A stretch of 64,000 nt of DNA from Microbacterium foliorum (GTDB taxonomy: Bacteria > Actinomycetota > Actinomycetes > Actinomycetales > Microbacteriaceae): contig NZ_CP041040.1 in NCBI RefSeq assembly GCF_006385575.1, positions 1-64,000 on the forward strand, read 5' to 3'. This document shows, in pieces, positions 1-64,000 of the stretch; position 1 is the first letter of the stretch, and each line of letters starts with the position of its first letter. The notes below the pieces were generated by a model that saw nothing but the letters and a program-made list of their open reading frames with translations, had not been told where the DNA came from and ran no database searches. The translations under genes and the position numbers were made by a program.

Positions 1-1392
1 ATGTCATCACCTGCCCAGCCCGACGTCCCGATCTGGACCACGGTGCAGGAGCTCCTCGAAGCGGATGACAGAGTCACCCCTCAGCTCCAGGGATTCCTCA
101 GCCTCGCTGTTCCTGCCGGTGTGATGGCGGCGACGCTCTATCTCGAGGTCCCCAACGATCTCACCGCCGCGCAGATCAACAAGAGACTGCGCCTGCCGAT
201 CATGGAGGCTCTCTCTCACATCGGCGACGAGGTCACCTCCTACCGAGTGGTGGTCAACCACGAACTCGCCGAGCAGCCGACGGCGCCCATCGCCGTCGCC
301 GACTACGGCCGCCAGGAGCAGATCCGCGTCGAATCTCCGATGGAGCAGCCGACGCAGCAGCGTCACGAGTCACGCCTCAATCCCAAGTACACCTTCGACA
401 ACTTCGTCATCGGGCAGTCCAACAGGTTCGCCCATGCCGCAGCCGTCGCTGTCGCCGAAGCGCCGGCCAAGGCCTACAACCCGCTCTTCATCTACGGTGA
501 CTCCGGCCTCGGCAAGACACACCTGCTGCACGCGATCGGTGACTACGCCCAGTCGCTCTATGCCGGCGTCAAGGTCAGGTACGTGTCGAGCGAGGAGTTC
601 ACGAACGATTTCATCAACTCGATCGCGAACAACCGGGGTGCGGCGTTCCAGGCCCGGTACCGCGACGTCGACATCCTCCTGATCGACGACATCCAGTTCC
701 TGCAGGGTCGCGCCGAGACCCAGGAGGCGTTCTTCCACACCTTCAACACGCTCCACGACCACAACAAGCAGGTCGTGATCACGAGCGATGTCGCCCCGAA
801 GCATCTGACCGGATTCGAGGACCGGATGCGGAGTCGGTTCGAGTGGGGTCTGATCACCGACGTCCAGGCTCCCGACCTCGAGACGAGGATCGCGATCCTG
901 CGCAAGAAGGCGCAGAGCGAAGCCCTTCATATTCCCGATGAGGTACTCGAGTACATCGCCACGGTGGTGTCGTCGAACATCCGCGAACTCGAAGGTGCGC
1001 TGATCCGGGTCTCGGCCTTCGCCAGCCTGAACCGCTCGGCTCTCGACATCTCTCTGGCGCAGACGGTGCTGCGCGACATCATCGACACGGCAGAGGACAA
1101 CATCATCTCGCCGACGGACATCATCACTGCGACCGCGCAGTACTTCAAGCTCACGGTCGACGACCTCTACGGCTCGAGCAGGTCGCAGCAGATCGCGACC
1201 TCGCGTCAGATCGCCATGTACCTGTGCCGGGAGCGCACCAGCCTGTCTCTGCCGAAGATCGGGCAGCTGTTCGGCAACCGTGATCACACCACCGTGATGT
1301 ACGCCTACAAGAAGATCAGCGAGCTCATGAAGGAGCGTCGTTCGATCTACAACCAGGTGACCGAGATCACCACACAGCTCGGTCGACGCTGA
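1..1392 (+). CDS. dnaA: Chromosomal replication initiator DnaA
   Basis: Initiator ATPase that binds DnaA boxes at oriC and opens the origin. The 463-residue protein shows the family layout: domain I at about 1-90, a variable linker, an AAA+ domain with Walker A at residues 166-173 (GDSGLGKT) and a Walker B run LLIDD, and a C-terminal DNA-binding domain with the signature RDHTTVMYAYKKI. The ATG is the first base of the window, so its promoter is outside and the N-terminus cannot be tested further. A strong hairpin terminator follows, then the DnaA-box cluster and dnaN, the standard actinobacterial order. The family call is secure. Confidence 0.98.
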   Translation: MSSPAQPDVPIWTTVQELLEADDRVTPQLQGFLSLAVPAGVMAATLYLEVPNDLTAAQINKRLRLPIMEALSHIGDEVTSYRVVVNHELAEQPTAPIAVADYGRQEQIRVESPMEQPTQQRHESRLNPKYTFDNFVIGQSNRFAHAAAVAVAEAPAKAYNPLFIYGDSGLGKTHLLHAIGDYAQSLYAGVKVRYVSSEEFTNDFINSIANNRGAAFQARYRDVDILLIDDIQFLQGRAETQEAFFHTFNTLHDHNKQVVITSDVAPKHLTGFEDRMRSRFEWGLITDVQAPDLETRIAILRKKAQSEALHIPDEVLEYIATVVSSNIRELEGALIRVSAFASLNRSALDISLAQTVLRDIIDTAEDNIISPTDIITATAQYFKLTVDDLYGSSRSQQIATSRQIAMYLCRERTSLSLPKIGQLFGNRDHTTVMYAYKKISELMKERRSIYNQVTEITTQLGRR

Positions 1393-1409
1393 ACTCACGT
1401 CACCTCTAA

Positions 1410-1451
1410 AAAGGGGGTCGTAGCTTCCGATGGGACGCTACGGCCCCCTTT
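1410..1451 (+). terminator. Rho-independent-type terminator after dnaA
   Basis: A 15-bp stem begins AAAGGGGG at 1410-1424 and pairs with 1437-1451 (ending CCCCCTTT), with one G-T wobble and a 12-base loop. It lies 18 bases after the dnaA stop codon and would separate dnaA from the origin. Confidence 0.8.
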
Positions 1452-1499
1452 CCGTGCGTGCGGGAGGCATATGCGCGACCGGATCGATGCCAGTTTGCA

Positions 1500-1740
1500 C
1501 ATGTGGATAACTTGTGGATGAGTCGCCTCGAGATCGGGACGGATGTGTGTGAAACGGCCGAACCTGTGGATAACTCGGGGAGACGGTTCGACCGAGGGGA
1601 AGCTGTCCACCCGCGGATTCCTCAGGGTTTCCACAACTGACAACCGTGTAGTTCCCTACTCGCGTCTGCTTTCCACCGAGTTATCCACAGTATCCACAGG
1701 TGTTAACACCGTTAAGGAGTTAATTCAATTCAAGGGCGAT
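1500..1740. other. Chromosomal origin oriC with DnaA boxes and AT-rich stretch
   Basis: The 494-base dnaA-dnaN gap holds no plausible gene but a cluster of DnaA boxes. Perfect boxes lie at 1502-1510 and 1565-1573 (TGTGGATAA, minus orientation) and 1681-1689 (TTATCCACA, plus). One-mismatch boxes lie at 1513-1521 (TGTGGATGA) and 1690-1698 (GTATCCACA); a weaker one is GTTTCCACA at 1627-1635. The last tandem pair is followed by GGT-GTTAACACC (1699-1710) and the least GC-rich stretch of the area (about 1702-1735), a likely unwinding element. Location between dnaA and dnaN supports oriC; the exact limits are inferred. Confidence 0.9.
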
Positions 1741-1886
1741 CCGATCACCAGACGGTGGGGAAAGTCCGACGGGCCGGAGGTTTGCACCGGTCGTAGGGAT
1801 ACGCCCGACTGTGGGGCTAGCATGGGAAGCCCTGCACAGGCAGGACCGATGACGACACGTCTCAGAATGACGACAAGGGAGCACCA

Positions 1887-3029
1887 GTGAGGTTTCAGGT
1901 CAACCGCGATGTCTTCAGCGAGGCTGTCTCGTTCGTCGTCAAGCTGCTTCCGCAGCGCAACCCGCAGCCGATCCTCGCCGGAGTCCTCATCGAGGCAGAC
2001 GGATCCGGGCTGACACTCTCGGCCTTCGACTACGAAGCATCCGCTCGGACCACCATCGAGGCCACGGTCGACACACCCGGCACGATCCTCGTTCACGGCC
2101 GACTGCTCTCCGACATCGCCAGCCGCCTCCCGAATGCTCCGATCGAGATCGCCGTCGAGGACGACGGCAGCATCACGGTCACCTGCGGCTCGGCTCGATT
2201 CACTCTCGCAGCCATGCCGGTCGAGGAATATCCATCCATCCCCGAGGTCTCCGGCTCGTCTGGTGTCGTCCCCGCCGATGACTTCGGAACCGCGATCGCT
2301 CAGGTCGGCTTCGCCGCATCGCGTGATGACGTGACCCCGGTGCTCACCGGTGTCCAGCTCGAGGTCTCCGGGCACACGCTCAGCCTGGTCGCCACCGACC
2401 GCTACCGCGTCTCGCTCCGAGACGTCCCCTGGGATGGCGAGGCTGTCGAGGCGAGCGCGCTGGTTCCCGCACGCACGCTTCTCGAGGTCGGAAAGACGTT
2501 CGGTCACGCCGGAACGATCCAGATCGCGTTCTCCGGAGCCGGCGACCGCGAGATCATCGCCTTCACGGCGGGCAACAAGACGGTCACCTCGCTGCTGATC
2601 AAGGGCAACTTCCCGCCTGTCCGTCGTCTCTTCCCCGAGCAGACCGAGCACTACGCGGTCGTCAACACCGCCGACCTGGTCGAAGCGGTCCGCCGTGTGT
2701 CGCTCGTGCTGGATCGCGCTGCTCCGCTGCGCTTCACGTTCACGTCCGACAGCGTCACGATGGATGCATCGGGCAGTGAGCACGCTCGCGCCTCGGAGTC
2801 CGTCGACGCGATCCTGAACGGTGGCGACGACGTCACTCTGGGCCTCAACCCGCAGTACCTCATCGAGGCGCTCGGCGCGGTCAAGAGCGAGTTCGTCCGC
2901 GTCACGTTCACCTCGAGCGACAACGCGAACAAGCTCAGCCCGGTGCTGATCACGAGCCAGACCTCGGTCGATCAGGCCGGACTCGACTCGTTCAAGTACC
3001 TGCTGCAGCCCAACCTGCTGCTCCGCTGA
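1887..3029 (+). CDS. dnaN: DNA polymerase III beta subunit (sliding clamp)
   Basis: Ring-shaped clamp that tethers DNA polymerase III to DNA. The 380-residue product has the usual clamp length and three similar domains of about 120 residues, and opens with MRFQVNRDVFSEAVSFVVK as actinobacterial clamps do. The start is GTG at 1887, preceded by AAGGGAG about 8 bases upstream. It sits directly after oriC and before recF. Nothing in the reading frame is unusual. Confidence 0.97.
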   Translation: MRFQVNRDVFSEAVSFVVKLLPQRNPQPILAGVLIEADGSGLTLSAFDYEASARTTIEATVDTPGTILVHGRLLSDIASRLPNAPIEIAVEDDGSITVTCGSARFTLAAMPVEEYPSIPEVSGSSGVVPADDFGTAIAQVGFAASRDDVTPVLTGVQLEVSGHTLSLVATDRYRVSLRDVPWDGEAVEASALVPARTLLEVGKTFGHAGTIQIAFSGAGDREIIAFTAGNKTVTSLLIKGNFPPVRRLFPEQTEHYAVVNTADLVEAVRRVSLVLDRAAPLRFTFTSDSVTMDASGSEHARASESVDAILNGGDDVTLGLNPQYLIEALGAVKSEFVRVTFTSSDNANKLSPVLITSQTSVDQAGLDSFKYLLQPNLLLR

Positions 3030-3093
3030 TCCTGCGACGGGCGCGCTTCCGCGCGGCGACAGCGGTGTCAGACCCCGAAGGTAGGCTGACAGC

Positions 3094-4254
3094 GTGATTG
3101 TGGAACACCTGAGCCTGGTCGACTTCCGCAATTACGCGACCGCGGATCTGGCCCTGCACAAGGGCCCCAACGTTCTGGTCGGCCGAAACGGACAGGGCAA
3201 GACGAATCTCGCAGAAGCGGTCGTCTTCCTCGCCACTCTCGGCTCCCACCGGGTCTCGTCGGATGCGCCGATGGTGCGCGAAGGTCAGGACTTCGCCATC
3301 ATCCGTGCTCGCCTCTCGCACGGTGAACGCAAAGTGCTGATCGAGGTGCAGCTCAACAAGCAGGGATCCAACAAGGCGCGCATCAACGGCTCGCCCTCGA
3401 AGACCAATGAGCTTCCCCGGTATGCGCATGTGGTGCTGTTCGCCCCTGAAGATCTCCAGATCGTGCGCGGCGATCCGTCGTCGCGGCGTCGTTTCGTCGA
3501 CCAGCTGCTGATCCAGCGCACTCCTCGCATGTCCTCGGTGCTCGCCGACTACGACCGTGTGCTCAAGCAGCGCAACGCCCTGCTGAAGTCGGCACGGGCG
3601 CGGGGCATCAAAGGCGAAGGCCTGAGCACCCTCGACGTGTGGGACGACAAGCTCGTCTCGCTCGGGGCAGAGATCATCACGGCGCGGCAGCGTCTCGCGG
3701 CCGATCTGCAGAATCCGGTCGCAGAGGCATACGCGGCGATAGCCGGTGAGGACCACCGTCCGCAGCTCGACTGGGCGCTCTCGGTGCGCGGCGCAGATCC
3801 CGAAGAGGGAGTCGATGCGCCGGCCGAGACGTCGGGAGACATCGCCGAGATGTTCCACGCCGCGCTGCTCGCCAAGCGATCGAATGAACTCGACCGCGGA
3901 CTCACCCTCACCGGCCCTCATCGCGACGATCTCGTACTCCGGGTGCGTGGTCTGCCTGTGAAGGGCTATGCATCCCACGGAGAATCCTGGTCCGTGGCTC
4001 TCGCTCTGCGCCTCGCCTCGGCCGAGCTGCTGCGCAGCGAGTCCCCCGCCGGCGACCCCGTGCTGATCCTCGACGACGTGTTCGCCGAACTCGACGCAGA
4101 CCGCCGTCAGCGTCTCGCCGCCCTCACCGCGGGATACGAGCAGGTGGTCGTCACTGCAGCGGTGGAGGAGGATATCCCCGAGGTGCTCCACGCGCATGTG
4201 GTGAGGATCTCCGCCGGAACCATCAGCGACGAGAGGGAGGTGTCCGATGAGTGA
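3094..4254 (+). CDS. recF: DNA replication and repair protein RecF
   Basis: SMC-like ATPase that helps load RecA at gapped DNA. Walker A lies at residues 30-37 (GRNGQGKT), and near the C-terminus the Walker B/signature region reads LILDDVFAELD, typical of RecF. The protein is 386 residues, normal for the family. The GTG start is preceded at six bases by TAGGCT (3082-3087), so the mRNA is probably leaderless. The last 8 bases overlap the next gene, indicating translational coupling. Confidence 0.96.
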   Translation: MIVEHLSLVDFRNYATADLALHKGPNVLVGRNGQGKTNLAEAVVFLATLGSHRVSSDAPMVREGQDFAIIRARLSHGERKVLIEVQLNKQGSNKARINGSPSKTNELPRYAHVVLFAPEDLQIVRGDPSSRRRFVDQLLIQRTPRMSSVLADYDRVLKQRNALLKSARARGIKGEGLSTLDVWDDKLVSLGAEIITARQRLAADLQNPVAEAYAAIAGEDHRPQLDWALSVRGADPEEGVDAPAETSGDIAEMFHAALLAKRSNELDRGLTLTGPHRDDLVLRVRGLPVKGYASHGESWSVALALRLASAELLRSESPAGDPVLILDDVFAELDADRRQRLAALTAGYEQVVVTAAVEEDIPEVLHAHVVRISAGTISDEREVSDE

Positions 4255-4750
4255 CACCACACCTGTTCCGGCATCCGAGACCCCCGAGACGGTCGCGACC
4301 TATCTGCGACTGCGTGGTCTCGCACCGAGCTCGAAGTCGTGGAAGCGCAAGCGGCGGATCGTCACAGACGATGACAACGCCCCCTTCACGCCCGGCCGCG
4401 ATCCCGGCCCCCTCGGAGCGGTGCTCGACAAGCTCAGCCGCGACTCGGGGTGGCAGAAGACCCTGGCCCGTGAAGACCTGGTCAGGCAGTGGGCCGATCT
4501 CGCGGGCACCGACACCGCGAAGCACTCCGAACCCGTCTCGCTCGAGCGTGGAGTGCTCACCGTGAAGTGCGATTCGACCGCCTGGGCGAAGAACCTCCAG
4601 TACATGCGAGGGACCATCCTCACCGAGATCGGTCGACGGTATCCGGATGCCGGGGTCGAGAACCTCCGCTTCATCGGACCGGACGTACCCTCGTGGAAAT
4701 GGGGTCCCAGAGTCGTTCCAGGACGGGGCCCGCGCGATACCTACGGGTAG
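4247..4750 (+). CDS. DUF721 (DciA-like) protein
   Basis: DUF721 protein of 167 residues encoded in the conserved slot between recF and gyrB. A charged N-terminal segment is followed by a compact domain containing LVRQWADLAGTDTAKHSEPVSL..., LTVKCDSTAWAKNLQYM and an RRYPDAGVENLRFIGP ending, the typical DUF721 pattern. DciA members of the family interact with the replicative helicase DnaB; whether this protein loads helicase is inferred from family and location. Its ATG overlaps the recF stop by 8 bases, so the two are co-translated. Confidence 0.85.
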   Translation: MSDTTPVPASETPETVATYLRLRGLAPSSKSWKRKRRIVTDDDNAPFTPGRDPGPLGAVLDKLSRDSGWQKTLAREDLVRQWADLAGTDTAKHSEPVSLERGVLTVKCDSTAWAKNLQYMRGTILTEIGRRYPDAGVENLRFIGPDVPSWKWGPRVVPGRGPRDTYG

Positions 4751-4868
4751 GGCACCGTTCAGGGGGTTCGGGAGGCTCAGAGGGCCACACACGGCCGTTC
4801 AGCGGGATTTCGAGTCGAAAGACCGCTAGAATGGGAGTTCGTGATATCGATGTGGAGTATGCCCTCTG

Positions 4869-6983
4869 ATGACGCCTGAATTCCCTGCTGACGAGACGGA
4901 ATCGACCACCGGGGAAACCCCTGACCCCTCCCAGGGCGCAGAGACCCAGACTCCCGCGGAAGCGGAGACGAGGTCTACATCGATCTCCCCCAAGATCAAG
5001 CAGCCCGGCGAGTACGGTGCCGACTCGATCCAGATCCTCGAGGGACTCGAGGCGGTGCGCAAGCGCCCCGGCATGTACATCGGATCCACGGGTCCGCGTG
5101 GTCTGCACCACCTGGTCTACGAGATCGTCGACAACTCGGTCGATGAGGCTCTGGCCGGCTACGCCGACACGATCTACGTGACGCTGCTCGAGGACGGCGG
5201 CGTGCGCGTCATCGACAACGGCCGCGGAATCCCGGTCGACCCGCACTCCTCCGACCCGTCGAAGTCGACGGTCGAGGTCGTGCTGACCATCCTGCATGCG
5301 GGTGGCAAGTTCGGTGGCGGTGCCTACGCCGTCTCGGGTGGTCTGCACGGCGTCGGCTCCTCTGTCGTGAACGCCCTGTCGACCCGCTTCGATGTCGAGG
5401 TCAAGCAGAAGGGCTTCGTCTGGCGGCACAGCTTCGCCGACGGTGGAGTTCCGCAGCAGAAGCTCATCAAGGGCGAGGAGACCGACGACACCGGCACGAG
5501 CATCACGTTCTGGCCGGATGCCTCGATCTTCACCGAGACGACCGACTTCGACTACGACACCCTGCGCACCCGCTTCCAGCAGATGGCGTTCCTCAACAAG
5601 GGACTCCGTATCGAGCTGCTCGACGAGCGCGCGTCCTCGGCCTATGAGGTCGAAGATGCCGGTGTGACCACGACCAAGCAGCCGGGCGATGTCTTCTTCT
5701 ACGAGCGTGGACTGGTCGACTACGTCGAGTACCTCAACAAGGTGCGTCACGCCGAGGTCGTCAACGACGAGATCATCGCTTTCGAGTCCGAGGACACGGC
5801 GCGCAAGATCTCGCTCGAGGTCGCGATGCAGTGGACCACCTCGTACACCGAGAACGTCTTCACCTATGCGAACACGATCAACACCCACGAGGGCGGCACC
5901 CACGAAGAGGGCTTCCGCGCCGCGCTCACCACGCTGGTGAACAAGTACGCGCGCGCGAACAACATCCTCAAGGAGAAGGAAGAGAACCTCTCCGGCGACG
6001 ACGTGCGCGAGGGACTGACCGCCGTCATCTCGATCAAGCTCGGCGAGCCCCAGTTCGAGGGTCAGACCAAGACCAAGCTCGGCAACACCGAGGCCAAGGC
6101 TTTCGTGCAGAAGGTCGTGGGCGATCAGCTCGGCGACTGGTTCGACCGCAACCCGGCCCAGGCGAAGAACATCATCCGCAAGGCGCTCGACGCCGCGACC
6201 GCACGTCTCGCCGCACGCAAGGCGCGCGAGACCGCACGACGCAAGAGCGTGTTCGAGTCCGCGGCGATGCCCGACAAGCTCAAGGACTGCACCAGCAAGG
6301 ACCCCTCGATCAGCGAGATCTTCCTCGTCGAGGGTGACTCGGCCGGCGGCTCGGCAGTGCAGGGACGCGACCCGCACACGCAGGCGATCCTCGCGCTCCG
6401 CGGCAAGATCCTCAACGTCGAGCGCGCACGTCTCGACAAGGCGCTCGGCAACCGCGAGGTCCAGGCGATGATCCAGGCCTTCGGCACGGGCATCGGCGAA
6501 GAGTTCGACATCGAGAAGGCGCGCTATCACAAGATCGTGCTGATGGCGGATGCCGATGTCGACGGTCAGCACATCACGACGCTGCTGCTGACGCTGCTGT
6601 TCCGGTACATGCGCGGACTCATCGAGGCGGGCTTCGTGTACCTCGCGATGCCGCCGCTGTACCGCCTCAAGTGGTCGAACTCCGCACACGAGTACGTGTT
6701 CAGTGACGCCGAGCGCGACGCGCTGCTGAAGTTCGGCCTCGACAACGGCAAGCGCATCCCGAAGGACGCCGGCATCCAGCGCTACAAGGGTCTCGGCGAG
6801 ATGAACGCCAAGGAGCTGTGGGAGACCACGATGGACCACACCACGCGGACGCTCCGCCAGGTGACCATCGAGGATGCCGCGGCAGCCGACGAGATCTTCA
6901 GCGTGCTGATGGGCGAGGACGTCGAATCCCGACGCAGCTTCATCCAGCGCAACGCCAAGGACGTCCGCTTCCTCGACATCTGA
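4869..6983 (+). CDS. gyrB: DNA gyrase subunit B
   Basis: ATPase subunit of gyrase, which introduces negative supercoils together with GyrA. The 704-residue protein has a GHKL ATPase domain ([12 protein letters not shown] near residues 86-97, [14 protein letters not shown] further on), a transducer domain and a TOPRIM domain with EGDSAGGSA and the DADVDGQH metal-binding motif. The N-terminus carries an extra acidic, Thr/Glu/Pro-rich stretch of about 45 residues before the conserved [31 protein letters not shown] -10-like hexamer at 4827-4832 suggests its own promoter in the 118-base gap after the DUF721 gene. Confidence 0.98.
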
Positions 6984-7035
6984 GGCGCTCCGCGCCCTGC
7001 ATTCGCTCGACTAACGACCGGAATCGACAACACAC

Positions 7036-9600
7036 ATGACTGACGACGCACGCCCCGAGCCCCCGGCACACGACCACGGAAAGATCGACCAGGTCGATCT
7101 GCAGTCCGAGATGCAGCGCAGCTATCTCGACTACGCGATGGCCGTGATCGTCGGCCGTGCCCTCCCCGACGTGCGCGACGGTCTGAAGCCTGTGCACCGC
7201 CGCGTGATCTACGGCATGTACGACGGCGGATTCCGGCCCGACAAGTCGTTCTCGAAGTGCGCCCGTGTCGTCGGCGAGGTCATGGGTCAGTACCACCCGC
7301 ACGGTGACTCGGCGATCTACGACGCCCTCGTGCGTCTGGTGCAGCCGTGGGCGCTGCGGTACCCGCTCGCGCTGGGTCAGGGCAACTTCGGCTCTCCCGG
7401 CAACATGGGCGCCGCGGCTCCTCGATACACCGAGACCAAGATGGCTCCCCTCGCGCTCGAGATGGTGCGCGACATCGAAGAAGACACCGTCGACTTCCAG
7501 GACAACTACGACGGCCAGACCCAGGAACCGACGGTTCTTCCCGCGCGGTTCCCGAACCTGCTCGTCAACGGCTCGGTCGGTATCGCCGTCGGCATGGCGA
7601 CCAACATCCCCCCGCACAACCTGCGTGAGATCTCGGATGCTGCGCTCTGGGCCCTCGACAACCCCGGCCTTCCGCGTGACGAGCTGCTCGACGGGCTGAT
7701 CCAGCGCGTTCCGGGCCCCGACTTCCCGACCGGCGCTCAGATCCTGGGCACCAAGGGAATCCACGAGGCGTATCGCACCGGCCGCGGATCCATCACGATG
7801 CGCGCGGTCGTCAACGTCGAGGAGATCCAGGGCCGCACATGCCTCGTGATCACCGAGCTGCCGTACCAGGTCAACCCCGACAACGTCGCCGTGAAGATCG
7901 GCGACCTCGTGCGTGACGGCAAGATCAGCGGCATCGCCGACATCCGCGACGAGTCCTCCGACCGCACGGGTCAGCGCCTCGTCGTCGTGCTCAAGCGCGA
8001 TGCCGTCGCGAAGGTCGTGCTCAACAACCTCTACAAGCACACGCAGCTTCAGGAGAACTTCGGCGCCAACATGCTCGCGATCGTCGACGGCGTGCCGCGC
8101 ACGCTGGCGATCGACGGGTTCGTGACCTACTGGATCACCCACCAGCTCGAGGTCATCGTCCGCCGCACGCGCTTCCGTCTGGCGAAGGCCGAGCGTCGCA
8201 TGCACATCCTGCGCGGTTATCTCAAGGCGCTCGACGCGCTCGACGAGGTCATCGCCCTGATCCGCCGCTCCGCCACGGTCGAGGACGCCCGCGAGGGGCT
8301 GAAGAAGCTCCTCGAGATCGACGACGACCAGGCCCAGGCCATCCTCGACATGCAGCTCCGCCGCCTCGCGGCTCTCGAGCGGCAGAAGATCCTCGACGAG
8401 GCGGCCGAGCTCGAGCGTCTCATCGCCGAGTACCAGGCGATCCTGGCCGATGAGTCGCTGCAGCGCGACATCATCCGCGAGGAGCTCACGGGCATCGTCG
8501 ACCGCTTCGGCGACGACCGCCGCACGCACATCCTGCACGGTTTCGACGGCGATGTCTCGATGGAAGACCTCATCGCCGAAGAGGAGATGGTCGTCACCAT
8601 CACCCGCGCCGGGTACATCAAGCGCACGCGGAGCGACAACTATCGGTCGCAGCACCGCGGCGGCAAGGGCATCAAGGGCGCCCAGCTGCGGGCGGATGAC
8701 ATCGTCGAGCATTTCTTCGTGACGACGACGCACCACTGGCTGCTGTTCTTCACCGACAAGGGGCGCGTGTACCGCGCGAAGACCTATGAGGTTCCCGAGG
8801 CCGGGCGCGACGCCAAGGGAACGCACGTCGCGAACCTGCTCGCCCTGCAGCCCGACGAGAACATCGCGCAGGTGCTCGACATCCGCGACTACGAGGTCGC
8901 CGACTATCTGGTGCTCGCGACGCGCGACGGTCTCGTCAAGAAGACGCGCCTCGACACGTATGACACCAACCGCCAGGGCGGCGTCATCGCGATCCGTCTG
9001 AACGACGAGGACGAGCTCGTCTCGGCCCTCATGGTCAACGCCGAGGACGACATCCTTCTCATCAGCCGTCGGGGCATGTCGGTCAGGTTCAGCGCGACCG
9101 ACGAGGCGCTGCGGCCGATGGGCCGCGCGACCGCGGGTGTGAAGGGCATGAAGTTCCGTGAGGGCGACAGCCTGCTGTCGGCATCCGTCGCAGCCCCCGG
9201 TCAGTTCGTGTTCGTGGTGACCGACGGCGGGTACGCCAAGCGCACGGCCGTCGAGGAATACCGCGTCCAGGGACGCGGTGGTTACGGCATCAAGGTGGCC
9301 AAGCTCCACGACGATCGGGGCACTCTCGCGGGTGGTCTGATGGTCTCGTCCGACGACGAGGTCCTTGTGGTTCTGTCCAGCGGCAAGGTGGTACGCTCTG
9401 CCGTGGCCGAGGTGCCCGCCAAGGGCCGAGACACCATGGGAGTGGTGTTCGCACGGACGACGGAAGCCGACCGGATCCTCGCCATCGCCCGCAACGGCGA
9501 GCGGGGCCTCACCGAAGAAGACGAATCGGATGAGGCTGAGGTGGAATCCGAGTCCACCGCCCCCGAGACGAACGAGAACCCTGAGGAAGCAGACGCATGA
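7036..9600 (+). CDS. gyrA: DNA gyrase subunit A
   Basis: Breakage-reunion subunit of gyrase, 854 residues. The catalytic tyrosine is Y131 in AAPRYTE. The quinolone-determining region reads [14 protein letters not shown], with Ser92 and Asp96 in the two usual resistance positions, so nothing here suggests target-site resistance. The C-terminal half holds the beta-pinwheel repeats (including a GGKGIKG box), and the extreme C-terminus is an acidic Glu-rich tail. It lies 52 bases after gyrB and overlaps the next gene by ATGA. Confidence 0.98.
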
Positions 9601-10001
9601 GCACAGTAGCCGACAAGCTGGCGAAGAAGTCCACGCGCAAGACCAGTGGCAAGCAGGTGCGCCTGCGTCTCGTCTACGTCGACTTCTGGTCGGCCGTGAA
9701 GCTCTCCTTCCTCGGAGCGGTCGCACTCGCGATCGTCACCATGGTGTCGTTCTTCCTGATCTTCCTGGTGCTCCAGGCGACGGGACTCCTCACCCAGGCC
9801 GACGAGATCATCGGCGCGATCACCGACAACTCGGTGCGCATCTCCGAGGTGGCCGGTCTTCCGCAGGTGATGGCGTTCGCCGCCGTCGTGTCGATCCTGA
9901 ACCTCATCGTCTTCACGGTGCTCGGCGCGGTCGTCGCCGGCATCTACAACGTCGCCGTGAAGGTGACGGGCGGTCTGCTCGTCGGCTTCATGTCGAACTG
10001 A
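9597..10001 (+). CDS. DUF3566 transmembrane protein
   Basis: Small membrane protein of 134 residues with a basic N-terminus ([20 protein letters not shown]), then two long hydrophobic segments at about 40-60 and 85-115. DUF3566 proteins immediately downstream of gyrA are a constant feature of actinobacteria; the function is unknown. ATGA overlap with gyrA indicates co-expression, and a strong terminator follows at 10015-10048. Confidence 0.9.
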
Positions 10002-10014
10002 TCCTCCGGATTCG

Positions 10015-10048
10015 AAGAGGGGCGGATGCTGCGGCATCCGCCCCTCTT
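10015..10048 (+). terminator. Terminator after gyrA-DUF3566
   Basis: A perfect stem, AAGAGGGGCGGATGC at 10015-10029 with GCATCCGCCCCTCTT at 10034-10048, has a TGCG loop and is followed by a T-rich run. It lies 13 bases after the DUF3566 stop and closes the gyrase operon. Confidence 0.9.
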
Positions 10049-10137
10049 TCTGTTCTCCGGCGGAGTAGGGAAAACCCGAAGCCGGGTGTCTGGTTTGCTC
10101 GGTGTCGGCGCGATCGGCGCCGCCGTACCTTTGAACC

Positions 10138-11406
10138 ATGACCACACACACTGCCACGCCACCACAGGCAACGGCCACGAAGCCGCCGCTGCGCATCGTG
10201 CTCACGATCCTGCACCTCGCAGGCATCGGAGTCATCGGCGGCTTCATCTTCGCGACTCTCTCCGGACTCCTCGGCACAGGCCTCGGCCTGCTCTTCGCGG
10301 CGGGCGTCGGCATCGTGCTGCTCGTCGGACTCGTCTACGCCCTCTTCGGCGTGGGCTGGTTCGAGGTGGCGCGGGTCAGCGCCCTCTACCGGTCGCCGAT
10401 CACGCCGCTCAGGTGGCGTCCGCGTGACCGTCCCGGGTTCTCCGGCTGGGTGCGCTCGCTCGGACGCCAGTCGATCGACGGCCGCATGTGGCGGGCACTC
10501 GCGAACTTCGCGATCACCGCCGTACTCGGCTGGATCGTGCTGCGCCTCGCCTTCGGCCTGGTGTGGTCGATCACGATCTCGTTCGCACCTCTCACCGGAG
10601 CGGATGCCGTGATGGGCCCGTTCGGCGGAGGCGGCATCGACCCCGCGTGGGCACCGCTCGTCGGCATCCTCGGCATCGCAGCCTGCCTTGCCGGAATGAT
10701 CGGTCTGGCGCTCCTGAACCGTGTGCTGTCGCTCGCCATCGTCGTTCGCAGCCGTGAGGCAGAGCTCACGGAGCGAGTGCGCACCAGCACCGCTCAGCGT
10801 GAGGGCGCGGTGCGCGCCGCAGATGTCGAGCGCACCCGCATCGAGCGGGATCTGCACGACGGCGTCCAGCCGCGACTCGTCTCGGTCGGCATGACCCTGG
10901 GGCTCGCACAGCAGAAGATCGACAACGATCCGGATGCGGCCAAAGAGCTGATCGCCGAGGCACACACCTCGACCAAGGCGGCGATCACCGAACTCCGTCA
11001 GTTGGCCCGCGGCATCCATGCATCCGTCCTCGACGATCGAGGCCTCGACGCAGCCCTCTCGGCCCTCGCAGGCCGGTCGCACATCCCCGTGAGTCTCGAC
11101 GTGCGGATGGACGGACGCTGCAGCCGTGAGGCCGAGGCCGCCGTGTACTTCTCGATCGCCGAGTCGCTCACGAACGCCGCCAAGCATTCACGAGCCAGCG
11201 AGGCACGGGTCACCGTCCGTCTCCGCGACGGAGGAGTGCTCTGGGCACGTGTCGAAGACAACGGCATGGGCGGCGCGCAGGTGCAGCCCGGCGGCGGGCT
11301 CGACGGCATCGCGAATCGCGTGCTGGCAGCCGGCGGAACCTTCCGCCTCGAGAGCCCCGTCGGCGGGCCGACCAGCCTGGAGGTGAACGTGCCATGCGCA
11401 TCCTGA
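10138..11406 (+). CDS. Sensor histidine kinase, NarL/LiaS-type with integral membrane sensor domain
   Basis: Membrane sensor kinase of 422 residues. The N-terminal 200 residues contain about four hydrophobic segments resembling the actinobacterial membrane sensor domain. The HisKA_3 dimerisation box is IERDLHDGVQPRLVSVGM, with the phosphorylatable His at 240; the C-terminal HATPase region has ESLTNAAKHSRAS and VEDNGMGG. TACCTT lies six bases before the ATG, so the transcript is probably leaderless. The gene overlaps the response regulator gene by 13 bases and is followed by a DUF4097 gene, suggesting an envelope-sensing operon. The signal is not known. Confidence 0.9.
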   Translation: MTTHTATPPQATATKPPLRIVLTILHLAGIGVIGGFIFATLSGLLGTGLGLLFAAGVGIVLLVGLVYALFGVGWFEVARVSALYRSPITPLRWRPRDRPGFSGWVRSLGRQSIDGRMWRALANFAITAVLGWIVLRLAFGLVWSITISFAPLTGADAVMGPFGGGGIDPAWAPLVGILGIAACLAGMIGLALLNRVLSLAIVVRSREAELTERVRTSTAQREGAVRAADVERTRIERDLHDGVQPRLVSVGMTLGLAQQKIDNDPDAAKELIAEAHTSTKAAITELRQLARGIHASVLDDRGLDAALSALAGRSHIPVSLDVRMDGRCSREAEAAVYFSIAESLTNAAKHSRASEARVTVRLRDGGVLWARVEDNGMGGAQVQPGGGLDGIANRVLAAGGTFRLESPVGGPTSLEVNVPCAS

Positions 11407-12080
11407 TCTGCGAGGACTCCGTCCTGCTGCGCGAGGGACTCGTGCGACTGCTCGAGGACGCCGGCCACAGTGTGGTCGCAGCTCTCCCCGACACCAACGG
11501 TCTCAGCGAAGCCGTGGTCGAGACCGATCCGGAGCTCTGCATCCTCGATGTCAGGCTGCCCCCGACGTTCACCGATGAGGGCATCCGCGCGGCACTCGGC
11601 CTGCGCGTCACGAACCCTGCGCTGCCGCTGCTCGTGCTCTCGCAGTACGTCGAGGAGCGGTATGCCTCCGACCTCATCGCGGCGCAGGGCGGGCCGCTGG
11701 GCTATCTGCTCAAGGATCGTGTCGCCGACGTCTCGGAGTTCCTCGCCTCGGTACAGAGGATCTCGGAGGGCGCGACGGTGCTCGACCCCGAGGTCGTGGC
11801 TCAACTGCTGATGCGTCGCAACCGGGACGACCGCATGCAGCGTCTCACCGAGCGCGAGCGCACCGTGCTGTCGCTCATCGCCGAGGGCAAGTCGAACCAG
11901 GCCATCGCGGGCCTGCTCTTCCTCTCGGAGGCGAGCGTGGAGAAGCACATCACCGCGATCTTCCAGAAGCTGGGCTTCGAGCAGGGCGAGTCGGGCAACC
12001 GACGCGTGCTGGCGGCCCTCGCACACATCGAGAACACGGGCGGCACGCCGCCGACCGGACAGACAGGACTGGGACGATGA
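11394..12080 (+). CDS. LuxR/NarL-family response regulator
   Basis: Cognate regulator of the preceding kinase, 228 residues. The receiver domain has the acidic pair E7/D8 and phosphoacceptor D52 (CILDVRLPP), and YLLKD carries the conserved Lys. A LuxR-type helix-turn-helix (TERERTVLSLIAEGKSNQAIA) follows at about 150-215. The gene overlaps the kinase upstream and the DUF4097 gene downstream (ATGA), so the three are one operon. Confidence 0.92.
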   Translation: MRILICEDSVLLREGLVRLLEDAGHSVVAALPDTNGLSEAVVETDPELCILDVRLPPTFTDEGIRAALGLRVTNPALPLLVLSQYVEERYASDLIAAQGGPLGYLLKDRVADVSEFLASVQRISEGATVLDPEVVAQLLMRRNRDDRMQRLTERERTVLSLIAEGKSNQAIAGLLFLSEASVEKHITAIFQKLGFEQGESGNRRVLAALAHIENTGGTPPTGQTGLGR

Positions 12081-13009
12081 CCACGAACGACGACTTCCAG
12101 GGCGGGCACACCCCCCTCACTCCCCCGCCGGCATCTGCGCCTCAGGGCCATGAGCAGGCCCCCGCCTCCGCCACCGCTCAGACGACACCCGCCGACGCGG
12201 GGCGCTCGTCGGGAACGACGGCGATCATGATCGTGACGGCGATCGTCGGCGGAATCGCGCTGCTCGGCGCGGGAGGGTCTGCCGCCTTAGCGGCGACCGG
12301 CACCATGATGGGTTCTTCCGAGGGCAGCGATTCGGTGCTGACCGAGGATGTCTCAGGCATCGAGGGCATCGACCTCGACGTAGATGCGGGAAACATGCGC
12401 ATCGAATTCGGAGACGTCGACGAGGCCCGGCTTGCGATCACCGACGCCCGTGGCCCGGCGTGGACTCTCGAGCGTGACGGAGACGACCTGGTCGTGCGGA
12501 GTCCGGAGTTCCGTTTCGGATGGTGGTTCGGCAGCTGGTTCGGTGACGACCAGTCTGCGGTGCTGACCCTCCCTGAAGAACTTCGCGACGCGCAGCTCGA
12601 CGCCGACCTCACGCTCGATGCGGGCAGCCTCGATGTGGTCGGTGAGTTCGGCGCTCTCGACGTCACCGTCAACGCGGGGGCCCTCGATCTCGAAGGAGCG
12701 GCGGACAGCCTCAGCATCGACATGAGCGCCGGCCGTGCGGACGCGCTGCTCGACGGCGTCGACGAGGCGAACCTCAGCGTCTCGGCGGGCGATCTCAACG
12801 TGGAGCTGACCGGACGTGCACCGTCGCAGACGACGATCGACGTGAGCGCGGGATCGGTCGACCTCACCGTTCCTGACGAGTCGTACTCGATCATCCAGGA
12901 CGTCAGCGCCGGATCGCTCGACGCGAAGGTCGACCAGTCATCCGACACCCGGAACGTGATCGACGTCTCGCTTTCGGCGGGCAGCGTGACCATCCGCCCG
13001 GGGCGCTGA
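12077..13009 (+). CDS. DUF4097 family membrane-anchored beta-repeat protein
   Basis: Protein of 310 residues with a Pro/Ala/Thr-rich cytoplasmic N-terminus, one membrane segment at about 50-75 (IMIVTAIVGGIALLGAGGSAALA) and an extracytoplasmic domain of short repeats such as LDVDAGNMRIEFGD, LDVTVNAGALDLEG and IDVSAGSVDLTVP. This repeat pattern is that of DUF4097 putative adhesins, which are predicted to fold as a beta-solenoid. ATGA coupling to the response regulator suggests it is part of, or regulated by, the envelope-response circuit. No enzymatic motif is visible. Confidence 0.8.
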   Translation: MTTNDDFQGGHTPLTPPPASAPQGHEQAPASATAQTTPADAGRSSGTTAIMIVTAIVGGIALLGAGGSAALAATGTMMGSSEGSDSVLTEDVSGIEGIDLDVDAGNMRIEFGDVDEARLAITDARGPAWTLERDGDDLVVRSPEFRFGWWFGSWFGDDQSAVLTLPEELRDAQLDADLTLDAGSLDVVGEFGALDVTVNAGALDLEGAADSLSIDMSAGRADALLDGVDEANLSVSAGDLNVELTGRAPSQTTIDVSAGSVDLTVPDESYSIIQDVSAGSLDAKVDQSSDTRNVIDVSLSAGSVTIRPGR

Positions 13010-13014
13010 CCACG

Positions 13015-13051
13015 ATCGAGGGCAGGGGCGCGCCGTGCCCCTGCCCTCGAT
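13015..13051 (+). terminator. Terminator after DUF4097 gene
   Basis: A perfect 15-bp stem, ATCGAGGGCAGGGGC at 13015-13029 with GCCCCTGCCCTCGAT at 13037-13051, has a 7-base loop and lies just after the DUF4097 stop codon. Confidence 0.85.
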
Positions 13052-13080
13052 TGGGTATTTCGAGGAATCTCCGGTAAAGT
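13051..13080 (+). promoter_or_regulatory. Probable promoter of the tRNA-Ile/tRNA-Ala pair
   Basis: TTGGGT at 13051-13056 and TAAAGT at 13075-13080 have an 18-base spacer and end 13 bases before tRNA-Ile. The assignment rests on these two hexamers only. Confidence 0.45.
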
Positions 13081-13093
13081 TTCGGAGGTTGAC

Positions 13094-13167
13094 GGGCCCA
13101 TAGCTCAGGCGGTTAGAGCGCTTCACTGATAATGAAGAGGTCCCAGGTTCAAGTCCTGGTGGGCCCA
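13094..13167 (+). tRNA. tRNA-Ile (GAT)
   Basis: A full cloverleaf of 74 bases: acceptor arm GGGCCCA with TGGGCCC, anticodon stem CTTCA/TGAAG around loop CTGATAA (anticodon GAT), and T-loop GGTTCAAGTCC. The terminal CCA is not encoded. Confidence 0.98.
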
Positions 13168-13192
13168 CTCCTCAACTTAAAAATTCCCTCAC

Positions 13193-13265
13193 GGGGCCTT
13201 AGCTCAGTTGGTAGAGCGCCTGCTTTGCAAGCAGGATGTCAGGAGTTCGAATCTCCTAGGCTCCA
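13193..13265 (+). tRNA. tRNA-Ala (TGC)
   Basis: A full cloverleaf of 73 bases: acceptor GGGGCCT with AGGCTCC, anticodon stem CCTGC/GCAGG around loop TTTGCAA (anticodon TGC), T-arm GGAGTTCGAATCTCC. CCA is not encoded. It lies 25 bases after tRNA-Ile, so the two are likely co-transcribed. Confidence 0.98.
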
Positions 13266-13284
13266 CACTGTGTTGAGACAGTTC

Positions 13285-13315
13285 GAGAAGGCCCCGCCTA
13301 GTGCGGGGCCTTCTC
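13285..13315 (+). terminator. Terminator of the tRNA operon
   Basis: GAGAAGGCCCCGC at 13285-13297 pairs perfectly with GCGGGGCCTTCTC at 13303-13315 around a 5-base loop, followed by GTTTCTCC. It begins 19 bases after tRNA-Ala. Confidence 0.9.
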
Positions 13316-13355
13316 GTTTCTCCCCTCGCGCGTGCTCGGCAGCTACGCTCGTGGG

Positions 13356-13736
13356 ATGAGCGCATCAGTGACGGATACCTCGCCGGTCGTCGCCCGGCCC
13401 CCGCGCTGGTTCGCCCGACGTCGGTTCGTGCTGATCATGAGCCTTTTCGTCATCCCGATCGCACTCTCCGCATCCTTGAACAGCTACGGACCGCTCACCG
13501 TCGACTCCGCCCTGCGCATGGCCTTCGCTTCGGTCGCCGGTCAGACCATCGCGATCCTGGGCGCGCTGGTGGCGTTCGTCATCACGCTCACGTCTCGCCG
13601 CAGCCTCCCCGGCGTCGTCTTCTTCGCACTGGTGGTGTTCTTCGTCACCACGAATGCCGTCACGGTGATGGGTGGAACAGGACAGCTGCTTCTGGATCGA
13701 CTCGACCTGATCGCCGAGACGGCCGCCCTCGACTAG
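13356..13736 (+). CDS. Small multi-spanning membrane protein, unknown function
   Basis: A 126-residue protein starting MSASVTD, with a Pro/Arg-rich N-terminus and three hydrophobic segments (RFVLIMSLFVIPIALSAS, MAFASVAGQTIAILGALVAF, VVFFALVVFFVTTNAVTVM). The ATG at 13356 is chosen because TACGCT lies exactly six bases upstream, the leaderless arrangement seen at many genes here; an ATG eight codons earlier would lie inside that hexamer region. No family is recognised. Confidence 0.65.
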   Translation: MSASVTDTSPVVARPPRWFARRRFVLIMSLFVIPIALSASLNSYGPLTVDSALRMAFASVAGQTIAILGALVAFVITLTSRRSLPGVVFFALVVFFVTTNAVTVMGGTGQLLLDRLDLIAETAALD

Positions 13737-13751
13737 CGCATCCCGCGCTCC

Positions 13752-13867
13752 TCCACAGGTGTTAACAACCCTGTTAACAACTGCCCCAGCCTGCTCGAAA
13801 CGCTGATCTTCGAGTCCACAGGTGTGGATGGGCCTGTTAACAACTAGGAGATGCCCTAGTTATCAAC
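13752..13867. repeat. DnaA-box-like and GTTAACAAC cluster resembling part of oriC
   Basis: The 171-base gap after the membrane protein holds no gene but a dense motif group. TCCACA-GGT-GTTAACAAC lies at 13752-13769, the same order as at oriC 1693-1710. A second GTTAACAAC follows at 13773-13781, an inverted TCCACA-GG-TGTGGA pair at 13815-13828, a third GTTAACAAC at 13836-13844 and the variant GTTATCAAC at 13859-13867. The 22-base stretch 13761-13782 recurs exactly, in inverse orientation, at 19646-19667. DnaA binding is inferred from the resemblance to oriC. Confidence 0.6.
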
Positions 13868-13907
13868 CCCCCTTCTCACTTCCAGGTCGAGGGCGTAGCG
13901 TGCACGC

Positions 13908-14189
13908 ATGGCTGACAGGGAGACGATGATCCAGACCGAGGTCGTGTTCGACGGAGCGAGCTTCCTGCTCTCCCAGGATCAGGACGTCGACGACCTGCGA
14001 GAACGCATCGAGTCGGCGACGAGGACCTCCGGCACGTTCGTCGACCTGGTCGTGGTCGGAAACAGGGCCGTGAGCGTCCTGATCACCCCGAACACCCAGG
14101 TGACGATCAGCGTCGCACCGGTGGCGTACGACCCGCGTGACACCGGCGACGTGGACTTTCCCTACAGCGGATACCACGACGAACTCTGA
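13908..14189 (+). CDS. Conserved-looking hypothetical protein
   Basis: A 93-residue, acidic soluble protein starting MADRETMIQTEVVFDGASFLL and ending in FPYSGYHDEL. It contains a run of beta-strand-like segments (TFVDLVVVGNRAVSVLITPNTQVTISV) and no recognised motif. TAGCGT lies six bases before the ATG, supporting this start and a leaderless mRNA; a second ATG six codons in (13926) is the alternative. The codon pattern is typical of its neighbours, so it is probably real. Confidence 0.65.
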   Translation: MADRETMIQTEVVFDGASFLLSQDQDVDDLRERIESATRTSGTFVDLVVVGNRAVSVLITPNTQVTISVAPVAYDPRDTGDVDFPYSGYHDEL

Positions 14190-14220
14190 AGGCGGGATGC
14201 GGCGGCAGAACCGCCCGTGA

Positions 14221-14736
14221 TCAGAGCTTCGGACCGCGGATGATCCGTACCGGCCCCCTGGCCTCACGGATGCTCACCCGCTCGCCCTTCTGAGTGACGA
14301 CGAGCTCGTCGCGGTCGGCGAGCTCTGCGGCTACACGCCGGACGTCGGACATCAGAGGGCGCCAGGTCTCGCCGCCCACCGTGCGGGCGACATCGCTCGG
14401 GCAGATCGACGACTCCGCACGCTTCCGGGTGAGTGCACGAAGCGCGGCCGCGATCCTCTCGTCGAAGCCGGCGCCGGCGCGGTCCTCCCACCAGGGCTCC
14501 CCACGTTCACCCAGCGCGGTCTTCGCATCGTGCACCCGGCGTCGCGCATCGGGATCCTGGGCCTTCACGGCACGACGCGCAGCCATGAGCTCGTCGACCA
14601 ACTCCTGGCGGAACGCGTCGGGGATCGACGGGTCCGTCGCCCGCCATCGCCGTCCGTCGATGATGACGTGGTGCCCGTCTGCGGTGTGCTCCGGGCCGCG
14701 CACATCGCTGAGATCGGTGCTGTCGTCGGGTGCCAT
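14221..14736 (-). CDS. DUF3253 protein
   Basis: A 171-residue protein whose C-terminal 80 residues match the DUF3253 winged-helix pattern: RIAAALRALTRKRAESSICPSDVARTVGGETWRPLMSDVRRVAAELADRDELVVTQKGERV. The N-terminal part, with VIIDGRRWRATDPSIPDAFRQELVDELM, looks like the short basic helical domain often found before it. DNA binding is a family-level guess. The gene stands alone between a short hypothetical gene on the other strand and the M24 peptidase. Confidence 0.75.
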   Translation of the reverse strand: MAPDDSTDLSDVRGPEHTADGHHVIIDGRRWRATDPSIPDAFRQELVDELMAARRAVKAQDPDARRRVHDAKTALGERGEPWWEDRAGAGFDERIAAALRALTRKRAESSICPSDVARTVGGETWRPLMSDVRRVAAELADRDELVVTQKGERVSIREARGPVRIIRGPKL

Positions 14737-14811
14737 GGTGCCAGTCTCGTCACCCGGATCGCGTCGGCCAAGGGGCTTGACCGCTCGTGAGCGGGCGATC
14801 CGCGGCGCAGT

Positions 14812-15927
14812 TCAGACCGCGGTGAGCCCGTGGGGTGCGATGTTCAGTCGCTCGCACCCGTCAGCGGTCACGACGACGATGTCCTCGATGCGTGCACCCC
14901 ACTCGCCCGCGAAGTAGATGCCGGGTTCGATGCTGAAGGCCATGCCCTCGCGCAGCACCAGATCGTTGCCGGGCGCGATGTAGGGCTCCTCATGCACCGA
15001 GACGCCGATCCCATGACCGGTGCGATGCAGGAAGGCCTCTGCGAGCCCGGCCTCGGCCAGCACCGAGCGCGCCGCCGCGTCGACCTCCTCTGCCGTCACT
15101 CCGGGGCGCACGGCGTCGACCGCGGCGTGCTGAGCGCGCACGAGCACCGCGATGCGATCGGCGGCCTCGGGGTCGGGGGCGCCGACGACGTAGGTGCGGG
15201 TGCTGTCGGAGTTGTAGCCGCTGGGCACTGCTCCCCCGATGTCGACGACCACGATCTCGCCGTCGCCGATCACACGGTCAGACACCTCGTGGTGCGGGTC
15301 GGCGCCGTTCGGGCCCGAGCCGACGATGACGAATTCGACGGTGCGGTGTCCCTCGGCGACGATGGCCTCGGCGATGTCGGTCGCCACCTCGCGCTCGGTG
15401 CGCCCTGCGCGCAGCCACTCGGGCACGCGCCTGTGCACGGCATCGATCGCCGCACCGGCGAGGCGCAGCTCGGCGACCTCCTCGGGATCCTTGATCATCC
15501 GACCCTCACGCAGCACCGGTGTCGCGAGCTCGGCGCGCACGTCGATCCGGTCGGCCAGCGGAATGACGTGCAATGCCGGCAGTGCGTCGGAGACACCCAC
15601 CCTCGAGACGGAGCCGAGGGCTTCGGCCACGAGGTCGTAGGGGTTGTCGCCATCGACCCAGTCGGAGACCGCGAGTCCGAGCTGCCCCACGGCGGTGGTC
15701 CTGACCTTCGCCAGCTCCATCCGGGGCACGATGATCGTGGGTGCGATGCCGGGTCCGAGCACGAGTGCGGTGAGGCGTTCGATCGTGTCGCCTTCGACTC
15801 CGACCAGGTACTGCAGGTCGGGCCCAGGGCCGACGACTATCCCGTCGAGGCCGGAGTCGGCGGCGAGAGATGCTGCGCGGTCGAGTCGGGCGGCGTACAC
15901 GGAGGCGGGGAACGGCAGTGTGCTCAC
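14812..15927 (-). CDS. M24 family metallopeptidase (Xaa-Pro peptidase type)
   Basis: Cytoplasmic aminopeptidase of the creatinase/aminopeptidase P fold, likely cleaving peptides with proline in second position. An N-terminal creatinase-like domain (1-125) precedes the pita-bread domain, in which the five metal ligands are visible: the two Asp in VVVDIGGAVPSGYNSDSTR, the His in HRTGHGIG, and the two Glu in SIEPGIYF and GARIEDIVVV. The start used is GTG at 15927 (371 residues), because TAGCGT lies seven bases upstream; a GTG at 15936 would add three residues. Confidence 0.85.
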   Translation of the reverse strand: MSTLPFPASVYAARLDRAASLAADSGLDGIVVGPGPDLQYLVGVEGDTIERLTALVLGPGIAPTIIVPRMELAKVRTTAVGQLGLAVSDWVDGDNPYDLVAEALGSVSRVGVSDALPALHVIPLADRIDVRAELATPVLREGRMIKDPEEVAELRLAGAAIDAVHRRVPEWLRAGRTEREVATDIAEAIVAEGHRTVEFVIVGSGPNGADPHHEVSDRVIGDGEIVVVDIGGAVPSGYNSDSTRTYVVGAPDPEAADRIAVLVRAQHAAVDAVRPGVTAEEVDAAARSVLAEAGLAEAFLHRTGHGIGVSVHEEPYIAPGNDLVLREGMAFSIEPGIYFAGEWGARIEDIVVVTADGCERLNIAPHGLTAV

Positions 15928-15970
15928 GGCATCCACGCTACTGCTCGGGCCCCGGCCAGGGAACGGCGAC

Positions 15971-16420
15971 TCAGCTCACGGCGAGGCGGATGCGCTCAGT
16001 GAGCAGCTTGCGGTTCGCGGGGGTCAGGTCGAGCAGCGCGTAGGCGGTCGGCCACATCGTGCCGTCGTCGAGGTTCGAGATGGGCTCGAAGCCGAAGGTG
16101 CCGTAGCGCACCTTGAACTTGCTCGCCGGCTGGAAGAAGCAGAGCACCTTGCCGTCCTTGCCCCACGCCGGCATGCCGTAGTAGGTGCGCGGCATGAGCT
16201 CGGGAGCGACCTCGGTGACGAGGGCATGCAGCGCCAAAGACAATTCGCGATCCTTGTCGTCCGGCAGCTTCGCCACCGCAGCCTCGAGATCTGCGACCCC
16301 CTCGGCACGCACCTCTTCAGCGCTCTTCTTGGCCCGAGAGCGCGACTTGCGCTTGTCGGCCGCGGCCTCCTTCATGGCCTCGCGTTCCTCGGCGCTGAAG
16401 TTCTTCTCGTTGTCAGCCAT
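15971..16420 (-). CDS. DUF1801 (YdhG-like) protein
   Basis: A 149-residue protein. After a charged Lys/Arg/Glu-rich N-terminus of about 45 residues comes the DUF1801 core: ALVTEVAPELMPRTYYGMPAWGKDGKVLCFFQP...KVRYGTFGFEP. The family is structurally related to frataxin-like folds, but its role is unknown. The ATG is preceded by AAAGGA, a fair ribosome binding site, and the gene is divergent from the NUDIX gene. Confidence 0.78.
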   Translation of the reverse strand: MADNEKNFSAEEREAMKEAAADKRKSRSRAKKSAEEVRAEGVADLEAAVAKLPDDKDRELSLALHALVTEVAPELMPRTYYGMPAWGKDGKVLCFFQPASKFKVRYGTFGFEPISNLDDGTMWPTAYALLDLTPANRKLLTERIRLAVS

Positions 16421-16576
16421 GACGGGTTCCTTTCTCGGCGTGATCTGCGATGAACATCACACTACGGATGCCGCGGTCGGCTGTGCTTCTCGATTCCTGA
16501 TCGATCCGGCCATCCTGTGCGAGCACGACTCGACACACAACGCTCGAGGTCATTGCGCGGCGGCTAGGGTGAGGGC

Positions 16577-16999
16577 ATGGACATGCGGGTCGCGGCATAC
16601 GCGGTCGTCACCGATGACGACGGACGCATACTTCTCGCGCGATGGACCGAGGGTCGTCGAGTCGCGTGGACCATGCCCGGTGGTGGCCTCGAGGCGGGCG
16701 AGGCACCCGAAGACGCCGTGCGACGGGAGCTTCGTGAGGAGACCGGCTACAGCGTCAAGGTCGGAGAGCTGCTCGGCATCCACTCGCGGGTGATCCCCGC
16801 CAGCCAGCGGGTGAACGACTCAGACCAGCCCCTGCACACGCTGCGCATCGTGTATCGAGCATCGGTCACGGGCGGCAAGCTGACCTTCGAGGCCGACGGC
16901 TCGACCGACATGGCCGAGTGGTTCCCTCTCAAGGCCGTGAAGGAACTGCAGAGGGTGAAGCTGGTCGACATCGCGCTGCGGATGGCCGGCATCCTCTGA
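16577..16999 (+). CDS. NUDIX hydrolase
   Basis: A 140-residue hydrolase of nucleoside diphosphates linked to another group. The complete Nudix box lies at residues 36-58 (GX5EX7REUXEEXGU: GGLEAGE, then RELREETGY). The N-terminal strands VAAYAVVTDDDGRILLARW are typical of the family. TAGGGT six bases before the ATG marks a leaderless start. The substrate cannot be told from the sequence. It is convergent with the YbaK gene, with a single base between them. Confidence 0.9.
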   Translation: MDMRVAAYAVVTDDDGRILLARWTEGRRVAWTMPGGGLEAGEAPEDAVRRELREETGYSVKVGELLGIHSRVIPASQRVNDSDQPLHTLRIVYRASVTGGKLTFEADGSTDMAEWFPLKAVKELQRVKLVDIALRMAGIL

Positions 17000-17000
17000 G

Positions 17001-17516
17001 TCAGCCGCGCGCCTCTTCGGGAACCGAGATGTCGGCCACCGTGGCGCCGTAGGCGGTGATGAGATCGTCTGCATCGACGAACAGGCTGTACCCGTGGGCG
17101 CCGGCTCCCATGGCGATCCGCTGTCCGACGATCGACTCGTCGGCGAACACGGGCCATTCGGTGGTGCTGCCGATGGGCACGATGGTGCCGCGCTCGTACC
17201 CGGTCGCCGCGAGGGCGAGCTCCGGCTCAGGCAGACGCAGCTTGTTCACACCGACCACTGCCCGCAGCTTGGGCCACGAGATCGATCTGCCGCCCGGAAC
17301 GAGCGCGAACAGGTAGGTGTCGTCCGAGCGCTTGACGACGAGGGTCTTGACGATGCCGGAGGGCAGGATGCCGAGCAGCTCCGCAGCTTCGACGAGGCTG
17401 CGGGCGGCTGGCCGTTCGCGGATCTCGATATCGAGGCCTCGTGCGGCTGCGGCATCCCTCACCCGGGCATGCAGATCCCCCGGCTCGGAGGCCGGGGGCT
17501 GCGATGTCGAGGTCAC
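17001..17516 (-). CDS. YbaK/EbsC-type aminoacyl-tRNA deacylase
   Basis: A 171-residue protein of the YbaK/ProX fold, which hydrolyses mischarged tRNA such as Cys-tRNA(Pro). The family core is visible: AAELLGILPSGIVKTLVVK with the conserved Lys, LFALVPGGRSISWPKL, GYERGTIVPIG and DESIVGQRIAMGAGAHGYSL. The GTG start overlaps the stop of the upstream hypothetical gene as GTGA, so the two are coupled. Substrate choice is not predictable. Confidence 0.85.
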   Translation of the reverse strand: MTSTSQPPASEPGDLHARVRDAAAARGLDIEIRERPAARSLVEAAELLGILPSGIVKTLVVKRSDDTYLFALVPGGRSISWPKLRAVVGVNKLRLPEPELALAATGYERGTIVPIGSTTEWPVFADESIVGQRIAMGAGAHGYSLFVDADDLITAYGATVADISVPEEARG

Positions 17517-18013
17517 GCGTCAGGTGCAGCGAGCGGGTCGTCGGCGACCCAGAGCTCGTCGTCCGCGCGCAGTGCCTGCCAGGCGGCGTAGAGAACACCG
17601 GCTGCTGCGGCGACTCCGAGGATCAGGGCGATGATCGAGCCGACGCCCGGGCCCTTCGGCTCGGGCTTGGTGGCCTTCCGGACCTTGCGAACGACACCCT
17701 CGCGCTTGGCGTTGGCGACGTCCCACGCGGTGAGCGCGGTTCCGACGACTCCACCGACGATCGGGACGACCTTGTCGTCCACGACGTGGTGCCCGAACCG
17801 CACGCCACGGTCGACGACCGGGGCGACGCGACGGTTGTAGGTGTCCTGCACGACAGGACCGACCTGCTCGCGACCGAAGTGGCCGAGCTGGCGTCCGGCC
17901 TCACGTGCGACGTCGGCGGCGTGGCCGACCAGGACCTGCTGGTTCTCCCAGAGCTGGTTGGCGTCGTTCTGAAGACGACGCAGCTCCTTCTTCCGCTTGC
18001 GGCTGATGCTCAC
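17513..18013 (-). CDS. Hypothetical protein with C-terminal membrane segment
   Basis: A 166-residue protein starting MSISRKRKKELRRLQNDANQLWENQ. The first third is a charged helix likely to form a coiled coil, the middle is hydrophilic, and one membrane segment lies at about 125-147 (VGSIIALILGVAAAAGVLYAAWQAL). The GTG at 18013 is chosen because ACAGGAGAG lies just upstream; longer starts lack a site. It is translationally coupled to the YbaK gene. The function is not known. Confidence 0.65.
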   Translation of the reverse strand: MSISRKRKKELRRLQNDANQLWENQQVLVGHAADVAREAGRQLGHFGREQVGPVVQDTYNRRVAPVVDRGVRFGHHVVDDKVVPIVGGVVGTALTAWDVANAKREGVVRKVRKATKPEPKGPGVGSIIALILGVAAAAGVLYAAWQALRADDELWVADDPLAAPDA

Positions 18014-18158
18014 GATGCTCTCCTGTCGATTGGAGTACGGATTCCCCATCTTGCCACGCGACCCTGGATGGGGCGAGGGAATCGCCGAACCCTTGCGTCG
18101 AAGGGCGAACACCGCTAGACGCGGGCCAACTCATGGGAAGCTCTGCGAGAATGGACGC

Positions 18159-18716
18159 ATGGCTCACGCTTCTCATGTCGCAACCCTGCACACCAACCAC
18201 GGTGACATTGTCATCAACCTCTTCGGCGATCACGCTCCGAAGACGGTCAAGAACTTCGTCGGCCTCGCCGACGGCACCCAGGAGTGGACGCACCCCGCCA
18301 CCGGCAAGCCCGGCGAGGGCGCTCTCTACAAGGACGTCATCTTCCACCGGATCATCCCGAACTTCATGATCCAGGGCGGCGACCCGCTCGGACAGGGCGT
18401 CGGCGGTCCCGGCTACAACTTCGACGACGAGATCAACATGGAGCTCAACTTCAACGAGCCCTACATCCTCGCCATGGCCAACGCCGGCCTGCGTCGAAAC
18501 GCCATCACGGGCAAGCCCGAGGGCACCAACGGCTCGCAGTTCTTCATCACGACCGACCCCACGCCCTGGCTCCAGGGCAAGCACACGATCTTCGGCGAGG
18601 TCGCGGATGACGCCTCCAAGGCTGTCGTCGACGCGATCGCCGCAGTGCCGACGGCCGCGGGCGACCGCCCCATCGAGCCCGTCGTGCTGCAGTCGATCGA
18701 CATCGTCGCGGCCTGA
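18159..18716 (+). CDS. Cyclophilin-type peptidyl-prolyl cis-trans isomerase
   Basis: A 185-residue cytoplasmic cyclophilin that catalyses proline isomerisation. The family motifs are present: FHRIIPNFMIQGGDPLGQGVGGPGYNF with the catalytic Arg, NGSQFFITTDPTPWLQGKHTIFGEV. There is no signal peptide. The ATG is set at 18159 because GAGAAT lies six bases upstream and the conserved fold begins shortly after (VATLHTNHGDIVI). A rhomboid gene follows after 21 bases, the usual actinobacterial pair. Confidence 0.93.
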   Translation: MAHASHVATLHTNHGDIVINLFGDHAPKTVKNFVGLADGTQEWTHPATGKPGEGALYKDVIFHRIIPNFMIQGGDPLGQGVGGPGYNFDDEINMELNFNEPYILAMANAGLRRNAITGKPEGTNGSQFFITTDPTPWLQGKHTIFGEVADDASKAVVDAIAAVPTAAGDRPIEPVVLQSIDIVAA

Positions 18717-18737
18717 CGCCGACGCTGGCCGATCCGG

Positions 18738-19640
18738 ATGACCACGCCTGAGTTCGCGGACAACCGCGACAACTTCTGCTACCGGCATCCGGATCGGCAG
18801 AGCTTCGTGCTCTGCCAGCGGTGCCTGCGCACCATCTGCCCCGAGTGCCAGACGCAGGCACCCGTCGGAGTGATCTGCCCTGAATGCATGGCGGATCAGC
18901 GCAAGAACCGCACTCCCGCCCAGAAGCGCGCCGAGCGCCGCTGGGGCGGCCGCAACTCCGCCACCGCCACCGTGCGCAGTGGCAAGCCGATCGTCACCTA
19001 CGTGCTGCTCGCGGTGACGTCGTTCATCGGGCTGGTGCAGCTCATCCCGGGGATCGGCGATGCGATCACGGGCCAGCTGCTCTTCGCCGCGGGCTACCTG
19101 TACCCCAACCTGTCGCTCATGTCGTTCGAGCCCTGGCGACTTCTCACCGCCGTCTTCGCGCATGGCGGGTTCCTGCATCTCGCGCTCAACATGCTCGCTC
19201 TGTGGATGCTGGGGCAGAGCCTCGAGCCGATGCTGGGCCGGGTCCGCTTCCTCGCGCTGTATCTGATCAGCGGTCTCGGCGGCTCCGTCGCCGTCGCCCT
19301 GCTCGCGCCCGGGACCGCGACGGTCGGCGCGTCCGGTGCGATCTTCGGCCTGATGGCCGCGCTGCTCATCATCGGCAGGCACATCGGTGCGAATGTGACG
19401 GGGATCCTCGTGATCCTCGGCATCAACTTCGTCGTCGGATTCGTGTTCTCTCAGAACATCGCCTGGCAGGCGCACCTCGGCGGTGCGATCGTCGGAGCAC
19501 TGCTCGCCTTCATCCTCACCAGAACCCGAAGGCGCGAGCAGCGCACACTGCAGATCGTGCTGCTCGCCGCGGTCGTCGTCGCCCTGATCCTGATCGTCGC
19601 CCTGTTGGTGCCATTCCTGATCACGACGGTTTACTCCTGA
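18738..19640 (+). CDS. Rhomboid family intramembrane serine protease
   Basis: A 300-residue membrane protease. The N-terminus is a Cys-rich zinc-binding module (CYRHPDRQSFVLCQRCLRTICPEC, then CPEC at about 47-50). Six or seven hydrophobic segments follow, with the catalytic Ser199 in GASGAIFG and the catalytic His246 in AHLGGA, and the AHGGFLHLALNM motif before them. Substrates are unknown. It is probably co-transcribed with the cyclophilin gene and ends before the bidirectional terminator. Confidence 0.93.
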   Translation: MTTPEFADNRDNFCYRHPDRQSFVLCQRCLRTICPECQTQAPVGVICPECMADQRKNRTPAQKRAERRWGGRNSATATVRSGKPIVTYVLLAVTSFIGLVQLIPGIGDAITGQLLFAAGYLYPNLSLMSFEPWRLLTAVFAHGGFLHLALNMLALWMLGQSLEPMLGRVRFLALYLISGLGGSVAVALLAPGTATVGASGAIFGLMAALLIIGRHIGANVTGILVILGINFVVGFVFSQNIAWQAHLGGAIVGALLAFILTRTRRREQRTLQIVLLAAVVVALILIVALLVPFLITTVYS

Positions 19641-19645
19641 TCAAG

Positions 19646-19722
19646 AGTTGTTAACAGGGTTGTTAACCGTTGTGAATAACATGGGTGTAATTCTCCCCAG
19701 GGTGGGGATAACCTGTGGATAA
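19646..19722. repeat. Second oriC-like motif cluster (GTTAAC and DnaA boxes)
   Basis: Between the rhomboid stop and the terminator lie GTTGTTAAC at 19647-19655 and 19659-19667 (12-base period), TGTGAATAA at 19671-19679 (one mismatch to a DnaA box), TGGGGATAA at 19703-19711 and a perfect TGTGGATAA at 19714-19722. Bases 19646-19667 are the exact reverse complement of 13761-13782. The order box, three bases, GTTAAC is the same as at oriC and at 13.75 kb. Confidence 0.6.
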
Positions 19723-19742
19723 CTCTCTTTCGTCGAGAACGA

Positions 19743-19780
19743 AAGAAGGCCCCTCTCGCCGGAGCGAGAGGGGCCTTCTT
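19743..19780. terminator. Bidirectional terminator between rhomboid gene and crgA
   Basis: A perfect 17-bp stem, AAGAAGGCCCCTCTCGC at 19743-19759 with its complement at 19764-19780 and a CGGA loop, stands between two convergent genes. A-rich and T-rich flanks would allow termination in both directions. Confidence 0.9.
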
Positions 19781-19799
19781 CGAAGAGGAGGGGCTGGCG

Positions 19800-20039
19800 T
19801 CAGCGCCAGCGAGTGGTCATCAGGAAGCCGATCAGGGCGATGCCCAGGCCGATCGCGAGGTTCCAGTTGTCGAGACCCGGGATCGGGAACTGCATGCCGG
19901 AGATGTAGAACACGAGAATCCACACCAGACCGAGGAGCATGAAGCCGATCATCACCGGCTTGAACCACACGGCGTTGGGTGCGGCTTCGCCTTCGCTGCG
20001 CGGAGCTTCGGGTTCTTCAGTCTTGCGGTCGCGTGCCAT
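19800..20039 (-). CDS. crgA: Cell division protein CrgA
   Basis: Small membrane regulator of septation, 79 residues. It has a charged Glu/Lys/Arg-rich N-terminus, then two transmembrane segments (WFKPVMIGFMLLGLVWILVFYISG and NLAIGLGIALIGFLMTTRW), with the FPIPGLDNWN linker characteristic of CrgA. TACACT lies six bases upstream of the ATG at 20039, so longer in-frame starts are rejected. Its location near the sortase and the PknB-FtsW/RodA block is conserved in actinobacteria. Confidence 0.93.
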   Translation of the reverse strand: MARDRKTEEPEAPRSEGEAAPNAVWFKPVMIGFMLLGLVWILVFYISGMQFPIPGLDNWNLAIGLGIALIGFLMTTRWR

Positions 20040-20125
20040 TCCCACAGTGTACCCAAGAGTGTCATATCGCGCGGAAAAGCAAGGCCAGAGGGCTGGTGTC
20101 CAGGTCTGGCGGATAAGATCTGGCC

Positions 20126-20920
20126 ATGACTGCATCCGTCGTCTCGGGGGAGCGACGTGCACACCGCCGTCGCCCCCGATCGCGCGCGACCTTCACGAGC
20201 GTCCTCGGGGAGCTGCTGCTCACCGGCGGAGTGCTCGTGCTCCTCTTCGTCGCGTGGCAGATGTGGATCGGCGACATCATCATCGCCGCACAGAAGAACG
20301 ACGAGGGCGCGGCCATGTCTCAGACGCTTGCTGAGGCTCCCGCACCCGAGCCCCCGCCGCTGGTCGAGGGGGAGGACGGCACGACCTACTACGAGCCCGT
20401 GATCCCTGCCGCACCCGCAGACGCGCAGTGGTTCGCACAGATGCAGGTCCCGCGTTTCGGGTCCGAGTACAACGTCGGCATCTACGGCGGCACGAGCCGT
20501 GCGCGCACTCTCGACGACCTCGGAATCGGCGTGTACACCGACTCGAAGATGCCCGGCGAGGTCGGCAACTTCGCCATGGCCGGGCACCGCACCACATGGG
20601 GCAAGCCCTTCAACCAGCTCGACAAGCTCCAGGTCGGCGATGCGATCGTCGTCGAGACCCCCGACGGATGGTTCACCTACCGTTTCCGGACGCTGGAGTA
20701 CGTGAAGCCGACCCAGACCGACGTGCTGCTCGATGTGCCGCAGATGCCCGGCGTCGAGACCGGCGAGAAGTACATCACACTGACCGCCTGCTCCCCGCTC
20801 TACTCACTGGCCGAGCGCATCGTCGCCTACGGGGTGTTCGAGAGCTTCCAGCCGCGCGCCGAAGGCCCGCCCACAGCTCTCACCGACCCCCCGCCTCCGC
20901 CGGCAGCGCCGTCGATCTAG
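20126..20920 (+). CDS. Class E sortase
   Basis: A 264-residue membrane-anchored transpeptidase. A basic N-terminus and one membrane segment (about 28-54) are followed by a Pro/Glu-rich linker and the sortase domain, with catalytic His154 (AGHRTTWG), Cys222 (TLTAC) and Arg231 (AERIVAYG). The TLTAC form and chromosomal location near crgA and pknB fit class E (SrtE). TAAGAT six bases before the ATG marks a leaderless start. No LPXTG or LAXTG substrate gene is next to it. Confidence 0.9.
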   Translation: MTASVVSGERRAHRRRPRSRATFTSVLGELLLTGGVLVLLFVAWQMWIGDIIIAAQKNDEGAAMSQTLAEAPAPEPPPLVEGEDGTTYYEPVIPAAPADAQWFAQMQVPRFGSEYNVGIYGGTSRARTLDDLGIGVYTDSKMPGEVGNFAMAGHRTTWGKPFNQLDKLQVGDAIVVETPDGWFTYRFRTLEYVKPTQTDVLLDVPQMPGVETGEKYITLTACSPLYSLAERIVAYGVFESFQPRAEGPPTALTDPPPPPAAPSI

Positions 20921-20941
20921 CCGAACGGAACGAGACACATC

Positions 20942-21097
20942 ATGTATGCCGCCCTCTGGCGCCTGCTGCCCGGTCCGTGGTGGCTGAAGCTCTTCTTCCT
21001 TCTCGTGCTCATCGCAGCGGTGCTCTACGGGCTGTTCTGGTTCGTGTTCCCCTGGGTGAGCCCCCTGATCACCCCGGGCGAGGTCGATCTCGAATGA
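20942..21097 (+). CDS. Small membrane protein linked to sortase and amidotransferase genes
   Basis: A 51-residue protein beginning MYAALWRLLPGPWWLKL and ending ITPGEVDLE, with one strong membrane segment at about 17-40 (LFFLLVLIAAVLYGLFWFVF). The ATG is preceded by ACGGAACGAGACACATC. It lies 21 bases after the sortase stop, and its last bases overlap the amidotransferase ATG (ATGA), so it is translated in an operon. Short membrane proteins at this place occur in related actinobacteria; their function is unknown. Confidence 0.75.
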   Translation: MYAALWRLLPGPWWLKLFFLLVLIAAVLYGLFWFVFPWVSPLITPGEVDLE

Positions 21098-21729
21098 CCC
21101 GCGTGCTCGTCGTGGACAACCACGACAGCTTCGTGCACACCCTCGTCGGGTACCTGCGTGAGCTCGGCGCCGACGTCACGCTGATCGAGGCGGATGCCAC
21201 CGACGCCGTGCAGCTCGAGGGGATGCTGCCCGCGTTCGATGCGCTGCTGCTCTCGCCCGGACCGGGCGCTCCGGCCGATGCCGGGGTCTCGATCGATGCC
21301 GTGCGCCTCGCCACGCGGATGCGGATGCCGCTCCTCGGGGTCTGCCTCGGGCATCAGGTGATCGGCGCGGCGTTCGGCGCGGCCGTGTCGGAGGCGCCCG
21401 AGCTGATGCATGGCATGGTGTCGCCGGTCACGCATGACGGCTCGGCGCTCTTCGCCGGCATCCCCTCGCCGTTCGATGCCGGCAGGTATCACTCCCTAGC
21501 CCTCGCGGAGTCGGCGCTGCCGTCTGACGTGGTCGTCACTGCACGCACCGACAGCGGCACCGTGATGGCCCTGGAGCACACTCGGCTGCCGATTCTCGGG
21601 GTGCAGTTCCACCCCGAGAGCGTGCTCACAGAAGGTGGCTACCGTCTACTCGCGAACTGGCTCGAACTCTGCGGCGACGCAGATGCCGTGGCGCTGTCAT
21701 CGAACCTGCACCCGCTGTCGGGGGAGTGA
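21094..21729 (+). CDS. Class I glutamine amidotransferase, PabA/TrpG-like
   Basis: A 211-residue glutaminase subunit that supplies ammonia to aminodeoxychorismate or anthranilate synthase. The triad is Cys84 (GVCLGHQ), His173 and Glu175 (FHPES), and the oxyanion strand is LLLSPGPGAP. It begins MTRVLVVDNHDSFVHTL, typical of TrpG/PabA. The position in the sortase-pknB neighbourhood matches the actinobacterial gene usually called pabA; the synthase partner is not in the window, so folate against tryptophan use is not settled. Confidence 0.85.
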   Translation: MTRVLVVDNHDSFVHTLVGYLRELGADVTLIEADATDAVQLEGMLPAFDALLLSPGPGAPADAGVSIDAVRLATRMRMPLLGVCLGHQVIGAAFGAAVSEAPELMHGMVSPVTHDGSALFAGIPSPFDAGRYHSLALAESALPSDVVVTARTDSGTVMALEHTRLPILGVQFHPESVLTEGGYRLLANWLELCGDADAVALSSNLHPLSGE

Positions 21730-21803
21730 CGCGCCGCTGAGGTGTCGTCCCGGTCGCGCTCGTTCGTCGCGCGGTGCGGCGTCCCCCGAGGGAGCGAGAC
21801 GGC

Positions 21804-23498
21804 TCAGTCGGCGGCGACGCAGTAGCGCAGTTCGACGGTCGAGCCGATCGCGACATCGCCCGGCGCGGCCGACATCGACGACACGGTCGGAGGCTCGGTC
21901 GGCGTGCAGTCGATCAGCTCGACCGGGCTCGGCGTGAGCCCGATGCGTTCGAGCTCTGCCTGCGCGGCATCCATCGTCCACCCCGTGACGTCGGTGAGGG
22001 TCACCCGGCCGCTGGCGACCACGAGATTCACGACGGTCTGCGGCGCGACTTCGCTCTCGGCGGCCTCGCTCGCCTCCATCACCGTCTCTGCTGCCAGCCC
22101 CTTGTCGTTGCGCTGGATCACTGTGCCGAGTTCGAGACCCGCTGCCGCGAGAGCATCTTTGGCGGCCGTCAACGACAGACCCTCGAGAATCGGCACCATC
22201 ACGGTCTCCTTGCCGGATGACACGTAGATGGTGACGGAATCACCCTCGCTGACGGCTGTGCCGCTCTCCGGATCGGTGCGGATCACGTTGCCCTCGACGA
22301 TGTCGTTGCTCGACTCGAGCACGAGCTTCGACGTCAGATCGAGTTCGCCGAGATCGTCCTGAGCGCGCTCGGACGAGACGTTGACGAGATCAGGCACGAC
22401 ACGAGCGCTCGACGGCACGTCATCCGGGCGCATGCTGAGCGTCCACACCCAGAACAGCACGGATGCCAGGAGCACCGCGAGCAGCGCGACGCCTGCCCAG
22501 ATCCACGCGACCGGCGGACCAGACTGCGTGCGAGCCATGGTCGTGTCGGTGCTCAGCTGGCGCAGCGATCGGGCGGTCTCCTGCGCGGCGCGGGGGCTCG
22601 GGCCGTACAGCTCGCTGGTGAGCGCGCCGAGTTCCTTGCGGCTCGGCGCGTGACCCGAGACCGCGGAGTCGAGCGCTGCGCGGAAATGCGCAGCATCCGG
22701 GTACCGCTGGTACGGATCCTTCGCGAGTGCACGCAGAACGATCGGGTCGAGCGCACCGGGGGAGTCCTCGTTCACCTCGGTCGGAGGCACGGGGGTCTCG
22801 CTCACGTGCTGGTAGGCGACAGCGACCGGCGACTCGCCGCGGAACGGCTGACGACCCGTGAGCAGTTCGTAGAGCACCACGCCCGTGGAATACAGGTCTG
22901 CCCTGGCGTCGACCGGCTCGCCCTTGGCCTGCTCGGGTGAGAAGTACGCGGCGGTGCCGATGATCTGCGTGGTCTCGGCGACGGTCGACGATGAGTCGGA
23001 CACGGCTCGGGCGATGCCGAAGTCCATGACCTTGACCTGGCCCTTGTCGGTGACCATGACGTTGCCCGGCTTGATGTCGCGATGCACGACACCCGCGCGG
23101 TGCGAGTAGTCGAGTGCCTCGAGGATGCCGTCGACATAGCGCACGGCGTCTTCGACAGGCACCGGCCCCTTGGCGATGATGTCCTTCAGCAGGGTTCCGC
23201 TGATCAGCTCCATGATGATGTACGGAGGCTCATCGGTGCTGCTGTCGGTGGTCGAGGGGTCACCGGCGTCGTAGACGCGGACGATCGACGGGTGCGACAT
23301 GCGCGACGCCGACTGCGCCTCGAGCCGGAAGCGCGTGCGGAACGCATTGTCGCGCGCGAGCTCGGGGTCGAGGATCTTGATCGCCACCGCACGACCCAGC
23401 GTCAGGTCGTACCCGCGGTACACCTTCGCCATGCCGCCGTGCCCGATGAGCTCGTCTACGCGGTAGCGTCCCGCGAGAACTCGTGGCTCTGTCGACAC
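21804..23498 (-). CDS. pknB: Ser/Thr protein kinase PknB with PASTA repeats
   Basis: Transmembrane kinase of 564 residues that senses peptidoglycan fragments or lipid II and controls wall growth. The kinase domain (12-270) has Lys41, the catalytic loop HRDIKPGN at 139-146 and DFG at 159-161. A membrane segment lies at about 329-351, followed by three PASTA repeats (starting VVPDLVN, VPILEGLS and LTDVTGWT). It is the last gene of the leftward fhaA-fhaB-pstP-rodA-pbpA-pknA-pknB operon. Three PASTA units is fewer than the four of mycobacterial PknB. Confidence 0.95.
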   Translation of the reverse strand: MSTEPRVLAGRYRVDELIGHGGMAKVYRGYDLTLGRAVAIKILDPELARDNAFRTRFRLEAQSASRMSHPSIVRVYDAGDPSTTDSSTDEPPYIIMELISGTLLKDIIAKGPVPVEDAVRYVDGILEALDYSHRAGVVHRDIKPGNVMVTDKGQVKVMDFGIARAVSDSSSTVAETTQIIGTAAYFSPEQAKGEPVDARADLYSTGVVLYELLTGRQPFRGESPVAVAYQHVSETPVPPTEVNEDSPGALDPIVLRALAKDPYQRYPDAAHFRAALDSAVSGHAPSRKELGALTSELYGPSPRAAQETARSLRQLSTDTTMARTQSGPPVAWIWAGVALLAVLLASVLFWVWTLSMRPDDVPSSARVVPDLVNVSSERAQDDLGELDLTSKLVLESSNDIVEGNVIRTDPESGTAVSEGDSVTIYVSSGKETVMVPILEGLSLTAAKDALAAAGLELGTVIQRNDKGLAAETVMEASEAAESEVAPQTVVNLVVASGRVTLTDVTGWTMDAAQAELERIGLTPSPVELIDCTPTEPPTVSSMSAAPGDVAIGSTVELRYCVAAD

Positions 23499-23552
23499 GT
23501 ACTGACCCCCTGATACGACCTTATGGATGCTCTAGCCTACGGCGCGAGCGGT

Positions 23553-25307
23553 TTACTCGCCTGAGTCGCCGCCGTCTGTGTCGCCCTCACCGGGATCCGG
23601 TGCGGCAGGCAGGATGGGGACGCCCGGCATGGCATCCGACTGCTCGGACGGCATGTCGCTTCCGCAGAACACACGGAACGTGGCGGTGATCGTCTGTCCG
23701 GCCGTGCCGGGGATGATCTGCGTCGAGAGCACGCTCGGACCGAAGCTGCGGATGGACTCGCCGGAGTTTCCGCCCGAGAAGGTCGCGTTGGTGAGCGTCA
23801 CCTCGAAGGCCGATCGCGCCGGGGTGCCGGAGGGGCATTCGAAGCTGGGCCAGTTGAGCGTGACGGGCTCGCCCTCGGTGGCGGTGCCGGCGATGGTCGG
23901 CGTGCCCGAGGGCTTGCCCACCTTCACCTGCTCCTTGAAGGTCGTCAGCATGATGGTCGTACCCTCGGGAACGTTGCCACCCGGCTGGACCGATTCGACC
24001 GTTCCGACCTGATTCGCGCTCGGGGCGACGGTGTTGCCCACCGTGCACTCGGCCTGGAGCCCGGCGTTGACCGCCGCGGCCTGCGCGGCCTCGCACTGCA
24101 TTCCGACGAGACCGAGAGCATCGACGTCGACCAGTTCGGGCTCAGGCGTCTCGCTTTCGCTCGGCGTCGGCTCGGGCGTCTGCGAGGTCGTCTCCGACTG
24201 GGAAGGCGCGGGCTCAGGGTCACTCGGGTTCATCAGCGCGAACACGGTTCCGCCGAGCACGACCACCAGCAGGGCGATCAGAGCGATGAGCGGCCACGTC
24301 CACGGGCTGCGCTTCTTCTTCGTCTTCTCGGCGTCCTCATCGGCCTGCTCACCGGTGGGCAGCTGAGCCGTGGTGGGGAGGATGCGAGTCGTGCCGTCGT
24401 CGCCCGATGCCGTGAGCAGTCGGGTGGCGTCGTCGGAGGCCACACCACCGGTCGCGATGGCCGGCACCGCGATCGCTGCGGAGTTCAGGTCTCCTCGGCG
24501 CAGTGCCTGCGCGGCGCGCGCCACCGTGGCGGACGACGAGGGTCGGTCGGCCGGCTTCTTGGCGATCATCGCCATGACGAGGTTCTGCACCGGGATCGGC
24601 ACGGTCGGCGGCAGCGGCGGAGGCTGCTCGTTGATCTGCGCCATCGCGATGGCGACCTGAGACTCGCCCGTGAACGGGCGCTTGCCTGCGAGGCACTCAT
24701 ACGCGACGATGCCGAGGGAGTAGGTGTCGGTCGCCGGCGATGCCGGGTGCCCGGAGGCCTGCTCGGGCGAGAGGTACTGCACGGTGCCCATGACCTGACC
24801 GGTGGCCGTCAGCGGCACCTGGTCGGCGATGCGGGCGATGCCGAAGTCGGTGATCTTGACGCGGCCGTCGGGCGTGATCAGCAGGTTTCCCGGCTTGATG
24901 TCGCGGTGCACGAGACCGGCCGCGTGGGCGGCCTGCAGAGCGGATGCCGTCTGCGCGACGATGTCGAGGGTCTTGTCGGCGCTCAGCGCGCCGTCGCGTT
25001 CGAGCACGGTCGAGAGAGCCTCGCCGGGCACGAGCTCCATGACGAGGTAGGCGCTGCCGTTCTCCTCGCCGTAGTCGAAGACGCTCGCGATGCCCTCGTG
25101 GTTGACGAGTGCGGCATGGCGCGCCTCAGCGCGGAACCGCTCGAGGAACCCGGGGTCCCCCATGTACTCGTCCTTGAGGATCTTGATGGCCACGGTGCGG
25201 CCGATGACGTGATCCGTCGCCTCCCACACCTCGCCCATGCCGCCGATCGCAATACGCGACTGCAGCTCGTAGCGACCACCGAACGACACACCCTGCGTCG
25301 GTCTCAT
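23553..25307 (-). CDS. pknA: Ser/Thr protein kinase PknA-type with single PASTA-like domain
   Basis: A 584-residue membrane kinase partner of PknB. The kinase domain has Lys42, HRDIKPGN at 134-141 and DFG at 154-156. A membrane segment follows (WTWPLIALIALLVVVLGGTVFALM), then a Pro/Glu/Ser linker, one PASTA-like unit (GLVGMQCEAAQAAAVNAGL) and a C-terminal extension of about 110 residues. The ATG at 25307 overlaps the pbpA stop (ATGA), which rules out longer upstream starts. An extracellular PASTA-like unit on PknA is unlike mycobacterial PknA. Confidence 0.93.
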   Translation of the reverse strand: MRPTQGVSFGGRYELQSRIAIGGMGEVWEATDHVIGRTVAIKILKDEYMGDPGFLERFRAEARHAALVNHEGIASVFDYGEENGSAYLVMELVPGEALSTVLERDGALSADKTLDIVAQTASALQAAHAAGLVHRDIKPGNLLITPDGRVKITDFGIARIADQVPLTATGQVMGTVQYLSPEQASGHPASPATDTYSLGIVAYECLAGKRPFTGESQVAIAMAQINEQPPPLPPTVPIPVQNLVMAMIAKKPADRPSSSATVARAAQALRRGDLNSAAIAVPAIATGGVASDDATRLLTASGDDGTTRILPTTAQLPTGEQADEDAEKTKKKRSPWTWPLIALIALLVVVLGGTVFALMNPSDPEPAPSQSETTSQTPEPTPSESETPEPELVDVDALGLVGMQCEAAQAAAVNAGLQAECTVGNTVAPSANQVGTVESVQPGGNVPEGTTIMLTTFKEQVKVGKPSGTPTIAGTATEGEPVTLNWPSFECPSGTPARSAFEVTLTNATFSGGNSGESIRSFGPSVLSTQIIPGTAGQTITATFRVFCGSDMPSEQSDAMPGVPILPAAPDPGEGDTDGGDSGE

Positions 25308-26758
25308 CTGCCCAGCACCGCCTCTATGACCTTCTTTGCAATCGGAGCGGCGATGGTGTCGCCGGATCCTGACTGCCCTTGTCCGCCGCCGTCTTCGACG
25401 AGGACCGCTACTGCCACTTCCGGGTCGTCCGCCGGTGCGAAACCGGTGAACCACAACGTGTAGGGCTTGTTACCGTTCTCGGTCGTGCCTGTCTTTCCAG
25501 CCACATCGACCCCGTCTATTCTTGCACCCTGGGCAGCGCCGTTCGAGACGCTGGCGACCATCGACGCCGCGACCTGTTCGGCGGTCGTCGCATCGGTGGC
25601 CTGTCCGAACTGGGTGTCGTCGTACGAACGGATGACCGAGAGGTCGTTGCCGATCACCGTGTCGACCAGGCGGGGGTTCATCACGACGCCGTCGTTCGCG
25701 ATCCCGGCCGCCACCATCGCGATCTGCAGCGGTGTGGAGGTGACCTGTCCCTGCCCGAACCCGGTGAGCGCGGTCTGCGCGTCGTCGAGAGCCCGCGGGT
25801 AGCTCGAGGGCGTGGATTCCAGCGGCGTGGAGAAGCTCTGATTGAAGCCGAACTTCTCGGCCATCTCGCGAATCGCGTCGTCACCGAGCTCGACCGCGAG
25901 CTCGGCCATGGGGATGTTGCAACTCAGCCGGATGGCTTCGGCGATGGTGACGGTGTCACCGCTGCCGCACGTGCCGCCCCAGGCGTTGGCGACCGTGTTG
26001 TTCGAACCCGGCAGTGTGTACCGCGCAGGGTTCGGGAGCGTCGAGTCGGGCGTCCAATTGCCCGACTCATAGGCCGCGGCCGCCACGACCAGCTTGAACG
26101 TCGAGCCCGGGGGGTTGAGGTCGCCGGCGATCGCCCGATTCGAGAGCGGCTTCGCCGGGTCTTCGTCGAGCTGATCGTAGGTCGCGTTCGCGGCATCCGC
26201 GTCATGGGTCGCGAGCAGGTTGGTGTCGAAGCCTGGCGTCGACACCATGGCGAGAATCCGCCCGGTCTTCGGCTCGATGGCCACGACAGCGCCGTTGAGG
26301 CCCTGCAGGCCCTCGTAGGCCGCTCGCTGTGCAGCGGTGTCGAGAGTCAGTTCCACACTGAATCCGCTCTGCGGCTGGCCCGAGAGGATCCGCTCGATCT
26401 CGGCGAAGAACGCGCTCGAGCCGGTGCCGGAGAGGTCGGAGTTCATCGCCCGCTCGATCCCGGTCGCCGACTGCAGAGCGGGGTTGAAGTACCCGGTGAC
26501 GGGCGCCCACATCGCGGCATCCGTGTAGACGCGCTGGAACTGGTAGCGGTCGTCCGAGGGCGTCGAGGAGGCGATCGCCACGTCGTCGACGATGATGGAT
26601 CCGCGTTGGATCTCGTAGCTGTCGAGCAGCGTGCGCCTGTTGTTCGGGTTCTGCCCGAGGGAATCGGCCTCGACGACCTGGATCCAGCTGGTCGCCGCGA
26701 ACAGCGACAGGAACATGAACAGCATCACGATGCTGAGACGGCGGAGTTCTTTCGTCAT
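25304..26758 (-). CDS. pbpA: Penicillin-binding protein (PbpA/FtsI-type transpeptidase)
   Basis: A 484-residue class B transpeptidase that cross-links peptidoglycan. An N-terminal membrane anchor (9-28) is followed by a dimerisation region and the transpeptidase domain, with S219-TFK, S279-C-N and K422-TG in the right order. It is shorter than FtsI proper, as PbpA of actinobacteria is. It is coupled to pknA by ATGA and lies one base after the rodA stop, indicating a transglycosylase-transpeptidase pair. Confidence 0.93.
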   Translation of the reverse strand: MTKELRRLSIVMLFMFLSLFAATSWIQVVEADSLGQNPNNRRTLLDSYEIQRGSIIVDDVAIASSTPSDDRYQFQRVYTDAAMWAPVTGYFNPALQSATGIERAMNSDLSGTGSSAFFAEIERILSGQPQSGFSVELTLDTAAQRAAYEGLQGLNGAVVAIEPKTGRILAMVSTPGFDTNLLATHDADAANATYDQLDEDPAKPLSNRAIAGDLNPPGSTFKLVVAAAAYESGNWTPDSTLPNPARYTLPGSNNTVANAWGGTCGSGDTVTIAEAIRLSCNIPMAELAVELGDDAIREMAEKFGFNQSFSTPLESTPSSYPRALDDAQTALTGFGQGQVTSTPLQIAMVAAGIANDGVVMNPRLVDTVIGNDLSVIRSYDDTQFGQATDATTAEQVAASMVASVSNGAAQGARIDGVDVAGKTGTTENGNKPYTLWFTGFAPADDPEVAVAVLVEDGGGQGQSGSGDTIAAPIAKKVIEAVLGR

Positions 26759-26759
26759 A

Positions 26760-28145
26760 TCAGCCGATCACCGCCCTGGGTTGGCTGCGGACGCCGTCGG
26801 AGATGCGCAGCAGGATCGCGACGATGAGCCAGTTGGCCACGAGCGATGAGCCACCGGCGGCGAGGAACGGGGTGGTCAGACCGGTGAGCGGGATCAGCCG
26901 GGTCACACCGCCGACCATGATGAACACCTGCAGTGCGATGGTGAACGAGAGGCCGATCGCGAGCAGCTTGCCGAAATCGTCCTGACCGGCGAGCCCGATG
27001 CGCACGCCGCGGCTGACGAACACCATGTAGAGGCAGAGGATGGCGAACAGCCCGATCAGGCCGATCTCCTCGCCGAGGCTGGTGATGATGTAGTCGCTGT
27101 GCGCGAGCGGGGTGACCTCGGGGCGACCCTGACCCCACCCGGTGCCGAGCAGACCGCCGTGCGCGAGGCCGAACAGGCCCTGCATGGGCTGGAATCCCGC
27201 GACGTCCGGGTCGACCTTCTCGGAGTCGAAGAGGAACAGCCAGTTCGTGAAGCGGCCCTGCACGTAGCTGAGGATCTGCGTGGCGACCGCGACTCCCGCG
27301 GCGACCAGGCCGAGGCCGATCAGCACCCAGCTGGTCTTTCCGGTGGCGACGTAGAGCATCGCGACGAACATGCCGAAGATGAGGGTTCCGGTGCCGAGGT
27401 CGCGCTGGATCACGATGATTCCGAGCGAGATAGCCCACACGACGAGCACGGGGCCGAGCTCGCGCATGCGAGGCCAGGTGATGCCGAGGAACTTCGTGCC
27501 CACCGACGTGAGGCTCTCGCGGGTGCGCACCAGGTAGCCGGCGAAGAAGATGGCGAGGCAGATCTTGGCCAGCTCGCCGGGCTGGAAGGCGAACATGCCA
27601 CCGAGTGACACCCACACCTGGGCGTTCGCGTCGGGGATGCGCAGGCCGGGCACGAACGGCAGCAGCAGCAGCAGGATGCCGGAGAGGCCGAAGATGTAGG
27701 TGTAGCGGAACAACACCCGGTAGTTGCGCAGCAGGATGATGGTGGCGATCGCGCCGGCGAGCGAAATCGCGGTCCACGCGAGCTGCTTGGTCGAGTATGC
27801 GTTCCACCCGGTCAGCGACTCGGCGATGTCGATGCGGTAGATCATCGCGATGCCGAGGCCCGTGAGCAGGGTGGCGATCGGCAGGATGAAGGGATCGGCA
27901 GCGGAGGCCACGGCGCGCAGCACGAAGTGCACCGCGAACGCCAGGACGGCGAGTCCACCGCCGATCGCGAGGATCATCGGGTCGATGATGCCGAGGGCGC
28001 CGAGCTGCACGAGGGTGAGGGAGGCGCCGCTGATCGCGACGGCGAACAGAAGCAGCCAGAACTCGCGGTTGCGCTGCGTCTGCGGCATCCGCATCTTCTT
28101 GAGGGCCTTGATGACGCTCGTGTCGGCCGTGACGTCGGCGCTCAT
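26760..28145 (-). CDS. rodA: FtsW/RodA/SpoVE family peptidoglycan polymerase
   Basis: SEDS-family glycosyltransferase of 461 residues with about ten membrane segments that polymerises lipid II. Conserved stretches include FQPGELAKICLAIFFAGYLV, IQRDLGTGTLIFGMF and NYAQGQ-like GTGWGQGRPEVTPLAHSDYIITSLGEEIGLIG. Location beside pbpA, pstP and the kinases favours the RodA-type elongation member; FtsW is the alternative name. The start ATG overlaps the pstP stop. Confidence 0.92.
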   Translation of the reverse strand: MSADVTADTSVIKALKKMRMPQTQRNREFWLLLFAVAISGASLTLVQLGALGIIDPMILAIGGGLAVLAFAVHFVLRAVASAADPFILPIATLLTGLGIAMIYRIDIAESLTGWNAYSTKQLAWTAISLAGAIATIILLRNYRVLFRYTYIFGLSGILLLLLPFVPGLRIPDANAQVWVSLGGMFAFQPGELAKICLAIFFAGYLVRTRESLTSVGTKFLGITWPRMRELGPVLVVWAISLGIIVIQRDLGTGTLIFGMFVAMLYVATGKTSWVLIGLGLVAAGVAVATQILSYVQGRFTNWLFLFDSEKVDPDVAGFQPMQGLFGLAHGGLLGTGWGQGRPEVTPLAHSDYIITSLGEEIGLIGLFAILCLYMVFVSRGVRIGLAGQDDFGKLLAIGLSFTIALQVFIMVGGVTRLIPLTGLTTPFLAAGGSSLVANWLIVAILLRISDGVRSQPRAVIG

Positions 28146-29437
28146 CCGGGATCCTCCGTAGGCGTCGCGGTGGGCGCGGGAGTGGGCAGGGGAGTCTCGC
28201 CGGTCACACGGTCTGCTCCGGCCTGCAGACGCGTGACGATCGCCTCGGCGTCGGAGAAGGAACGGGCGGTGATCGTGCGCTCGACGGAATCGCGCTGGTA
28301 CGGCGGCAGGTTCGCGAGCAGGATGTCGGTGTCGCGCAGCGGCGTCGACAGAGTGATCGGGCCGATGTTCTGCTGCACGCCCTGGTAGATCACGACACTG
28401 TCTTCGTCGGCGCCGACGAAGTAGCGGGTCTGGGTCCAGCTGTAGGCCGCGAAGGCGGCGAACGCGAGCATCGCGACGACCACCAGCATCCCGGCGATCC
28501 AGCCGAGCCGGCGGCGCTTCGCACGCCGGCGGTCTTCTTCGATGAGCTCTTCGAGATACTCGGGGGCCGGCTCGAAGTGGCTGGGCTCGTTCGCCGCCTG
28601 CCGAACAGGGTGCAGCCAGTTGCCGCGCGGTGCGCGCACGGGCGGCACGGTGATGTTGGCGGGGTTCGACGCCGATCCGACGATCGTGGCGGTGCCGGAG
28701 TGCATGGCGTGCTGTCCGCCGACCTCGACGAGGACGATCGTCACGTTGTCGGGAGCACCGCCGTCGAGCGCCTGCTTCAGCAGGTTGTCTGCCGTGCGCC
28801 CCGGTGCCATGCCCATGCGCATCGCCTTGAGGATGTGCGCCTCATCGACGACACCCGAGAGTCCGTCGGAGCACAGCAGCCAGCGGTCGCCCGGCTGGGT
28901 GTGCATGACGAACATGTCGAGCTCGGGGTCGGCGTCCATGTCGCTGAGCACGCGCATGAGCACCGAACGACGCGGGTGGTACCGCGCCTCTTCGGGGGTG
29001 ATGCGGCCCGAGTCGACGAGCCGCTGCACGAAGGTGTGGTCGGCCGTGATCTGTGTGACCGCATCGTCGCGGTAGAGGTAGATGCGCGAGTCGCCGATGT
29101 GGCCGATGACCGCGTAGTCGTCGACCATGATGATCGCGCTGAGCGTGGTGCCGAGGCCGGCGAGCTCGGGGCGGTCCTTGGCGGCGCGGATCAGATCGCC
29201 GGCTGCCGTCGTCGCGGCGGCCTGAAGGGAGGCCTGCGCGTCTTCGACCGAGGTGTAGGGCTGGTCGAGCGGCTCGAGCCGGTGGATCGCGATGCTCGAG
29301 GCGACGTCGCCGCCCGCGTGGCCGCCCATGCCGTCGGCGACGACGAACAGGTTCGCCCCGGAGTATCCGGAGTCCTGGTTGTTGGAGCGGACCTTCCCGG
29401 TGTGGGAGATCGCGGCGCTCGAGCCTTCGAAGACCAT
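28142..29437 (-). CDS. pstP: PP2C-type Ser/Thr phosphatase PstP
   Basis: A 431-residue phosphatase that opposes PknA and PknB. The catalytic PP2C domain (about 5-235) shows SNNQDSGYSG, VVADGMGGHAGGDVAS, GHIGDSRIYLYRDD and LLCSDGLSGVV, with the metal-binding Asp residues. A membrane segment at about 310-332 separates it from a C-terminal extracytoplasmic region that ends in a Pro/Thr-rich tail. Start and stop positions overlap or abut its neighbours in the operon. Confidence 0.94.
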   Translation of the reverse strand: MVFEGSSAAISHTGKVRSNNQDSGYSGANLFVVADGMGGHAGGDVASSIAIHRLEPLDQPYTSVEDAQASLQAAATTAAGDLIRAAKDRPELAGLGTTLSAIIMVDDYAVIGHIGDSRIYLYRDDAVTQITADHTFVQRLVDSGRITPEEARYHPRRSVLMRVLSDMDADPELDMFVMHTQPGDRWLLCSDGLSGVVDEAHILKAMRMGMAPGRTADNLLKQALDGGAPDNVTIVLVEVGGQHAMHSGTATIVGSASNPANITVPPVRAPRGNWLHPVRQAANEPSHFEPAPEYLEELIEEDRRRAKRRRLGWIAGMLVVVAMLAFAAFAAYSWTQTRYFVGADEDSVVIYQGVQQNIGPITLSTPLRDTDILLANLPPYQRDSVERTITARSFSDAEAIVTRLQAGADRVTGETPLPTPAPTATPTEDPG

Positions 29438-29444
29438 GCCGGGG

Positions 29445-29975
29445 TCAGGCTCGCAGCTCGAAGGTCGTGGCGCCCACCTTGATCGGGGTGCCGAGGGAGA
29501 GGCCGACCGGACCGCCGGTCACCCGCTGGCCGGCGACGTACGTGCCGTTGGTGGAGTCGAGGTCCTGGATGGCCCAGCTGTCGCCTCGGAGCAGCAGACG
29601 TGCGTGATGGCTGGAGGTGTAGTCGTCGCGGATCACGAGAGCAGACTCGCTCGAGCGGCCGATCGTCAGCGTCTCGGTGCCGAGGGGGAGTTCGAGTCCT
29701 GCCTTCGGTCCGGAGGTGATCACGAGACGCTTGGCCGTCGCGACTGTCGCGGGGCCGGTGCTGGGCTTCGAAGAGGCGGGGCGAGATGCCGGCGCCGAGG
29801 CGGGTGCCTGTGTCGGGGCGGGCATCGCCGCAGCGGCCTCGGCCGGGAGCTTGCGCACCTTCATGCCGAACAGGTCGGCGCGCAGCGAGTAGACGACCCC
29901 GAACACGAAGAACCACAGGATCAGCAGGAAGCCGATGCGCAGCAGGAGCAGGACGAGCTCGCTGGGAGTGCTCAC
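29445..29975 (-). CDS. fhaB: FHA-domain protein FhaB (FipA-like)
   Basis: A 176-residue protein with an N-terminal membrane segment (LVLLLLRIGFLLILWFFVFGVVYSL), an Ala/Pro-rich linker and a C-terminal FHA phosphothreonine-binding domain (LTIGRSSESALVIRDDYTSSHHARLLL...LDSTNGTYV). It is a typical PknA/PknB-controlled adaptor of division. The GTG start overlaps the fhaA stop as GTGA. Confidence 0.92.
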   Translation of the reverse strand: MSTPSELVLLLLRIGFLLILWFFVFGVVYSLRADLFGMKVRKLPAEAAAAMPAPTQAPASAPASRPASSKPSTGPATVATAKRLVITSGPKAGLELPLGTETLTIGRSSESALVIRDDYTSSHHARLLLRGDSWAIQDLDSTNGTYVAGQRVTGGPVGLSLGTPIKVGATTFELRA

Positions 29976-30700
29976 GAGATGGCTCCGAACGCGCGGGTCG
30001 CGTCGTCGTCGCGCGGACGCGGCGGGCGTGACGGAGTGGCGACGGGAACGATGCGGAACACCAGATCGGTGCGTCCGATGGTGATGGTGGTCTCGGAGGG
30101 CAGCGCCGCTTCGCGCACCTTCTGGCCGTCGACCTTGGTGCCGTTGGTCGAGCCGAGGTCACGCATCATGGCGCGCTCGCCGTCCCAGAGGACCTCGACG
30201 TGCTTGCGGCTGGATCCGGCGTCGGAGATCGTGATGTCGGCATCCGTTCCGCGGCCGATCACGGTGCGCGCGCGGGTGAGCGAATGGCGACGCCCGTCGA
30301 CGTCGATCACGGCCTGCCAGTTGACGCGGCCTTCGACCGTGCCCGAGCTGACGTTGATCGTGCCGGTGGCGATCTTGTCGTCGCCCTCGAGCGAGATCGA
30401 GAGCGGGCCCGAGAAGCTGTAGCCCTGGGCCTTCGCGTGCTTCGTGAGAAGTGCATGCAGCTCATCGGTGAGCGCTCCGCCGAGCCCCTGCATCCGCTCG
30501 GCGTCGTCTGTGCTGAGGCGCACCACGAAGTTGTTGGGCGCGATGATGCGGTCCCTGCTCACCACAGCCGCTTTGGTGTCCGCTTCGCGCCGAAGGGCCG
30601 AAGCGATCTCCACGGGCTGGATGCCGCTGCGGAAGGTCTTCGCGAAGGCGCTGTTCACAGCGCGCTCGAGACCCTTCTCAAAGCTGTCAAGTAGTCCCAC
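29972..30700 (-). CDS. fhaA: FHA-domain protein FhaA with DUF3662 domain
   Basis: A 242-residue cytoplasmic adaptor. The N-terminal DUF3662 domain (MGLLDSFEKGLERAVNSAFAKTFRSGIQPVEIASALRREAD, described here in two parts of one helix-rich unit) precedes a C-terminal FHA domain with VIGRGTDADITISD, SSRKHVEVL and LGSTNGTKV. FhaA binds phosphorylated MviN in mycobacteria. GTG at 30700 is preceded by AGAGGAG, so longer frames upstream are rejected. A TACGAT hexamer at 30733-30738 may be the -10 of the whole operon. Confidence 0.92.
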   Translation of the reverse strand: MGLLDSFEKGLERAVNSAFAKTFRSGIQPVEIASALRREADTKAAVVSRDRIIAPNNFVVRLSTDDAERMQGLGGALTDELHALLTKHAKAQGYSFSGPLSISLEGDDKIATGTINVSSGTVEGRVNWQAVIDVDGRRHSLTRARTVIGRGTDADITISDAGSSRKHVEVLWDGERAMMRDLGSTNGTKVDGQKVREAALPSETTITIGRTDLVFRIVPVATPSRPPRPRDDDATRAFGAIS

Positions 30701-30850
30701 TGGGCTCCTCTGGCATACCGACCGGTACGGACATCGTAGCCAGGTGTGCTGGGTGAACGCCGTCGCGAGGAGGGAAAGCGCCGAGAATCCGGGGGAGTGG
30801 GGGAGGGTGCGCGGTCTTGAGAGGGTGTCTCGCGGCGGTCGTGGGTGCGC

Positions 30851-30931
30851 CGTCGGGAGGAAAACTGCGCTTGGGGAGGAGGAATGCGAGGAGATCCTCC
30901 TCCCCAAGGGCAGAAGTCCTCCCGAGTGCGC
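30851..30931. repeat. Palindromic dispersed repeat, copy A
   Basis: The 316-base gap between fhaA and tRNA-Leu holds no gene. It carries an 81-base element related to 41469-41550. The outer arms TCGGGAGGA/TCCTCCCGA flank an imperfect middle stem, and the inner arms TTGGGGAGGAGGA (30871-30883) and TCCTCCTCCCCAA (30895-30907) pair perfectly. It lacks a T-run and is far from a coding end, so a simple terminator is unlikely. The rest of the gap holds promoter elements for fhaA (left) and tRNA-Leu (right). Confidence 0.7.
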
Positions 30932-30952
30932 TGAGCCCGACGCGGCCTCGGT

Positions 30953-30982
30953 TTCTTGGACAGGCGAAACGCGTGATATCTT
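30953..30982 (+). promoter_or_regulatory. Possible tRNA-Leu promoter
   Basis: TTCTTG at 30953-30958 and TATCTT at 30977-30982 are 18 bases apart and end 34 bases before the tRNA. The hexamers are only moderate matches. Confidence 0.4.
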
Positions 30983-31016
30983 TGGGAAGTTGAGTTCTTC
31001 GGAGCCCGACATACTC

Positions 31017-31099
31017 GCGCGAGTGGCGGAATGGTAGACGCGCTGGCTTCAGGTGCCAGTGTCCTTATGGACGTGGGGGTTCAAGTCCCCCCTCGCGCA
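31017..31099 (+). tRNA. tRNA-Leu (CAG)
   Basis: An 83-base class II tRNA: acceptor GCGCGAG with CTCGCGC, anticodon stem CTGGC/GCCAG around loop TTCAGGT (anticodon CAG), a long variable arm (TGTCCTTATGGACGT) and T-arm GGGGGTTCAAGTCCCCC. CCA is not encoded. Confidence 0.97.
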
Positions 31100-31110
31100 C
31101 AGCGAGAAGT

Positions 31111-31138
31111 AGGGCCCGGTCCGGTTGGATCGGGCCCT
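31111..31138 (+). terminator. Terminator after tRNA-Leu
   Basis: AGGGCCCGGTCC at 31111-31122 pairs with GGATCGGGCCCT at 31127-31138 (one G-T wobble, GGTT loop), followed by TCTCCGTTTCTT. It starts 12 bases after the tRNA. Confidence 0.85.
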
Positions 31139-31219
31139 TCTCCGTTTCTTGAAGCGTCTATCGCCCGTCTGCTCACGAGCGGAGATCAGGAGCGTCGATT
31201 TCACTGTTGCTGGAGCAGG

Positions 31220-31867
31220 TCACAGCTCCACGAGGCCGGCCTTGACGGCGATGATGAGCACCTGCACTCGATCGCGAGCATTCCACTTCTTCATGACAGC
31301 GCCCAGATGCGTCTTGACTGTGCTCTCGGCCTGGTGGAGAGTCTCGGCGATCTCCTGGTTCGACTTCCCGCGGGCCAATTCGCGCAGAATCGCCGATTCG
31401 CGTTCGTTCAGTTCTCTCACCGAGACCGCCGGTGTGGCCGCATCCGACTTGACGTCGAGGATCAGCCTCCTGGTCACCTCGGGAGACAGCGCGTCCGACC
31501 CGGAGTGAACCGCCGCGACGGCCGCGACCACCGCTTCGGGGGGTGAATCCTTGAGCAGATAGCCGGCGAATCCGCCTCTGAGCGCGTGGACTATCGCATC
31601 CGTCGTCCCCAGCGTCGTAATGGCGAGGATGCGCGCGCCGTTGCCCGCGTCCTGCAGACGCTGCGCTGCCTCGAAGCCATCGACTCCGGGCATGTTCAGA
31701 TCCATCAGCACGACATCGGGACGCAGCCTCTCGGCCAGCTCCACCGCCGTGGCACCATCCTCGGCCGTCCCCACCACCTGCATGGCTGATGAGCGCTCGA
31801 CGAAGATCGCGAGAGCGCTGCGCATCAGCTGCTCGTCGTCGGCGATCAACACCCGGATCTCACTCAC
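31220..31867 (-). CDS. LuxR/NarL-family response regulator (peptide locus)
   Basis: A 215-residue regulator: receiver domain with D10/D11 and phosphoacceptor D56 (VVLMDLNMPG), and a C-terminal LuxR helix-turn-helix (LNERESAILRELARGKSNQEIAETLHQAESTVKTHL). GTG at 31867 is preceded by TACTGT at seven bases, the leaderless arrangement. It is divergent from the histidine kinase at 32107, and a GGTACGAAAGTTCG element lies just upstream. It probably controls the adjacent ABC exporter and precursor peptide. Confidence 0.9.
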   Translation of the reverse strand: MSEIRVLIADDEQLMRSALAIFVERSSAMQVVGTAEDGATAVELAERLRPDVVLMDLNMPGVDGFEAAQRLQDAGNGARILAITTLGTTDAIVHALRGGFAGYLLKDSPPEAVVAAVAAVHSGSDALSPEVTRRLILDVKSDAATPAVSVRELNERESAILRELARGKSNQEIAETLHQAESTVKTHLGAVMKKWNARDRVQVLIIAVKAGLVEL

Positions 31868-31894
31868 GCGATCGACAGTATCCGAGGGGCGCGC

Positions 31895-31908
31895 GGTACG
31901 AAAGTTCG
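31895..31908. promoter_or_regulatory. Operator-like imperfect palindrome upstream of regulator gene
   Basis: GGTACGAAAGTTCG matches 12 of 14 bases of the perfect palindrome GGTACGAAAGTACC found (in the other orientation) at 33297-33310 before the ABC transporter genes. It lies 28 bases upstream of the regulator start. Autoregulation is an inference. Confidence 0.4.
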
Positions 31909-32106
31909 GCAGATCGGCACATTTGGAGGGCGTCTCCTGGGCGATGCCGATGCCGGTGCCGGTGAGGAGGAGGTGATGGGAATGATCCTCGAAATGCTCG
32001 CTGGCGGATTCTGGACGGAACTCTGCAAAGTGCTCGGACTCGGCCACTGACCACAGGTTCCGACCACGGTTGACTCGAAGGGTTCCCTGCGGCGCACAAT
32101 GGACCT

Positions 32107-33267
32107 GTGGACGGGGACGCGGTAGAGGACGAACGTGCTCTCCGACGCGGGTTCAGCGATGTCTCGCCCCTGAGCAGAGTCGAGCGGATCACGCTTCTGG
32201 CTCTGACCGCCGGACTGCTCATCGCGGGAATCGTGATGCACGTGGTCGCCGGCGATCCACTGCTGGTGGTCCTGTTCGAGTCGTCCTTCACTGTTGCGCT
32301 GGCGGGGTTCGCGTTCGCGCCTCGGCTGTCGGCGCTCGTGTACCTCGTCCTCCTCTTCGGCGCGTTCTTCAGTGACGCCCAGGCGCTCGCTCTGGTGGTC
32401 GCCGCCGTCGCGTTCGCCCTCGTCGTCAGGACCTGCGGTCTCGGCATCGTGCTGCTCGTCGCCGTGCTCTGGTCGAGCGGACTGGTATGGAGTGCGATCG
32501 AGAACGGCACCCCTATCGGCGAGACGGTCGTGCTCATCGTTGTCGGCGTGGTGTCTGCATCGAGCGGTCTCATCCTGCGCAGGATCGAAGCGGGGTCGCG
32601 TCGGCTGAAGGAGCAACTGGAGGCCCGCGCCCGCGCGGAGTACGAGTCCATCGTGTCGGAGCGCCTTCGGATCGCCGATGAGCTGCACGACGTCGTCGCC
32701 CACGACCTGACGATCATTGCGATGCACGTGAACCTGCTCGGCGAGTGCGAAGCGCACGACGCTTCGCTCGAGGCGATCCGGTCTTCCTCCACGAGGGCCC
32801 TCGACGACCTTCGACGGGTGGTCGGCGAGTCTCACCTCCGCGCTGCGGACGGGCCGGCGGCATGCAGGAGGGAGTTCCAGGAGGCCATCGCGGACGGATG
32901 CCGGACCGTCGAGCGCGCCGGGATGACGGTGCGCACCGAACTCGACGAGATCGACGATCTCCCGCTGCCCAGAATCGTCGATCTCACCCTCTCCCGTCTG
33001 GTGCGCGAGGCGACGACGAACGTGCTCAAGCACTCGTCGGGGACGGACATCGTCGTGGGACTGCGCACGACTCCGGGCTTGATCGAGTTCGAGATCAGCA
33101 ACCCGGTCGACACGGTTCGCCGTACCCCCCGCGTGCCCTCCGGCGGGTTCGGCCTGGTGCGGATGCGCGAGCGGGTCTCGAGGATCGGCGGCACCTTCGC
33201 ATCCGGTGCCGCGTCCGGCATCTGGACGCTGGCCGTCAGCGTGCCCGTCGACCGTCGCGGGGAGTGA
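32107..33267 (+). CDS. Sensor histidine kinase (HisKA_3) of the peptide locus
   Basis: A 386-residue membrane kinase. Five or six hydrophobic segments fill residues 28-157 with very short loops, the form of kinases that sense in or at the membrane. The phosphorylation box is ADELHDVVAHDLTIIAMH with His194; the ATPase region has REATTNVLKHSSG and a G-rich GFGLVRMRERV box. CACAAT six bases before the GTG start fits a leaderless mRNA. It faces away from its regulator gene and lies upstream of the ABC exporter operon. Confidence 0.9.
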   Translation: MDGDAVEDERALRRGFSDVSPLSRVERITLLALTAGLLIAGIVMHVVAGDPLLVVLFESSFTVALAGFAFAPRLSALVYLVLLFGAFFSDAQALALVVAAVAFALVVRTCGLGIVLLVAVLWSSGLVWSAIENGTPIGETVVLIVVGVVSASSGLILRRIEAGSRRLKEQLEARARAEYESIVSERLRIADELHDVVAHDLTIIAMHVNLLGECEAHDASLEAIRSSSTRALDDLRRVVGESHLRAADGPAACRREFQEAIADGCRTVERAGMTVRTELDEIDDLPLPRIVDLTLSRLVREATTNVLKHSSGTDIVVGLRTTPGLIEFEISNPVDTVRRTPRVPSGGFGLVRMRERVSRIGGTFASGAASGIWTLAVSVPVDRRGE

Positions 33268-33296
33268 CCCCGCACAAGTCGCGTGGGTCCGTCGAA

Positions 33297-33310
33297 GGTA
33301 CTTTCGTACC
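33297..33310. promoter_or_regulatory. Operator-like perfect palindrome GGTACTTTCGTACC
   Basis: Five-base arms GGTAC/GTACC around TTTC lie 30 bases after the kinase stop and upstream of the small membrane ORF and ABC genes. A near copy is at 31895-31908, and the core ACTTTCGT recurs at the YcaO operon (54133-54146). The response regulator is the obvious candidate binder. Confidence 0.45.
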
Positions 33311-33394
33311 GCGTATTCGGCACCTCTGGGGCATCTGGTTTCGCGCAAGATGATCGTGTGATCGATCGGGACTTCTGTCCACGCCCTGCAGTAC

Positions 33395-33571
33395 ATGTTC
33401 GGGGATGAGGGTTCGCGGAGGTTCGTCCTGCACGATTCACGCCCCGGCTGGTACTTCTCCGTACTCGTGACCTTTGTCTTCGGCATCCTGTTGACACGGC
33501 GCACGAGGGCGAAACGGGACGCACAGGCGGGAACCCGGATACCGATTTCGACGAAATGGGGTCAGACATGA
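33395..33571 (+). CDS. Putative small membrane protein
   Basis: A 58-residue frame starting MFGDEGSRRFVLHDSRPGW, with one membrane segment (YFSVLVTFVFGILLT) and a basic cytoplasmic tail ending STKWGQT. Its TGA overlaps the ATG of the ABC ATPase gene (ATGA), the arrangement of a coupled operon. There is no clear ribosome binding site and an in-frame stop lies shortly upstream, so it may be a remnant instead. No family is recognised. Confidence 0.45.
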   Translation: MFGDEGSRRFVLHDSRPGWYFSVLVTFVFGILLTRRTRAKRDAQAGTRIPISTKWGQT

Positions 33572-34500
33572 TGATCACGGACACGGGTCATGCGATCCGG
33601 GCGACGGCGTTGACGAAGCGCTTCCCCCGCGGAACCGCAGTGGACGAGGTGAGTCTCGAAGTCAACCGGGGTGAGGTCTATGGCTTCGTCGGCCTCAACG
33701 GGGCGGGTAAGACCACCTTCATGCGGATGCTCGTGGGACTCGCGCGACCGACCAGCGGCTCGTTCTCGGTGCTGGGTAGCTCGACGCTGAGCAACGAGAT
33801 CCTTCGGCGGGTGGGGACGATGATCGAAGGCCCCACCTTCTACCCAGGGATGACGGGGCGCCAGAACCTCGTACTCGTCGCCAAGTATGCGGGTCTTCGC
33901 CGGGAGAGCGTCGAAGTGGCGCTGGAGACCGTTGAGCTGCTCGATCGGGCCGACGACGTCTTCCGTACCTACTCGCTAGGGATGAAGCAGCGTCTCGGTC
34001 TTGCCGCGGCGCTGCTTGGGGAACCCGAACTCCTGATCCTGGACGAGCCGACCAACGGACTCGACCCTGCCGGCATCTCGGCGATGCGCGATCTGATTCG
34101 GACCCAGGCACGACAGGGGCGATCCGTGCTGTTGTCCAGCCACCTGCTGTCGGAGATCGCTCAGGTCTGCGATCGGGTCGCAGTGCTGCATCGGGGGCGG
34201 ATCATCGCCACCGGCACCCCCGCCGAGATCGAAACCGCGCACGGCGGTGCACCGAGGATCACCATCACGACAGTGGATGTCGCGGCGGCACTCGAGGTGC
34301 TGCGCAACCACGCGCACGTCGACGGAGTCAGGGCGACGGACGAGGGCGTCGAGGTGATCTCGGCGCAGGACATCACCTCGTCCCTCACCGTCGCCCTCGT
34401 GTCTGCGGGAGTGGAGGTCACCGGGATCCGGCGTGATCAACGCTCGCTGGAGGAGGTCTTCCTGGAGATGACTGCAGCCGACGAACGGAGCGCCTCATGA
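33568..34500 (+). CDS. ABC transporter ATP-binding protein, BcrA/antibiotic-resistance type
   Basis: A 310-residue ATPase of an ABC-2 exporter. Walker A is GLNGAGKTT, the signature is YSLGMKQRLGLAAALLGEP, Walker B is LLILDEPTNGLDPAG and the switch His lies in SSHLL. The C-terminal 80 residues form the extension usual for BcrA/CcmA-like ATPases. ATG at 33568 is favoured by overlap with the preceding small frame; ATG at 33556 would add four residues. Its gene stands directly before the permease (ATGA overlap) and near a bacteriocin-like precursor, suggesting immunity or export. Confidence 0.9.
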   Translation: MMITDTGHAIRATALTKRFPRGTAVDEVSLEVNRGEVYGFVGLNGAGKTTFMRMLVGLARPTSGSFSVLGSSTLSNEILRRVGTMIEGPTFYPGMTGRQNLVLVAKYAGLRRESVEVALETVELLDRADDVFRTYSLGMKQRLGLAAALLGEPELLILDEPTNGLDPAGISAMRDLIRTQARQGRSVLLSSHLLSEIAQVCDRVAVLHRGRIIATGTPAEIETAHGGAPRITITTVDVAAALEVLRNHAHVDGVRATDEGVEVISAQDITSSLTVALVSAGVEVTGIRRDQRSLEEVFLEMTAADERSAS

Positions 34501-35315
34501 TGTCGACGGTGAACGCCGAGCTTTACGGAATGCGGCACAGGAGGGCGTTCACCGTCCTGCCCATCGTCTGGCTGCTCCAGATCGTGCTGTTCGCGTACGT
34601 CGCGAACTTCATCGTGGCGATGACTGTCGAAGATCTCTCTGGGCTACAGCGAGAGGCGATGCTGGCGAGCCTGACCACTGAGTCGGCATCGGCCGCTGTC
34701 CTCGGTTCGCTGCCGATGTACGGAGCGCCCGTGCTGATCATCCTCGGCGCGCTGATGGCCGCGGGAGACGAACGGTCTGGAATCCTCCGCCTCACCGTCA
34801 GCCGCGTACCCGAGCGAGGGACGGTGCTCACCGGCAAGATCACCGCATTGCTGCTGCTGGTCTCGGTCGTCATCGTGCTGTCGGTGGTGACGGCAGCTGT
34901 CTGTGCGATCGTGATCTCGCTCATCGAGGGAACGCCGATGCGGTGGGATCTCTCGGCGATCGTGACCGAGACCGCGGCATCCTGGCTCATCGCGTCGGCG
35001 TGGGCGATGATGGGCTTCATGCTGGGCATCGTGACCCGCTCGCTCGCGGCGAGCATCGCGATCGGGGTGTTGTGGGCGTTGGTCGTGGAGCAGATGGTGC
35101 ACGGCCTCGCGGCGGTGGCCACGGCTCTCGCGCCAGTGCGGGTGGGCCTGATCAGCGGCGCGTCCGCCGTGCTCGCCGACGCGGCGGGTATCGCCTCCAT
35201 GCCGGGCGGCGTGCCCGATGCCCCAGTGAGTGCTGCGATCGTCGTGCTCGTGGCGTGGACTGTCGTGAGTGGAGCTGTGGCCACAGTGGTGTTCCGAGCG
35301 CGGGACATCCGATGA
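34497..35315 (+). CDS. ABC-2 type permease
   Basis: A 272-residue membrane protein with six hydrophobic segments (for example IVWLLQIVLFAYVANFIVAM, ITALLLLVSVVIVLSVVTAAVCAIVIS, and a last segment AAIVVLVAWTVVSGAVATVVF). It is the permease of the preceding ATPase, coupled through ATGA. The pair looks like a BcrAB or lantibiotic-immunity exporter. Confidence 0.88.
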   Translation: MMSTVNAELYGMRHRRAFTVLPIVWLLQIVLFAYVANFIVAMTVEDLSGLQREAMLASLTTESASAAVLGSLPMYGAPVLIILGALMAAGDERSGILRLTVSRVPERGTVLTGKITALLLLVSVVIVLSVVTAAVCAIVISLIEGTPMRWDLSAIVTETAASWLIASAWAMMGFMLGIVTRSLAASIAIGVLWALVVEQMVHGLAAVATALAPVRVGLISGASAVLADAAGIASMPGGVPDAPVSAAIVVLVAWTVVSGAVATVVFRARDIR

Positions 35316-35332
35316 GGAAGGGAAGGATCATC

Positions 35333-35617
35333 ATGACAACAGAAGAGACGATCGACCGGTGGCGGAGCCTGCGACGCGTCACGACCGTCGTCGCGGTGCT
35401 CGGAGCAGCGAGTGCGGTGGCGGCCGTTGTGTGGCATTTCGGCTTCTCGGCCCCTGGTGTGACCCGCGCGCTTGCCTTCCTCGGCATGGTCGGAGCCGTC
35501 GCAGCGGGTGCAACGGCCGTCATCAGCAGGACGACGGGGCAGAAGGCGATCTTCGCGATACTCGCTGTGCTGTCCTTCATCGCCTCGTCATCCGTGTTCG
35601 GGATGACGTTCTCATGA
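35333..35617 (+). CDS. Small three-segment membrane protein of the peptide locus
   Basis: A 94-residue protein starting MTTEETIDRWRSLRR, with three hydrophobic segments (VTTVVAVLGAASAVAAVVW, ALAFLGMVGAVAAGATAVI, AIFAILAVLSFIASSSVF). ATG at 35333 has GGAAGGATCATC in front; an earlier ATG at 35312 overlaps the permease stop. It sits between the exporter and the precursor peptide gene, so an accessory immunity role is possible. No family is recognised. Confidence 0.7.
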   Translation: MTTEETIDRWRSLRRVTTVVAVLGAASAVAAVVWHFGFSAPGVTRALAFLGMVGAVAAGATAVISRTTGQKAIFAILAVLSFIASSSVFGMTFS

Positions 35618-35638
35618 ACGTCGGCGGAGGAGTACAGC

Positions 35639-35842
35639 ATGACAAGACTGAGATCTGAAGTCGCGGCCCTGGAGGTAGAGACCTTCGAGGTCTTCGACCT
35701 CGCGATGTCCGACGATCTCGCGGCGGCATCCACAAGTACAACGAGTAGTGCGTGCAGCACGACGTCGACCTGCTCGTGCTCGACATCGTCGTGCTGCAGC
35801 ACCACATCGACGAGCTGTGCATCAACATCGTCGTGCGCGTGA
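35639..35842 (+). CDS. Thiazolylpeptide-like bacteriocin precursor peptide
   Basis: A 67-residue precursor. The N-terminal 31 residues are an acidic, hydrophobic leader (ALEVETFEVFDLAMSDDLAAAS), close in style to thiopeptide leaders such as LEIEDFDAIEMVD. The C-terminal 36 residues are almost only Ser, Thr and Cys: 7 Cys, 26 Ser/Thr and 3 Ala. A strong GGAGGAG site precedes the ATG. It is the last gene after the two-component system and ABC exporter. No YcaO, dehydratase or cyclase gene adjoins it, so the modifying enzymes are elsewhere or lost. Thiopeptide, other azole peptide or lanthipeptide cannot be told apart. Confidence 0.7.
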   Translation: MTRLRSEVAALEVETFEVFDLAMSDDLAAASTSTTSSACSTTSTCSCSTSSCCSTTSTSCASTSSCA

Positions 35843-35949
35843 TCCGTCACCCGAGGGCATGCGGAGTCGATGCGGCACACGCTTGCTGTTGCGATGACCC
35901 CTTGAATCTGCCGAGGAAGCCGGGCCTTTTCACATGCGTCGGAAGGATG

Positions 35950-36363
35950 TCAGCGACGCACCGACCGGCGTGCCGCCTCGAAGCGCACCCAGTCGTGGTC
36001 GGATGCCGGTGTCAGCTCCCATTCTTCGACGGGGCCGCTCTCCCATGCGGTCGCGGCCACAGCACCGCCCGCCTCGGTGATGTCCGTCACGACGCCGGCG
36101 TCGAGCCGTCCGCCGGTGAGGAGCTTCTCCTGTGACGGCTTCTTCAGTCGACCCCACCACTCGGGCTCGGCCGTCGCGGTGAGCACCTCACCCTTCTTCA
36201 GGACGACGGCGACAGCATCCGCATCTCCGGGGGCGGAGTCGTCGACGACGAGAACGGGCGCGCGCCGCACGCCCAGCGCCGCGATCACCGCCTCGCCGAG
36301 AGAGTCGTAGCTGCCGGTGCTCGTGTGGCGGCCGTCGAGTGTGTGCTCGATGTGGAAGGTCAT
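35950..36363 (-). CDS. Hypothetical protein
   Basis: A 137-residue soluble protein starting MTFHIEHTLDGRHTSTGSYDSLGEAV, with AVAVVLKKGEVLTATAEPEWWGRLKKPSQEKLL in the middle and a basic end (ARRSVRR). TAGCCT lies six bases before the ATG, so the start and leaderless transcription are well supported. It is convergent with the precursor peptide gene. No family is recognised. Confidence 0.65.
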   Translation of the reverse strand: MTFHIEHTLDGRHTSTGSYDSLGEAVIAALGVRRAPVLVVDDSAPGDADAVAVVLKKGEVLTATAEPEWWGRLKKPSQEKLLTGGRLDAGVVTDITEAGGAVAATAWESGPVEEWELTPASDHDWVRFEAARRSVRR

Positions 36364-36410
36364 GGATGAAGGCTACTCACCGCCTGAGCAGGACGCGCGA
36401 AGCCACCTCG

Positions 36411-36433
36411 TTATTTTGAATGACTAAAAATAA
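36411..36433. promoter_or_regulatory. AT-rich inverted repeat, Fur/DtxR-like operator candidate
   Basis: TTATTTT (36411-36417) and AAAATAA (36427-36433) form 7-base arms around a 9-base spacer, in a strikingly AT-rich spot of a GC-rich genome. It lies between the divergent genes 35950-36363 and 36523-36879, directly before the 5' hairpin. Metal or redox repressors use such AT-rich palindromes; the binder is a guess. Confidence 0.4.
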
Positions 36434-36452
36434 GGTACGGTGGAAGGACGAT

Positions 36453-36482
36453 GTGGTGCCGGGGTTGCAGCCCCGGCACCAC
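36453..36482 (+). promoter_or_regulatory. Strong 5'-leader hairpin
   Basis: GTGGTGCCGGGG at 36453-36464 pairs perfectly with CCCCGGCACCAC at 36471-36482 around a TTGCAG loop. It lies 40 bases before the ATG at 36523, between a likely promoter and the gene, and no T-run follows. An mRNA-stabilising or attenuating 5' structure is the simplest reading. Confidence 0.5.
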
Positions 36483-36522
36483 TGTCCGTGAGACACCACC
36501 ATCCCTGACTGAGGAGGCTCGA

Positions 36523-36879
36523 ATGAGTCACGAACACGCCCCAGAGTACAGATCTCTGCCCGCCCCGCTGCTGCGTCTCGCACAGCATGAGGCCGTGCAG
36601 CGCATCACCACCGCCGACCTGCTCGCCACCCCGCCTCGCGTGACCGAGTCGGGTCGATTCGTCGGGCGCGTGGACTCGGGCGGCCTGGGCAGCCCGCGCT
36701 TCTTCGTCGGCGAGTACCGCGACGGGCGGATGCCGGCCGCACTCGTGCTCGAGTACGGCGTTTCATCGGCCGATCAGACCGGTTCGGCACGGGTGTGGAG
36801 CCTGGCCGACCACCGTGGAGTGAGTCCGGACTACCGCCTCGTCCACGACGATTCCTCCCGCGGTTACGTCACGGCCTGA
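36523..36879 (+). CDS. Hypothetical protein with structured mRNA leader
   Basis: A 118-residue soluble protein starting MSHEHAPEYRSLPAPLLRL and containing RFFVGEYRDGRMPAALVLEYGVSS. The ATG is preceded by GAGGAGG at a good distance; an earlier in-frame ATG lies inside the leader hairpin and is rejected. An AT-rich palindrome and the 12-bp hairpin lie upstream, so expression is probably controlled. No family is recognised. Confidence 0.65.
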   Translation: MSHEHAPEYRSLPAPLLRLAQHEAVQRITTADLLATPPRVTESGRFVGRVDSGGLGSPRFFVGEYRDGRMPAALVLEYGVSSADQTGSARVWSLADHRGVSPDYRLVHDDSSRGYVTA

Positions 36880-36960
36880 GCCCTGAGCTCACAGCACCCT
36901 CGCAGGACTCGCCGCCCCCACGTGTCGGTGGTGGCGGCCGAGTCGTGATGGTGTGAACAG

Positions 36961-38385
36961 GTGAGACCGCCAGCATCCTCCCGCAACGACGACCAGAGCG
37001 ACGTGTCGCCCGAGTCCGGACCCGTGACTCGACCTCGCCGGCGGCGTGGTCGGGTGATCGGCTGGATCAGTGCAGCTGTCGTCGTGGCGCTGGTCGCCGT
37101 CGGCGCGATCGCCTACGCGCAGCTGCAGGGAAACGTCACCACCGCGCCGATCCGCTCCGACGACGGAGAGACCGAGCCCGAGCTCGCGACGGGGGATCTC
37201 AACATCCTGCTGCTCGGATCCGACTCCAGGGCACTCGAATCGGAGGGCTTCGGTGAAGACGACGGCAGTGAGCGCAGCGATGCGATGGTCGTGGCGCACA
37301 TCTCGAGCGACAACACCCGGATCGACGCCGTGCAGCTTCCGCGCGACACCCTCGGCGACCTGCCCGCCTGCGACGACAACGGACGCGGGTCGTATGGCGG
37401 CGGCTGGGGGATGCTGAACTCAGCGCTGCAGTACGGACCCGCCTGCTCGGTCGCGGCGGTCGAGCAGCTCACGGGACTGACGATCGATCATTTCGTGCAG
37501 ATGGACTTCGAGGGCTTCATCGGCATGGTCGATGCTATGGGCGGCATCGACGTGTGCCTGCCCGAGCCCCTGCAGGACGGCCACGCGAGGCTCGATCTGC
37601 CGGCCGGCGCGCAGTCGATCAACGGCGACCAGGCACTCGCCCTCGCCCGCACCCGGCACGCGCTCGCAGAAGAGAGCGACATCGCTCGCCTCGGGCATCA
37701 GCAGATGGTGCTCTCGGCGATCGTGCAGAAGGCGACGAAGTCCGACGTGCTGGTGCGCCCCGACCGTCTCTACGCCTTTCTCGACGCCGTCACCTCGTCG
37801 ATGACCGTCGACCCCGGGCTCGGCGCGCTGACCGACCTGGCCGGCCTCGCCGCGCGGGTCGCGAACGTTCCGCTGAGCAGCGTCACGTTCGTCACGATGC
37901 CGACGACCGAGGCTCCTGAAGATCCCAACCGAGTCGTGCCCACCGCCGATGCCGACGTCATCTTCCGCGCGCTGATCGACGACGTGCCGATCGTGCTGAC
38001 CACCGACGAGGTGCAGCCCGAGGCGCCGGTGCGCACCGCCCCCGTGCAGATCCTCAATGGTGCGGGTGTCAGCGGTCTGGCATCCCGTGTCTCGGAGGAC
38101 GCGACCGGCTACGGATACACCGTGGCGAGCATCGCCAACGCCGACCCGGTCGAACTGACGACCGTCACCGCTGCCGACACCCCCGACGCCCAGCAGACGG
38201 CTCAGGCGCTGGCCGCCGAACTCGGGCTCGCGGTGACCGTTCAGATCGGCGACGTCGACGGGGTGCAGCTGCTTCTCGGAGCGGACTACGAAGCGCTCAT
38301 CGCCCAGCCTCGCGAGACACCGGTGCCGCCGCGGCCGGTCGACGCCGTGAACCGGAGCGCAGACACCGACCTCTGCGCCGGCTGA
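36961..38385 (+). CDS. LCP (LytR-CpsA-Psr) family protein with LytR C-terminal domain
   Basis: A 474-residue membrane-anchored phosphotransferase that attaches secondary wall polymers to peptidoglycan. A basic cytoplasmic N-terminus and one membrane segment (about 31-50) precede the LCP domain: LNILLLGSDSRA, DAMVVAHISSDNTRIDAVQLPRDTL, MVDAMGGIDVCLP, INGDQALALARTRHALAEESDIARLGHQQ. The last 110 residues resemble the LytR_C domain (APVQILNGAGVSGLASRVSED). The start is GTG at 36961 and no ribosome binding site is obvious. Confidence 0.9.
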   Translation: MRPPASSRNDDQSDVSPESGPVTRPRRRRGRVIGWISAAVVVALVAVGAIAYAQLQGNVTTAPIRSDDGETEPELATGDLNILLLGSDSRALESEGFGEDDGSERSDAMVVAHISSDNTRIDAVQLPRDTLGDLPACDDNGRGSYGGGWGMLNSALQYGPACSVAAVEQLTGLTIDHFVQMDFEGFIGMVDAMGGIDVCLPEPLQDGHARLDLPAGAQSINGDQALALARTRHALAEESDIARLGHQQMVLSAIVQKATKSDVLVRPDRLYAFLDAVTSSMTVDPGLGALTDLAGLAARVANVPLSSVTFVTMPTTEAPEDPNRVVPTADADVIFRALIDDVPIVLTTDEVQPEAPVRTAPVQILNGAGVSGLASRVSEDATGYGYTVASIANADPVELTTVTAADTPDAQQTAQALAAELGLAVTVQIGDVDGVQLLLGADYEALIAQPRETPVPPRPVDAVNRSADTDLCAG

Positions 38386-38453
38386 GCGGCCCTCGCTCAG
38401 GGCTGGGGACGGCAGACTGGAGGGGACTTCGTTCCCCACCGTCAGGAGACGCA

Positions 38454-39251
38454 ATGCCGGATCAGCCTCGTCGAGCCCCCAGCCAAGCCGTGCTCAGCGT
38501 GCAGCAGGTGGTGCAGGTCAGTCCCGACCTCGTGCGCATCACGGCCGGAGGCGACGGGTACGAGGCCTTCACTGACAACGTCTTCGCCGACAAGTACGTG
38601 AAGATCCTGTTCGCAGACCCGCGCCACGGGCTCACTCCTCCTTATGACCTCGCGCAGCTGCGCGAGGAGAGCCCCGAGAAGCTGCCCGCCCGGCGCACCT
38701 ACACGGTGCGCGCGGCGGATGCCGAGCAGCAGCGCCTCGTGATCGACTTCGTCGTGCACGGAGACGAGGGCGTCGCGGGCCCGTGGGCTCGGTCGGCGCA
38801 GGTCGGCGACACGCTCGTCGTCAGCGGAGCCGGCGGAGGGTACCGCCCGGCATCCGAAACGCCGTGGCATCTGCTCATCGGCGACCACACCGCCCTCCCC
38901 GCGATCTCATCGGCCGTCGAGGCGATGGAAGCGGATGCCGTCGGGCACATCATCCTCACGGTGGCCGACCCCGCCGACCGCCTCCTGCCCGAGGTTCCGG
39001 CCGGCGTGACGGTTCGATGGACCGACACGGATGACGAGCTGTTGGCCGTTGTCGCCGAGCTGCCGTGGGGTGCGGGCCACCCCGGCGTCTTCGCGCACGG
39101 AGAGCGCGGAACCATCAAGGCCGTCCGGGCCCTGCTGAAGCAGCGCGAGGTGCCGAGAGAGTCGCTGTCGATCTCGGCCTACTGGGCACGGGGCCGCGCC
39201 GAGGATCAGTTCCAGGCCGAGAAGCGGGAGCCCATCGGCCAGATCGAGTAG
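38454..39251 (+). CDS. Siderophore-interacting protein (FAD-linked ferric reductase)
   Basis: A 265-residue cytoplasmic flavoprotein that reduces ferric siderophores. The FAD-binding signature RRTYTVR and the loop DFVVHGDEGVAGPWA are present, followed by the NAD(P)H-binding SIP domain with LLIGDHTALPAI and, near the end, the typical YWARGRAED. CAGGAGACGCA precedes the ATG. No siderophore uptake genes adjoin it. Confidence 0.92.
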   Translation: MPDQPRRAPSQAVLSVQQVVQVSPDLVRITAGGDGYEAFTDNVFADKYVKILFADPRHGLTPPYDLAQLREESPEKLPARRTYTVRAADAEQQRLVIDFVVHGDEGVAGPWARSAQVGDTLVVSGAGGGYRPASETPWHLLIGDHTALPAISSAVEAMEADAVGHIILTVADPADRLLPEVPAGVTVRWTDTDDELLAVVAELPWGAGHPGVFAHGERGTIKAVRALLKQREVPRESLSISAYWARGRAEDQFQAEKREPIGQIE

Positions 39252-39264
39252 CGCTCGCCCGCGG

Positions 39265-40254
39265 TCAGAACCCCTCCGGCTCGCGAGGCGTATATGCGCT
39301 GGTGAGCGCTTCGAGCTCGGCGGGTTCGAGGTGGATGCTGACGGCCGCGACGGCATCCTCGATGTGACCCACCTTCGTGGCGCCGACGATCGGCGCCGTG
39401 ACCGCGTTCTGCTGAGCGACCCACGCGAGAGCGATCTGCGCGCGGGAGACTCCTCGCGCCTCGGCGACGCGAGCGACCGCCTCGACGATGGCGCGGTTCG
39501 ACTCCTCCTCGCGGCGATACAGCGTCGCTCCGAAGGCATCCGTCGCGGTGCGCGCCGTCTTCTCGTCCCAGTCGCGTGTGAGCCTGCCGCGCGCGAGCGG
39601 CGACCAGGGCAGCACCCCGACTCCGGAATCGAGGCAGAACGGGTGCATCTCGCGCTCCTCCTCGCGCTGCAGCAGGTTGTACTGGTCCTGCATCGACACG
39701 AACGGCGTCCATCCGTTCTGCGCCGCAACGTGCTGAGCCTTCGCGAACTGCCATGCCCACATCGACGACGCACCGATATATCGGGCCTTGCCGGAGCGGA
39801 CGACGTCGTGCAGAGCCTGCATCGTCTCCTCGATCGGCGTCTGCGGATCCCATCGATGGATCTGGTAGAGGTCGACGTGGTCGGTGCCGAGGCGCCGCAG
39901 GCTCGCGTCGACGCCCGACAGGATGTGTGCGCGACTGAGCCCGGCCTGGTTCGCACCCGGTCCCATGCGCCCGTGCACCTTGGTCGCGATCACGACCTCA
40001 TCGCGGCTGGCGAAGTCGGCCAGCGCTCGACCGACGAACTCCTCGCTCGTGCCGTCGGAGTAGACGTCAGCGGTGTCGAAGGTCGTGATCCCGGCTTCGA
40101 GCGCTTGCCTGATCAGCGGACGGCTGGCCTCTTCGTCAAGCGACCACCCGTGCGCGCCGCGATCGGGGGCGCCGAAGCTCATGCATCCGAGCACGACCCT
40201 CGAGATCCGCAGTCCTGAGTGACCGAGCCTCACGCTGTTCTCTGTGTCGAGCAT
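39265..40254 (-). CDS. Aldo/keto reductase
   Basis: A 329-residue NADPH-dependent reductase with the (beta/alpha)8 AKR fold. The catalytic tetrad is recognisable: Asp and Tyr in FDTADVYSDGTSEEFVG, Lys in VIATKVHG, His in LYQIHRWD. ATG at 40254 has AGGGAG eight bases upstream; a start 14 codons earlier is rejected. It is convergent with the siderophore-interacting protein gene, 13 bases away. The substrate is unknown. Confidence 0.9.
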   Translation of the reverse strand: MLDTENSVRLGHSGLRISRVVLGCMSFGAPDRGAHGWSLDEEASRPLIRQALEAGITTFDTADVYSDGTSEEFVGRALADFASRDEVVIATKVHGRMGPGANQAGLSRAHILSGVDASLRRLGTDHVDLYQIHRWDPQTPIEETMQALHDVVRSGKARYIGASSMWAWQFAKAQHVAAQNGWTPFVSMQDQYNLLQREEEREMHPFCLDSGVGVLPWSPLARGRLTRDWDEKTARTATDAFGATLYRREEESNRAIVEAVARVAEARGVSRAQIALAWVAQQNAVTAPIVGATKVGHIEDAVAAVSIHLEPAELEALTSAYTPREPEGF

Positions 40255-40321
40255 TCGAATACTCCCTCGTGTCGTGTCTGCGACCGATGCTCTCACGGTA
40301 CGGAGCAGTCAGGCGCTTCCG

Positions 40322-40648
40322 TCAGCTGAATCTGAACAGCACGAGCACGAGTGCGAACCAGATCGCCTGCCCGAGGAACGGCACCCAGAGCACGAGGAGC
40401 ACCGCGAACCCGCCCTTGACCAGATCGCCTCGCTTGACGAACGCCGCCATGCCCATGGCGACGGCCAGCAGAGCTGACGCGATGGCCGGAACCTCGAGGG
40501 GGAGCCGCTGGATACTCTTCAGAATCCCCGGAAACAGAGTCGAGAGGGCGGTGGCTGCGGCAGTCAGCCCGATCACCAGGATGATGACCTCTGCAGTGAT
40601 CTCGATGCGCTTGTCTCGGCGCTCAGTCACCGTCATCTCAGTGTCCAC
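40322..40648 (-). CDS. Small membrane protein, unknown
   Basis: A 108-residue protein starting MDTEMTVTERRDKRIEITAEV, with three hydrophobic segments (VIILVIGLTAAATALSTLF, VPAIASALLAVAMGMAAFV, FAVLLVLWVPFLGQAIWFALVLVLF). TAGGCT seven bases before the GTG start supports this start and a leaderless mRNA. No family is recognised. Confidence 0.65.
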   Translation of the reverse strand: MDTEMTVTERRDKRIEITAEVIILVIGLTAAATALSTLFPGILKSIQRLPLEVPAIASALLAVAMGMAAFVKRGDLVKGGFAVLLVLWVPFLGQAIWFALVLVLFRFS

Positions 40649-40673
40649 GGTGGCGAGCCTAGAGACGGATGCT

Positions 40674-40819
40674 GGGAGCTGACGGCGACGCTCTCGGCGA
40701 TGCTGTCGCTCGGCGCGCGATCATCGCCACGGCGGCTCGGCCTGGCCGGACTCCCGACTCCGGTTGAGATCGATGCGCACGTCGATGGTGTGCTGCGCGC
40801 CTTCGGCCTGTCCGGCTGA
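40674..40819 (+). pseudogene. Possible remnant of a TetR-type regulator C-terminus
   Basis: An open frame ending at TGA 40817-40819 reads ELTATLSAMLSLGARSS, then GLPTPVEIDAHVDGVLRAFGLSG, which has the look of a regulator C-terminus and good coding composition, but no start or DNA-binding half is found upstream. The rest of the 289-base gap before 40938 shows only a GAGGAGG site for the next gene. This is a weak call. Confidence 0.25.
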
Positions 40820-40937
40820 CCCTGACCCTGACCAGACGGGCGGAATCCTCCCCGCCCAGAGGTCGGCTGTCAACCGCCCTGCGCTCGCCGCGGATCAGGC
40901 GGATCATGATGACTCGGACGAATCAGAGGAGGGCATC

Positions 40938-41174
40938 ATGTCGAACATCGACGCATTCGCCAACAGCTTCCCGCCGAACATGCCGGGGGTTCCCCCGGTC
41001 GACCACTTCGTCGACGAAACGTTCCCCACCGACACCTCGCAGCCTGAGACGCAGGGCGAAGAACCGCTCGACGCCGAGCTCGGCGAGGACGGACAGGGCG
41101 ATCTCGCCCCGGAGGATGAAGGCACATCGCACAGCGGCGACGCACCGACCGATCTGCGGGACGGCACAGAGTGA
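40938..41174 (+). CDS. Small acidic, probably disordered protein
   Basis: A 78-residue protein starting MSNIDAFANSFPPNMPGVPPVDHFVDE. The second half is dominated by Glu, Asp, Gly, Thr and Pro, so it is probably unfolded. GAGGAGG precedes the ATG. Its stop overlaps the GTG of the next acidic protein gene (GTGA), so both are translated together. No function is known. Confidence 0.6.
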   Translation: MSNIDAFANSFPPNMPGVPPVDHFVDETFPTDTSQPETQGEEPLDAELGEDGQGDLAPEDEGTSHSGDAPTDLRDGTE

Positions 41175-41431
41175 GCCACGGCCAGGAGTCTGGCCGGGAT
41201 GTGAGCGGCGCAGAACCCTCAGAAGAGGGGATCGCGGCGCTCATCGACGATCGGAATGCCGATGACCCTGACCAGATCGGGGAGATTCCCGCCGGCAACG
41301 CCGGGGCGGACTCCGGCGGGTCGGGCCCGGTGCGGGTCGATCCGTCATCGGAGTCATCCGTGCAGGACGAGTCGGTCCACAACGACGAGCCGGGTGTCGG
41401 TACGCGCCGCTCGGGTGACGCAGGGGACTGA
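41171..41431 (+). CDS. Small acidic, probably disordered protein
   Basis: An 86-residue protein starting MSHGQESGRDVSGAEPSEEG and ending RRSGDAGD, rich in Gly, Ser, Asp and Glu. It has one plausible helix (GIAALIDDRNADD). It overlaps the preceding gene by GTGA, which is the main evidence that it is real. Unknown function. Confidence 0.5.
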   Translation: MSHGQESGRDVSGAEPSEEGIAALIDDRNADDPDQIGEIPAGNAGADSGGSGPVRVDPSSESSVQDESVHNDEPGVGTRRSGDAGD

Positions 41432-41468
41432 GGGGACTCGGGCCGTCGGGAGGCTGAGGCAGCCGCGC

Positions 41469-41550
41469 CGTCGGGAGGAGAACTGCGCTTCGGGCGGAGG
41501 GAATCCGAGGATTCATCCTCCCCAGGCGCAGTTCTCCTCCCGAGGCGCAG
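41469..41550. repeat. Palindromic dispersed repeat, copy B
   Basis: Outer arms TCGGGAGGAGAACTGCGC (41471-41488) and GCGCAGTTCTCCTCCCGA (41526-41543) are perfect complements. At the tip is the inverted repeat GAATCC-GA-GGATTC (41501-41514). It aligns over its full length with 30851-30931. A further GCCGTCGGGAGG lies just to the left, and GCAGCCTCCCCAGGGCC to the right extends the symmetry imperfectly. The 167-base gap around it holds no gene. Confidence 0.75.
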
Positions 41551-41598
41551 TGCCGGTGCTGCGCGCAGCCTCCCCAGGGCCGCCCAGGAGGGACCGGA

Positions 41599-42360
41599 TC
41601 AGCGCCGCGCGACCCGTCGGGCGATCGCGCCGAGCGCGCGGTCGATGATGACGAACACGTAGCCGACGGCGACGAGGGCGATCGTGAGGGCGATGATCCA
41701 CTGCGTGACGCCGGCGATCCCGAGCGCGTCGACGTCCATGAAGGGGTACGGATACGTCTGTCCGGGCGTGAACTCTCCGCCGAGCGCTCCGTAGGCGAAT
41801 GCCCACGTCAGGTACGCATAGGGGATGAGCGTCCACAGCGGCGGGTCGACCCAACGGAACGACCCCTTCGGCACGAAGACCAGCCAGTCGATGATCACCA
41901 GCACCGGCGTGATGATGTGGATCAGGTTGTCGGTGAGCGAGAAGATCTCGGCGTCGCCGTCGGCGAACCTCGTGGGCACGAGCACGATCAGATAGATCAG
42001 CATCGTGACGGTGATCGCGAACATCACCGCTCCGCTGCCCCGGGCGCTGGGCGTCGAGGTGCCGAGCGGGCCGCTCTGACGCAGGTCTCGGACGGTGCGG
42101 ACGATGAGGAGCAGCGCCCAGGCGAGGCAGATCAGATTGCTGACCATCGTGTAGAACAGCACGGTCGTCCATGACGGATCGCCGGTCAGGAGGTTGGCGT
42201 GCCGGATGACACCGGTGAGGATGACCGCCAGCGTGATGAGTCGGTAGACGAGAGCGACCGGTCGGGAGTTCACCGCGGCGTGCGAGAACAGCGATCCGCG
42301 CGCGGGCTCTGAGTCGGGTAGGCCGGAAGCCGTGGACGGAGAGATGACGGCTTTGGACAT
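41599..42360 (-). CDS. Pr6Pr family membrane protein
   Basis: A 253-residue protein with six predicted membrane segments. The pattern LVYRLITLAVILTGVIRH...FYTMVSNLICLAWALLL, HIITPVLVIIDWLVF and a final YPYPFMDVD loop is that of the Pr6Pr (FAR-17a/AIG1-like) family. TAGCCT six bases before the ATG supports the start. The biochemical role is not settled for bacterial members. Confidence 0.8.
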   Translation of the reverse strand: MSKAVISPSTASGLPDSEPARGSLFSHAAVNSRPVALVYRLITLAVILTGVIRHANLLTGDPSWTTVLFYTMVSNLICLAWALLLIVRTVRDLRQSGPLGTSTPSARGSGAVMFAITVTMLIYLIVLVPTRFADGDAEIFSLTDNLIHIITPVLVIIDWLVFVPKGSFRWVDPPLWTLIPYAYLTWAFAYGALGGEFTPGQTYPYPFMDVDALGIAGVTQWIIALTIALVAVGYVFVIIDRALGAIARRVARR

Positions 42361-42400
42361 CCTTCGAGGCTACGCGTTCTCGGGCGGCGCCAACGCCGAA

Positions 42401-43360
42401 TCAGCGCCGCACCGGGTCGGAATCGCCGTCGAGGAATCGCTCGAGATCGCGCAGGGTCGGGGCGGCCTCCCAGTCTCCGGGAACCAGGCACGCCATCGCG
42501 CCGCACGCGTTCGCTCGCCGGAGGACCGCGTCGATGTTCTGCCCGTCGAGCAGAGCACTGAGATAGCCGGCGACGAAGGCGTCACCCGCCCCCACGGTGT
42601 CGACCGGGTCGATCGTGAATCCCGGCGCGCCGTTCACGGAACCGGCCGCGTAGACCGACGCTCCGTCGGGCCCCTGCTTCAGCACGGTCGTCGCACACCC
42701 GGCATCCTGCAGTCGTGCAGCAGCCTCGACCGGTGAGGTCCCCGGATACAGGATGGCGAACTCCTCGGCGCCGCCGAAGACGACATCGGCGCGTTCGGCG
42801 ATATCGCGCAGCACCGGGCCCGCGACTCTGGGTGAGGCGAGCGCCGAGCGGTAGTTGATGTCGAAGCTCACCATGGTGCCGGCCGACCGCGCCCTGTCGA
42901 TCGCAGCATGCACGGCGGCCCTGGCCGTCTCGGACAGTAGGGGCGTGATGCCGGTGAGGTGCAGCAGGGAAGCGTCTTCGACCCATCCGTCCGGCAGGTC
43001 CTCGGGCCGCAGCCTGGATCCGGCCGACCCCGCGCGGTAATAGTGCACGGCGGTGGATGCCGCAGAGGGGCGCTCCTTCACCATCAGGCCGGTCGCGGCA
43101 TCCGGGTCGACGATCGCTCGCACATCGACGCCGTCTCCGCGGATCTCCCGCGTGACGCGCTCGCCGAGGGAGTCGTCGCCCACGCGTCCGAGCCACGATG
43201 TCGGGATGCCGAGCCGGGCGAGACCGATCGCGACGTTGCTCTCGGCGCCGCCGATGCCGAACGCCAGAGAGTTCGCGTGCCGCAGCGAGCCGATCTCGGT
43301 CGTGCGCACGAGCGCCATGGTCTCGCCGAGAGTGACGACCGACGGCGACGGCGAGGTCAC
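42401..43360 (-). CDS. kdgK: PfkB-family sugar kinase, probable 2-keto-3-deoxygluconate kinase
   Basis: A 319-residue ribokinase-fold enzyme that would phosphorylate KDG to KDPG. Visible are the N-terminal GGAESNVAIGLARLG, the substrate region YYRAGSAGSRL (common in KDG kinases) and the catalytic DTVGAGDAFVAGYL. GTG at 43360 overlaps the aldolase stop as GTGA, so a longer start is rejected. It is the last gene of the sugar-acid operon, directly after the KDPG aldolase gene. Confidence 0.88.
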   Translation of the reverse strand: MTSPSPSVVTLGETMALVRTTEIGSLRHANSLAFGIGGAESNVAIGLARLGIPTSWLGRVGDDSLGERVTREIRGDGVDVRAIVDPDAATGLMVKERPSAASTAVHYYRAGSAGSRLRPEDLPDGWVEDASLLHLTGITPLLSETARAAVHAAIDRARSAGTMVSFDINYRSALASPRVAGPVLRDIAERADVVFGGAEEFAILYPGTSPVEAAARLQDAGCATTVLKQGPDGASVYAAGSVNGAPGFTIDPVDTVGAGDAFVAGYLSALLDGQNIDAVLRRANACGAMACLVPGDWEAAPTLRDLERFLDGDSDPVRR

Positions 43361-44010
43361 GCGGAGTCCCGGGCGCACACCTCGACGAACGCGGCTGCCC
43401 GCTCGCGCAGTGCGGCGGGATCGCCGTCGTTGAACGCGTCACCGAGCAGCGGTCCGCCCACGCTCACCGCGACCGCACCGGCACGCAGCCAGGCCTCGGC
43501 TCCCGCGAGATCGACGCCGCCGGAGGGCACCGCGACGAGATCGGGGAAGGGGCCGCGCAGGTCTTTGAGGTACGAGGGACCCGCCTGGCCGGCCGGGAAC
43601 ACCTTGACCGCCGACGCGCCCGCAGACCACGAGGCGAACAGCTCGGTCGGCGTGAGTCCGCCCGGAACGATCGGCACACCGGCATCCGTCGCCTGGGTGA
43701 CGAAGTCGGTCGACGTGATCGGCGTGACGATGTAGGCAGCACCCACCTCGATGGCCCGTGCCAGGTCGTCGGTGTTCGTGACGGTGCCGATGCCGAGGTC
43801 GATCGCGTCACCGAACCGCGCGAGCAGCTGGGGGAAGTGCTCGAAGGTGCCGGGAGTGGTCAGCGTGAGCTCGACACTGCGGATGCCGGCGTCGACGAGC
43901 ACGTCGAGTACGGCGTCGTAGTCCTCGGCACGCGTCGCGCGCGCGACGACGATCAGGCGGGAGTCGACCGTGCGCTGAGGCAGGGCGACCCGGCGGACCT
44001 CACCAGTCAT
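43357..44010 (-). CDS. eda: KDPG aldolase
   Basis: A 217-residue class I aldolase that splits KDPG into pyruvate and glyceraldehyde-3-phosphate. Schiff-base Lys lies in AVKVFPAG, and other family signatures are SVELTLTTPG with the catalytic Glu, IGIGTVTN and VPSGGVDL. Two in-frame ATGs exist because of a 15-base tandem duplication; ATG at 44010 is chosen because GGTGAGG lies just before it. ATG at 44025 would add five residues (MTGEV) and overlap manD. Confidence 0.88.
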   Translation of the reverse strand: MTGEVRRVALPQRTVDSRLIVVARATRAEDYDAVLDVLVDAGIRSVELTLTTPGTFEHFPQLLARFGDAIDLGIGTVTNTDDLARAIEVGAAYIVTPITSTDFVTQATDAGVPIVPGGLTPTELFASWSAGASAVKVFPAGQAGPSYLKDLRGPFPDLVAVPSGGVDLAGAEAWLRAGAVAVSVGGPLLGDAFNDGDPAALRERAAAFVEVCARDSA

Positions 44011-44026
44011 GACCTCACCAGTCATG
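43997..44026. repeat. 15-base tandem duplication at the manD-eda junction
   Basis: ACCTCACCAGTCATG occurs twice in a row (43997-44011, 44012-44026). Each copy supplies an ATG and a GGTGAGG-type site on the minus strand; the upstream copy also contains the manD stop codon. Confidence 0.9.
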
Positions 44027-45241
44027 GACGGTCCCGTCGAGCAGGCGGTTCACCGGCAGATAGGCCTTGGTGTACTCGTGGCCGGCTGCGGCATCCTCGT
44101 CGAGGTCGACACCGAGTCCGGGCTTGTCACCGGGGTGCAGGAAGCCCTTGTCGAACGTGAAGGAGGTCTGGAACACCTCGAGCGTCTGCTCGTTGTGCGG
44201 CATGTACTCCTGGATGCCGAAGTTGTGGATCGCGAGGTCGAGGTGCAGGGCGGCGGCCATGCCGACCGGCGAGATGTCGGTCGGACCGTGGATGCCTGAC
44301 TTGATGCCGTAGATCGCGGCGAAGTCGAGCAGCTTCTTCATGGCCGTGATGCCACCGGTGTGGGTGACCGCCGAGCGCACGTAGTCGATCAGACGCTCGG
44401 TGATGAGGGTCTGGTAGTCGAAGACCGAGTTGAAGACCTCGCCGATCGCGAGCGGCGTCGTGGAGTGCTGGCGCACCAGGCGCAGCGCGGTCTGGTCTTC
44501 ACCCGGGGTGCAGTCCTCGAGCCAGAAGAGGTCGTAGGGCTCGATGTCCTTCGCGAAGCGTGCGGCCTCGATCGGCGACATCCGGTGGTGTCCGTCGTGC
44601 AGGATGCGCAGGTCGGTGCCGAAGTCCTCGCGGATCTGCGAGAAGACCCCGGGCATGTGGGTGAGGTAGTTGCGGGTGTCCCACGTCTCCTCGCTCGGGC
44701 GGTCGCCCGAGCGCTTGGCGGGCTCGTAGTCGTAGCGCACGCCGGGCCCGGCGTTCGAGACGCCGTAGATCTGGCCGAGGCCGGGCACGCCGGTCTGCAC
44801 GCGCACGGCGGTGTAGCCGAGCTCTTCGTAGCCGGTGATCGCATTCTTGAGCGCCGCGTAGTCGGTGCCGGAGGCGTGCGCGTAGACGCGGACTCCCTCA
44901 CGGCTGGCGCCGCCGAGCAGCTGGTACAGCGGCATCCCGGCCTTCTTGGCCTTGATGTCCCACAGGGCCATGTCGACCGCGGCGATCGCCGCCATGGTCA
45001 CAGGGCCGCGACGCCAGTACGGGCCGCGGTAAAGGTACTGCCAGGTGTCTTCGATGCGATCCTCGTCGCGGCCGATGAGCATCGAGGCGACGTGGTCGGA
45101 GAGGTACGAGGCGACCGCGAGCTCGCGTCCGTTGAGCGTCGCGTCGCCCAGGCCGACGATGCCGTCGGAGGTCGTGATCTTGAGCGTGACGAAGTTGCGT
45201 CCGGGGCTGGTGATGTTGACGTCGACGATCTCGATGGTCAT
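44015..45241 (-). CDS. manD: D-mannonate dehydratase, enolase superfamily (ManD/RspA)
   Basis: A 408-residue enzyme that dehydrates D-mannonate to 2-keto-3-deoxygluconate. Metal ligands and acid/base residues appear in order: Arg147 and Tyr159 (QIYG), Asp216 and His218 in LHDGHHRM, Glu242 in WLEDCTPGE, Glu268 in IGEVFN. Arg147 and Tyr159 fall at the numbers known for characterised ManD enzymes. RspB and UxuB homologues nearby support sugar-acid use. Some ManD proteins are poor on mannonate or act on gluconate, so the substrate is not certain. Confidence 0.88.
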
Positions 45242-45323
45242 GTCGTTCTCCTGAAGATGCGGGGCGAGGTGCGGGGTGCGGACGTTCGGGCGTCCGCACC
45301 CCTGGTCGTGATGAGCGGCTGGG

Positions 45324-46715
45324 TCAGATCGCGTCGCGCGGGTCCGTCAGGTCGCGACCGGCGACCTCAGGCATCCAGATCGAGGCGATGAGGGCGCTCA
45401 GGGTGAAGATGAAGAGCATGATGATGATCGGGATGAACGAGCCGGTGACGGCCGACACCCACGCGGCGGCGATGACAGGACCCGCGCCGGTCGCGATGAT
45501 GGCGGCGATCTCGCGTGCCATGGCCGTGAACGTGTAGCGGTTGCGGGAGCCGAAGAGCTCGGGCAGCGTGAGGTTCTCGAGCGACGCGAAGCTCATCACC
45601 GCGAGGTTGTGCAGCACGACGTAGCCGATGAAGACCTGCACCGTGACACCGCTGCTGATCATGAGCATCGTCGGGACGATGATGATGAGCGCGACGATCG
45701 ACCAGATCATGTACATGCGCTTGCGGCCGAAGCGGTCGCCGAGCCAGCCCGACAGTGGCACGGTGATGAACGCGACGAGCGACGAGACGATCACGGCGTT
45801 GACGCCGATCGAGCGGTCGAGCAGTAGCACGACGGTGATGTAGCTGATGAGGTAGGTCTGGATCATGCCCGAGTTGCCGGCCTGGCCGAATCGCAGCAGG
45901 AGGGCGATCGAGAACGCCTTCCAGGGCTTGCGGTTCATCGCCTCGAGCGTGCGGATGTCGTTGGTCTCGGTGGCGAGCTGGATCGTCTCCTCACGCGAGA
46001 GGGCCTTGCCGTCGACGACGTCATCGCGCTCTTCGAAGACCGGGGTCTCCTTGAGGTTGAAACGCACCCAGATCGCGAAGAGCATGATGATCGCGCTGCC
46101 GATGAACGGGATGCGCCATGCCCAGTCGATGACCTCCTGCTCGCTGTAGGCGACGAGGAGGATCGCCCAGATGCCCGAGGCGAGCAGGGTTCCGCAGTTG
46201 GTGCCGAGCGCGACGAGCGAGGCGATGATGCCCCGGCGCTTGGCCGGTGCGTACTCGGCGAGCATGACACCCGCGCCCGAGATCTCGGCTCCCGCGCCGA
46301 AGCCCTGCGCGATGCGCAGCAGCACGAGGAGGATCGGCGCGAGCACGCCCACCTGGTTGTACGTCGGCAGGAAGCCGATCAGGGTGGTCGCGAGACCCAT
46401 CAGGAGGATCGTGTAGAACAGCACCTTCGTGCGGCCGGTCTTGTCACCGAGACGCGCGAAGAAGAATGCGCCGACCGGGCGGGCGACGTAGCCGACGCCG
46501 TAGGTGGCCATCGCGGCGACCACGGCGACCGCCGGGTTCTCGGAGGAGAAGAACAGATCGGCGAAGACCAATGCGGCTGCCAGCGAGTAGAGCTGGTAGT
46601 CCATGAACTCCAGCGCCGTGCCGAGCCATCCGGATATGGCCGCGCGCACGAGGTCTTTGACCGACCTCTTCTCGGCGGGATCGGCGGCCGTGGCCGTCGT
46701 CTGCGGTTCTGACAT
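45324..46715 (-). CDS. MFS transporter, metabolite:H+ symporter (MHS) type
   Basis: A 463-residue inner-membrane carrier with 12 predicted segments. The MHS signature is clear: [48 protein letters not shown] and [26 protein letters not shown]. By position between manD and the rspB-like gene it should import the sugar acid used by this operon. Confidence 0.9.
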
Positions 46716-46769
46716 GGGAGGTACTCCTTCGGACCAGGAACAGGGTGGGGTGTCGGGTGTCGGGTGTCG

Positions 46770-47774
46770 CTAGAGGGAGAGCAGGACCTTCGCCGAGGCG
46801 GACGAGTCGCGAGCGAGGTCGAAGGCCTGGACGGCATCGGATGCCGGGAGGACGTGGGAGATGACGGAGTCGAGGGCGTCGGACTCGGCCAGCAGGGCGA
46901 CCGCGTCGTCGATCTCGGTGGAGAAGCGGAAGGCGCCGCGGATCGTGAGCTCCTTGGCGAGCATCGGCGCGAGGTTCACTCCGATGTCGGCGTTCGGGAG
47001 CATTCCGACCTGCACGATCGTGCCGGCGCGGCGAGCGGCGCGGACAGCTGAGGAGAGCGCGACTCCGACGCCCGAGCATTCGAAGACGATGTCGTACGAC
47101 TCGTTCTCGATCGTGTCGCGGCCGACGAGCGACACCTCGGTCGCGCCGAGGGCCTTCGCCCGCTCGAGGGGCTCTTCGCGCACATCGCTGGCGCCGATCA
47201 CCGACGCTCCAGCCTTGACCGCAGCGGCCACGACGAGGAGGCCGATGGGTCCGGCGCCGATCACGAGCACCCGCTTGCCGGTGAAGTCGCCGGCGAGGTT
47301 CACGGCGTGGATGGCGACGGCCAGCGGCTCGGCGAGGGCTGCGCGCTCGAGGGGCAGCGAGGCCGGGAGCACTCGGATCATCTGCTCTTCGACGATCAGC
47401 ATCTCGGATGCTCCGCCCTGACGGTGCGGATTCGCCGCGGCGCTGCCGAAGTAGTCGCCGCCGGGGCGCAGGTGCGGGCGGTCTTCGAGACCGGGCACCT
47501 CAGGGCCGTAGCGTGCGGGGTGCACGGTGACGGGGGTGCCCGGCGCGAGGCGACCGGACGGGTCGAGGTCGACGACACCCGACAGCTCATGACCGGGGGT
47601 CAGCGGCTCCTGGATCGTGTACTCGCCGTTGGCGCCGTGGAAGTAGTAGTGCAGGTCGGATCCGCAGATGCCGACGTAGTTCACGCGAAGGCGCACCTCG
47701 CCGTCGTCGGGGGTCGGAACCTCGCGGTCCTCCCAGCGGATGTCTTCTTTGCCGTGGATGGCGAGAGCCTTCAT
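46770..47774 (-). CDS. Zinc-type alcohol dehydrogenase, RspB / L-gulonate or L-idonate 5-dehydrogenase
   Basis: A 334-residue medium-chain dehydrogenase that probably oxidises C5 of an L-gulonate or L-idonate type acid. Catalytic-zinc residues lie in GICGSDLHYYFHG and TPGHELSG; the Rossmann fold has VLVIGAGPIGLLV. The structural-zinc loop has no cysteine at all (VHPARYGPEVPGLEDRPHL), unlike most of the family. It is translationally coupled to the uxuB-like gene (ATGA) and close to manD, the classic RspA-RspB pairing. Confidence 0.85.
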   Translation of the reverse strand: MKALAIHGKEDIRWEDREVPTPDDGEVRLRVNYVGICGSDLHYYFHGANGEYTIQEPLTPGHELSGVVDLDPSGRLAPGTPVTVHPARYGPEVPGLEDRPHLRPGGDYFGSAAANPHRQGGASEMLIVEEQMIRVLPASLPLERAALAEPLAVAIHAVNLAGDFTGKRVLVIGAGPIGLLVVAAAVKAGASVIGASDVREEPLERAKALGATEVSLVGRDTIENESYDIVFECSGVGVALSSAVRAARRAGTIVQVGMLPNADIGVNLAPMLAKELTIRGAFRFSTEIDDAVALLAESDALDSVISHVLPASDAVQAFDLARDSSASAKVLLSL

Positions 47775-49303
47775 GGCTGCATCTCCTCTGCCCTGGTGAG
47801 TGCTGATGTGCTTGTCTGGGATGCCGAGACGGCATCCCAGATAGCGGCATTGACGCCGCGTCGCTGGATGGTGTCGACGAGTTCGCCGACGCGGGCGATG
47901 AACGCATCCTGCGATCCGAGTTCATCACCGAACAGGTGCAGCTCGGCGATCACGCGCTGCGCGAGCTCCCGACCGTTGCGGGCGGTGGCCGCGTATCCGG
48001 CCAGTCGTTCGCGGGCGCCGTCGGTCATCGCGGCGGCGTGCGGGCCGGGGTCGAAGCCCGGCAGGGGCGCGATGCATGACAGGTATCCGGCGACGGTCAG
48101 AGCGATCAGGTGCGGCATCTCGCCGTTGCGGAGGGCGAGCAGCGCGGGCTCAGGGATGCGCTGACGCAGCTTGACCGAGCCGTCGGTGCCGACCTGGCTC
48201 GTGCGGTGGCCGAGGGCGCTGTTGGCCCAGCGCTCGAACAGCTCGCTCTCGTAGGCGCGGATGTCGACACCGGACGGCACCTCGATCGAGGGCTCGTACT
48301 CGTCGCGCAGCACAGCACGAGCCGCGCTCTCGATGCCGTCGAGTCCGATCGCCTCGGGAATCGTGCCGACTCCGCTGAGAGCGCCGAGGTAGGCGATGAG
48401 CGAGTGCGTGCCGTTGAGCAGCCGCACCTTCATCTGCTCGTAGCGTGCGACCTCGTCGGTGAAGACCGCGCCGCCGGCTTCCCAGGCGGGGCGGCCGCCG
48501 GCGAAACGGTCTTCGATCGCCCACATCGTGAAGGGCTCTGCCGGCACGGGGATGTCGTCGGTGGCGCCGAGCAGCGCGCTCACGCGGGTGCGCAGCTCGG
48601 CCGTGGTCGACGGCACGATGCGGTCGACCATGCTCGAGGGGAACGATACGGAGCGATCGAGGAAGGCCAGCGCGTCGCTGCCTTCGGAGCCGGGCAGCTC
48701 GTGCAGGAACTCGCGCACCAGCTTCTCGGTGTGCTTGCCGTTGGCCGACAGGTTGTCGCAGCTGAGGATCGAGATCGGGGCCCCGCCTGCGGCAGCGCGG
48801 GCCTGCAGCCCGCGGGCGAGCTGGCCGATCGTCGAGCGGGCGGCGCCGCCACGCAGGTCGGCGCGCACCGTGTCGTCGTCGAGATCGAGGCGCTGGGTGG
48901 CGGGGGAGTAGCTGTAGCCGTTCTCGGTGACGGTGAGGGTCACGATGCGGATGCCGGGGTCGGCGATCTGCGCGATCACGCGCTCGGGCTGCTCGGCGCC
49001 GACGAACGCATCGGTGTGCACGCCGGGGATGGTGAGCGAGGTGCTGCCGGGCGAGATGGTCGCGACCGAGTAGAGCATGTCCTGCGCGTGCATCGCGTCG
49101 ACGATCGAGCGCGAGCGGGATGCGACGCCGATGATGCCCCAGTCGCCGCCTGCGGACTGGAGTGCCGCCGCGGTGTAGACCGCCTGGTGCGCGCGGTGGA
49201 AGCTGCCGAGTCCGAGGTGCAGGATGCCTGCGTCGGTCGGGGCGACAAGGGGGGAGGCTGTCGCAGAGGTCGTGCGGCGCAGGGCCGGTGCTGGGATGCT
49301 CAC
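47771..49303 (-). CDS. uxuB: Mannitol dehydrogenase-family oxidoreductase, probable fructuronate reductase
   Basis: A 510-residue polyol dehydrogenase that would reduce D-fructuronate to D-mannonate. The N-terminal Rossmann part shows ILHLGLGSFHRAHQAVYT, and the catalytic region has KVRLLNGTHSLIAYLG with the conserved Lys, Asn and His. GTG at 49303 is preceded by GAAGGAGCC. It is the first gene of the leftward sugar-acid operon and faces the LacI gene across a shared promoter region. Mannitol or another polyol is an alternative substrate, but manD and kdgK favour uronate metabolism. Confidence 0.88.
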   Translation of the reverse strand: MSIPAPALRRTTSATASPLVAPTDAGILHLGLGSFHRAHQAVYTAAALQSAGGDWGIIGVASRSRSIVDAMHAQDMLYSVATISPGSTSLTIPGVHTDAFVGAEQPERVIAQIADPGIRIVTLTVTENGYSYSPATQRLDLDDDTVRADLRGGAARSTIGQLARGLQARAAAGGAPISILSCDNLSANGKHTEKLVREFLHELPGSEGSDALAFLDRSVSFPSSMVDRIVPSTTAELRTRVSALLGATDDIPVPAEPFTMWAIEDRFAGGRPAWEAGGAVFTDEVARYEQMKVRLLNGTHSLIAYLGALSGVGTIPEAIGLDGIESAARAVLRDEYEPSIEVPSGVDIRAYESELFERWANSALGHRTSQVGTDGSVKLRQRIPEPALLALRNGEMPHLIALTVAGYLSCIAPLPGFDPGPHAAAMTDGARERLAGYAATARNGRELAQRVIAELHLFGDELGSQDAFIARVGELVDTIQRRGVNAAIWDAVSASQTSTSALTRAEEMQP

Positions 49304-49369
49304 GCGGTGGCTCCTTCGCTCGGGGCCGCGCACCGCTGAGGGTGATCGGCGTTGATCGTCATGCAAATC

Positions 49370-49410
49370 AGTGTGCAGTGTTTGTACAAACTTGTCAACC
49401 TGTTTTACAT
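49370..49410. promoter_or_regulatory. Divergent overlapping promoters with palindromic LacI operator
   Basis: GTTTGTACAAAC at 49380-49391 is a perfect 12-base palindrome. On the minus strand TTGACA (49393-49398) and CACACT (49370-49375) are exactly 17 bases apart with the palindrome in the spacer, for the uxuB operon. On the plus strand TTGTAC (49382-49387) and TTACAT (49405-49410), also 17 apart, would serve lacI. Binding of the LacI protein here would repress both. Confidence 0.7.
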
Positions 49411-49454
49411 CGGGGTCGAGGATCGTAGGATTGCAGCGTGGGTGGGAGGTGAAG

Positions 49455-50417
49455 ATGGCAGCGACGCTGACAGACGTGGCGCGCCGTGCTGGAGTGTCCA
49501 TCGCGACCGCCTCCCGCGCGTTCGGAGAGCCGGATCGTCTCGCGCCGAACACCCTCGGTCGCGTGCTCGAAGCCGCGGGTGAACTCGGCTACGCGACCTC
49601 GCAGTCCGCCACCGCGACCCGCACCTTCGGGGTCGTCGTGCCCGACGTCTCGAACCCTGTCTACGCGACCCTGCTCAAGGCGATCCAGGGGCAGGCCTGG
49701 CATGGCCGCCACCGCATCGTGCTGTTCGACGCCGATGAGGATCTGCGTCGCGAGCGCGAGCAGATCGAGCAGGCACGCAAGCTCGACGGGATGCTGTTGT
49801 GCAGCCCTCGCCTGCCCGACGCCGACGTGCTCGAGCTGGTCGGCGACACGCCCTACGTCGTGGTCAACCGCCAGATCGACGGCGCCCCCTGCGTGCTGAT
49901 GGACACCGAGCACGGGCCTGCTCAGGCGATCGAGCACCTCGCCGCACTCGGGCACACGCACATCGCCTACGCCGCCGGCCCGCGCGGATCGTGGGCCGAC
50001 GTCCGTCGGGCCGACACCGTCGCCCGCGCGTGCGAGCGCCACGGCATCCGCCTGACCGGACTCAGCCACCACGCCGCATCCATCCAGGGTGGCCGCGCGG
50101 CCGCCGCCCCGGCCGCGGCGAGCGGTGCCACGGCCGTTATCGCCTACAACGACCTCGTCGCCCTCGGACTCGAGGCTGGACTGCTCGAGCTCGGCAAGCG
50201 CTGCCCCGCAGACATCAGCATCGTGGGCATCGACGACATCGACCTGGCCGGCGCGGTCACGCCCGCGCTCACGACGGTGCGGATGCCGATCGAACGCAGC
50301 GGTGCGCTCGCCGTGGATCTGCTGCTGCAGGCTATGAGCGGCACGGCGATCGACGACGTCGTGACGCTGGGTTCGCAGCTGATCGTGCGCGCCTCGACCG
50401 CTGCTCCTGCCGCCTGA
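49455..50417 (+). CDS. LacI-family transcriptional regulator of the sugar-acid operon
   Basis: A 320-residue repressor. The HTH and hinge are clear (TLTDVARRAGVSIATASRAFGEPDRLAPNTL), followed by a periplasmic-binding-type effector domain (FGVVVPDVSNPVYATLLKAIQ, and IVGIDDIDLAGAVTPALTTVRMP near the end). ATG at 49455 has GGAGGTGAAG in front. The gene is divergent from the uxuB operon and shares its operator region. The inducer is likely a pathway intermediate. Confidence 0.92.
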   Translation: MAATLTDVARRAGVSIATASRAFGEPDRLAPNTLGRVLEAAGELGYATSQSATATRTFGVVVPDVSNPVYATLLKAIQGQAWHGRHRIVLFDADEDLRREREQIEQARKLDGMLLCSPRLPDADVLELVGDTPYVVVNRQIDGAPCVLMDTEHGPAQAIEHLAALGHTHIAYAAGPRGSWADVRRADTVARACERHGIRLTGLSHHAASIQGGRAAAAPAAASGATAVIAYNDLVALGLEAGLLELGKRCPADISIVGIDDIDLAGAVTPALTTVRMPIERSGALAVDLLLQAMSGTAIDDVVTLGSQLIVRASTAAPAA

Positions 50418-50474
50418 ACCCGGCTGTTCCGATGCTCGCTCAACGACCGGGGGTGAGGCCGCTTCGCGTCCGAG

Positions 50475-50612
50475 GGCGGCTTGGCCGTTGATGACGAGAG
50501 CGAGGAACAGGTGCTCGATGTCTGCGGTGCGGAGCCCGAGTCGGGATGCTTCTTCCATCGCGGCGAGAGACAGAGACTGGCTCGTCTGAGCGACGCGAAG
50601 ACGGGTTGGGCC
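50475..50612 (-). pseudogene. Clp N-terminal-domain gene fragment
   Basis: This frame reads TRLRVAQTSQSLSLAAMEEAS, then RLGLRTADIEHLFLALVINGQAA, a clear Clp-N repeat pattern with GC-rich coding bias. It has no start: its 5' side ends where the DUF2087 gene of the less GC-rich island stops (50613), and after GQAA the similarity stops. It is best explained as a chromosomal gene interrupted by the island. Confidence 0.6.
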
Positions 50613-51101
50613 CTAAGGCCGCCAGTAGACGGACCCATCGCTTTCACGGGCGAAAACTCCGTGCACGATGAGGTAACGGCGAAGCGTGGGGATATCGGTG
50701 GTGTACCGTTCCAAGCGCGCGTTTAGCTCGGGTTCTCCTACGAGTTCCCCCGCTTTGATCGTCTGTTCGCCAATCTTCTGAAGAAGCTCAGTCCGGTCGC
50801 TCCCACGCCGAGGATACTGAGCGATACGCCCATCCGCGTCGATCCAGCGCGCCATTGGATCGGCCGTTCGGTCACTCGACTCGGCCAGGGTGGCGAGCAC
50901 TGCTTTGATCTCAGCGGGACGAAGTGTCAGAGCCTTGCCGCTGCGTGCAACGAGGCCGCTGCGAACCAGGGCGTCCACAGCCTTCCGTTGCCGGGCGAGT
51001 GAAAGCTCATCCGTAGGCCTGCCGTGCAGCACGATGTGTGCGAACACCCGCGCCACCTCGTTGTTCGCAAGACACGCAAGCATCGCCCGTGCATCACTCA
51101 T
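50613..51101 (-). CDS. DUF2087 protein, probable winged-helix regulator
   Basis: A 162-residue protein. Residues 1-75 look like a winged helix (NNEVARVFAHIVLHGRPTDELSLARQRKAVDALVRSGLVARSGKALTLRP in two halves), and the C-terminus has the DUF2087 pattern DIPTLRRYLIVHGVFARESDGSVYWR. ATG at 51101 overlaps the MFS stop (ATGA), so it is the last gene of the YcaO operon. A regulatory role is inferred from the fold. Confidence 0.75.
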   Translation of the reverse strand: MSDARAMLACLANNEVARVFAHIVLHGRPTDELSLARQRKAVDALVRSGLVARSGKALTLRPAEIKAVLATLAESSDRTADPMARWIDADGRIAQYPRRGSDRTELLQKIGEQTIKAGELVGEPELNARLERYTTDIPTLRRYLIVHGVFARESDGSVYWRP

Positions 51102-52243
51102 GATTTCTCCACCATGACAGATCGACGGCGCGATGGCCGCATTTGTCCCACTGCGACGAGGAGGATGCATACCCCATAGAGCATGATCGAACACGTGATT
51201 GCCCATTCGGCGCCCCAGCGATCACCTATGACCATCGTGATCGGAGCGACAACTGCGACGATGAGCGAATCCGCCATGGAAACCAACGATTCCGAGGTCG
51301 CACGGTAGTCGTTGCCGATGCGTTCGTGGAAGAGCCCGGCCACGACGATGGTCTGCAGAATTTGCAAGCCGATGTGAATCAGGAAGGACGCCACGATGAG
51401 CGCGGGCTGGTCGAGGAAAGCAAAAAGAAGCGTCGCGACGGCGTTAAAGGTTGCAAGGAGTATCACGCGACTTGCTGAGACTTTGATGAACCGAAGGAAG
51501 AAGGGCGCAACGATCGACGTGACATTCATCACGAAGAAGCCAATGAAGACGAATCCGAGTGACACCATGTCGAATTTTACCTGCCACAGCAGGAACGGGG
51601 CGACAGCACACGCGTTCGTGACGATGTATATGAGGGTGTACGGGCCCTTGACGACGCCGATCGAATCGTTCAGGTACTGCTTCCAAGGTATTCGTTCCAC
51701 ATGGGTGTCGACGTCCCTGAATGAGAACACCGTGACTGTCGCCAACGTGTAGAGCCCGATGGCACCGAGCCAAATGAACTCCGGCTTGATCTCAAACAAC
51801 CAGAGACCAAGCAGTCCGGCCAGGATCGCGGCAGCCCCTGCGAGATATTCGAGGCGTCCGAACGTGCGCGAGATAGACGTCGCGTCTGCCTTTGGGATCT
51901 GATTGATGATCAAGGCGGTGCTTGTCCCACTCAACGCAGCCACGGCGATCCCGGCGAGCACCTGCGCCGTGATCAGGAGTTCGGGCGATAGGTTCAGGAA
52001 GAACAGCGAGAATGCGGCGATTCGGACGAAGTTGCCGATCTGGAGGGCGGCTTTGTTCGAGTACCGGTCGAAGAGCACGGCGAACGGCAGTTCCGTCACT
52101 GCGACGGCGATGCTGAAGGCGGAGGTCATCAGGCCAACGAAGGCGAGCGAGTAACCGAGCGTCTGAAAATAGACGACATCGACGACGGTGAAGCAAGCGA
52201 CGCCGGCGGCGCTGAGTATGTAGAACGCGTAGATTCTGGTCAT
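51098..52243 (-). CDS. MFS transporter of the YcaO operon
   Basis: A 381-residue carrier with 10-12 predicted membrane segments, starting MTRIYAFYILSAAGVACFTVV. The typical MFS loop after segment 2 reads LFDRYSNKAALQIGNFVRI. Third codon positions are visibly less GC-rich than in flanking genes. It lies 3 bases after the YcaO stop and is coupled to the DUF2087 gene. Export of, or immunity to, the modified peptide is the likely task. Confidence 0.85.
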   Translation of the reverse strand: MTRIYAFYILSAAGVACFTVVDVVYFQTLGYSLAFVGLMTSAFSIAVAVTELPFAVLFDRYSNKAALQIGNFVRIAAFSLFFLNLSPELLITAQVLAGIAVAALSGTSTALIINQIPKADATSISRTFGRLEYLAGAAAILAGLLGLWLFEIKPEFIWLGAIGLYTLATVTVFSFRDVDTHVERIPWKQYLNDSIGVVKGPYTLIYIVTNACAVAPFLLWQVKFDMVSLGFVFIGFFVMNVTSIVAPFFLRFIKVSASRVILLATFNAVATLLFAFLDQPALIVASFLIHIGLQILQTIVVAGLFHERIGNDYRATSESLVSMADSLIVAVVAPITMVIGDRWGAEWAITCSIMLYGVCILLVAVGQMRPSRRRSVMVEKS

Positions 52244-52246
52244 TTC

Positions 52247-53905
52247 TCACATGAAGGTCGGCCCCGCGTACGCGACGCGGGGAGCAGGAGCTGATGGTAG
52301 GGACCTGGCAAATTCTGCGAGTCTGTCCGACGAGGTGAAGTACGTCGCGTCGGTGAGGCACATTCCTGAGGCGAGGACGCGTACCACAGCAAAGCTGGGG
52401 GAGTCCGCGATCACGACCCGATAGAGCGTGATCGACTCTCGCGTGAGGACCTCGATCAGTGAAGAAAGCGCGAAGCGGGCTTCAGTGCGCGGCGCTGTTC
52501 CGGACGGCAGTGCGGCTTCCGCAGAATCCTGAAAGAAGTTCGGCAGCAGATCCATCGCCTCGCCGGTAAACCAGATGTGTCGCATATCTCCGTCGACCGG
52601 ATCGACTTCGATCGCGAGACTCAACGAGTGCAGGATCTGCAGGCACTCGACGAATGCACGGAGGGAGGCCTGTTCCGTGTCCTCGGCTGCGCCGATACCT
52701 CGAGCGGTTCGAGTCTCGTAGTCGTCATCGGCAACGTAAGTGACGTGCACGACCGGGACGTCGAACGGATTAGGAAGCGCGTGGAACGTGAACCGTCCCG
52801 GTATGCTCTGTATGGCGTCTGCGACATAGGGGTGGAGGGCACCGATCGGGAGAGCCGCCAAGCTCTGACCCGTCCGAGCGAAGTACCAGAATGCGTCACG
52901 TTCGATCAGCTCCAACAGCGCCTGCAGTGTCGCGTCCTCGACGTTCGCTCCAGTCGCTACTCCAGTCGTAGTTGTGACAGTAAACCGTGACGCGGTGGAA
53001 TCCCGTGGCATGTACGGGCAGAAGGCGAGATTCGCCGGCACAAACACATCATTACGAAGTGTGAGATTCTCGCCGAGCACCCACTCGACGGCGCGTTCAG
53101 GCGAATATGCCTCGATCCCTGCAGTCGTGTCGTTGGCTGGATAGCCGAACTCGAGGATTGGATCGATCGCCGCCGCGAGCTCGCGTTCGATTCCGACGAC
53201 CACACGCGTGTGGAAAGGGTCGGCCGCGAAGTACCGTTCAAGCCCCTCGCCGAGAAAGCTCGCGAGCGCTTGATCGGTATTCAATCCCTTACCACCCGCG
53301 ACCTCGCATTCGCTCAGGTTGGTCGAGGTTCGGATGAGCCCTTCGATCAGCGTCGCATACGGTTCATCGCCGCCGTTATAGGGATTGCTGACGATGCTGA
53401 CGAAGCCGATCGCCGCTCGATTCGCAGCAACGAAATCAGCTGCGGGAGCAGCTCGACGACCTCCCGTATCAGCTGACTCGGTTCCATGTGTTTGGATCCT
53501 CACAGCCGGGAAAGCAGTCGCGTAGTCCGTCAGCTGACGAGGCGCATCACGGCATTCCATGCAGTCGGGTACAGGAAAGCACACTGACCAACACTGTGGT
53601 CCGTAGATGTCATTTACGGCGGTGGGGATCCCGTGCCGATCAAGCATGCGGAAGATCAGCTCGATCGCTTCATCCTCAAGCAGATCCGGACGATCAAAGT
53701 CTGCATAGTGTTGCTCGAGCAACTGCAGCGACGATCCCAAGCACGCGCGACATCCCCACGTGCGCCCCGCAACAATCGGTGCCCAGACGGAACCCGTTTC
53801 ACCCTGGAAACAGGCGACGACCAAAGAAGAGTCTCGGGGGAATCGTGCAGGGGAGCTCGGGTCTAGACCGAGTTCTGAGCAGATCTCTTGGTAGATGGCT
53901 TCCAT
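52247..53905 (-). CDS. YcaO-domain peptide-modifying enzyme with fused Zn-binding cyclodehydratase segment
   Basis: A 552-residue enzyme. Residues 160-552 are a YcaO domain, which activates backbone amides with ATP: ECEVAGGKGLNTDQALASF, LGEGLERYFA and, further on, TTGVATGANVEDATLQALLELIERDAFW match the YcaO ATP-binding pattern. The first 125 residues resemble the end of the ThiF-like cyclodehydratase domain (WAPIVAGRTWGCRACLGS) and carry two CxxC pairs, C52/C55 and C115/C118, likely binding zinc. The catalytic ThiF core and a leader-binding domain are absent. It follows a 24-residue peptide gene and a hairpin, and precedes an MFS exporter. Azoline, thioamide or amidine formation cannot be told apart. 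Confidence 0.85.
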   Translation of the reverse strand: MEAIYQEICSELGLDPSSPARFPRDSSLVVACFQGETGSVWAPIVAGRTWGCRACLGSSLQLLEQHYADFDRPDLLEDEAIELIFRMLDRHGIPTAVNDIYGPQCWSVCFPVPDCMECRDAPRQLTDYATAFPAVRIQTHGTESADTGGRRAAPAADFVAANRAAIGFVSIVSNPYNGGDEPYATLIEGLIRTSTNLSECEVAGGKGLNTDQALASFLGEGLERYFAADPFHTRVVVGIERELAAAIDPILEFGYPANDTTAGIEAYSPERAVEWVLGENLTLRNDVFVPANLAFCPYMPRDSTASRFTVTTTTGVATGANVEDATLQALLELIERDAFWYFARTGQSLAALPIGALHPYVADAIQSIPGRFTFHALPNPFDVPVVHVTYVADDDYETRTARGIGAAEDTEQASLRAFVECLQILHSLSLAIEVDPVDGDMRHIWFTGEAMDLLPNFFQDSAEAALPSGTAPRTEARFALSSLIEVLTRESITLYRVVIADSPSFAVVRVLASGMCLTDATYFTSSDRLAEFARSLPSAPAPRVAYAGPTFM

Positions 53906-53926
53906 CGTTTGCTACTTCTCCAGACG

Positions 53927-53954
53927 GCGGGGCCGGCCCCATGGCCAGCCCCGC
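53927..53954 (-). terminator. Hairpin between peptide gene and YcaO gene (attenuator/processing stem)
   Basis: On the minus strand GCGGGGCTGGC and GCCGGCCCCGC form an 11-bp stem with one G-T wobble and a 6-base loop, 11 bases after the peptide stop and 21 before the YcaO ATG. No T-run follows, so partial termination or mRNA protection would raise peptide over enzyme output, as in other RiPP operons. Confidence 0.6.
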
Positions 53955-53965
53955 CTCTTGCTACC

Positions 53966-54040
53966 TCACGGGCGGGGCCCGTACTTGCTCTTGCCCTGAC
54001 GTCCAACAAAGACGCGACGGCGCTTCGGTGCGATAAGCAT
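53966..54040 (-). CDS. Candidate 24-residue RiPP precursor peptide
   Basis: A short frame starting MLIAPKRRRVF and ending SKYGPRP, with GGGGG five to nine bases before the ATG. It has eight Lys/Arg and no acidic residue, no Cys and no Thr; Ser18 is the only side chain that could form an azoline. It is the first gene of the island operon and is followed by a hairpin and the YcaO gene, exactly where a precursor belongs. A GTG at 54082 would give a 38-residue form with an N-terminal leader-like part. Expression and modification are inferred. Confidence 0.6.
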   Translation of the reverse strand: MLIAPKRRRVFVGRQGKSKYGPRP

Positions 54041-54132
54041 CAATTCCCCCTTTCGCTCAACACGTGGAGTCGTGAAAATCACGGCCCACCTATCAAGATC
54101 CGCGCTATCGCAAAGCGTGACGCTGAAGAATG

Positions 54133-54146
54133 TAGACTTTCGTCTA
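54133..54146. promoter_or_regulatory. Operator-like palindrome upstream of the YcaO operon
   Basis: TAGAC-TTTC-GTCTA overlaps a minus-strand -10-like TACATT (54129-54134). Its core ACTTTCGT is shared with the palindrome at 33297-33310. A second inverted repeat CCCAG-AAAG-CTGGG lies at 54160-54173. The 335-base gap 54041-54375 otherwise contains the remnant described next. Confidence 0.4.
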
Positions 54147-54175
54147 GATTTTGCTCGCCCCCAGAAAGCTGGGAG

Positions 54176-54375
54176 CTAGGGCAGAATGCCATGGTCGGCG
54201 CGGAGCCCGATGAGTTGCTGGATAAGAACGTCTTCGGCGACTGGATCGAGGTGCTTATCGGTGCCTTCGAGGGATCTGCAGGAAGGCCCTACCGACGTAC
54301 TCAGCGGTGTCTTGGCGCGTACTGAATCCTTGGGTGCAGACTCTTCCGACGAGAGCTGTCGCGAAGCGCCGGATC
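54176..54375 (-). pseudogene. Possible gene remnant at the right flank of the island
   Basis: A minus-strand frame open from the regulator stop to TAG at 54176-54178 ends in GTDKHLDPVAEDVLIQQLIG followed by LRADHGILP. It is protein-like but has no ATG or GTG start, which would fit a truncated 3' end. On the plus strand a 44-codon frame (ATG 54191 to TGA 54325, MVGAEPDELLDKNVFGDW at its start) is equally open. Only one, if any, can be real. Confidence 0.25.
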
Positions 54376-55002
54376 TCAGCGGAGGATGCCCTTCTCGCGC
54401 GCGACCGAGACCGCGGCGGTGCGTGAGCTGACGTCGAGCTTCGAGAAGATGTGCGCGAGGTGCGACTTCACGGTCGTCTCGCTGACGAAGAGCTCGTCAG
54501 CCACCTCGCTGTTCGATCGCCCGGCGGCGACGAGTTCGAGCACCTCGATCTCGCGGCTGCTGAGGCTGACGCGCGGCGCGCGCATGCGATCGAGCAGGCG
54601 GGAGGCAATCACCGGCGCAAGCGCGCTCTCTCCGGCGGCCGCCGCGCGCACGGCGGCGGTCAGCTCGTGCGGTGGGGCGTCTTTCAGCAGATAGCCGCTC
54701 GCACCGGCCTCGACGGCGCCGAGGATGTCGGCATCCGAGTCGTAGTTGGTGAGCACGAGCACATAGGGCGGAGCCTCGAGCGCACGGATGCGTCGCGTCG
54801 CGTCCACACCCGTGGAGGGGGACTGGGAACCGAACTGCAGATCCATCAGCACCACGTCGGGATTCTCGCGCTCGGCGCAGGCGACGGCCTCCTCCGGTGT
54901 GCCTGCCTCGGCGACCACTTCGAGATCCGCTTCGAGACTGAACAGGGCGGTGAGGCCGGCGCGGACGATGGGGTGATCGTCGGCGATGACGAGCCGGATC
55001 AT
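54376..55002 (-). CDS. LuxR/NarL-family response regulator
   Basis: A 208-residue regulator: receiver with D8/D9 and phosphoacceptor D54 (VVLMDLQFG), conserved Lys in YLLKDAPPHE, and LuxR HTH (LSSREIEVLELVAAGRSNSEVADELF). It overlaps the kinase gene by ATGA. It probably controls the divergent ABC exporter at 56348. Confidence 0.92.
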   Translation of the reverse strand: MIRLVIADDHPIVRAGLTALFSLEADLEVVAEAGTPEEAVACAERENPDVVLMDLQFGSQSPSTGVDATRRIRALEAPPYVLVLTNYDSDADILGAVEAGASGYLLKDAPPHELTAAVRAAAAGESALAPVIASRLLDRMRAPRVSLSSREIEVLELVAAGRSNSEVADELFVSETTVKSHLAHIFSKLDVSSRTAAVSVAREKGILR

Positions 55003-56183
55003 GCGAACTCCGTCAGCGGGAGGTCGACCGTGAGTGTCGTTCCTCGTCCCGATGCGGCGTCGATCTCGAGCCGTCCGCCCAGCTGCTGCACTCGCTCGGC
55101 GGTCGCGCGCAGGCCGAAGGAGTCGGACTTCTCGGCGGCACCCGGTGGAGGGCGCTCGGCATCGAATCCTTCTCCGTCATCCTCGACGGTGAAGCAGAGG
55201 CGGTCTCCCTCGATGCTGATGGTGACCGTCGCGGTCGTCGCATGGGCGTGCTGGAGGACGTTGGCGATGGCCCCCTGCGTGATGCGCAGCAGCGCCGTCT
55301 GCAGATGCATGGGCAGGACGACAGTGTCGGACACCCGCACCTGCACGTCGAGTCCCTGCGTCGCCCACTGCGTGCGGGCCAGCCGCCGCAGCGCCCCGCC
55401 GAGCGTCTGATCGTCGAGCTGGGGAGGCGTCAGCTCGCGGATGAACCGCCGCGCCTCGACGAGGTTCGCGGCGGCCGTCTCACGCGCGAGCCGGATGTGC
55501 TCGATCCCCGGGCGCGTATCGTCGGCGCGTTCCGCGGCATGCAGCAGCATCTGGATGCTGGAGAGTCCCTGCGCGAGCGTGTCGTGGATCTCGCGGGCGA
55601 GCCGGGCGCGTTCTGCGAGAACACCCGATTCGTGCTCGCGCGCGGCCAGCTGTCCGCGGGTCGCGAGCAGCTCACTGACCAGGGCCTCGCGCTGCTGGGC
55701 CTCCCTCGCCAGAGCCTGGTAGCCGAGGCCGATCAGGAGCGCCACGCCGGCGCCGACGAACGGGCCGACGACTCCGCCGACGCTCCACCCGCCGTGGATG
55801 CCAAGTGCGCACACCGCGACGATCGTCGACGCGAGTATCGCGGCCGAACCCACCCAGCACCCCAGCAGGTGGAGGAACAGGAAGAACAGAGGGAAGACGA
55901 GGTAGGCGGCATCGGCGCTCACCCAGAGCAGGCCCAGCCACTCCGCCGAGAGCAGGGCCAACCAGATCAGGGACATCAGCCGTCGTGCGTGCGAGAGGCG
56001 AGTGAGCAGCAGCCCCGACGCGTACGTGACGCCGACGATCAGCGCCAGGACCACCGCCGGGGCGCTCGACTCCGACGGGTCGAGCACGGCACGGACGATG
56101 ACCAGCCCGGTCAGGGCGAAGAAGAGAACGTGGAGGCCCGTCCGCAGACCCACGAACACCGGGGTCAGAGCGGTATGCGCCAT
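54999..56183 (-). CDS. Sensor histidine kinase (HisKA_3)
   Basis: A 394-residue membrane kinase. Six hydrophobic segments fill residues 12-157, then a short coiled stretch leads to the box LAREIHDTLAQGLSSIQM with His200. The ATPase region shows QGAIANVLQHAHAT and VEDDGEGFD. TAGAGT seven bases before ATG 56183 fixes the start and points to a leaderless mRNA; a start 53 codons earlier is rejected. Confidence 0.92.
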   Translation of the reverse strand: MAHTALTPVFVGLRTGLHVLFFALTGLVIVRAVLDPSESSAPAVVLALIVGVTYASGLLLTRLSHARRLMSLIWLALLSAEWLGLLWVSADAAYLVFPLFFLFLHLLGCWVGSAAILASTIVAVCALGIHGGWSVGGVVGPFVGAGVALLIGLGYQALAREAQQREALVSELLATRGQLAAREHESGVLAERARLAREIHDTLAQGLSSIQMLLHAAERADDTRPGIEHIRLARETAAANLVEARRFIRELTPPQLDDQTLGGALRRLARTQWATQGLDVQVRVSDTVVLPMHLQTALLRITQGAIANVLQHAHATTATVTISIEGDRLCFTVEDDGEGFDAERPPPGAAEKSDSFGLRATAERVQQLGGRLEIDAASGRGTTLTVDLPLTEFA

Positions 56184-56347
56184 GGCTCGAACTCTACGCC
56201 GCCGCGCCGGGCGCGGCATCGTCCGAAAGGACGATCGAGGCGTACTCATCCTGGGCGGGGAATGCTCTCCGAGTGGCCGATGACCACGACGGCGCCGACG
56301 ACGAGAGTGGAATGGTCGCCGCATCGGAGACAGGAAAGGCAACCGTC

Positions 56348-57418
56348 ATGTTCGTCGCGTTACGCGATCTTCGCTTCGCCAAGGGTCGATTCACCCTCAT
56401 CGGCTCCGTCGTCGCCCTCATCACCCTTCTCGTGGGATTCCTGAGCGGACTGACGGGGGGCCTCGCCATCCAGAACGTCTCGGGCGTGCTCGCGCTTCCC
56501 GCAGACCGCATCGTGTTCTCCGCCCCCGAAGGAGGAGACGGAGCGGCCAGCTTCGCGGACTCCACGATCACCGAGCAGCAGGCGAACGACTGGGCGGCGA
56601 CCGCCGACGTGACCGACGCGCGCCCTCTCGGCATCAGCCAGACCCGCGCCGAGACCGACGACACCCGCGCCGCGATCGCGGTGTTCGGTGTCGAGCCCGG
56701 TTTCGACGCCGGTGCGCCCTCCGGCGACGGTCAGCTGCGTCTGTCGGTGCCCGCTGCGGAGGCGCTCGCCGTGAAGGTCGGAGATCAGATCGAGATCGCC
56801 GGCGTCTCCTACGACGTCGAGACGGTCGAGGGCGACGCGTGGTACAGCCATACTCCCGTCGTGCAGATGACCCTGCACGACTGGCAGGCGTACTCGGCAT
56901 CCACGGGAAACCCCGATGCCTACGCCACGGTCCTCGCCGTCATGGGTGCCCCCGACTGGGATGCCGCGGATGCCGCGAACGACACGATCTCTGAGACGAC
57001 CCTCGGATCGCTGACGGCGCTGAGCGCCTTCCGTTCCGAGATCGGTTCTCTCCTGCTCATGGTGGCCATGCTGTTCGGCATCTCGGGACTCGTCATCGGT
57101 GCCTTCTTCACCGTGTGGACCATGCAGCGCAAAGGCGATGTCGCCGTCCTCAAGGCGCTCGGCGCGAGCACGCGATCCCTGATCCGCGACGCCTTGGGTC
57201 AGGCGCTGATCGTCCTGCTGGTGGGCATCGGCATCGGTCTGGGGCTGGTCACGGTGCTCGGCCTGGTCGCAGGCACCGCCCTTCCGTTCCTGCTGAGCCC
57301 TGTCACGACGATCCTTCCGGGCGGCATCATGATCGCCCTCGGCCTCGCAGGCGCCGCCTTCGCCCTGCGATCCGTCACCTCCGCCGACCCCCTCACCGCA
57401 CTCGGGAGCAACCGATGA
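56348..57418 (+). CDS. FtsX-like ABC transporter permease
   Basis: A 356-residue permease with one N-terminal membrane segment (GRFTLIGSVVALITLLVGFLSG), a large extracytoplasmic MacB_PCD-like domain (about 50-235) and three C-terminal segments with the FtsX pattern TVWTMQRKGDVAVLKALGAS. AGGAAAGG precedes the ATG. It is coupled to the ATPase gene by ATGA and divergent from the two-component genes. Confidence 0.9.
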   Translation: MFVALRDLRFAKGRFTLIGSVVALITLLVGFLSGLTGGLAIQNVSGVLALPADRIVFSAPEGGDGAASFADSTITEQQANDWAATADVTDARPLGISQTRAETDDTRAAIAVFGVEPGFDAGAPSGDGQLRLSVPAAEALAVKVGDQIEIAGVSYDVETVEGDAWYSHTPVVQMTLHDWQAYSASTGNPDAYATVLAVMGAPDWDAADAANDTISETTLGSLTALSAFRSEIGSLLLMVAMLFGISGLVIGAFFTVWTMQRKGDVAVLKALGASTRSLIRDALGQALIVLLVGIGIGLGLVTVLGLVAGTALPFLLSPVTTILPGGIMIALGLAGAAFALRSVTSADPLTALGSNR

Positions 57419-58110
57419 TCCGCCTGAACGACATCACCCTGACCTTCCCCGACGGTGAGTCCCGCGTGACCGCCGTGGACGGCGTCTCCCTCACCGCCCA
57501 CCCCGGGACCGTCACCGGCATCACCGGCCCCAGCGGCTCCGGCAAGTCCAGTCTGCTCGCCGCCGCCGGCACCCTGCTGCGGCCGGATTCCGGCGAGATC
57601 CTCATCGATGGGAGCGACGTCACAGCGCTCAGCCCGGCCGAGGCGACGCGTCTGCGGCGGGAGCGGATCGGGATCGTCTTCCAACAACCCAACCTCATCT
57701 CCTCCTTGACTGCCCGTGAGCAGCTGAGCGTCATGAACGAGCTCGGTGCCGCGCACAGCCGACGCAATCGCGCCAAGGCGGCCGCCCGTGCGGATGAGCT
57801 GCTCGCCGCGGTCGGCCTCGCCGAGCACGGTCACAAGAGGCCGCACCAGCTTTCCGGCGGCCAGCGTCAGCGCATCAACATCGCTCGCGCCCTGATGAAC
57901 GATCCGAGCGTGCTCCTGGTCGACGAGCCGACCAGTGCCCTCGATCAGGAACGCGGCGCCGCCATCATCGATCTCATCCTGCGGCTCACCGATGAACTGA
58001 ACACCTCGACGCTGCTCGTCACCCACGACCTCGTGCACCTCCCGCGCATGCACGGGGTGCTGCACCTCGTGGACGGTCGTGTCGTCGACAACGCCGTCGC
58101 GAGGCGCTGA
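57415..58110 (+). CDS. ABC transporter ATP-binding protein (LolD/MacB type)
   Basis: A 231-residue ATPase. Walker A is GPSGSGKSS, the Q-loop FQQPNLI, the signature LSGGQRQRINIARALMNDP, Walker B LLVDEPTSALD, and the switch His is in VTHDL. With the FtsX-like permease it forms a type VII exporter of the kind often controlled by an adjacent kinase and involved in antimicrobial peptide response or envelope homeostasis. Confidence 0.92.
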   Translation: MIRLNDITLTFPDGESRVTAVDGVSLTAHPGTVTGITGPSGSGKSSLLAAAGTLLRPDSGEILIDGSDVTALSPAEATRLRRERIGIVFQQPNLISSLTAREQLSVMNELGAAHSRRNRAKAAARADELLAAVGLAEHGHKRPHQLSGGQRQRINIARALMNDPSVLLVDEPTSALDQERGAAIIDLILRLTDELNTSTLLVTHDLVHLPRMHGVLHLVDGRVVDNAVARR

Positions 58111-58117
58111 GCGGTGA

Positions 58118-59116
58118 CTACTCGCCGGAGCTCTGCTTGAACTGACGCTCCCAGTCGCGCAGCTCGCTGCGACCGATGAGCGAATCGAGCGACACCTGAA
58201 AGAGCAGTCCCTTGCGGGCGTTGACCTGCTTGATGTTGTCGACGATCTGCGTGCTCACGGCCGACAGCGCCTCGCGCACCTCGGCGATGCGCTCGTCGGG
58301 AGCATCCCACAGGTCGGGCCTGGTGAGCAGGTCGAGCAGGTAGTCGCGGTCGAGCGCGGCGACGAGGCGAGCCAGCTTGTCGGAGTACTCGGCCTCGGCG
58401 AGCACGCTCTGATCCTCGCCTGCTCTCGCGTCGAGGCGGGTGAACAGCTGCTCGACGTGAGAGGCGAGAGCGTCGATACCTGCAGCCGTCTCGGCGGCGA
58501 CCGGGCTGCCGGGCACCGCCGCATAGTCGGCACGCAGCTCGCGCAGGCGATTCACCCGAAGGCGGATGCCGGGGGGCACCGGGTCGGTCGAGACGACCGG
58601 CGTGCGGCGACGGCGACGGGCGATCAGGCCGATGGCGGTCACGGCAGCAGCGACGAGAACGACACCACCGATCACCAGCGGGATCACGGGGCCGGCGACC
58701 TCGGAGTCGCCACCCGGCGAGGTCGGCGCCTCGGCCGAGATCTCGGTCACGGTCTCGACGAGCTGGTCCTGCAGGCTTCCACCCGAAGACTCGTTCTCGT
58801 TCGCGATGCGCAGCGCATCATCACCGATCGCCGCCGACGCGGCCTGCAGGTCATCACCGATCGCGACGATCACGGTCTGCTGACTCGCGCCCGCAGTGAG
58901 CTGTTCGAGGATGTACGTGTTGTACGGGGTATCCGTCGCAGCATTCGCCGACAGCACGACCACCGCGATCGACCCGTCGCCGGGGACGACGCTCGCAAGC
59001 GCATCCGTCAGCGCCGCTCCCCCCGACACATCGGGGTCGACATAGATGTTCTGAACGGATATGCCCTCAACGGCATCCTCGATCCAGGGGTTGTTCGACG
59101 AGGAGAGATACGGCAT
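58118..59116 (-). CDS. Membrane protein with extracytoplasmic N-terminal domain, unknown
   Basis: A 332-residue protein. Residues 1-150 form an alpha/beta domain (SIAVVVLSANAATDTPYNTYILEQ) slightly like TPM domains. One membrane segment lies at about 158-180 (VIPLVIGGVVLVAAAVTAIGLIA), then Arg-rich residues and a helical cytoplasmic half (LRVNRLRELRADYAAVP to RQFKQSSGE). No signal peptide is visible, so topology is uncertain. The start lies 9 bases after the VWA lipoprotein gene stop, so the two act together. Confidence 0.65.
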   Translation of the reverse strand: MPYLSSSNNPWIEDAVEGISVQNIYVDPDVSGGAALTDALASVVPGDGSIAVVVLSANAATDTPYNTYILEQLTAGASQQTVIVAIGDDLQAASAAIGDDALRIANENESSGGSLQDQLVETVTEISAEAPTSPGGDSEVAGPVIPLVIGGVVLVAAAVTAIGLIARRRRRTPVVSTDPVPPGIRLRVNRLRELRADYAAVPGSPVAAETAAGIDALASHVEQLFTRLDARAGEDQSVLAEAEYSDKLARLVAALDRDYLLDLLTRPDLWDAPDERIAEVREALSAVSTQIVDNIKQVNARKGLLFQVSLDSLIGRSELRDWERQFKQSSGE

Positions 59117-59125
59117 CGCGAGGCC

Positions 59126-60952
59126 TCAGAAGTTGTTGATCACGGAAGCGAAGACGAGGTCGATGCGCTCGGCATCCGAGGCGTCGAACAGCTGTCCGCC
59201 CGTCACTTCCGCGATTCGCTGCAGTGCCGAGGTATCCGCGCCCTCTCCATACGCGATCGGGAATATACGCACCGGAGCGTCGTCGCCGCCCTCCTTCGTG
59301 CTCTTGCCGATCTTCGCGATGAGCGAGTCGAGCGAGGTGCTCGAGTCGGTGTCCTCGCCGTCCGAGAGCACCACGATCGCGTTGATGCGACCGGGCTCGG
59401 CCCGCTCGCTCATCGCCTCGTACGCGAGCAGGATCGAATCGTAGAGCGGAGTGCCGTTGCGCTGCGCGTAGCGCAGGTCGTCGAGCGACGAGTCGAGCTT
59501 CTCGCCGTCCGCGCCGAGTGCGCTCACGTCGCGGAGCACCTGGATGCCCTCGCCCTCGTCGGAAGAGATGCCGGTCGTGAACGCCCACACGCCGATCTCA
59601 TCCGTCGAGCGGAAGTGGTTCAGCGTCGACTGCGCACCCTCGATCGCACCGTCGAGACGCGAGCGACCGTCGCCGATCGGGTCGTCCATCGAACCGGAGA
59701 TATCGATGAGCTCGAGCACCGACGAGGGCTTGCGCACCTGCGTCCACTGGTCGATCGCGGTCGAGATCACGTCGACCTCGGGCTTCGGCAGCGTCACGGC
59801 GGGCTGCGCGGGGTCGACTCCGTACTTCGCGGTGAACAGGTCGCCCAGCGGCGCCGATTCGTCGAGCGGGCGGAACCCGTAGTCCGGCAGGATATTCTGC
59901 GCTGCGGTGGTCTGCACGAACTCGGCGAAGGCCTCGCCGGCGGCACGCTGCTCGGCGGTCACCCAGTCGGCGCCGAGCACCGTGATCGGGTTGTCCGACC
60001 ACATGGAGCCACCCTCGGGGTAGACGGCGACGAGCTTGGTCTTGGGCGGCGTCAGTGTCTCGCCCGGCTGCACCGTGTGCGAGTCGGGGTTGCCCTGGTT
60101 GTAGTTGAGCAGCGAGGTCTCCTCCAGCGCGACGGCCGAGACGTACGCCGAGCCGTTCGAGCCGTTCTGCGTCTCGTCGTAGAGCGTAGAGAGCACATTG
60201 CCGGTCGTGTCGCCGTAGTGGATGACGCACTCCTCGAACACCCGCGAGAAGTCGGCCGAGGCCTCGACGTCGGCCGAGGTGAGGCCCTCGAGCTTGCCGG
60301 TCGCCTCGTACGACTGCATCAGGATGGTCGAGAGCCCTGTGGTCGACGTGTTGGGGTTGGTCTTCGAGATCTTGAAGGCGCCCCAGATGTCCTTGCCCAC
60401 GCTGCCCCACCCGGCCGGGTCCTGGCAGAGGGCCTCGAGGTCGGTGATGCTGATGGGCGTGTTCGGCCAGCCGAGGGCGTTGGCCATCGGCTCGGGCATG
60501 CCGAACACGACGGGCGTGCGCGTGAACGACCTCGGTTCGCCCACGAGGCTGGGTGACGCGGCGGCGGCGACGCGATCGGTCCAGACCGTGGATGCCGGAG
60601 ACCACAGGGTGGGCCACAGCGACTGGTCGTCGGTCGGCCAGTCCTCGCCCGAGGTGAGGAAGCGCGTCGCGTTGCCGGACGAGACGTTGGTGGGGCGCAC
60701 GGTCGCGCACGTCTCGAGCCCCTCGTGTTCGGGCGAGTCCTTGAACGCCTTCGCCAGCTCGTCGAGCATGTTGACCTTCTCCGACGAGGTGGCGACGGCG
60801 ATGTGCGTGCAGCCGTCGTCAGGGAACCCCTGTCCTCCGTCACTGTTCGTGCCCTCGTCGCCACCGCCGGTGCAGGCGGTCAATGCCAGGGCGACGATCG
60901 CCGCCATGGCGAGGGCAGCGGATGTCCGTCGTGCGTTGCGAGGCGCGCTCAT
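59126..60952 (-). CDS. Lipoprotein with solute-binding and von Willebrand factor A domains
   Basis: A 608-residue surface lipoprotein. The signal peptide ends in the lipobox LTAC with Cys27. Residues 45-370 look like an extracellular solute-binding domain (DGCTHIAVATSSEKVNMLDELAKAF, DVASGN-like TNVSSGNATRFL). Residues 405-600 are a VWA domain with the metal site DISGSMDD and SDGEDTDSS. ATG at 60952 is the only start with a signal peptide; an apparent 111-codon extension upstream is rejected. Similar fusions occur in actinobacteria, role unknown. Confidence 0.85.
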   Translation of the reverse strand: MSAPRNARRTSAALAMAAIVALALTACTGGGDEGTNSDGGQGFPDDGCTHIAVATSSEKVNMLDELAKAFKDSPEHEGLETCATVRPTNVSSGNATRFLTSGEDWPTDDQSLWPTLWSPASTVWTDRVAAAASPSLVGEPRSFTRTPVVFGMPEPMANALGWPNTPISITDLEALCQDPAGWGSVGKDIWGAFKISKTNPNTSTTGLSTILMQSYEATGKLEGLTSADVEASADFSRVFEECVIHYGDTTGNVLSTLYDETQNGSNGSAYVSAVALEETSLLNYNQGNPDSHTVQPGETLTPPKTKLVAVYPEGGSMWSDNPITVLGADWVTAEQRAAGEAFAEFVQTTAAQNILPDYGFRPLDESAPLGDLFTAKYGVDPAQPAVTLPKPEVDVISTAIDQWTQVRKPSSVLELIDISGSMDDPIGDGRSRLDGAIEGAQSTLNHFRSTDEIGVWAFTTGISSDEGEGIQVLRDVSALGADGEKLDSSLDDLRYAQRNGTPLYDSILLAYEAMSERAEPGRINAIVVLSDGEDTDSSTSLDSLIAKIGKSTKEGGDDAPVRIFPIAYGEGADTSALQRIAEVTGGQLFDASDAERIDLVFASVINNF

Positions 60953-61051
60953 GGGCTTAGGGTACCCAGGTATCGGCCTCCCGATGATGGATCGATCCGA
61001 TCCCGTGACTGCATCGATCCGATCCCGTGGCCGCGGAGTACGCTCGCTGGT

Positions 61052-61942
61052 GTGGGGCGGATCACGACGCGGAGACCGATTCTGAAGCTCACCCTCGGCG
61101 AGGGTGCGAGCCGTCGCGCCGACACGCTCGCCGTCGAGGAGCCGCTCGAGATACGGGTCGCAGGCCCGCCGCTCGCGGTCACGATGCGCACTCCGGGGCA
61201 CGACGTCGAGCTGGCGGCGGGGTTCCTCGTGTCCGAGGGGATCATCGCCCAGACCGCCGAGTTCCACTCGGCGATCCACTGCGGCGGCCCGGGCACCGGC
61301 GGCCAGGAGAACACGTACAACGTGCTCGACATCAGCCTCGCTCACGGCGTCGCGCTTCCCGACCCCGATGCCGCGCGGCGCTTCTACACGACCAGTTCGT
61401 GCGGCGTGTGCGGCAAGGCCAGCATCGACGCGGTGCGCACGGTGTCGCGGCATCCGGTCTCCGACGACGGCGTCCAGGCGGATGCCGAGCAGATCGCCGC
61501 CTTCCCCGATCGTCTGCGTGCAGAGCAGGCGGCGTTCGACAAGACGGGCGGCCTGCACGCCGCCGCTCTCTTCGACGCCGACACGGGCGAGATGCTCGTG
61601 CTGCGCGAAGACGTCGGGCGCCACAACGCGGTCGACAAGGTCGTCGGCTGGGCGCTGCTGAATGACCGGCTGCCGCTGCACCGGCAGATTCTGCAGGTCT
61701 CCGGCAGAGCGAGCTTCGAACTGGTGCAGAAGGCCGCGATGGCCGGCATCCCTCTGCTCAGTGCCGTCTCGGCGCCCTCGTCTCTGGCGGCGGAACTCGC
61801 CGAGGAGTCGGGCGTGACGCTCGTCGGATTCGTCCGCGGACGGTCGATGAACATCTACACGCACGCGCATCGGGTGCGCATCGGAGCCGAGTCGCTCGGC
61901 TCGTCTGCGCGCTCCGAAGAAGGGGCACACCATGCTCGATAG
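61052..61942 (+). CDS. fdhD: Formate dehydrogenase accessory sulfurtransferase FdhD
   Basis: A 296-residue sulfurtransferase that passes sulfur to the molybdenum cofactor of formate dehydrogenases. The Cys pair is C117/C120 in SSCGVCGKAS, and LREDVGRHNAVDKV and SGRASFELVQKAAMAGIP are family hallmarks. TACGCT seven bases before GTG 61052 fixes the start. The last 11 bases overlap the oxidoreductase gene, its probable client. Confidence 0.93.
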   Translation: MGRITTRRPILKLTLGEGASRRADTLAVEEPLEIRVAGPPLAVTMRTPGHDVELAAGFLVSEGIIAQTAEFHSAIHCGGPGTGGQENTYNVLDISLAHGVALPDPDAARRFYTTSSCGVCGKASIDAVRTVSRHPVSDDGVQADAEQIAAFPDRLRAEQAAFDKTGGLHAAALFDADTGEMLVLREDVGRHNAVDKVVGWALLNDRLPLHRQILQVSGRASFELVQKAAMAGIPLLSAVSAPSSLAAELAEESGVTLVGFVRGRSMNIYTHAHRVRIGAESLGSSARSEEGAHHAR

Positions 61943-64000
61943 CCAGGGAACCGCGGGCAACGCAGGAACTGCCGGAAGCGCCTTCGGGCTGATGCCGGTC
62001 GAACCACGCCAGGGTGGCTACGGCCCTCGCACCGATCGGCCCTGGTCGCGCAAGCCGTACGGCCACCCCGCCGCCGGGTGGGGCGCGGCGCTGTCGGTAG
62101 GGCGGGTGGTGCTGGACCAGCGCGTGCCTATCGCCGGACCGCTCTCGATGCTGCAGATGAACCATCCCGTCTCGGGCTACGACTGCCCCGGATGCGCGTG
62201 GCCCGACGACCCGGGCAATCTCAAGCTCGACATCTGCGAGAACGGCATCAAGCACGTCACCTGGGAGATGACGCGCAAGCGCGTCGATCGGCGCTTCTTC
62301 GCCGAGCACACGGTCACCGAGCTCGCGACCTGGCCCGACTTCGACCTCGAAGATCAGGGGCGCCTGACTGAGCCGATGGTCTACGACGCGGCCACCGATC
62401 ACTATGTGCCGATCACGTGGGACGACGCGTTCGCGCTGGTCGGTGACGAGATGCAGGCGCTCGACAGCCCCGACGAGGCATCGTTCTACACGTCGGGACG
62501 ACTCAGCAACGAGGCCACGTTCCTCTACCAGCTGATGGTGCGCGAGTACGGCACCAACAACCTGCCCGACTGCTCGAACATGTGCCATGAGGCCTCGGGT
62601 CGCGCGCTCAAGGCCTCGATCGCCACGGGCAAGGGCACGGTCGACCTGCACGACTGGGACGACTGCGACGCCCTCTTCGTGCTGGGCGTGAACGCGGCAT
62701 CCAACGCTCCGCGCATGCTCACAGCACTGTCGGATGCCGTGAAGCGCGGCGCCCAGGTCGTGCACGTCAACCCGCTCGTCGAGGCCGGTGCCACCCGCAC
62801 GATCGTGCCGCACGACTTCGTCGACATGGCGCGTTTCAAGGCGACGGGCACGAGCACCATGAACCTGCAGGTGCGCCCCGGCGGTGACCTCGCACTGATC
62901 CGCGGCATGTCGAAAGTCGTCTTCGAGGCGGCAGTCGACGATCCATCCGTGCTCGACTCCGCGTTCCTCGCGTCGCTGACGACCGGCGCCGATGCGTACC
63001 GTGAGCTGGTCGAGGCCACACCATGGACCGACCTGGTCACGCAGTCGGGGCTCAGCGAAGAGCAGATCCGTGCGGCCGCCGCGGTCTATCTCGCCTCCGA
63101 ACGCACGATCATCAGCTGGTGCCTCGGCGTGAGCCAGCACGAGCATGGCGTCGACACCGTGCGAGAGATCGTCAACCTGCTGCTGCTCCGAGGCAACATC
63201 GGGCGCAAGGGTGCCGGTCCTTCGCCCATCCGTGGGCACAGCAACGTGCAGGGCAACCGCACCTGCGGAATCGATCACCACCCCACGGATGCTTGGCTCG
63301 ACCGACTCGCCGAGGCGTGCCGCATCGATCCGCCGCGGCATCCGGGACTCGACACCGTTCGCACGATCGAGGCCATGCACGACGGCCGCGTCAAGGTGTT
63401 CGTGGGCATGGGCGGCAACTTCGTGCTCGCGGCTCCCGACACCCCGTTCACGGCGCAGGGGCTAGAGAAGTGCCGCCTGACGGTGCAGGTGAGCACCAAG
63501 CTCAACCGCAGTCACCTCGTGCACGGTGAGAAGGCGCTGATCCTGCCCTGCCTCGGCCGCACCGAGCGCGACCAGCAGGCTCAGGGGCCGCAGGGCATCA
63601 CGGTCGAGGATGCGATGAGCATGGTGCACCTCTCGATGGGGCGCAAGCAACCGGCATCCGCGTATCTGAGGTCGGAGCCGGCGATCATCGCCGGGATCGC
63701 GAAGGCGACCCTGCCCCACACGGCCACGCCCTGGGACTGGTACGTCGGCGACTACGACAACATCCGCGACGTGATGGCGAGGGTGCTGCCCGGGTTCGAG
63801 GGGTTCAACGACCTGATCCGCGACAAGCATGGCTTCCGCATCCCGCAGCCGGCGCGAGACCGCGTGTTCGAGACCCCGTCGGGGCGCGCCGAGTTCTCGC
63901 ACCCGCCGCTGCCGAACGTCATCCCCGAGTCGACCGAGACCCTGGTGCTGCAGACCATGCGCTCGCATGACCAGTGGAACACGACGATCTACTCGAACGA
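61932..64000 (+). CDS. FdhF/YdeP-family molybdopterin oxidoreductase (3' end cut by window)
   Basis: The first 689 codons of a formate-dehydrogenase-like alpha subunit; no stop occurs before the window end. The N-terminal 30 residues are Gly/Ala-rich, then comes NHPVSGYDCPGCAWPDD with C85/C88 and C102 (DICENG), the YdeP-type pattern. Later FYTSGRLSNEATFLYQL, DCSNMCHEASG, VLGVNAASNAPR and RGNIGRKGAGPSPIRGHSN mark the molybdopterin-binding domains. Overlap with fdhD supports a sulfurated Mo enzyme. Activity on formate is not proven for YdeP relatives. Confidence 0.9.
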   Translation, partial: MLDSQGTAGNAGTAGSAFGLMPVEPRQGGYGPRTDRPWSRKPYGHPAAGWGAALSVGRVVLDQRVPIAGPLSMLQMNHPVSGYDCPGCAWPDDPGNLKLDICENGIKHVTWEMTRKRVDRRFFAEHTVTELATWPDFDLEDQGRLTEPMVYDAATDHYVPITWDDAFALVGDEMQALDSPDEASFYTSGRLSNEATFLYQLMVREYGTNNLPDCSNMCHEASGRALKASIATGKGTVDLHDWDDCDALFVLGVNAASNAPRMLTALSDAVKRGAQVVHVNPLVEAGATRTIVPHDFVDMARFKATGTSTMNLQVRPGGDLALIRGMSKVVFEAAVDDPSVLDSAFLASLTTGADAYRELVEATPWTDLVTQSGLSEEQIRAAAAVYLASERTIISWCLGVSQHEHGVDTVREIVNLLLLRGNIGRKGAGPSPIRGHSNVQGNRTCGIDHHPTDAWLDRLAEACRIDPPRHPGLDTVRTIEAMHDGRVKVFVGMGGNFVLAAPDTPFTAQGLEKCRLTVQVSTKLNRSHLVHGEKALILPCLGRTERDQQAQGPQGITVEDAMSMVHLSMGRKQPASAYLRSEPAIIAGIAKATLPHTATPWDWYVGDYDNIRDVMARVLPGFEGFNDLIRDKHGFRIPQPARDRVFETPSGRAEFSHPPLPNVIPESTETLVLQTMRSHDQWNTTIYSN

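Follow-up and report, generated by a model that had tools for sequence, protein, structure and literature searches.

Organization of the locus

The window, the whole 64,000-nucleotide stretch of Microbacterium foliorum DNA that was analysed, contains a low-G+C block that reads as one leftward unit. It is made up of a 24-codon gene, a strong hairpin, and genes for a YcaO enzyme, an MFS exporter and a DUF2087 protein.

54046..54050, (−) strand: ribosome-binding site GGGGG of the candidate precursor gene, by direct reading; 5 nt ahead of the ATG
53966..54040, (−) strand: candidate precursor peptide gene, from sequence reading and a motif found 5' of YcaO in 15 of 16 family loci
53922..53958, (−) strand: RNA hairpin between the precursor and YcaO genes, from folding; no T run follows it
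52247..53905, (−) strand: YcaO enzyme, 552 aa (PF02624, 1.3e-43)
53552..53752, (−) strand: YcaO codons 52–118 with the cysteine set C52xxC55 ... C115xxC118, by E1-like equivalence to TruD, LynD and MusD (for the first pair, C52xxC55, from a match not significant alone)
51098..52243, (−) strand: MFS exporter (PF07690, 3.4e-18)
50613..51101, (−) strand: DUF2087 protein, 162 aa, probable regulator (DUF2087 profile, 4.3e-16)

The sequence-only reading had described this operon with all of its elements (24-codon gene, GGGGG, hairpin, YcaO, MFS and DUF2087), and sequence and profile matches confirmed it. Direct reading also confirmed the 3-nt gap between the YcaO and MFS genes and the ATGA overlap of the MFS and DUF2087 genes, which places the last gene at 50613–51101. 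The block contains no leader peptidase gene and no sulfur-carrier gene. The Clp-like start of the frame at 49398–50558 was dropped, as a Pfam match was absent, and a DUF2087 structure model built without an alignment (pLDDT 49) was left unused. Among four relatives compared, both flanks of the insertion site are visible only in one (G001).

Of the 16 family loci, 15 have an MFS homologue 3' of YcaO and 9 have a DUF2087 gene; the latter could be missed in L030 and L077 because both stretches stop soon past the MFS gene. The window hairpin folds with −35.1 kcal/mol (z −4.4), which none of 200 shuffles equals. Of 15 loci, 13 have a strong hairpin behind the precursor gene. In L025, L044 and L074 the hairpin is no better than dinucleotide shuffles (z −0.6, −1.3 and −1.0), and in L029 and L030 a hairpin is absent by either test.

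A conserved short gene next to YcaO

The 53966–54040 frame encodes MLIAPKRRRVFVGRQGKSKYGPRP, a peptide of 24 residues with three Lys, five Arg, one Ser and neither Cys nor Thr, in which KYGPRP directly precedes the stop. This composition is as the sequence-only reading had given it. That reading had also proposed to look for the frame beside homologous YcaO genes. A short same-strand frame is found just 5' of YcaO in 15 of the 16 homologous loci, and no other conserved precursor occurs in them. The hosts are scattered over three phyla and include Actinomycetota, Enterococcus and a Bathymodiolus symbiont. In these counts L026 and P0012 stand for one gene, L074 is taken as P0010, L051 repeats L027, and L076, L078, L038 and L039 are taken as repeats of L033, L029, L025 and L032; each was counted once.

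The shared core can be written small-small-X-Gln-[S/A/G]-(Lys-x-x or Gly-Gly)-Tyr, with Gln and Tyr invariant across the 15 precursors. None of the 15 contains Cys, there is no common Ser/Thr position, and five lack Ser and Thr altogether from X to Tyr. Of the earlier description "Cys- and Thr-free", the absence of Cys extends to all 15 precursors, but Thr is present in the precursors of several relatives, so that its absence is a trait of the window member only. High basic charge is not family-wide either (L032, L033 and L040 have three Lys plus Arg each). The window peptide, with the conserved core (F)VG-RQGKSKYGP, is the most deviant member, and it alone has Gly following Gln and Lys preceding Tyr. 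Over nine codons it differs from the four other GRQ cores compared by three replacements and one to three synonymous changes. A 38-residue form of the precursor is less likely, because its 27-residue leader exceeds all family leaders (13–20 residues, starts as read). The start codons in the family are our choice, and the L025 alignment row begins one codon late.

A six-frame search of the 16 family loci (301,632 bases) gave 16 motif matches, all just 5' of YcaO, the motif having been derived from most of those same loci; three of the motif-bearing loci were fetched only after it had been fixed. The surroundings of other YcaOs, sampled in 31 stretches (129,634 bases, mostly about 1.5 kb on each side, with L004/L050 and L037/L041 being pairs of one place each), gave no match, and neither did 20 Markov replicates. 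A relaxed motif gave one extra, out-of-frame match in the MFS region of L077. The window peptide is therefore more than chance, its motif lying just 5' of the YcaO gene in all but one of the 16 loci. The YcaO tree was built without L029, whose sequence is broken, and with the single usable outgroup out of three planned. It has several long end branches, its rows named P carry gaps from their alignment, and the branching order among the GRQ-type loci is tentative.

Several other loci were searched and did not yield family members. A YcaO-arginase-MFS block in L. brevis had no detectable precursor, and none of the 12 relaxed-motif matches over the whole plasmid was judged to be one; the match beside YcaO is on the opposite strand and is found again at two further IS30 copies. 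Repeating the protein search with the YcaO alignment as query added no members among the best 7994 candidates by common words, and viral contigs and phage records contained none. The matches inspected in H. pylori and on a Rhizobium plasmid belong to different systems with SagB dehydrogenases. L041/L037 (a 911-aa frame) and four matches at 1e-31 to 1e-35 (890–1088-aa frames) were classed as other YcaOs; the stretches examined lack the motif.

A conserved precursor gene beside a peptide-modifying enzyme, the general mark of a ribosomally synthesized and post-translationally modified peptide (RiPP), is thus found in 15 of 16 loci, which supports the earlier proposal of the 24-residue frame as a precursor. 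Judged from sequence, the conserved short gene very probably encodes the starting material for a small modified peptide, and we put the probability that the 24-residue peptide is a YcaO-modified RiPP precursor at about 0.8. The short frame and hairpin could otherwise act as an attenuator or arrest peptide for the YcaO and MFS genes, with the YcaO substrate located elsewhere. Such a role would fit the strong hairpin that comes after the short frame in 13 of 15 loci and the KYGPRP that ends the window peptide right at the stop, and the substrate of E. coli YcaO is a ribosomal protein (PMC13063428). We regard this as highly improbable: the motif is doubled in the Rothia and Leifsonia loci, its Tyr sits 20, 21 and 17 residues ahead of the stop in L033, L075 and L040, and in the window the GGAG ahead of YcaO lies outside the hairpin.

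Architecture of the YcaO enzyme

The YcaO domain was identified by the PF02624 match and the predicted fold. In a PDB profile search the best match was MusD (7u58, E 5.9e-32), with TruD (1.4e-29) and LynD (1.5e-27) also among the closest solved structures. The aligned chain ranges begin at residue 140 in MusD, 146–179 in LynD and 210 in TruD, and the leader-binding part therefore has no aligned counterpart; the LynD domain limits used to place it are presumed ones. By this alignment, the leader-binding part of LynD/TruD-type enzymes seems to have been lost, and a divergent leader-binding domain at the N-terminus is possible. As read from the alignment, the window YcaO is a truncated E1-like N-terminal part (the cysteine half, the second half of the domain) fused to a YcaO domain. 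The sequence-only reading had stated that neither a ThiF-like nor a TfuA partner is present. TfuA (PF07812) was found in none of five family genomes (the control was found in Methanosarcina acetivorans), but the statement is only partly right because the cysteine half of the E1-like domain is retained in the YcaO.

According to the title of PDB entry 7u58, MusD performs ATP-dependent peptide-bond hydrolysis. The window YcaO could similarly cut its substrate and free an otherwise plain short peptide; a separate protease gene is absent, and the small-small pair ahead of X-Gln resembles a cut site. The likeness to MusD is a general one, since TruD and LynD score nearly as well, and we consider cleavage as the sole reaction improbable.

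The C-terminus of the window YcaO reads ...GPTFM. PxPxP is absent from all 21 complete C-termini, this one among them (22 alignment rows; P0006 is a fragment, and L026/P0012 are one gene), and 7 of the 21, again with the window's, have one PxP some ten residues from the end. Papers tie azoline formation to a C-terminal PxPxP (one paper) or PxP (another). The single PxP and the azoline-type heterocyclases LynD and TruD among the closest structures would agree with an oxazoline, formed by cyclodehydration of any available core Ser or Thr (the Ser in RQGKSKY, the Thr just before RQAGGY). The absence of PxPxP and of Cys, the lack of a common Ser/Thr position, and the five precursors with no such residue from X to Tyr make this quite unlikely. 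Classical thiazole formation is excluded by the absence of Cys from all 15 precursors, and the earlier claim that it is impossible is borne out. Taken together, an invariant Gln and Tyr with no shared Cys, Ser or Thr suggest a YcaO chemistry other than ordinary azoline formation.

The profile of the McrA-glycine thioamidation YcaO, TIGR03266, is the second-best NCBIfam match of the window protein and matches 22 of 22 rows. A thioamide, in which sulfur replaces a backbone carbonyl oxygen near Gln or Tyr, needs no Ser, Thr or Cys, and E. coli YcaO is reported to thioamidate uL16 with no TfuA (PMC13063428). Against it, TIGR03604 (azoline type) outscores TIGR03266 for the window protein, both below cut-offs, TfuA is missing from the five genomes, and the block has no sulfur-carrier gene. 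We consider a thioamide unlikely.

Relation to known YcaO systems

If the core starts one residue before the Gln, a start that we infer, Gln stands at core position 2 in 15 of 15 precursors with a small residue at position 3, a likeness to the Ser1-Gln2 amidine of klebsazolicin (KlpD). The Enterococcus core would then begin Ser-Gln-Ser, as that of klebsazolicin reportedly does. TldD/E is said to be the klebsazolicin leader protease; this route of leader removal is not open in the family because TldD/E was found in none of five family genomes (control detected in 10 of 14). The klebsazolicin amidine is a YcaO product formed after leader cleavage (PMC7136475). Klebsazolicin also carries three thiazoles and an oxazole, whereas the window core has no Cys, and in its cluster the partner and the dehydrogenase are encoded by genes of their own, which have no counterpart in the window block (PMC7136475). 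The family has S, A or G at position 3, where klebsazolicin and streptamidine have a Ser3 thought to be important (PMC8442711).

The streptamidine family (AmiA–AmiD) is similar in its standalone-type YcaO, its actinomycetotal hosts, its azole-free product, and precursor cores that are not rich in Ser, Thr or Cys and carry their motif one to three times (PMC8442711). The ALV motif of those precursors (from PMC8442711) occurs in 0 of 15 family precursors, and AmiB, the hydrolase, the dehydrogenase, and the ABC and FecBCDE-like transporters of the main streptamidine cluster are all absent from the window block. The streptamidine YcaO has a proline-rich C-terminus, unlike the window YcaO (PMC8442711), and the absence of PxPxP is therefore no pointer to an amidine as such. 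At Thr-Phe, the Bacteroides enzyme ItfB converts a backbone amide to an amidine whose nitrogen comes from ammonia, and it shares with our proposal YcaO amidine formation on a backbone amide. It differs in its fusion to an Fe-S-recognition domain, its radical SAM enzyme and its C39-peptidase transporter, none of which is in the window block, and in modifying the C-terminal end of an Ile-Thr-Phe motif, also absent there (PMC10352776, PMC11002830). From LynD, TruD and MusD the window YcaO differs in that nothing in it aligns with their leader-binding part, in a C-terminus that lacks PxPxP, and in a substrate with no Cys, Ser or Thr common to the family.

No description of this YcaO-peptide family was found in the papers searchable, and six core strings did not occur in the literature text searched. 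PMC8442711 mined standalone actinobacterial YcaOs, and an unnamed cluster in its dataset may include the family.

Proposed product and mechanism

The block would be a minimal RiPP gene cluster gained by horizontal transfer. The precursor would consist of a short leader (MLIAPKRRRVFVG) and the core RQGKSKYGPRP, divided at a putative cleavage site, and the hairpin probably maintains an excess of precursor mRNA. Lacking the usual leader-binding domain, the YcaO would have to recognise its substrate by the short leader and the core, and it would use ATP to activate a core backbone amide for a non-azoline change. After cleavage of the leader behind the small residue, the free N-terminal amine of X could attack the Gln carbonyl and give an amidine. 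The MFS protein would export the product, and the DUF2087 protein probably regulates.

An amidine of some type is the likeliest such change, at slightly under even odds. The N-terminal X-Gln amidine, in the style of klebsazolicin Ser1-Gln2, is our favoured guess, but in this specific form rather unlikely. We propose only tentatively an undescribed RiPP class of Actinomycetota, Bacillota and Gammaproteobacteria, whose enzyme, a YcaO lacking the leader-binding domain, would make an N-terminal or macrocyclic amidine on an X-Gln-small...Tyr core of about ten residues, encoded by three to four genes. Such an amidine product may, in analogy to klebsazolicin, target the ribosome.

With a 24-residue substrate, one enzyme and one exporter, this would be about the smallest conceivable YcaO peptide system. 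How a YcaO can locate its substrate becomes a question in itself when, as seems to be the case here, the leader-binding part is gone. Peptides this short slip past annotation, as on E. faecium pGR17, where the YcaO is labelled a hypothetical protein and the precursor is unannotated.

Conservation of the precursor

Sequence comparison supports well the central guess of the sequence-only reading, that the short frame adjoining the YcaO gene in the window is a new minimal precursor. All the features of the block that had been described are present.

Features of the block in the window (from the sequence; for the hairpin, from sequence and folding)
50613–54040, leftward: whole block, every gene in this orientation
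First gene of the block, leftward: precursor gene of 24 codons with a GGGGG ribosome site
After the precursor gene, leftward: hairpin of 37 nt
After the hairpin, leftward: YcaO protein of 552 aa
3 nt beyond the YcaO gene, leftward: MFS transporter gene
ATGA junction with the MFS gene, leftward: DUF2087 protein of 162 aa

With the YcaO alignment we gathered 16 distinct loci: the window, nine genome-contig loci, L040, L074, L075, L077, and two plasmids (Enterococcus faecium pGR17 and Levilactobacillus brevis pBRV479). A short same-strand frame directly upstream of YcaO carries the motif small-small-X-Gln-(Ser/Ala/Gly)-(Lys-x-x or Gly-Gly)-Tyr in 15 of these, L. brevis being the sole locus without it. 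Gln and Tyr are each present in 15/15 precursors, as are two small residues preceding X (V/A/G, then G/A/T) and S, A or G following Gln; X is Arg in 12/15. The window precursor is the most deviant of the 15, with Gly following Gln and Lys preceding Tyr.

Precursor cores
Window: FVG-RQGKSKYGPRP
Salinibacterium: FAG-RQSKQSYGPK
Helcobacillus: YAG-RQAKNSYGPTK
Curtobacterium: FVG-RQAKNSYGPSQ
Actinomyces: LVA-PQSKNAYSGGTN
Bathymodiolus symbiont: IGA-FQSKNSYGFVK
Enterococcus: PVA-SQSKSSYTGN
Rothia: GAT-RQAGGY-AT-RQAGGY-NAR
L077: VAT-RQSKNSYASN (intermediate between the two kinds of core)

The full motif occurred 16 times in six frames of the 16 loci (301,632 bases), always at the frame upstream of YcaO. 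It was absent from 20 Markov replicates and from the surroundings of other YcaO genes, covered by 31 stretches totalling 129,634 bases (two duplicate others, and most span only about 1.5 kb per side of YcaO). As the motif was derived from most of the same loci, the count shows specificity; L074, L075 and L077 were obtained only once it had been fixed, so these three show prediction. Between L026 and L029, the nine core codons differ by five synonymous codons and no replacements; set against four other GRQ cores in turn, the window core shows three replacements and one to three synonymous codons each time. In L031 and L032 the TRQAGGY unit stands twice in tandem, which hints that each precursor may yield two products or be modified twice.

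None of the 12 aligned precursors matched an NCBIfam model, the six core strings searched gave no match in the full-text literature, and among the papers listed by broader full-text searches none evidently describes this precursor. The 22 aligned YcaO sequences were matched by three broad NCBIfam models only, and the window YcaO lies below the cut-off of all three.

In 13/15 loci the first 110 nt after the precursor stop contain a hairpin whose strength ranks in the top 4 % of 150 local background stretches; L029 and L030 have none. Against dinucleotide-shuffled versions of each folded stretch, z was ≤ −3.5 in ten loci (window, L026, L027, L028, L031, L032, L033, L040, L075, L077) and unremarkable in L025, L044 and L074 (−0.6, −1.3 and −1.0). 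The L031 hairpin is missed when the folded stretch is too short. Stem sequences vary between loci. The hairpin would keep the precursor mRNA in excess.

Modification chemistry

None of the 15 precursors contains Cys, and they share no common Ser/Thr position. One azoline reaction for the whole family is therefore a poor fit. Amidine formation remains a candidate. The small-small-X-Gln-small pattern recalls klebsazolicin and streptamidine: the klebsazolicin amidine links Ser1 and Gln2 once the leader is cleaved (PMC7136475), and streptamidine involves His1-Leu2-Ser3 (PMC8442711). Two points weigh against a strict parallel: Ser3 is not conserved in the cores of this family, and TldD/E was found in none of five family genomes. 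Thioamidation also remains. The statement that the YcaO lacks a partner needs correction: TfuA was indeed found in none of five genomes, but a partner is not wholly absent. E. coli YcaO thioamidates uL16 without TfuA (PMC13063428), so the absence of TfuA is insufficient to dismiss a thioamide. Peptide cleavage by YcaO likewise remains a candidate.

Distribution and insertion site

In overlapping genome sets, the YcaO family was found in 1/366 genomes of the genus, 4/398 of the family-level set, 2/396 of the order, 1/266 of the phylum, 5/66 of the genus of genome G766 and 2/245 of the family of genome G1048. A fifth match at family level and four weaker ones at order level were different YcaOs and were not counted. 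Among named relatives, the closest come from Microbacterium, at 70 % and 65 % identity, so that the host is itself probably a Microbacterium. A 31 % identical member (P0013) comes from a Bifidobacterium longum MAG, and its cluster holds 53 member sequences. The five RQAGGY loci form a single YcaO clade (support 100/100), though drawn from two families; branching among GRQ-type loci is not settled.

The YcaO block is best read as an acquired island. Its G+C content is 57–63 % within approximately 50500–54500, as against 67–72 % in both flanks. In the nearest relative compared (G001), the flanking genes lie 620 bases apart: a kinase/response-regulator pair 85 % identical to that of the window, and a gene, LacI-type as judged by eye, 88 % identical. 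The gap (L063, 2890–3509) holds a Phd/YefM-ParE toxin–antitoxin pair in place of the island, which makes this position a possible site of variable insertions. Three further relatives match on the regulator side only.

Export, regulation and cluster variants

Downstream of YcaO, 15/16 loci carry an MFS homologue (in L. brevis behind an arginase gene), and none was found at L029. In that locus (L029/L078, Curtobacterium sp. VKM Ac-1376), a decaying copy of the block, a frameshift disrupts the YcaO gene; those for the precursor and the DUF2087 protein are seemingly intact. The DUF2087 protein, which would act as a regulator, was found in 9/16 loci (window, L025, L026, L027, L029, L040, L044, L074, L075). 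In L040 and L075 its gene sits on the upstream side of the precursor gene, and the E. faecium protein consists of the 85-aa domain alone.

On pGR17 (L044/L052, record 42406–48869), where the precursor MKLVKIKEIKVKKPVASQSKSSYTGN lacks annotation, the YcaO-MFS-DUF2087 block runs on into two LanB-like proteins (PF14028, 1.8e-6; PF04738, 1.4e-5, below its cut-off) and a 339-aa protein for which a Pfam search gave no match. On pBRV479 (L042, record 29596–33772), the family YcaO, an arginase-family protein (2.4e-37) and the MFS transporter are flanked by IS30 elements, suggesting Arg-to-ornithine conversion in a peptide. With these additional proteins, relatives of the window system may decorate their peptides further.
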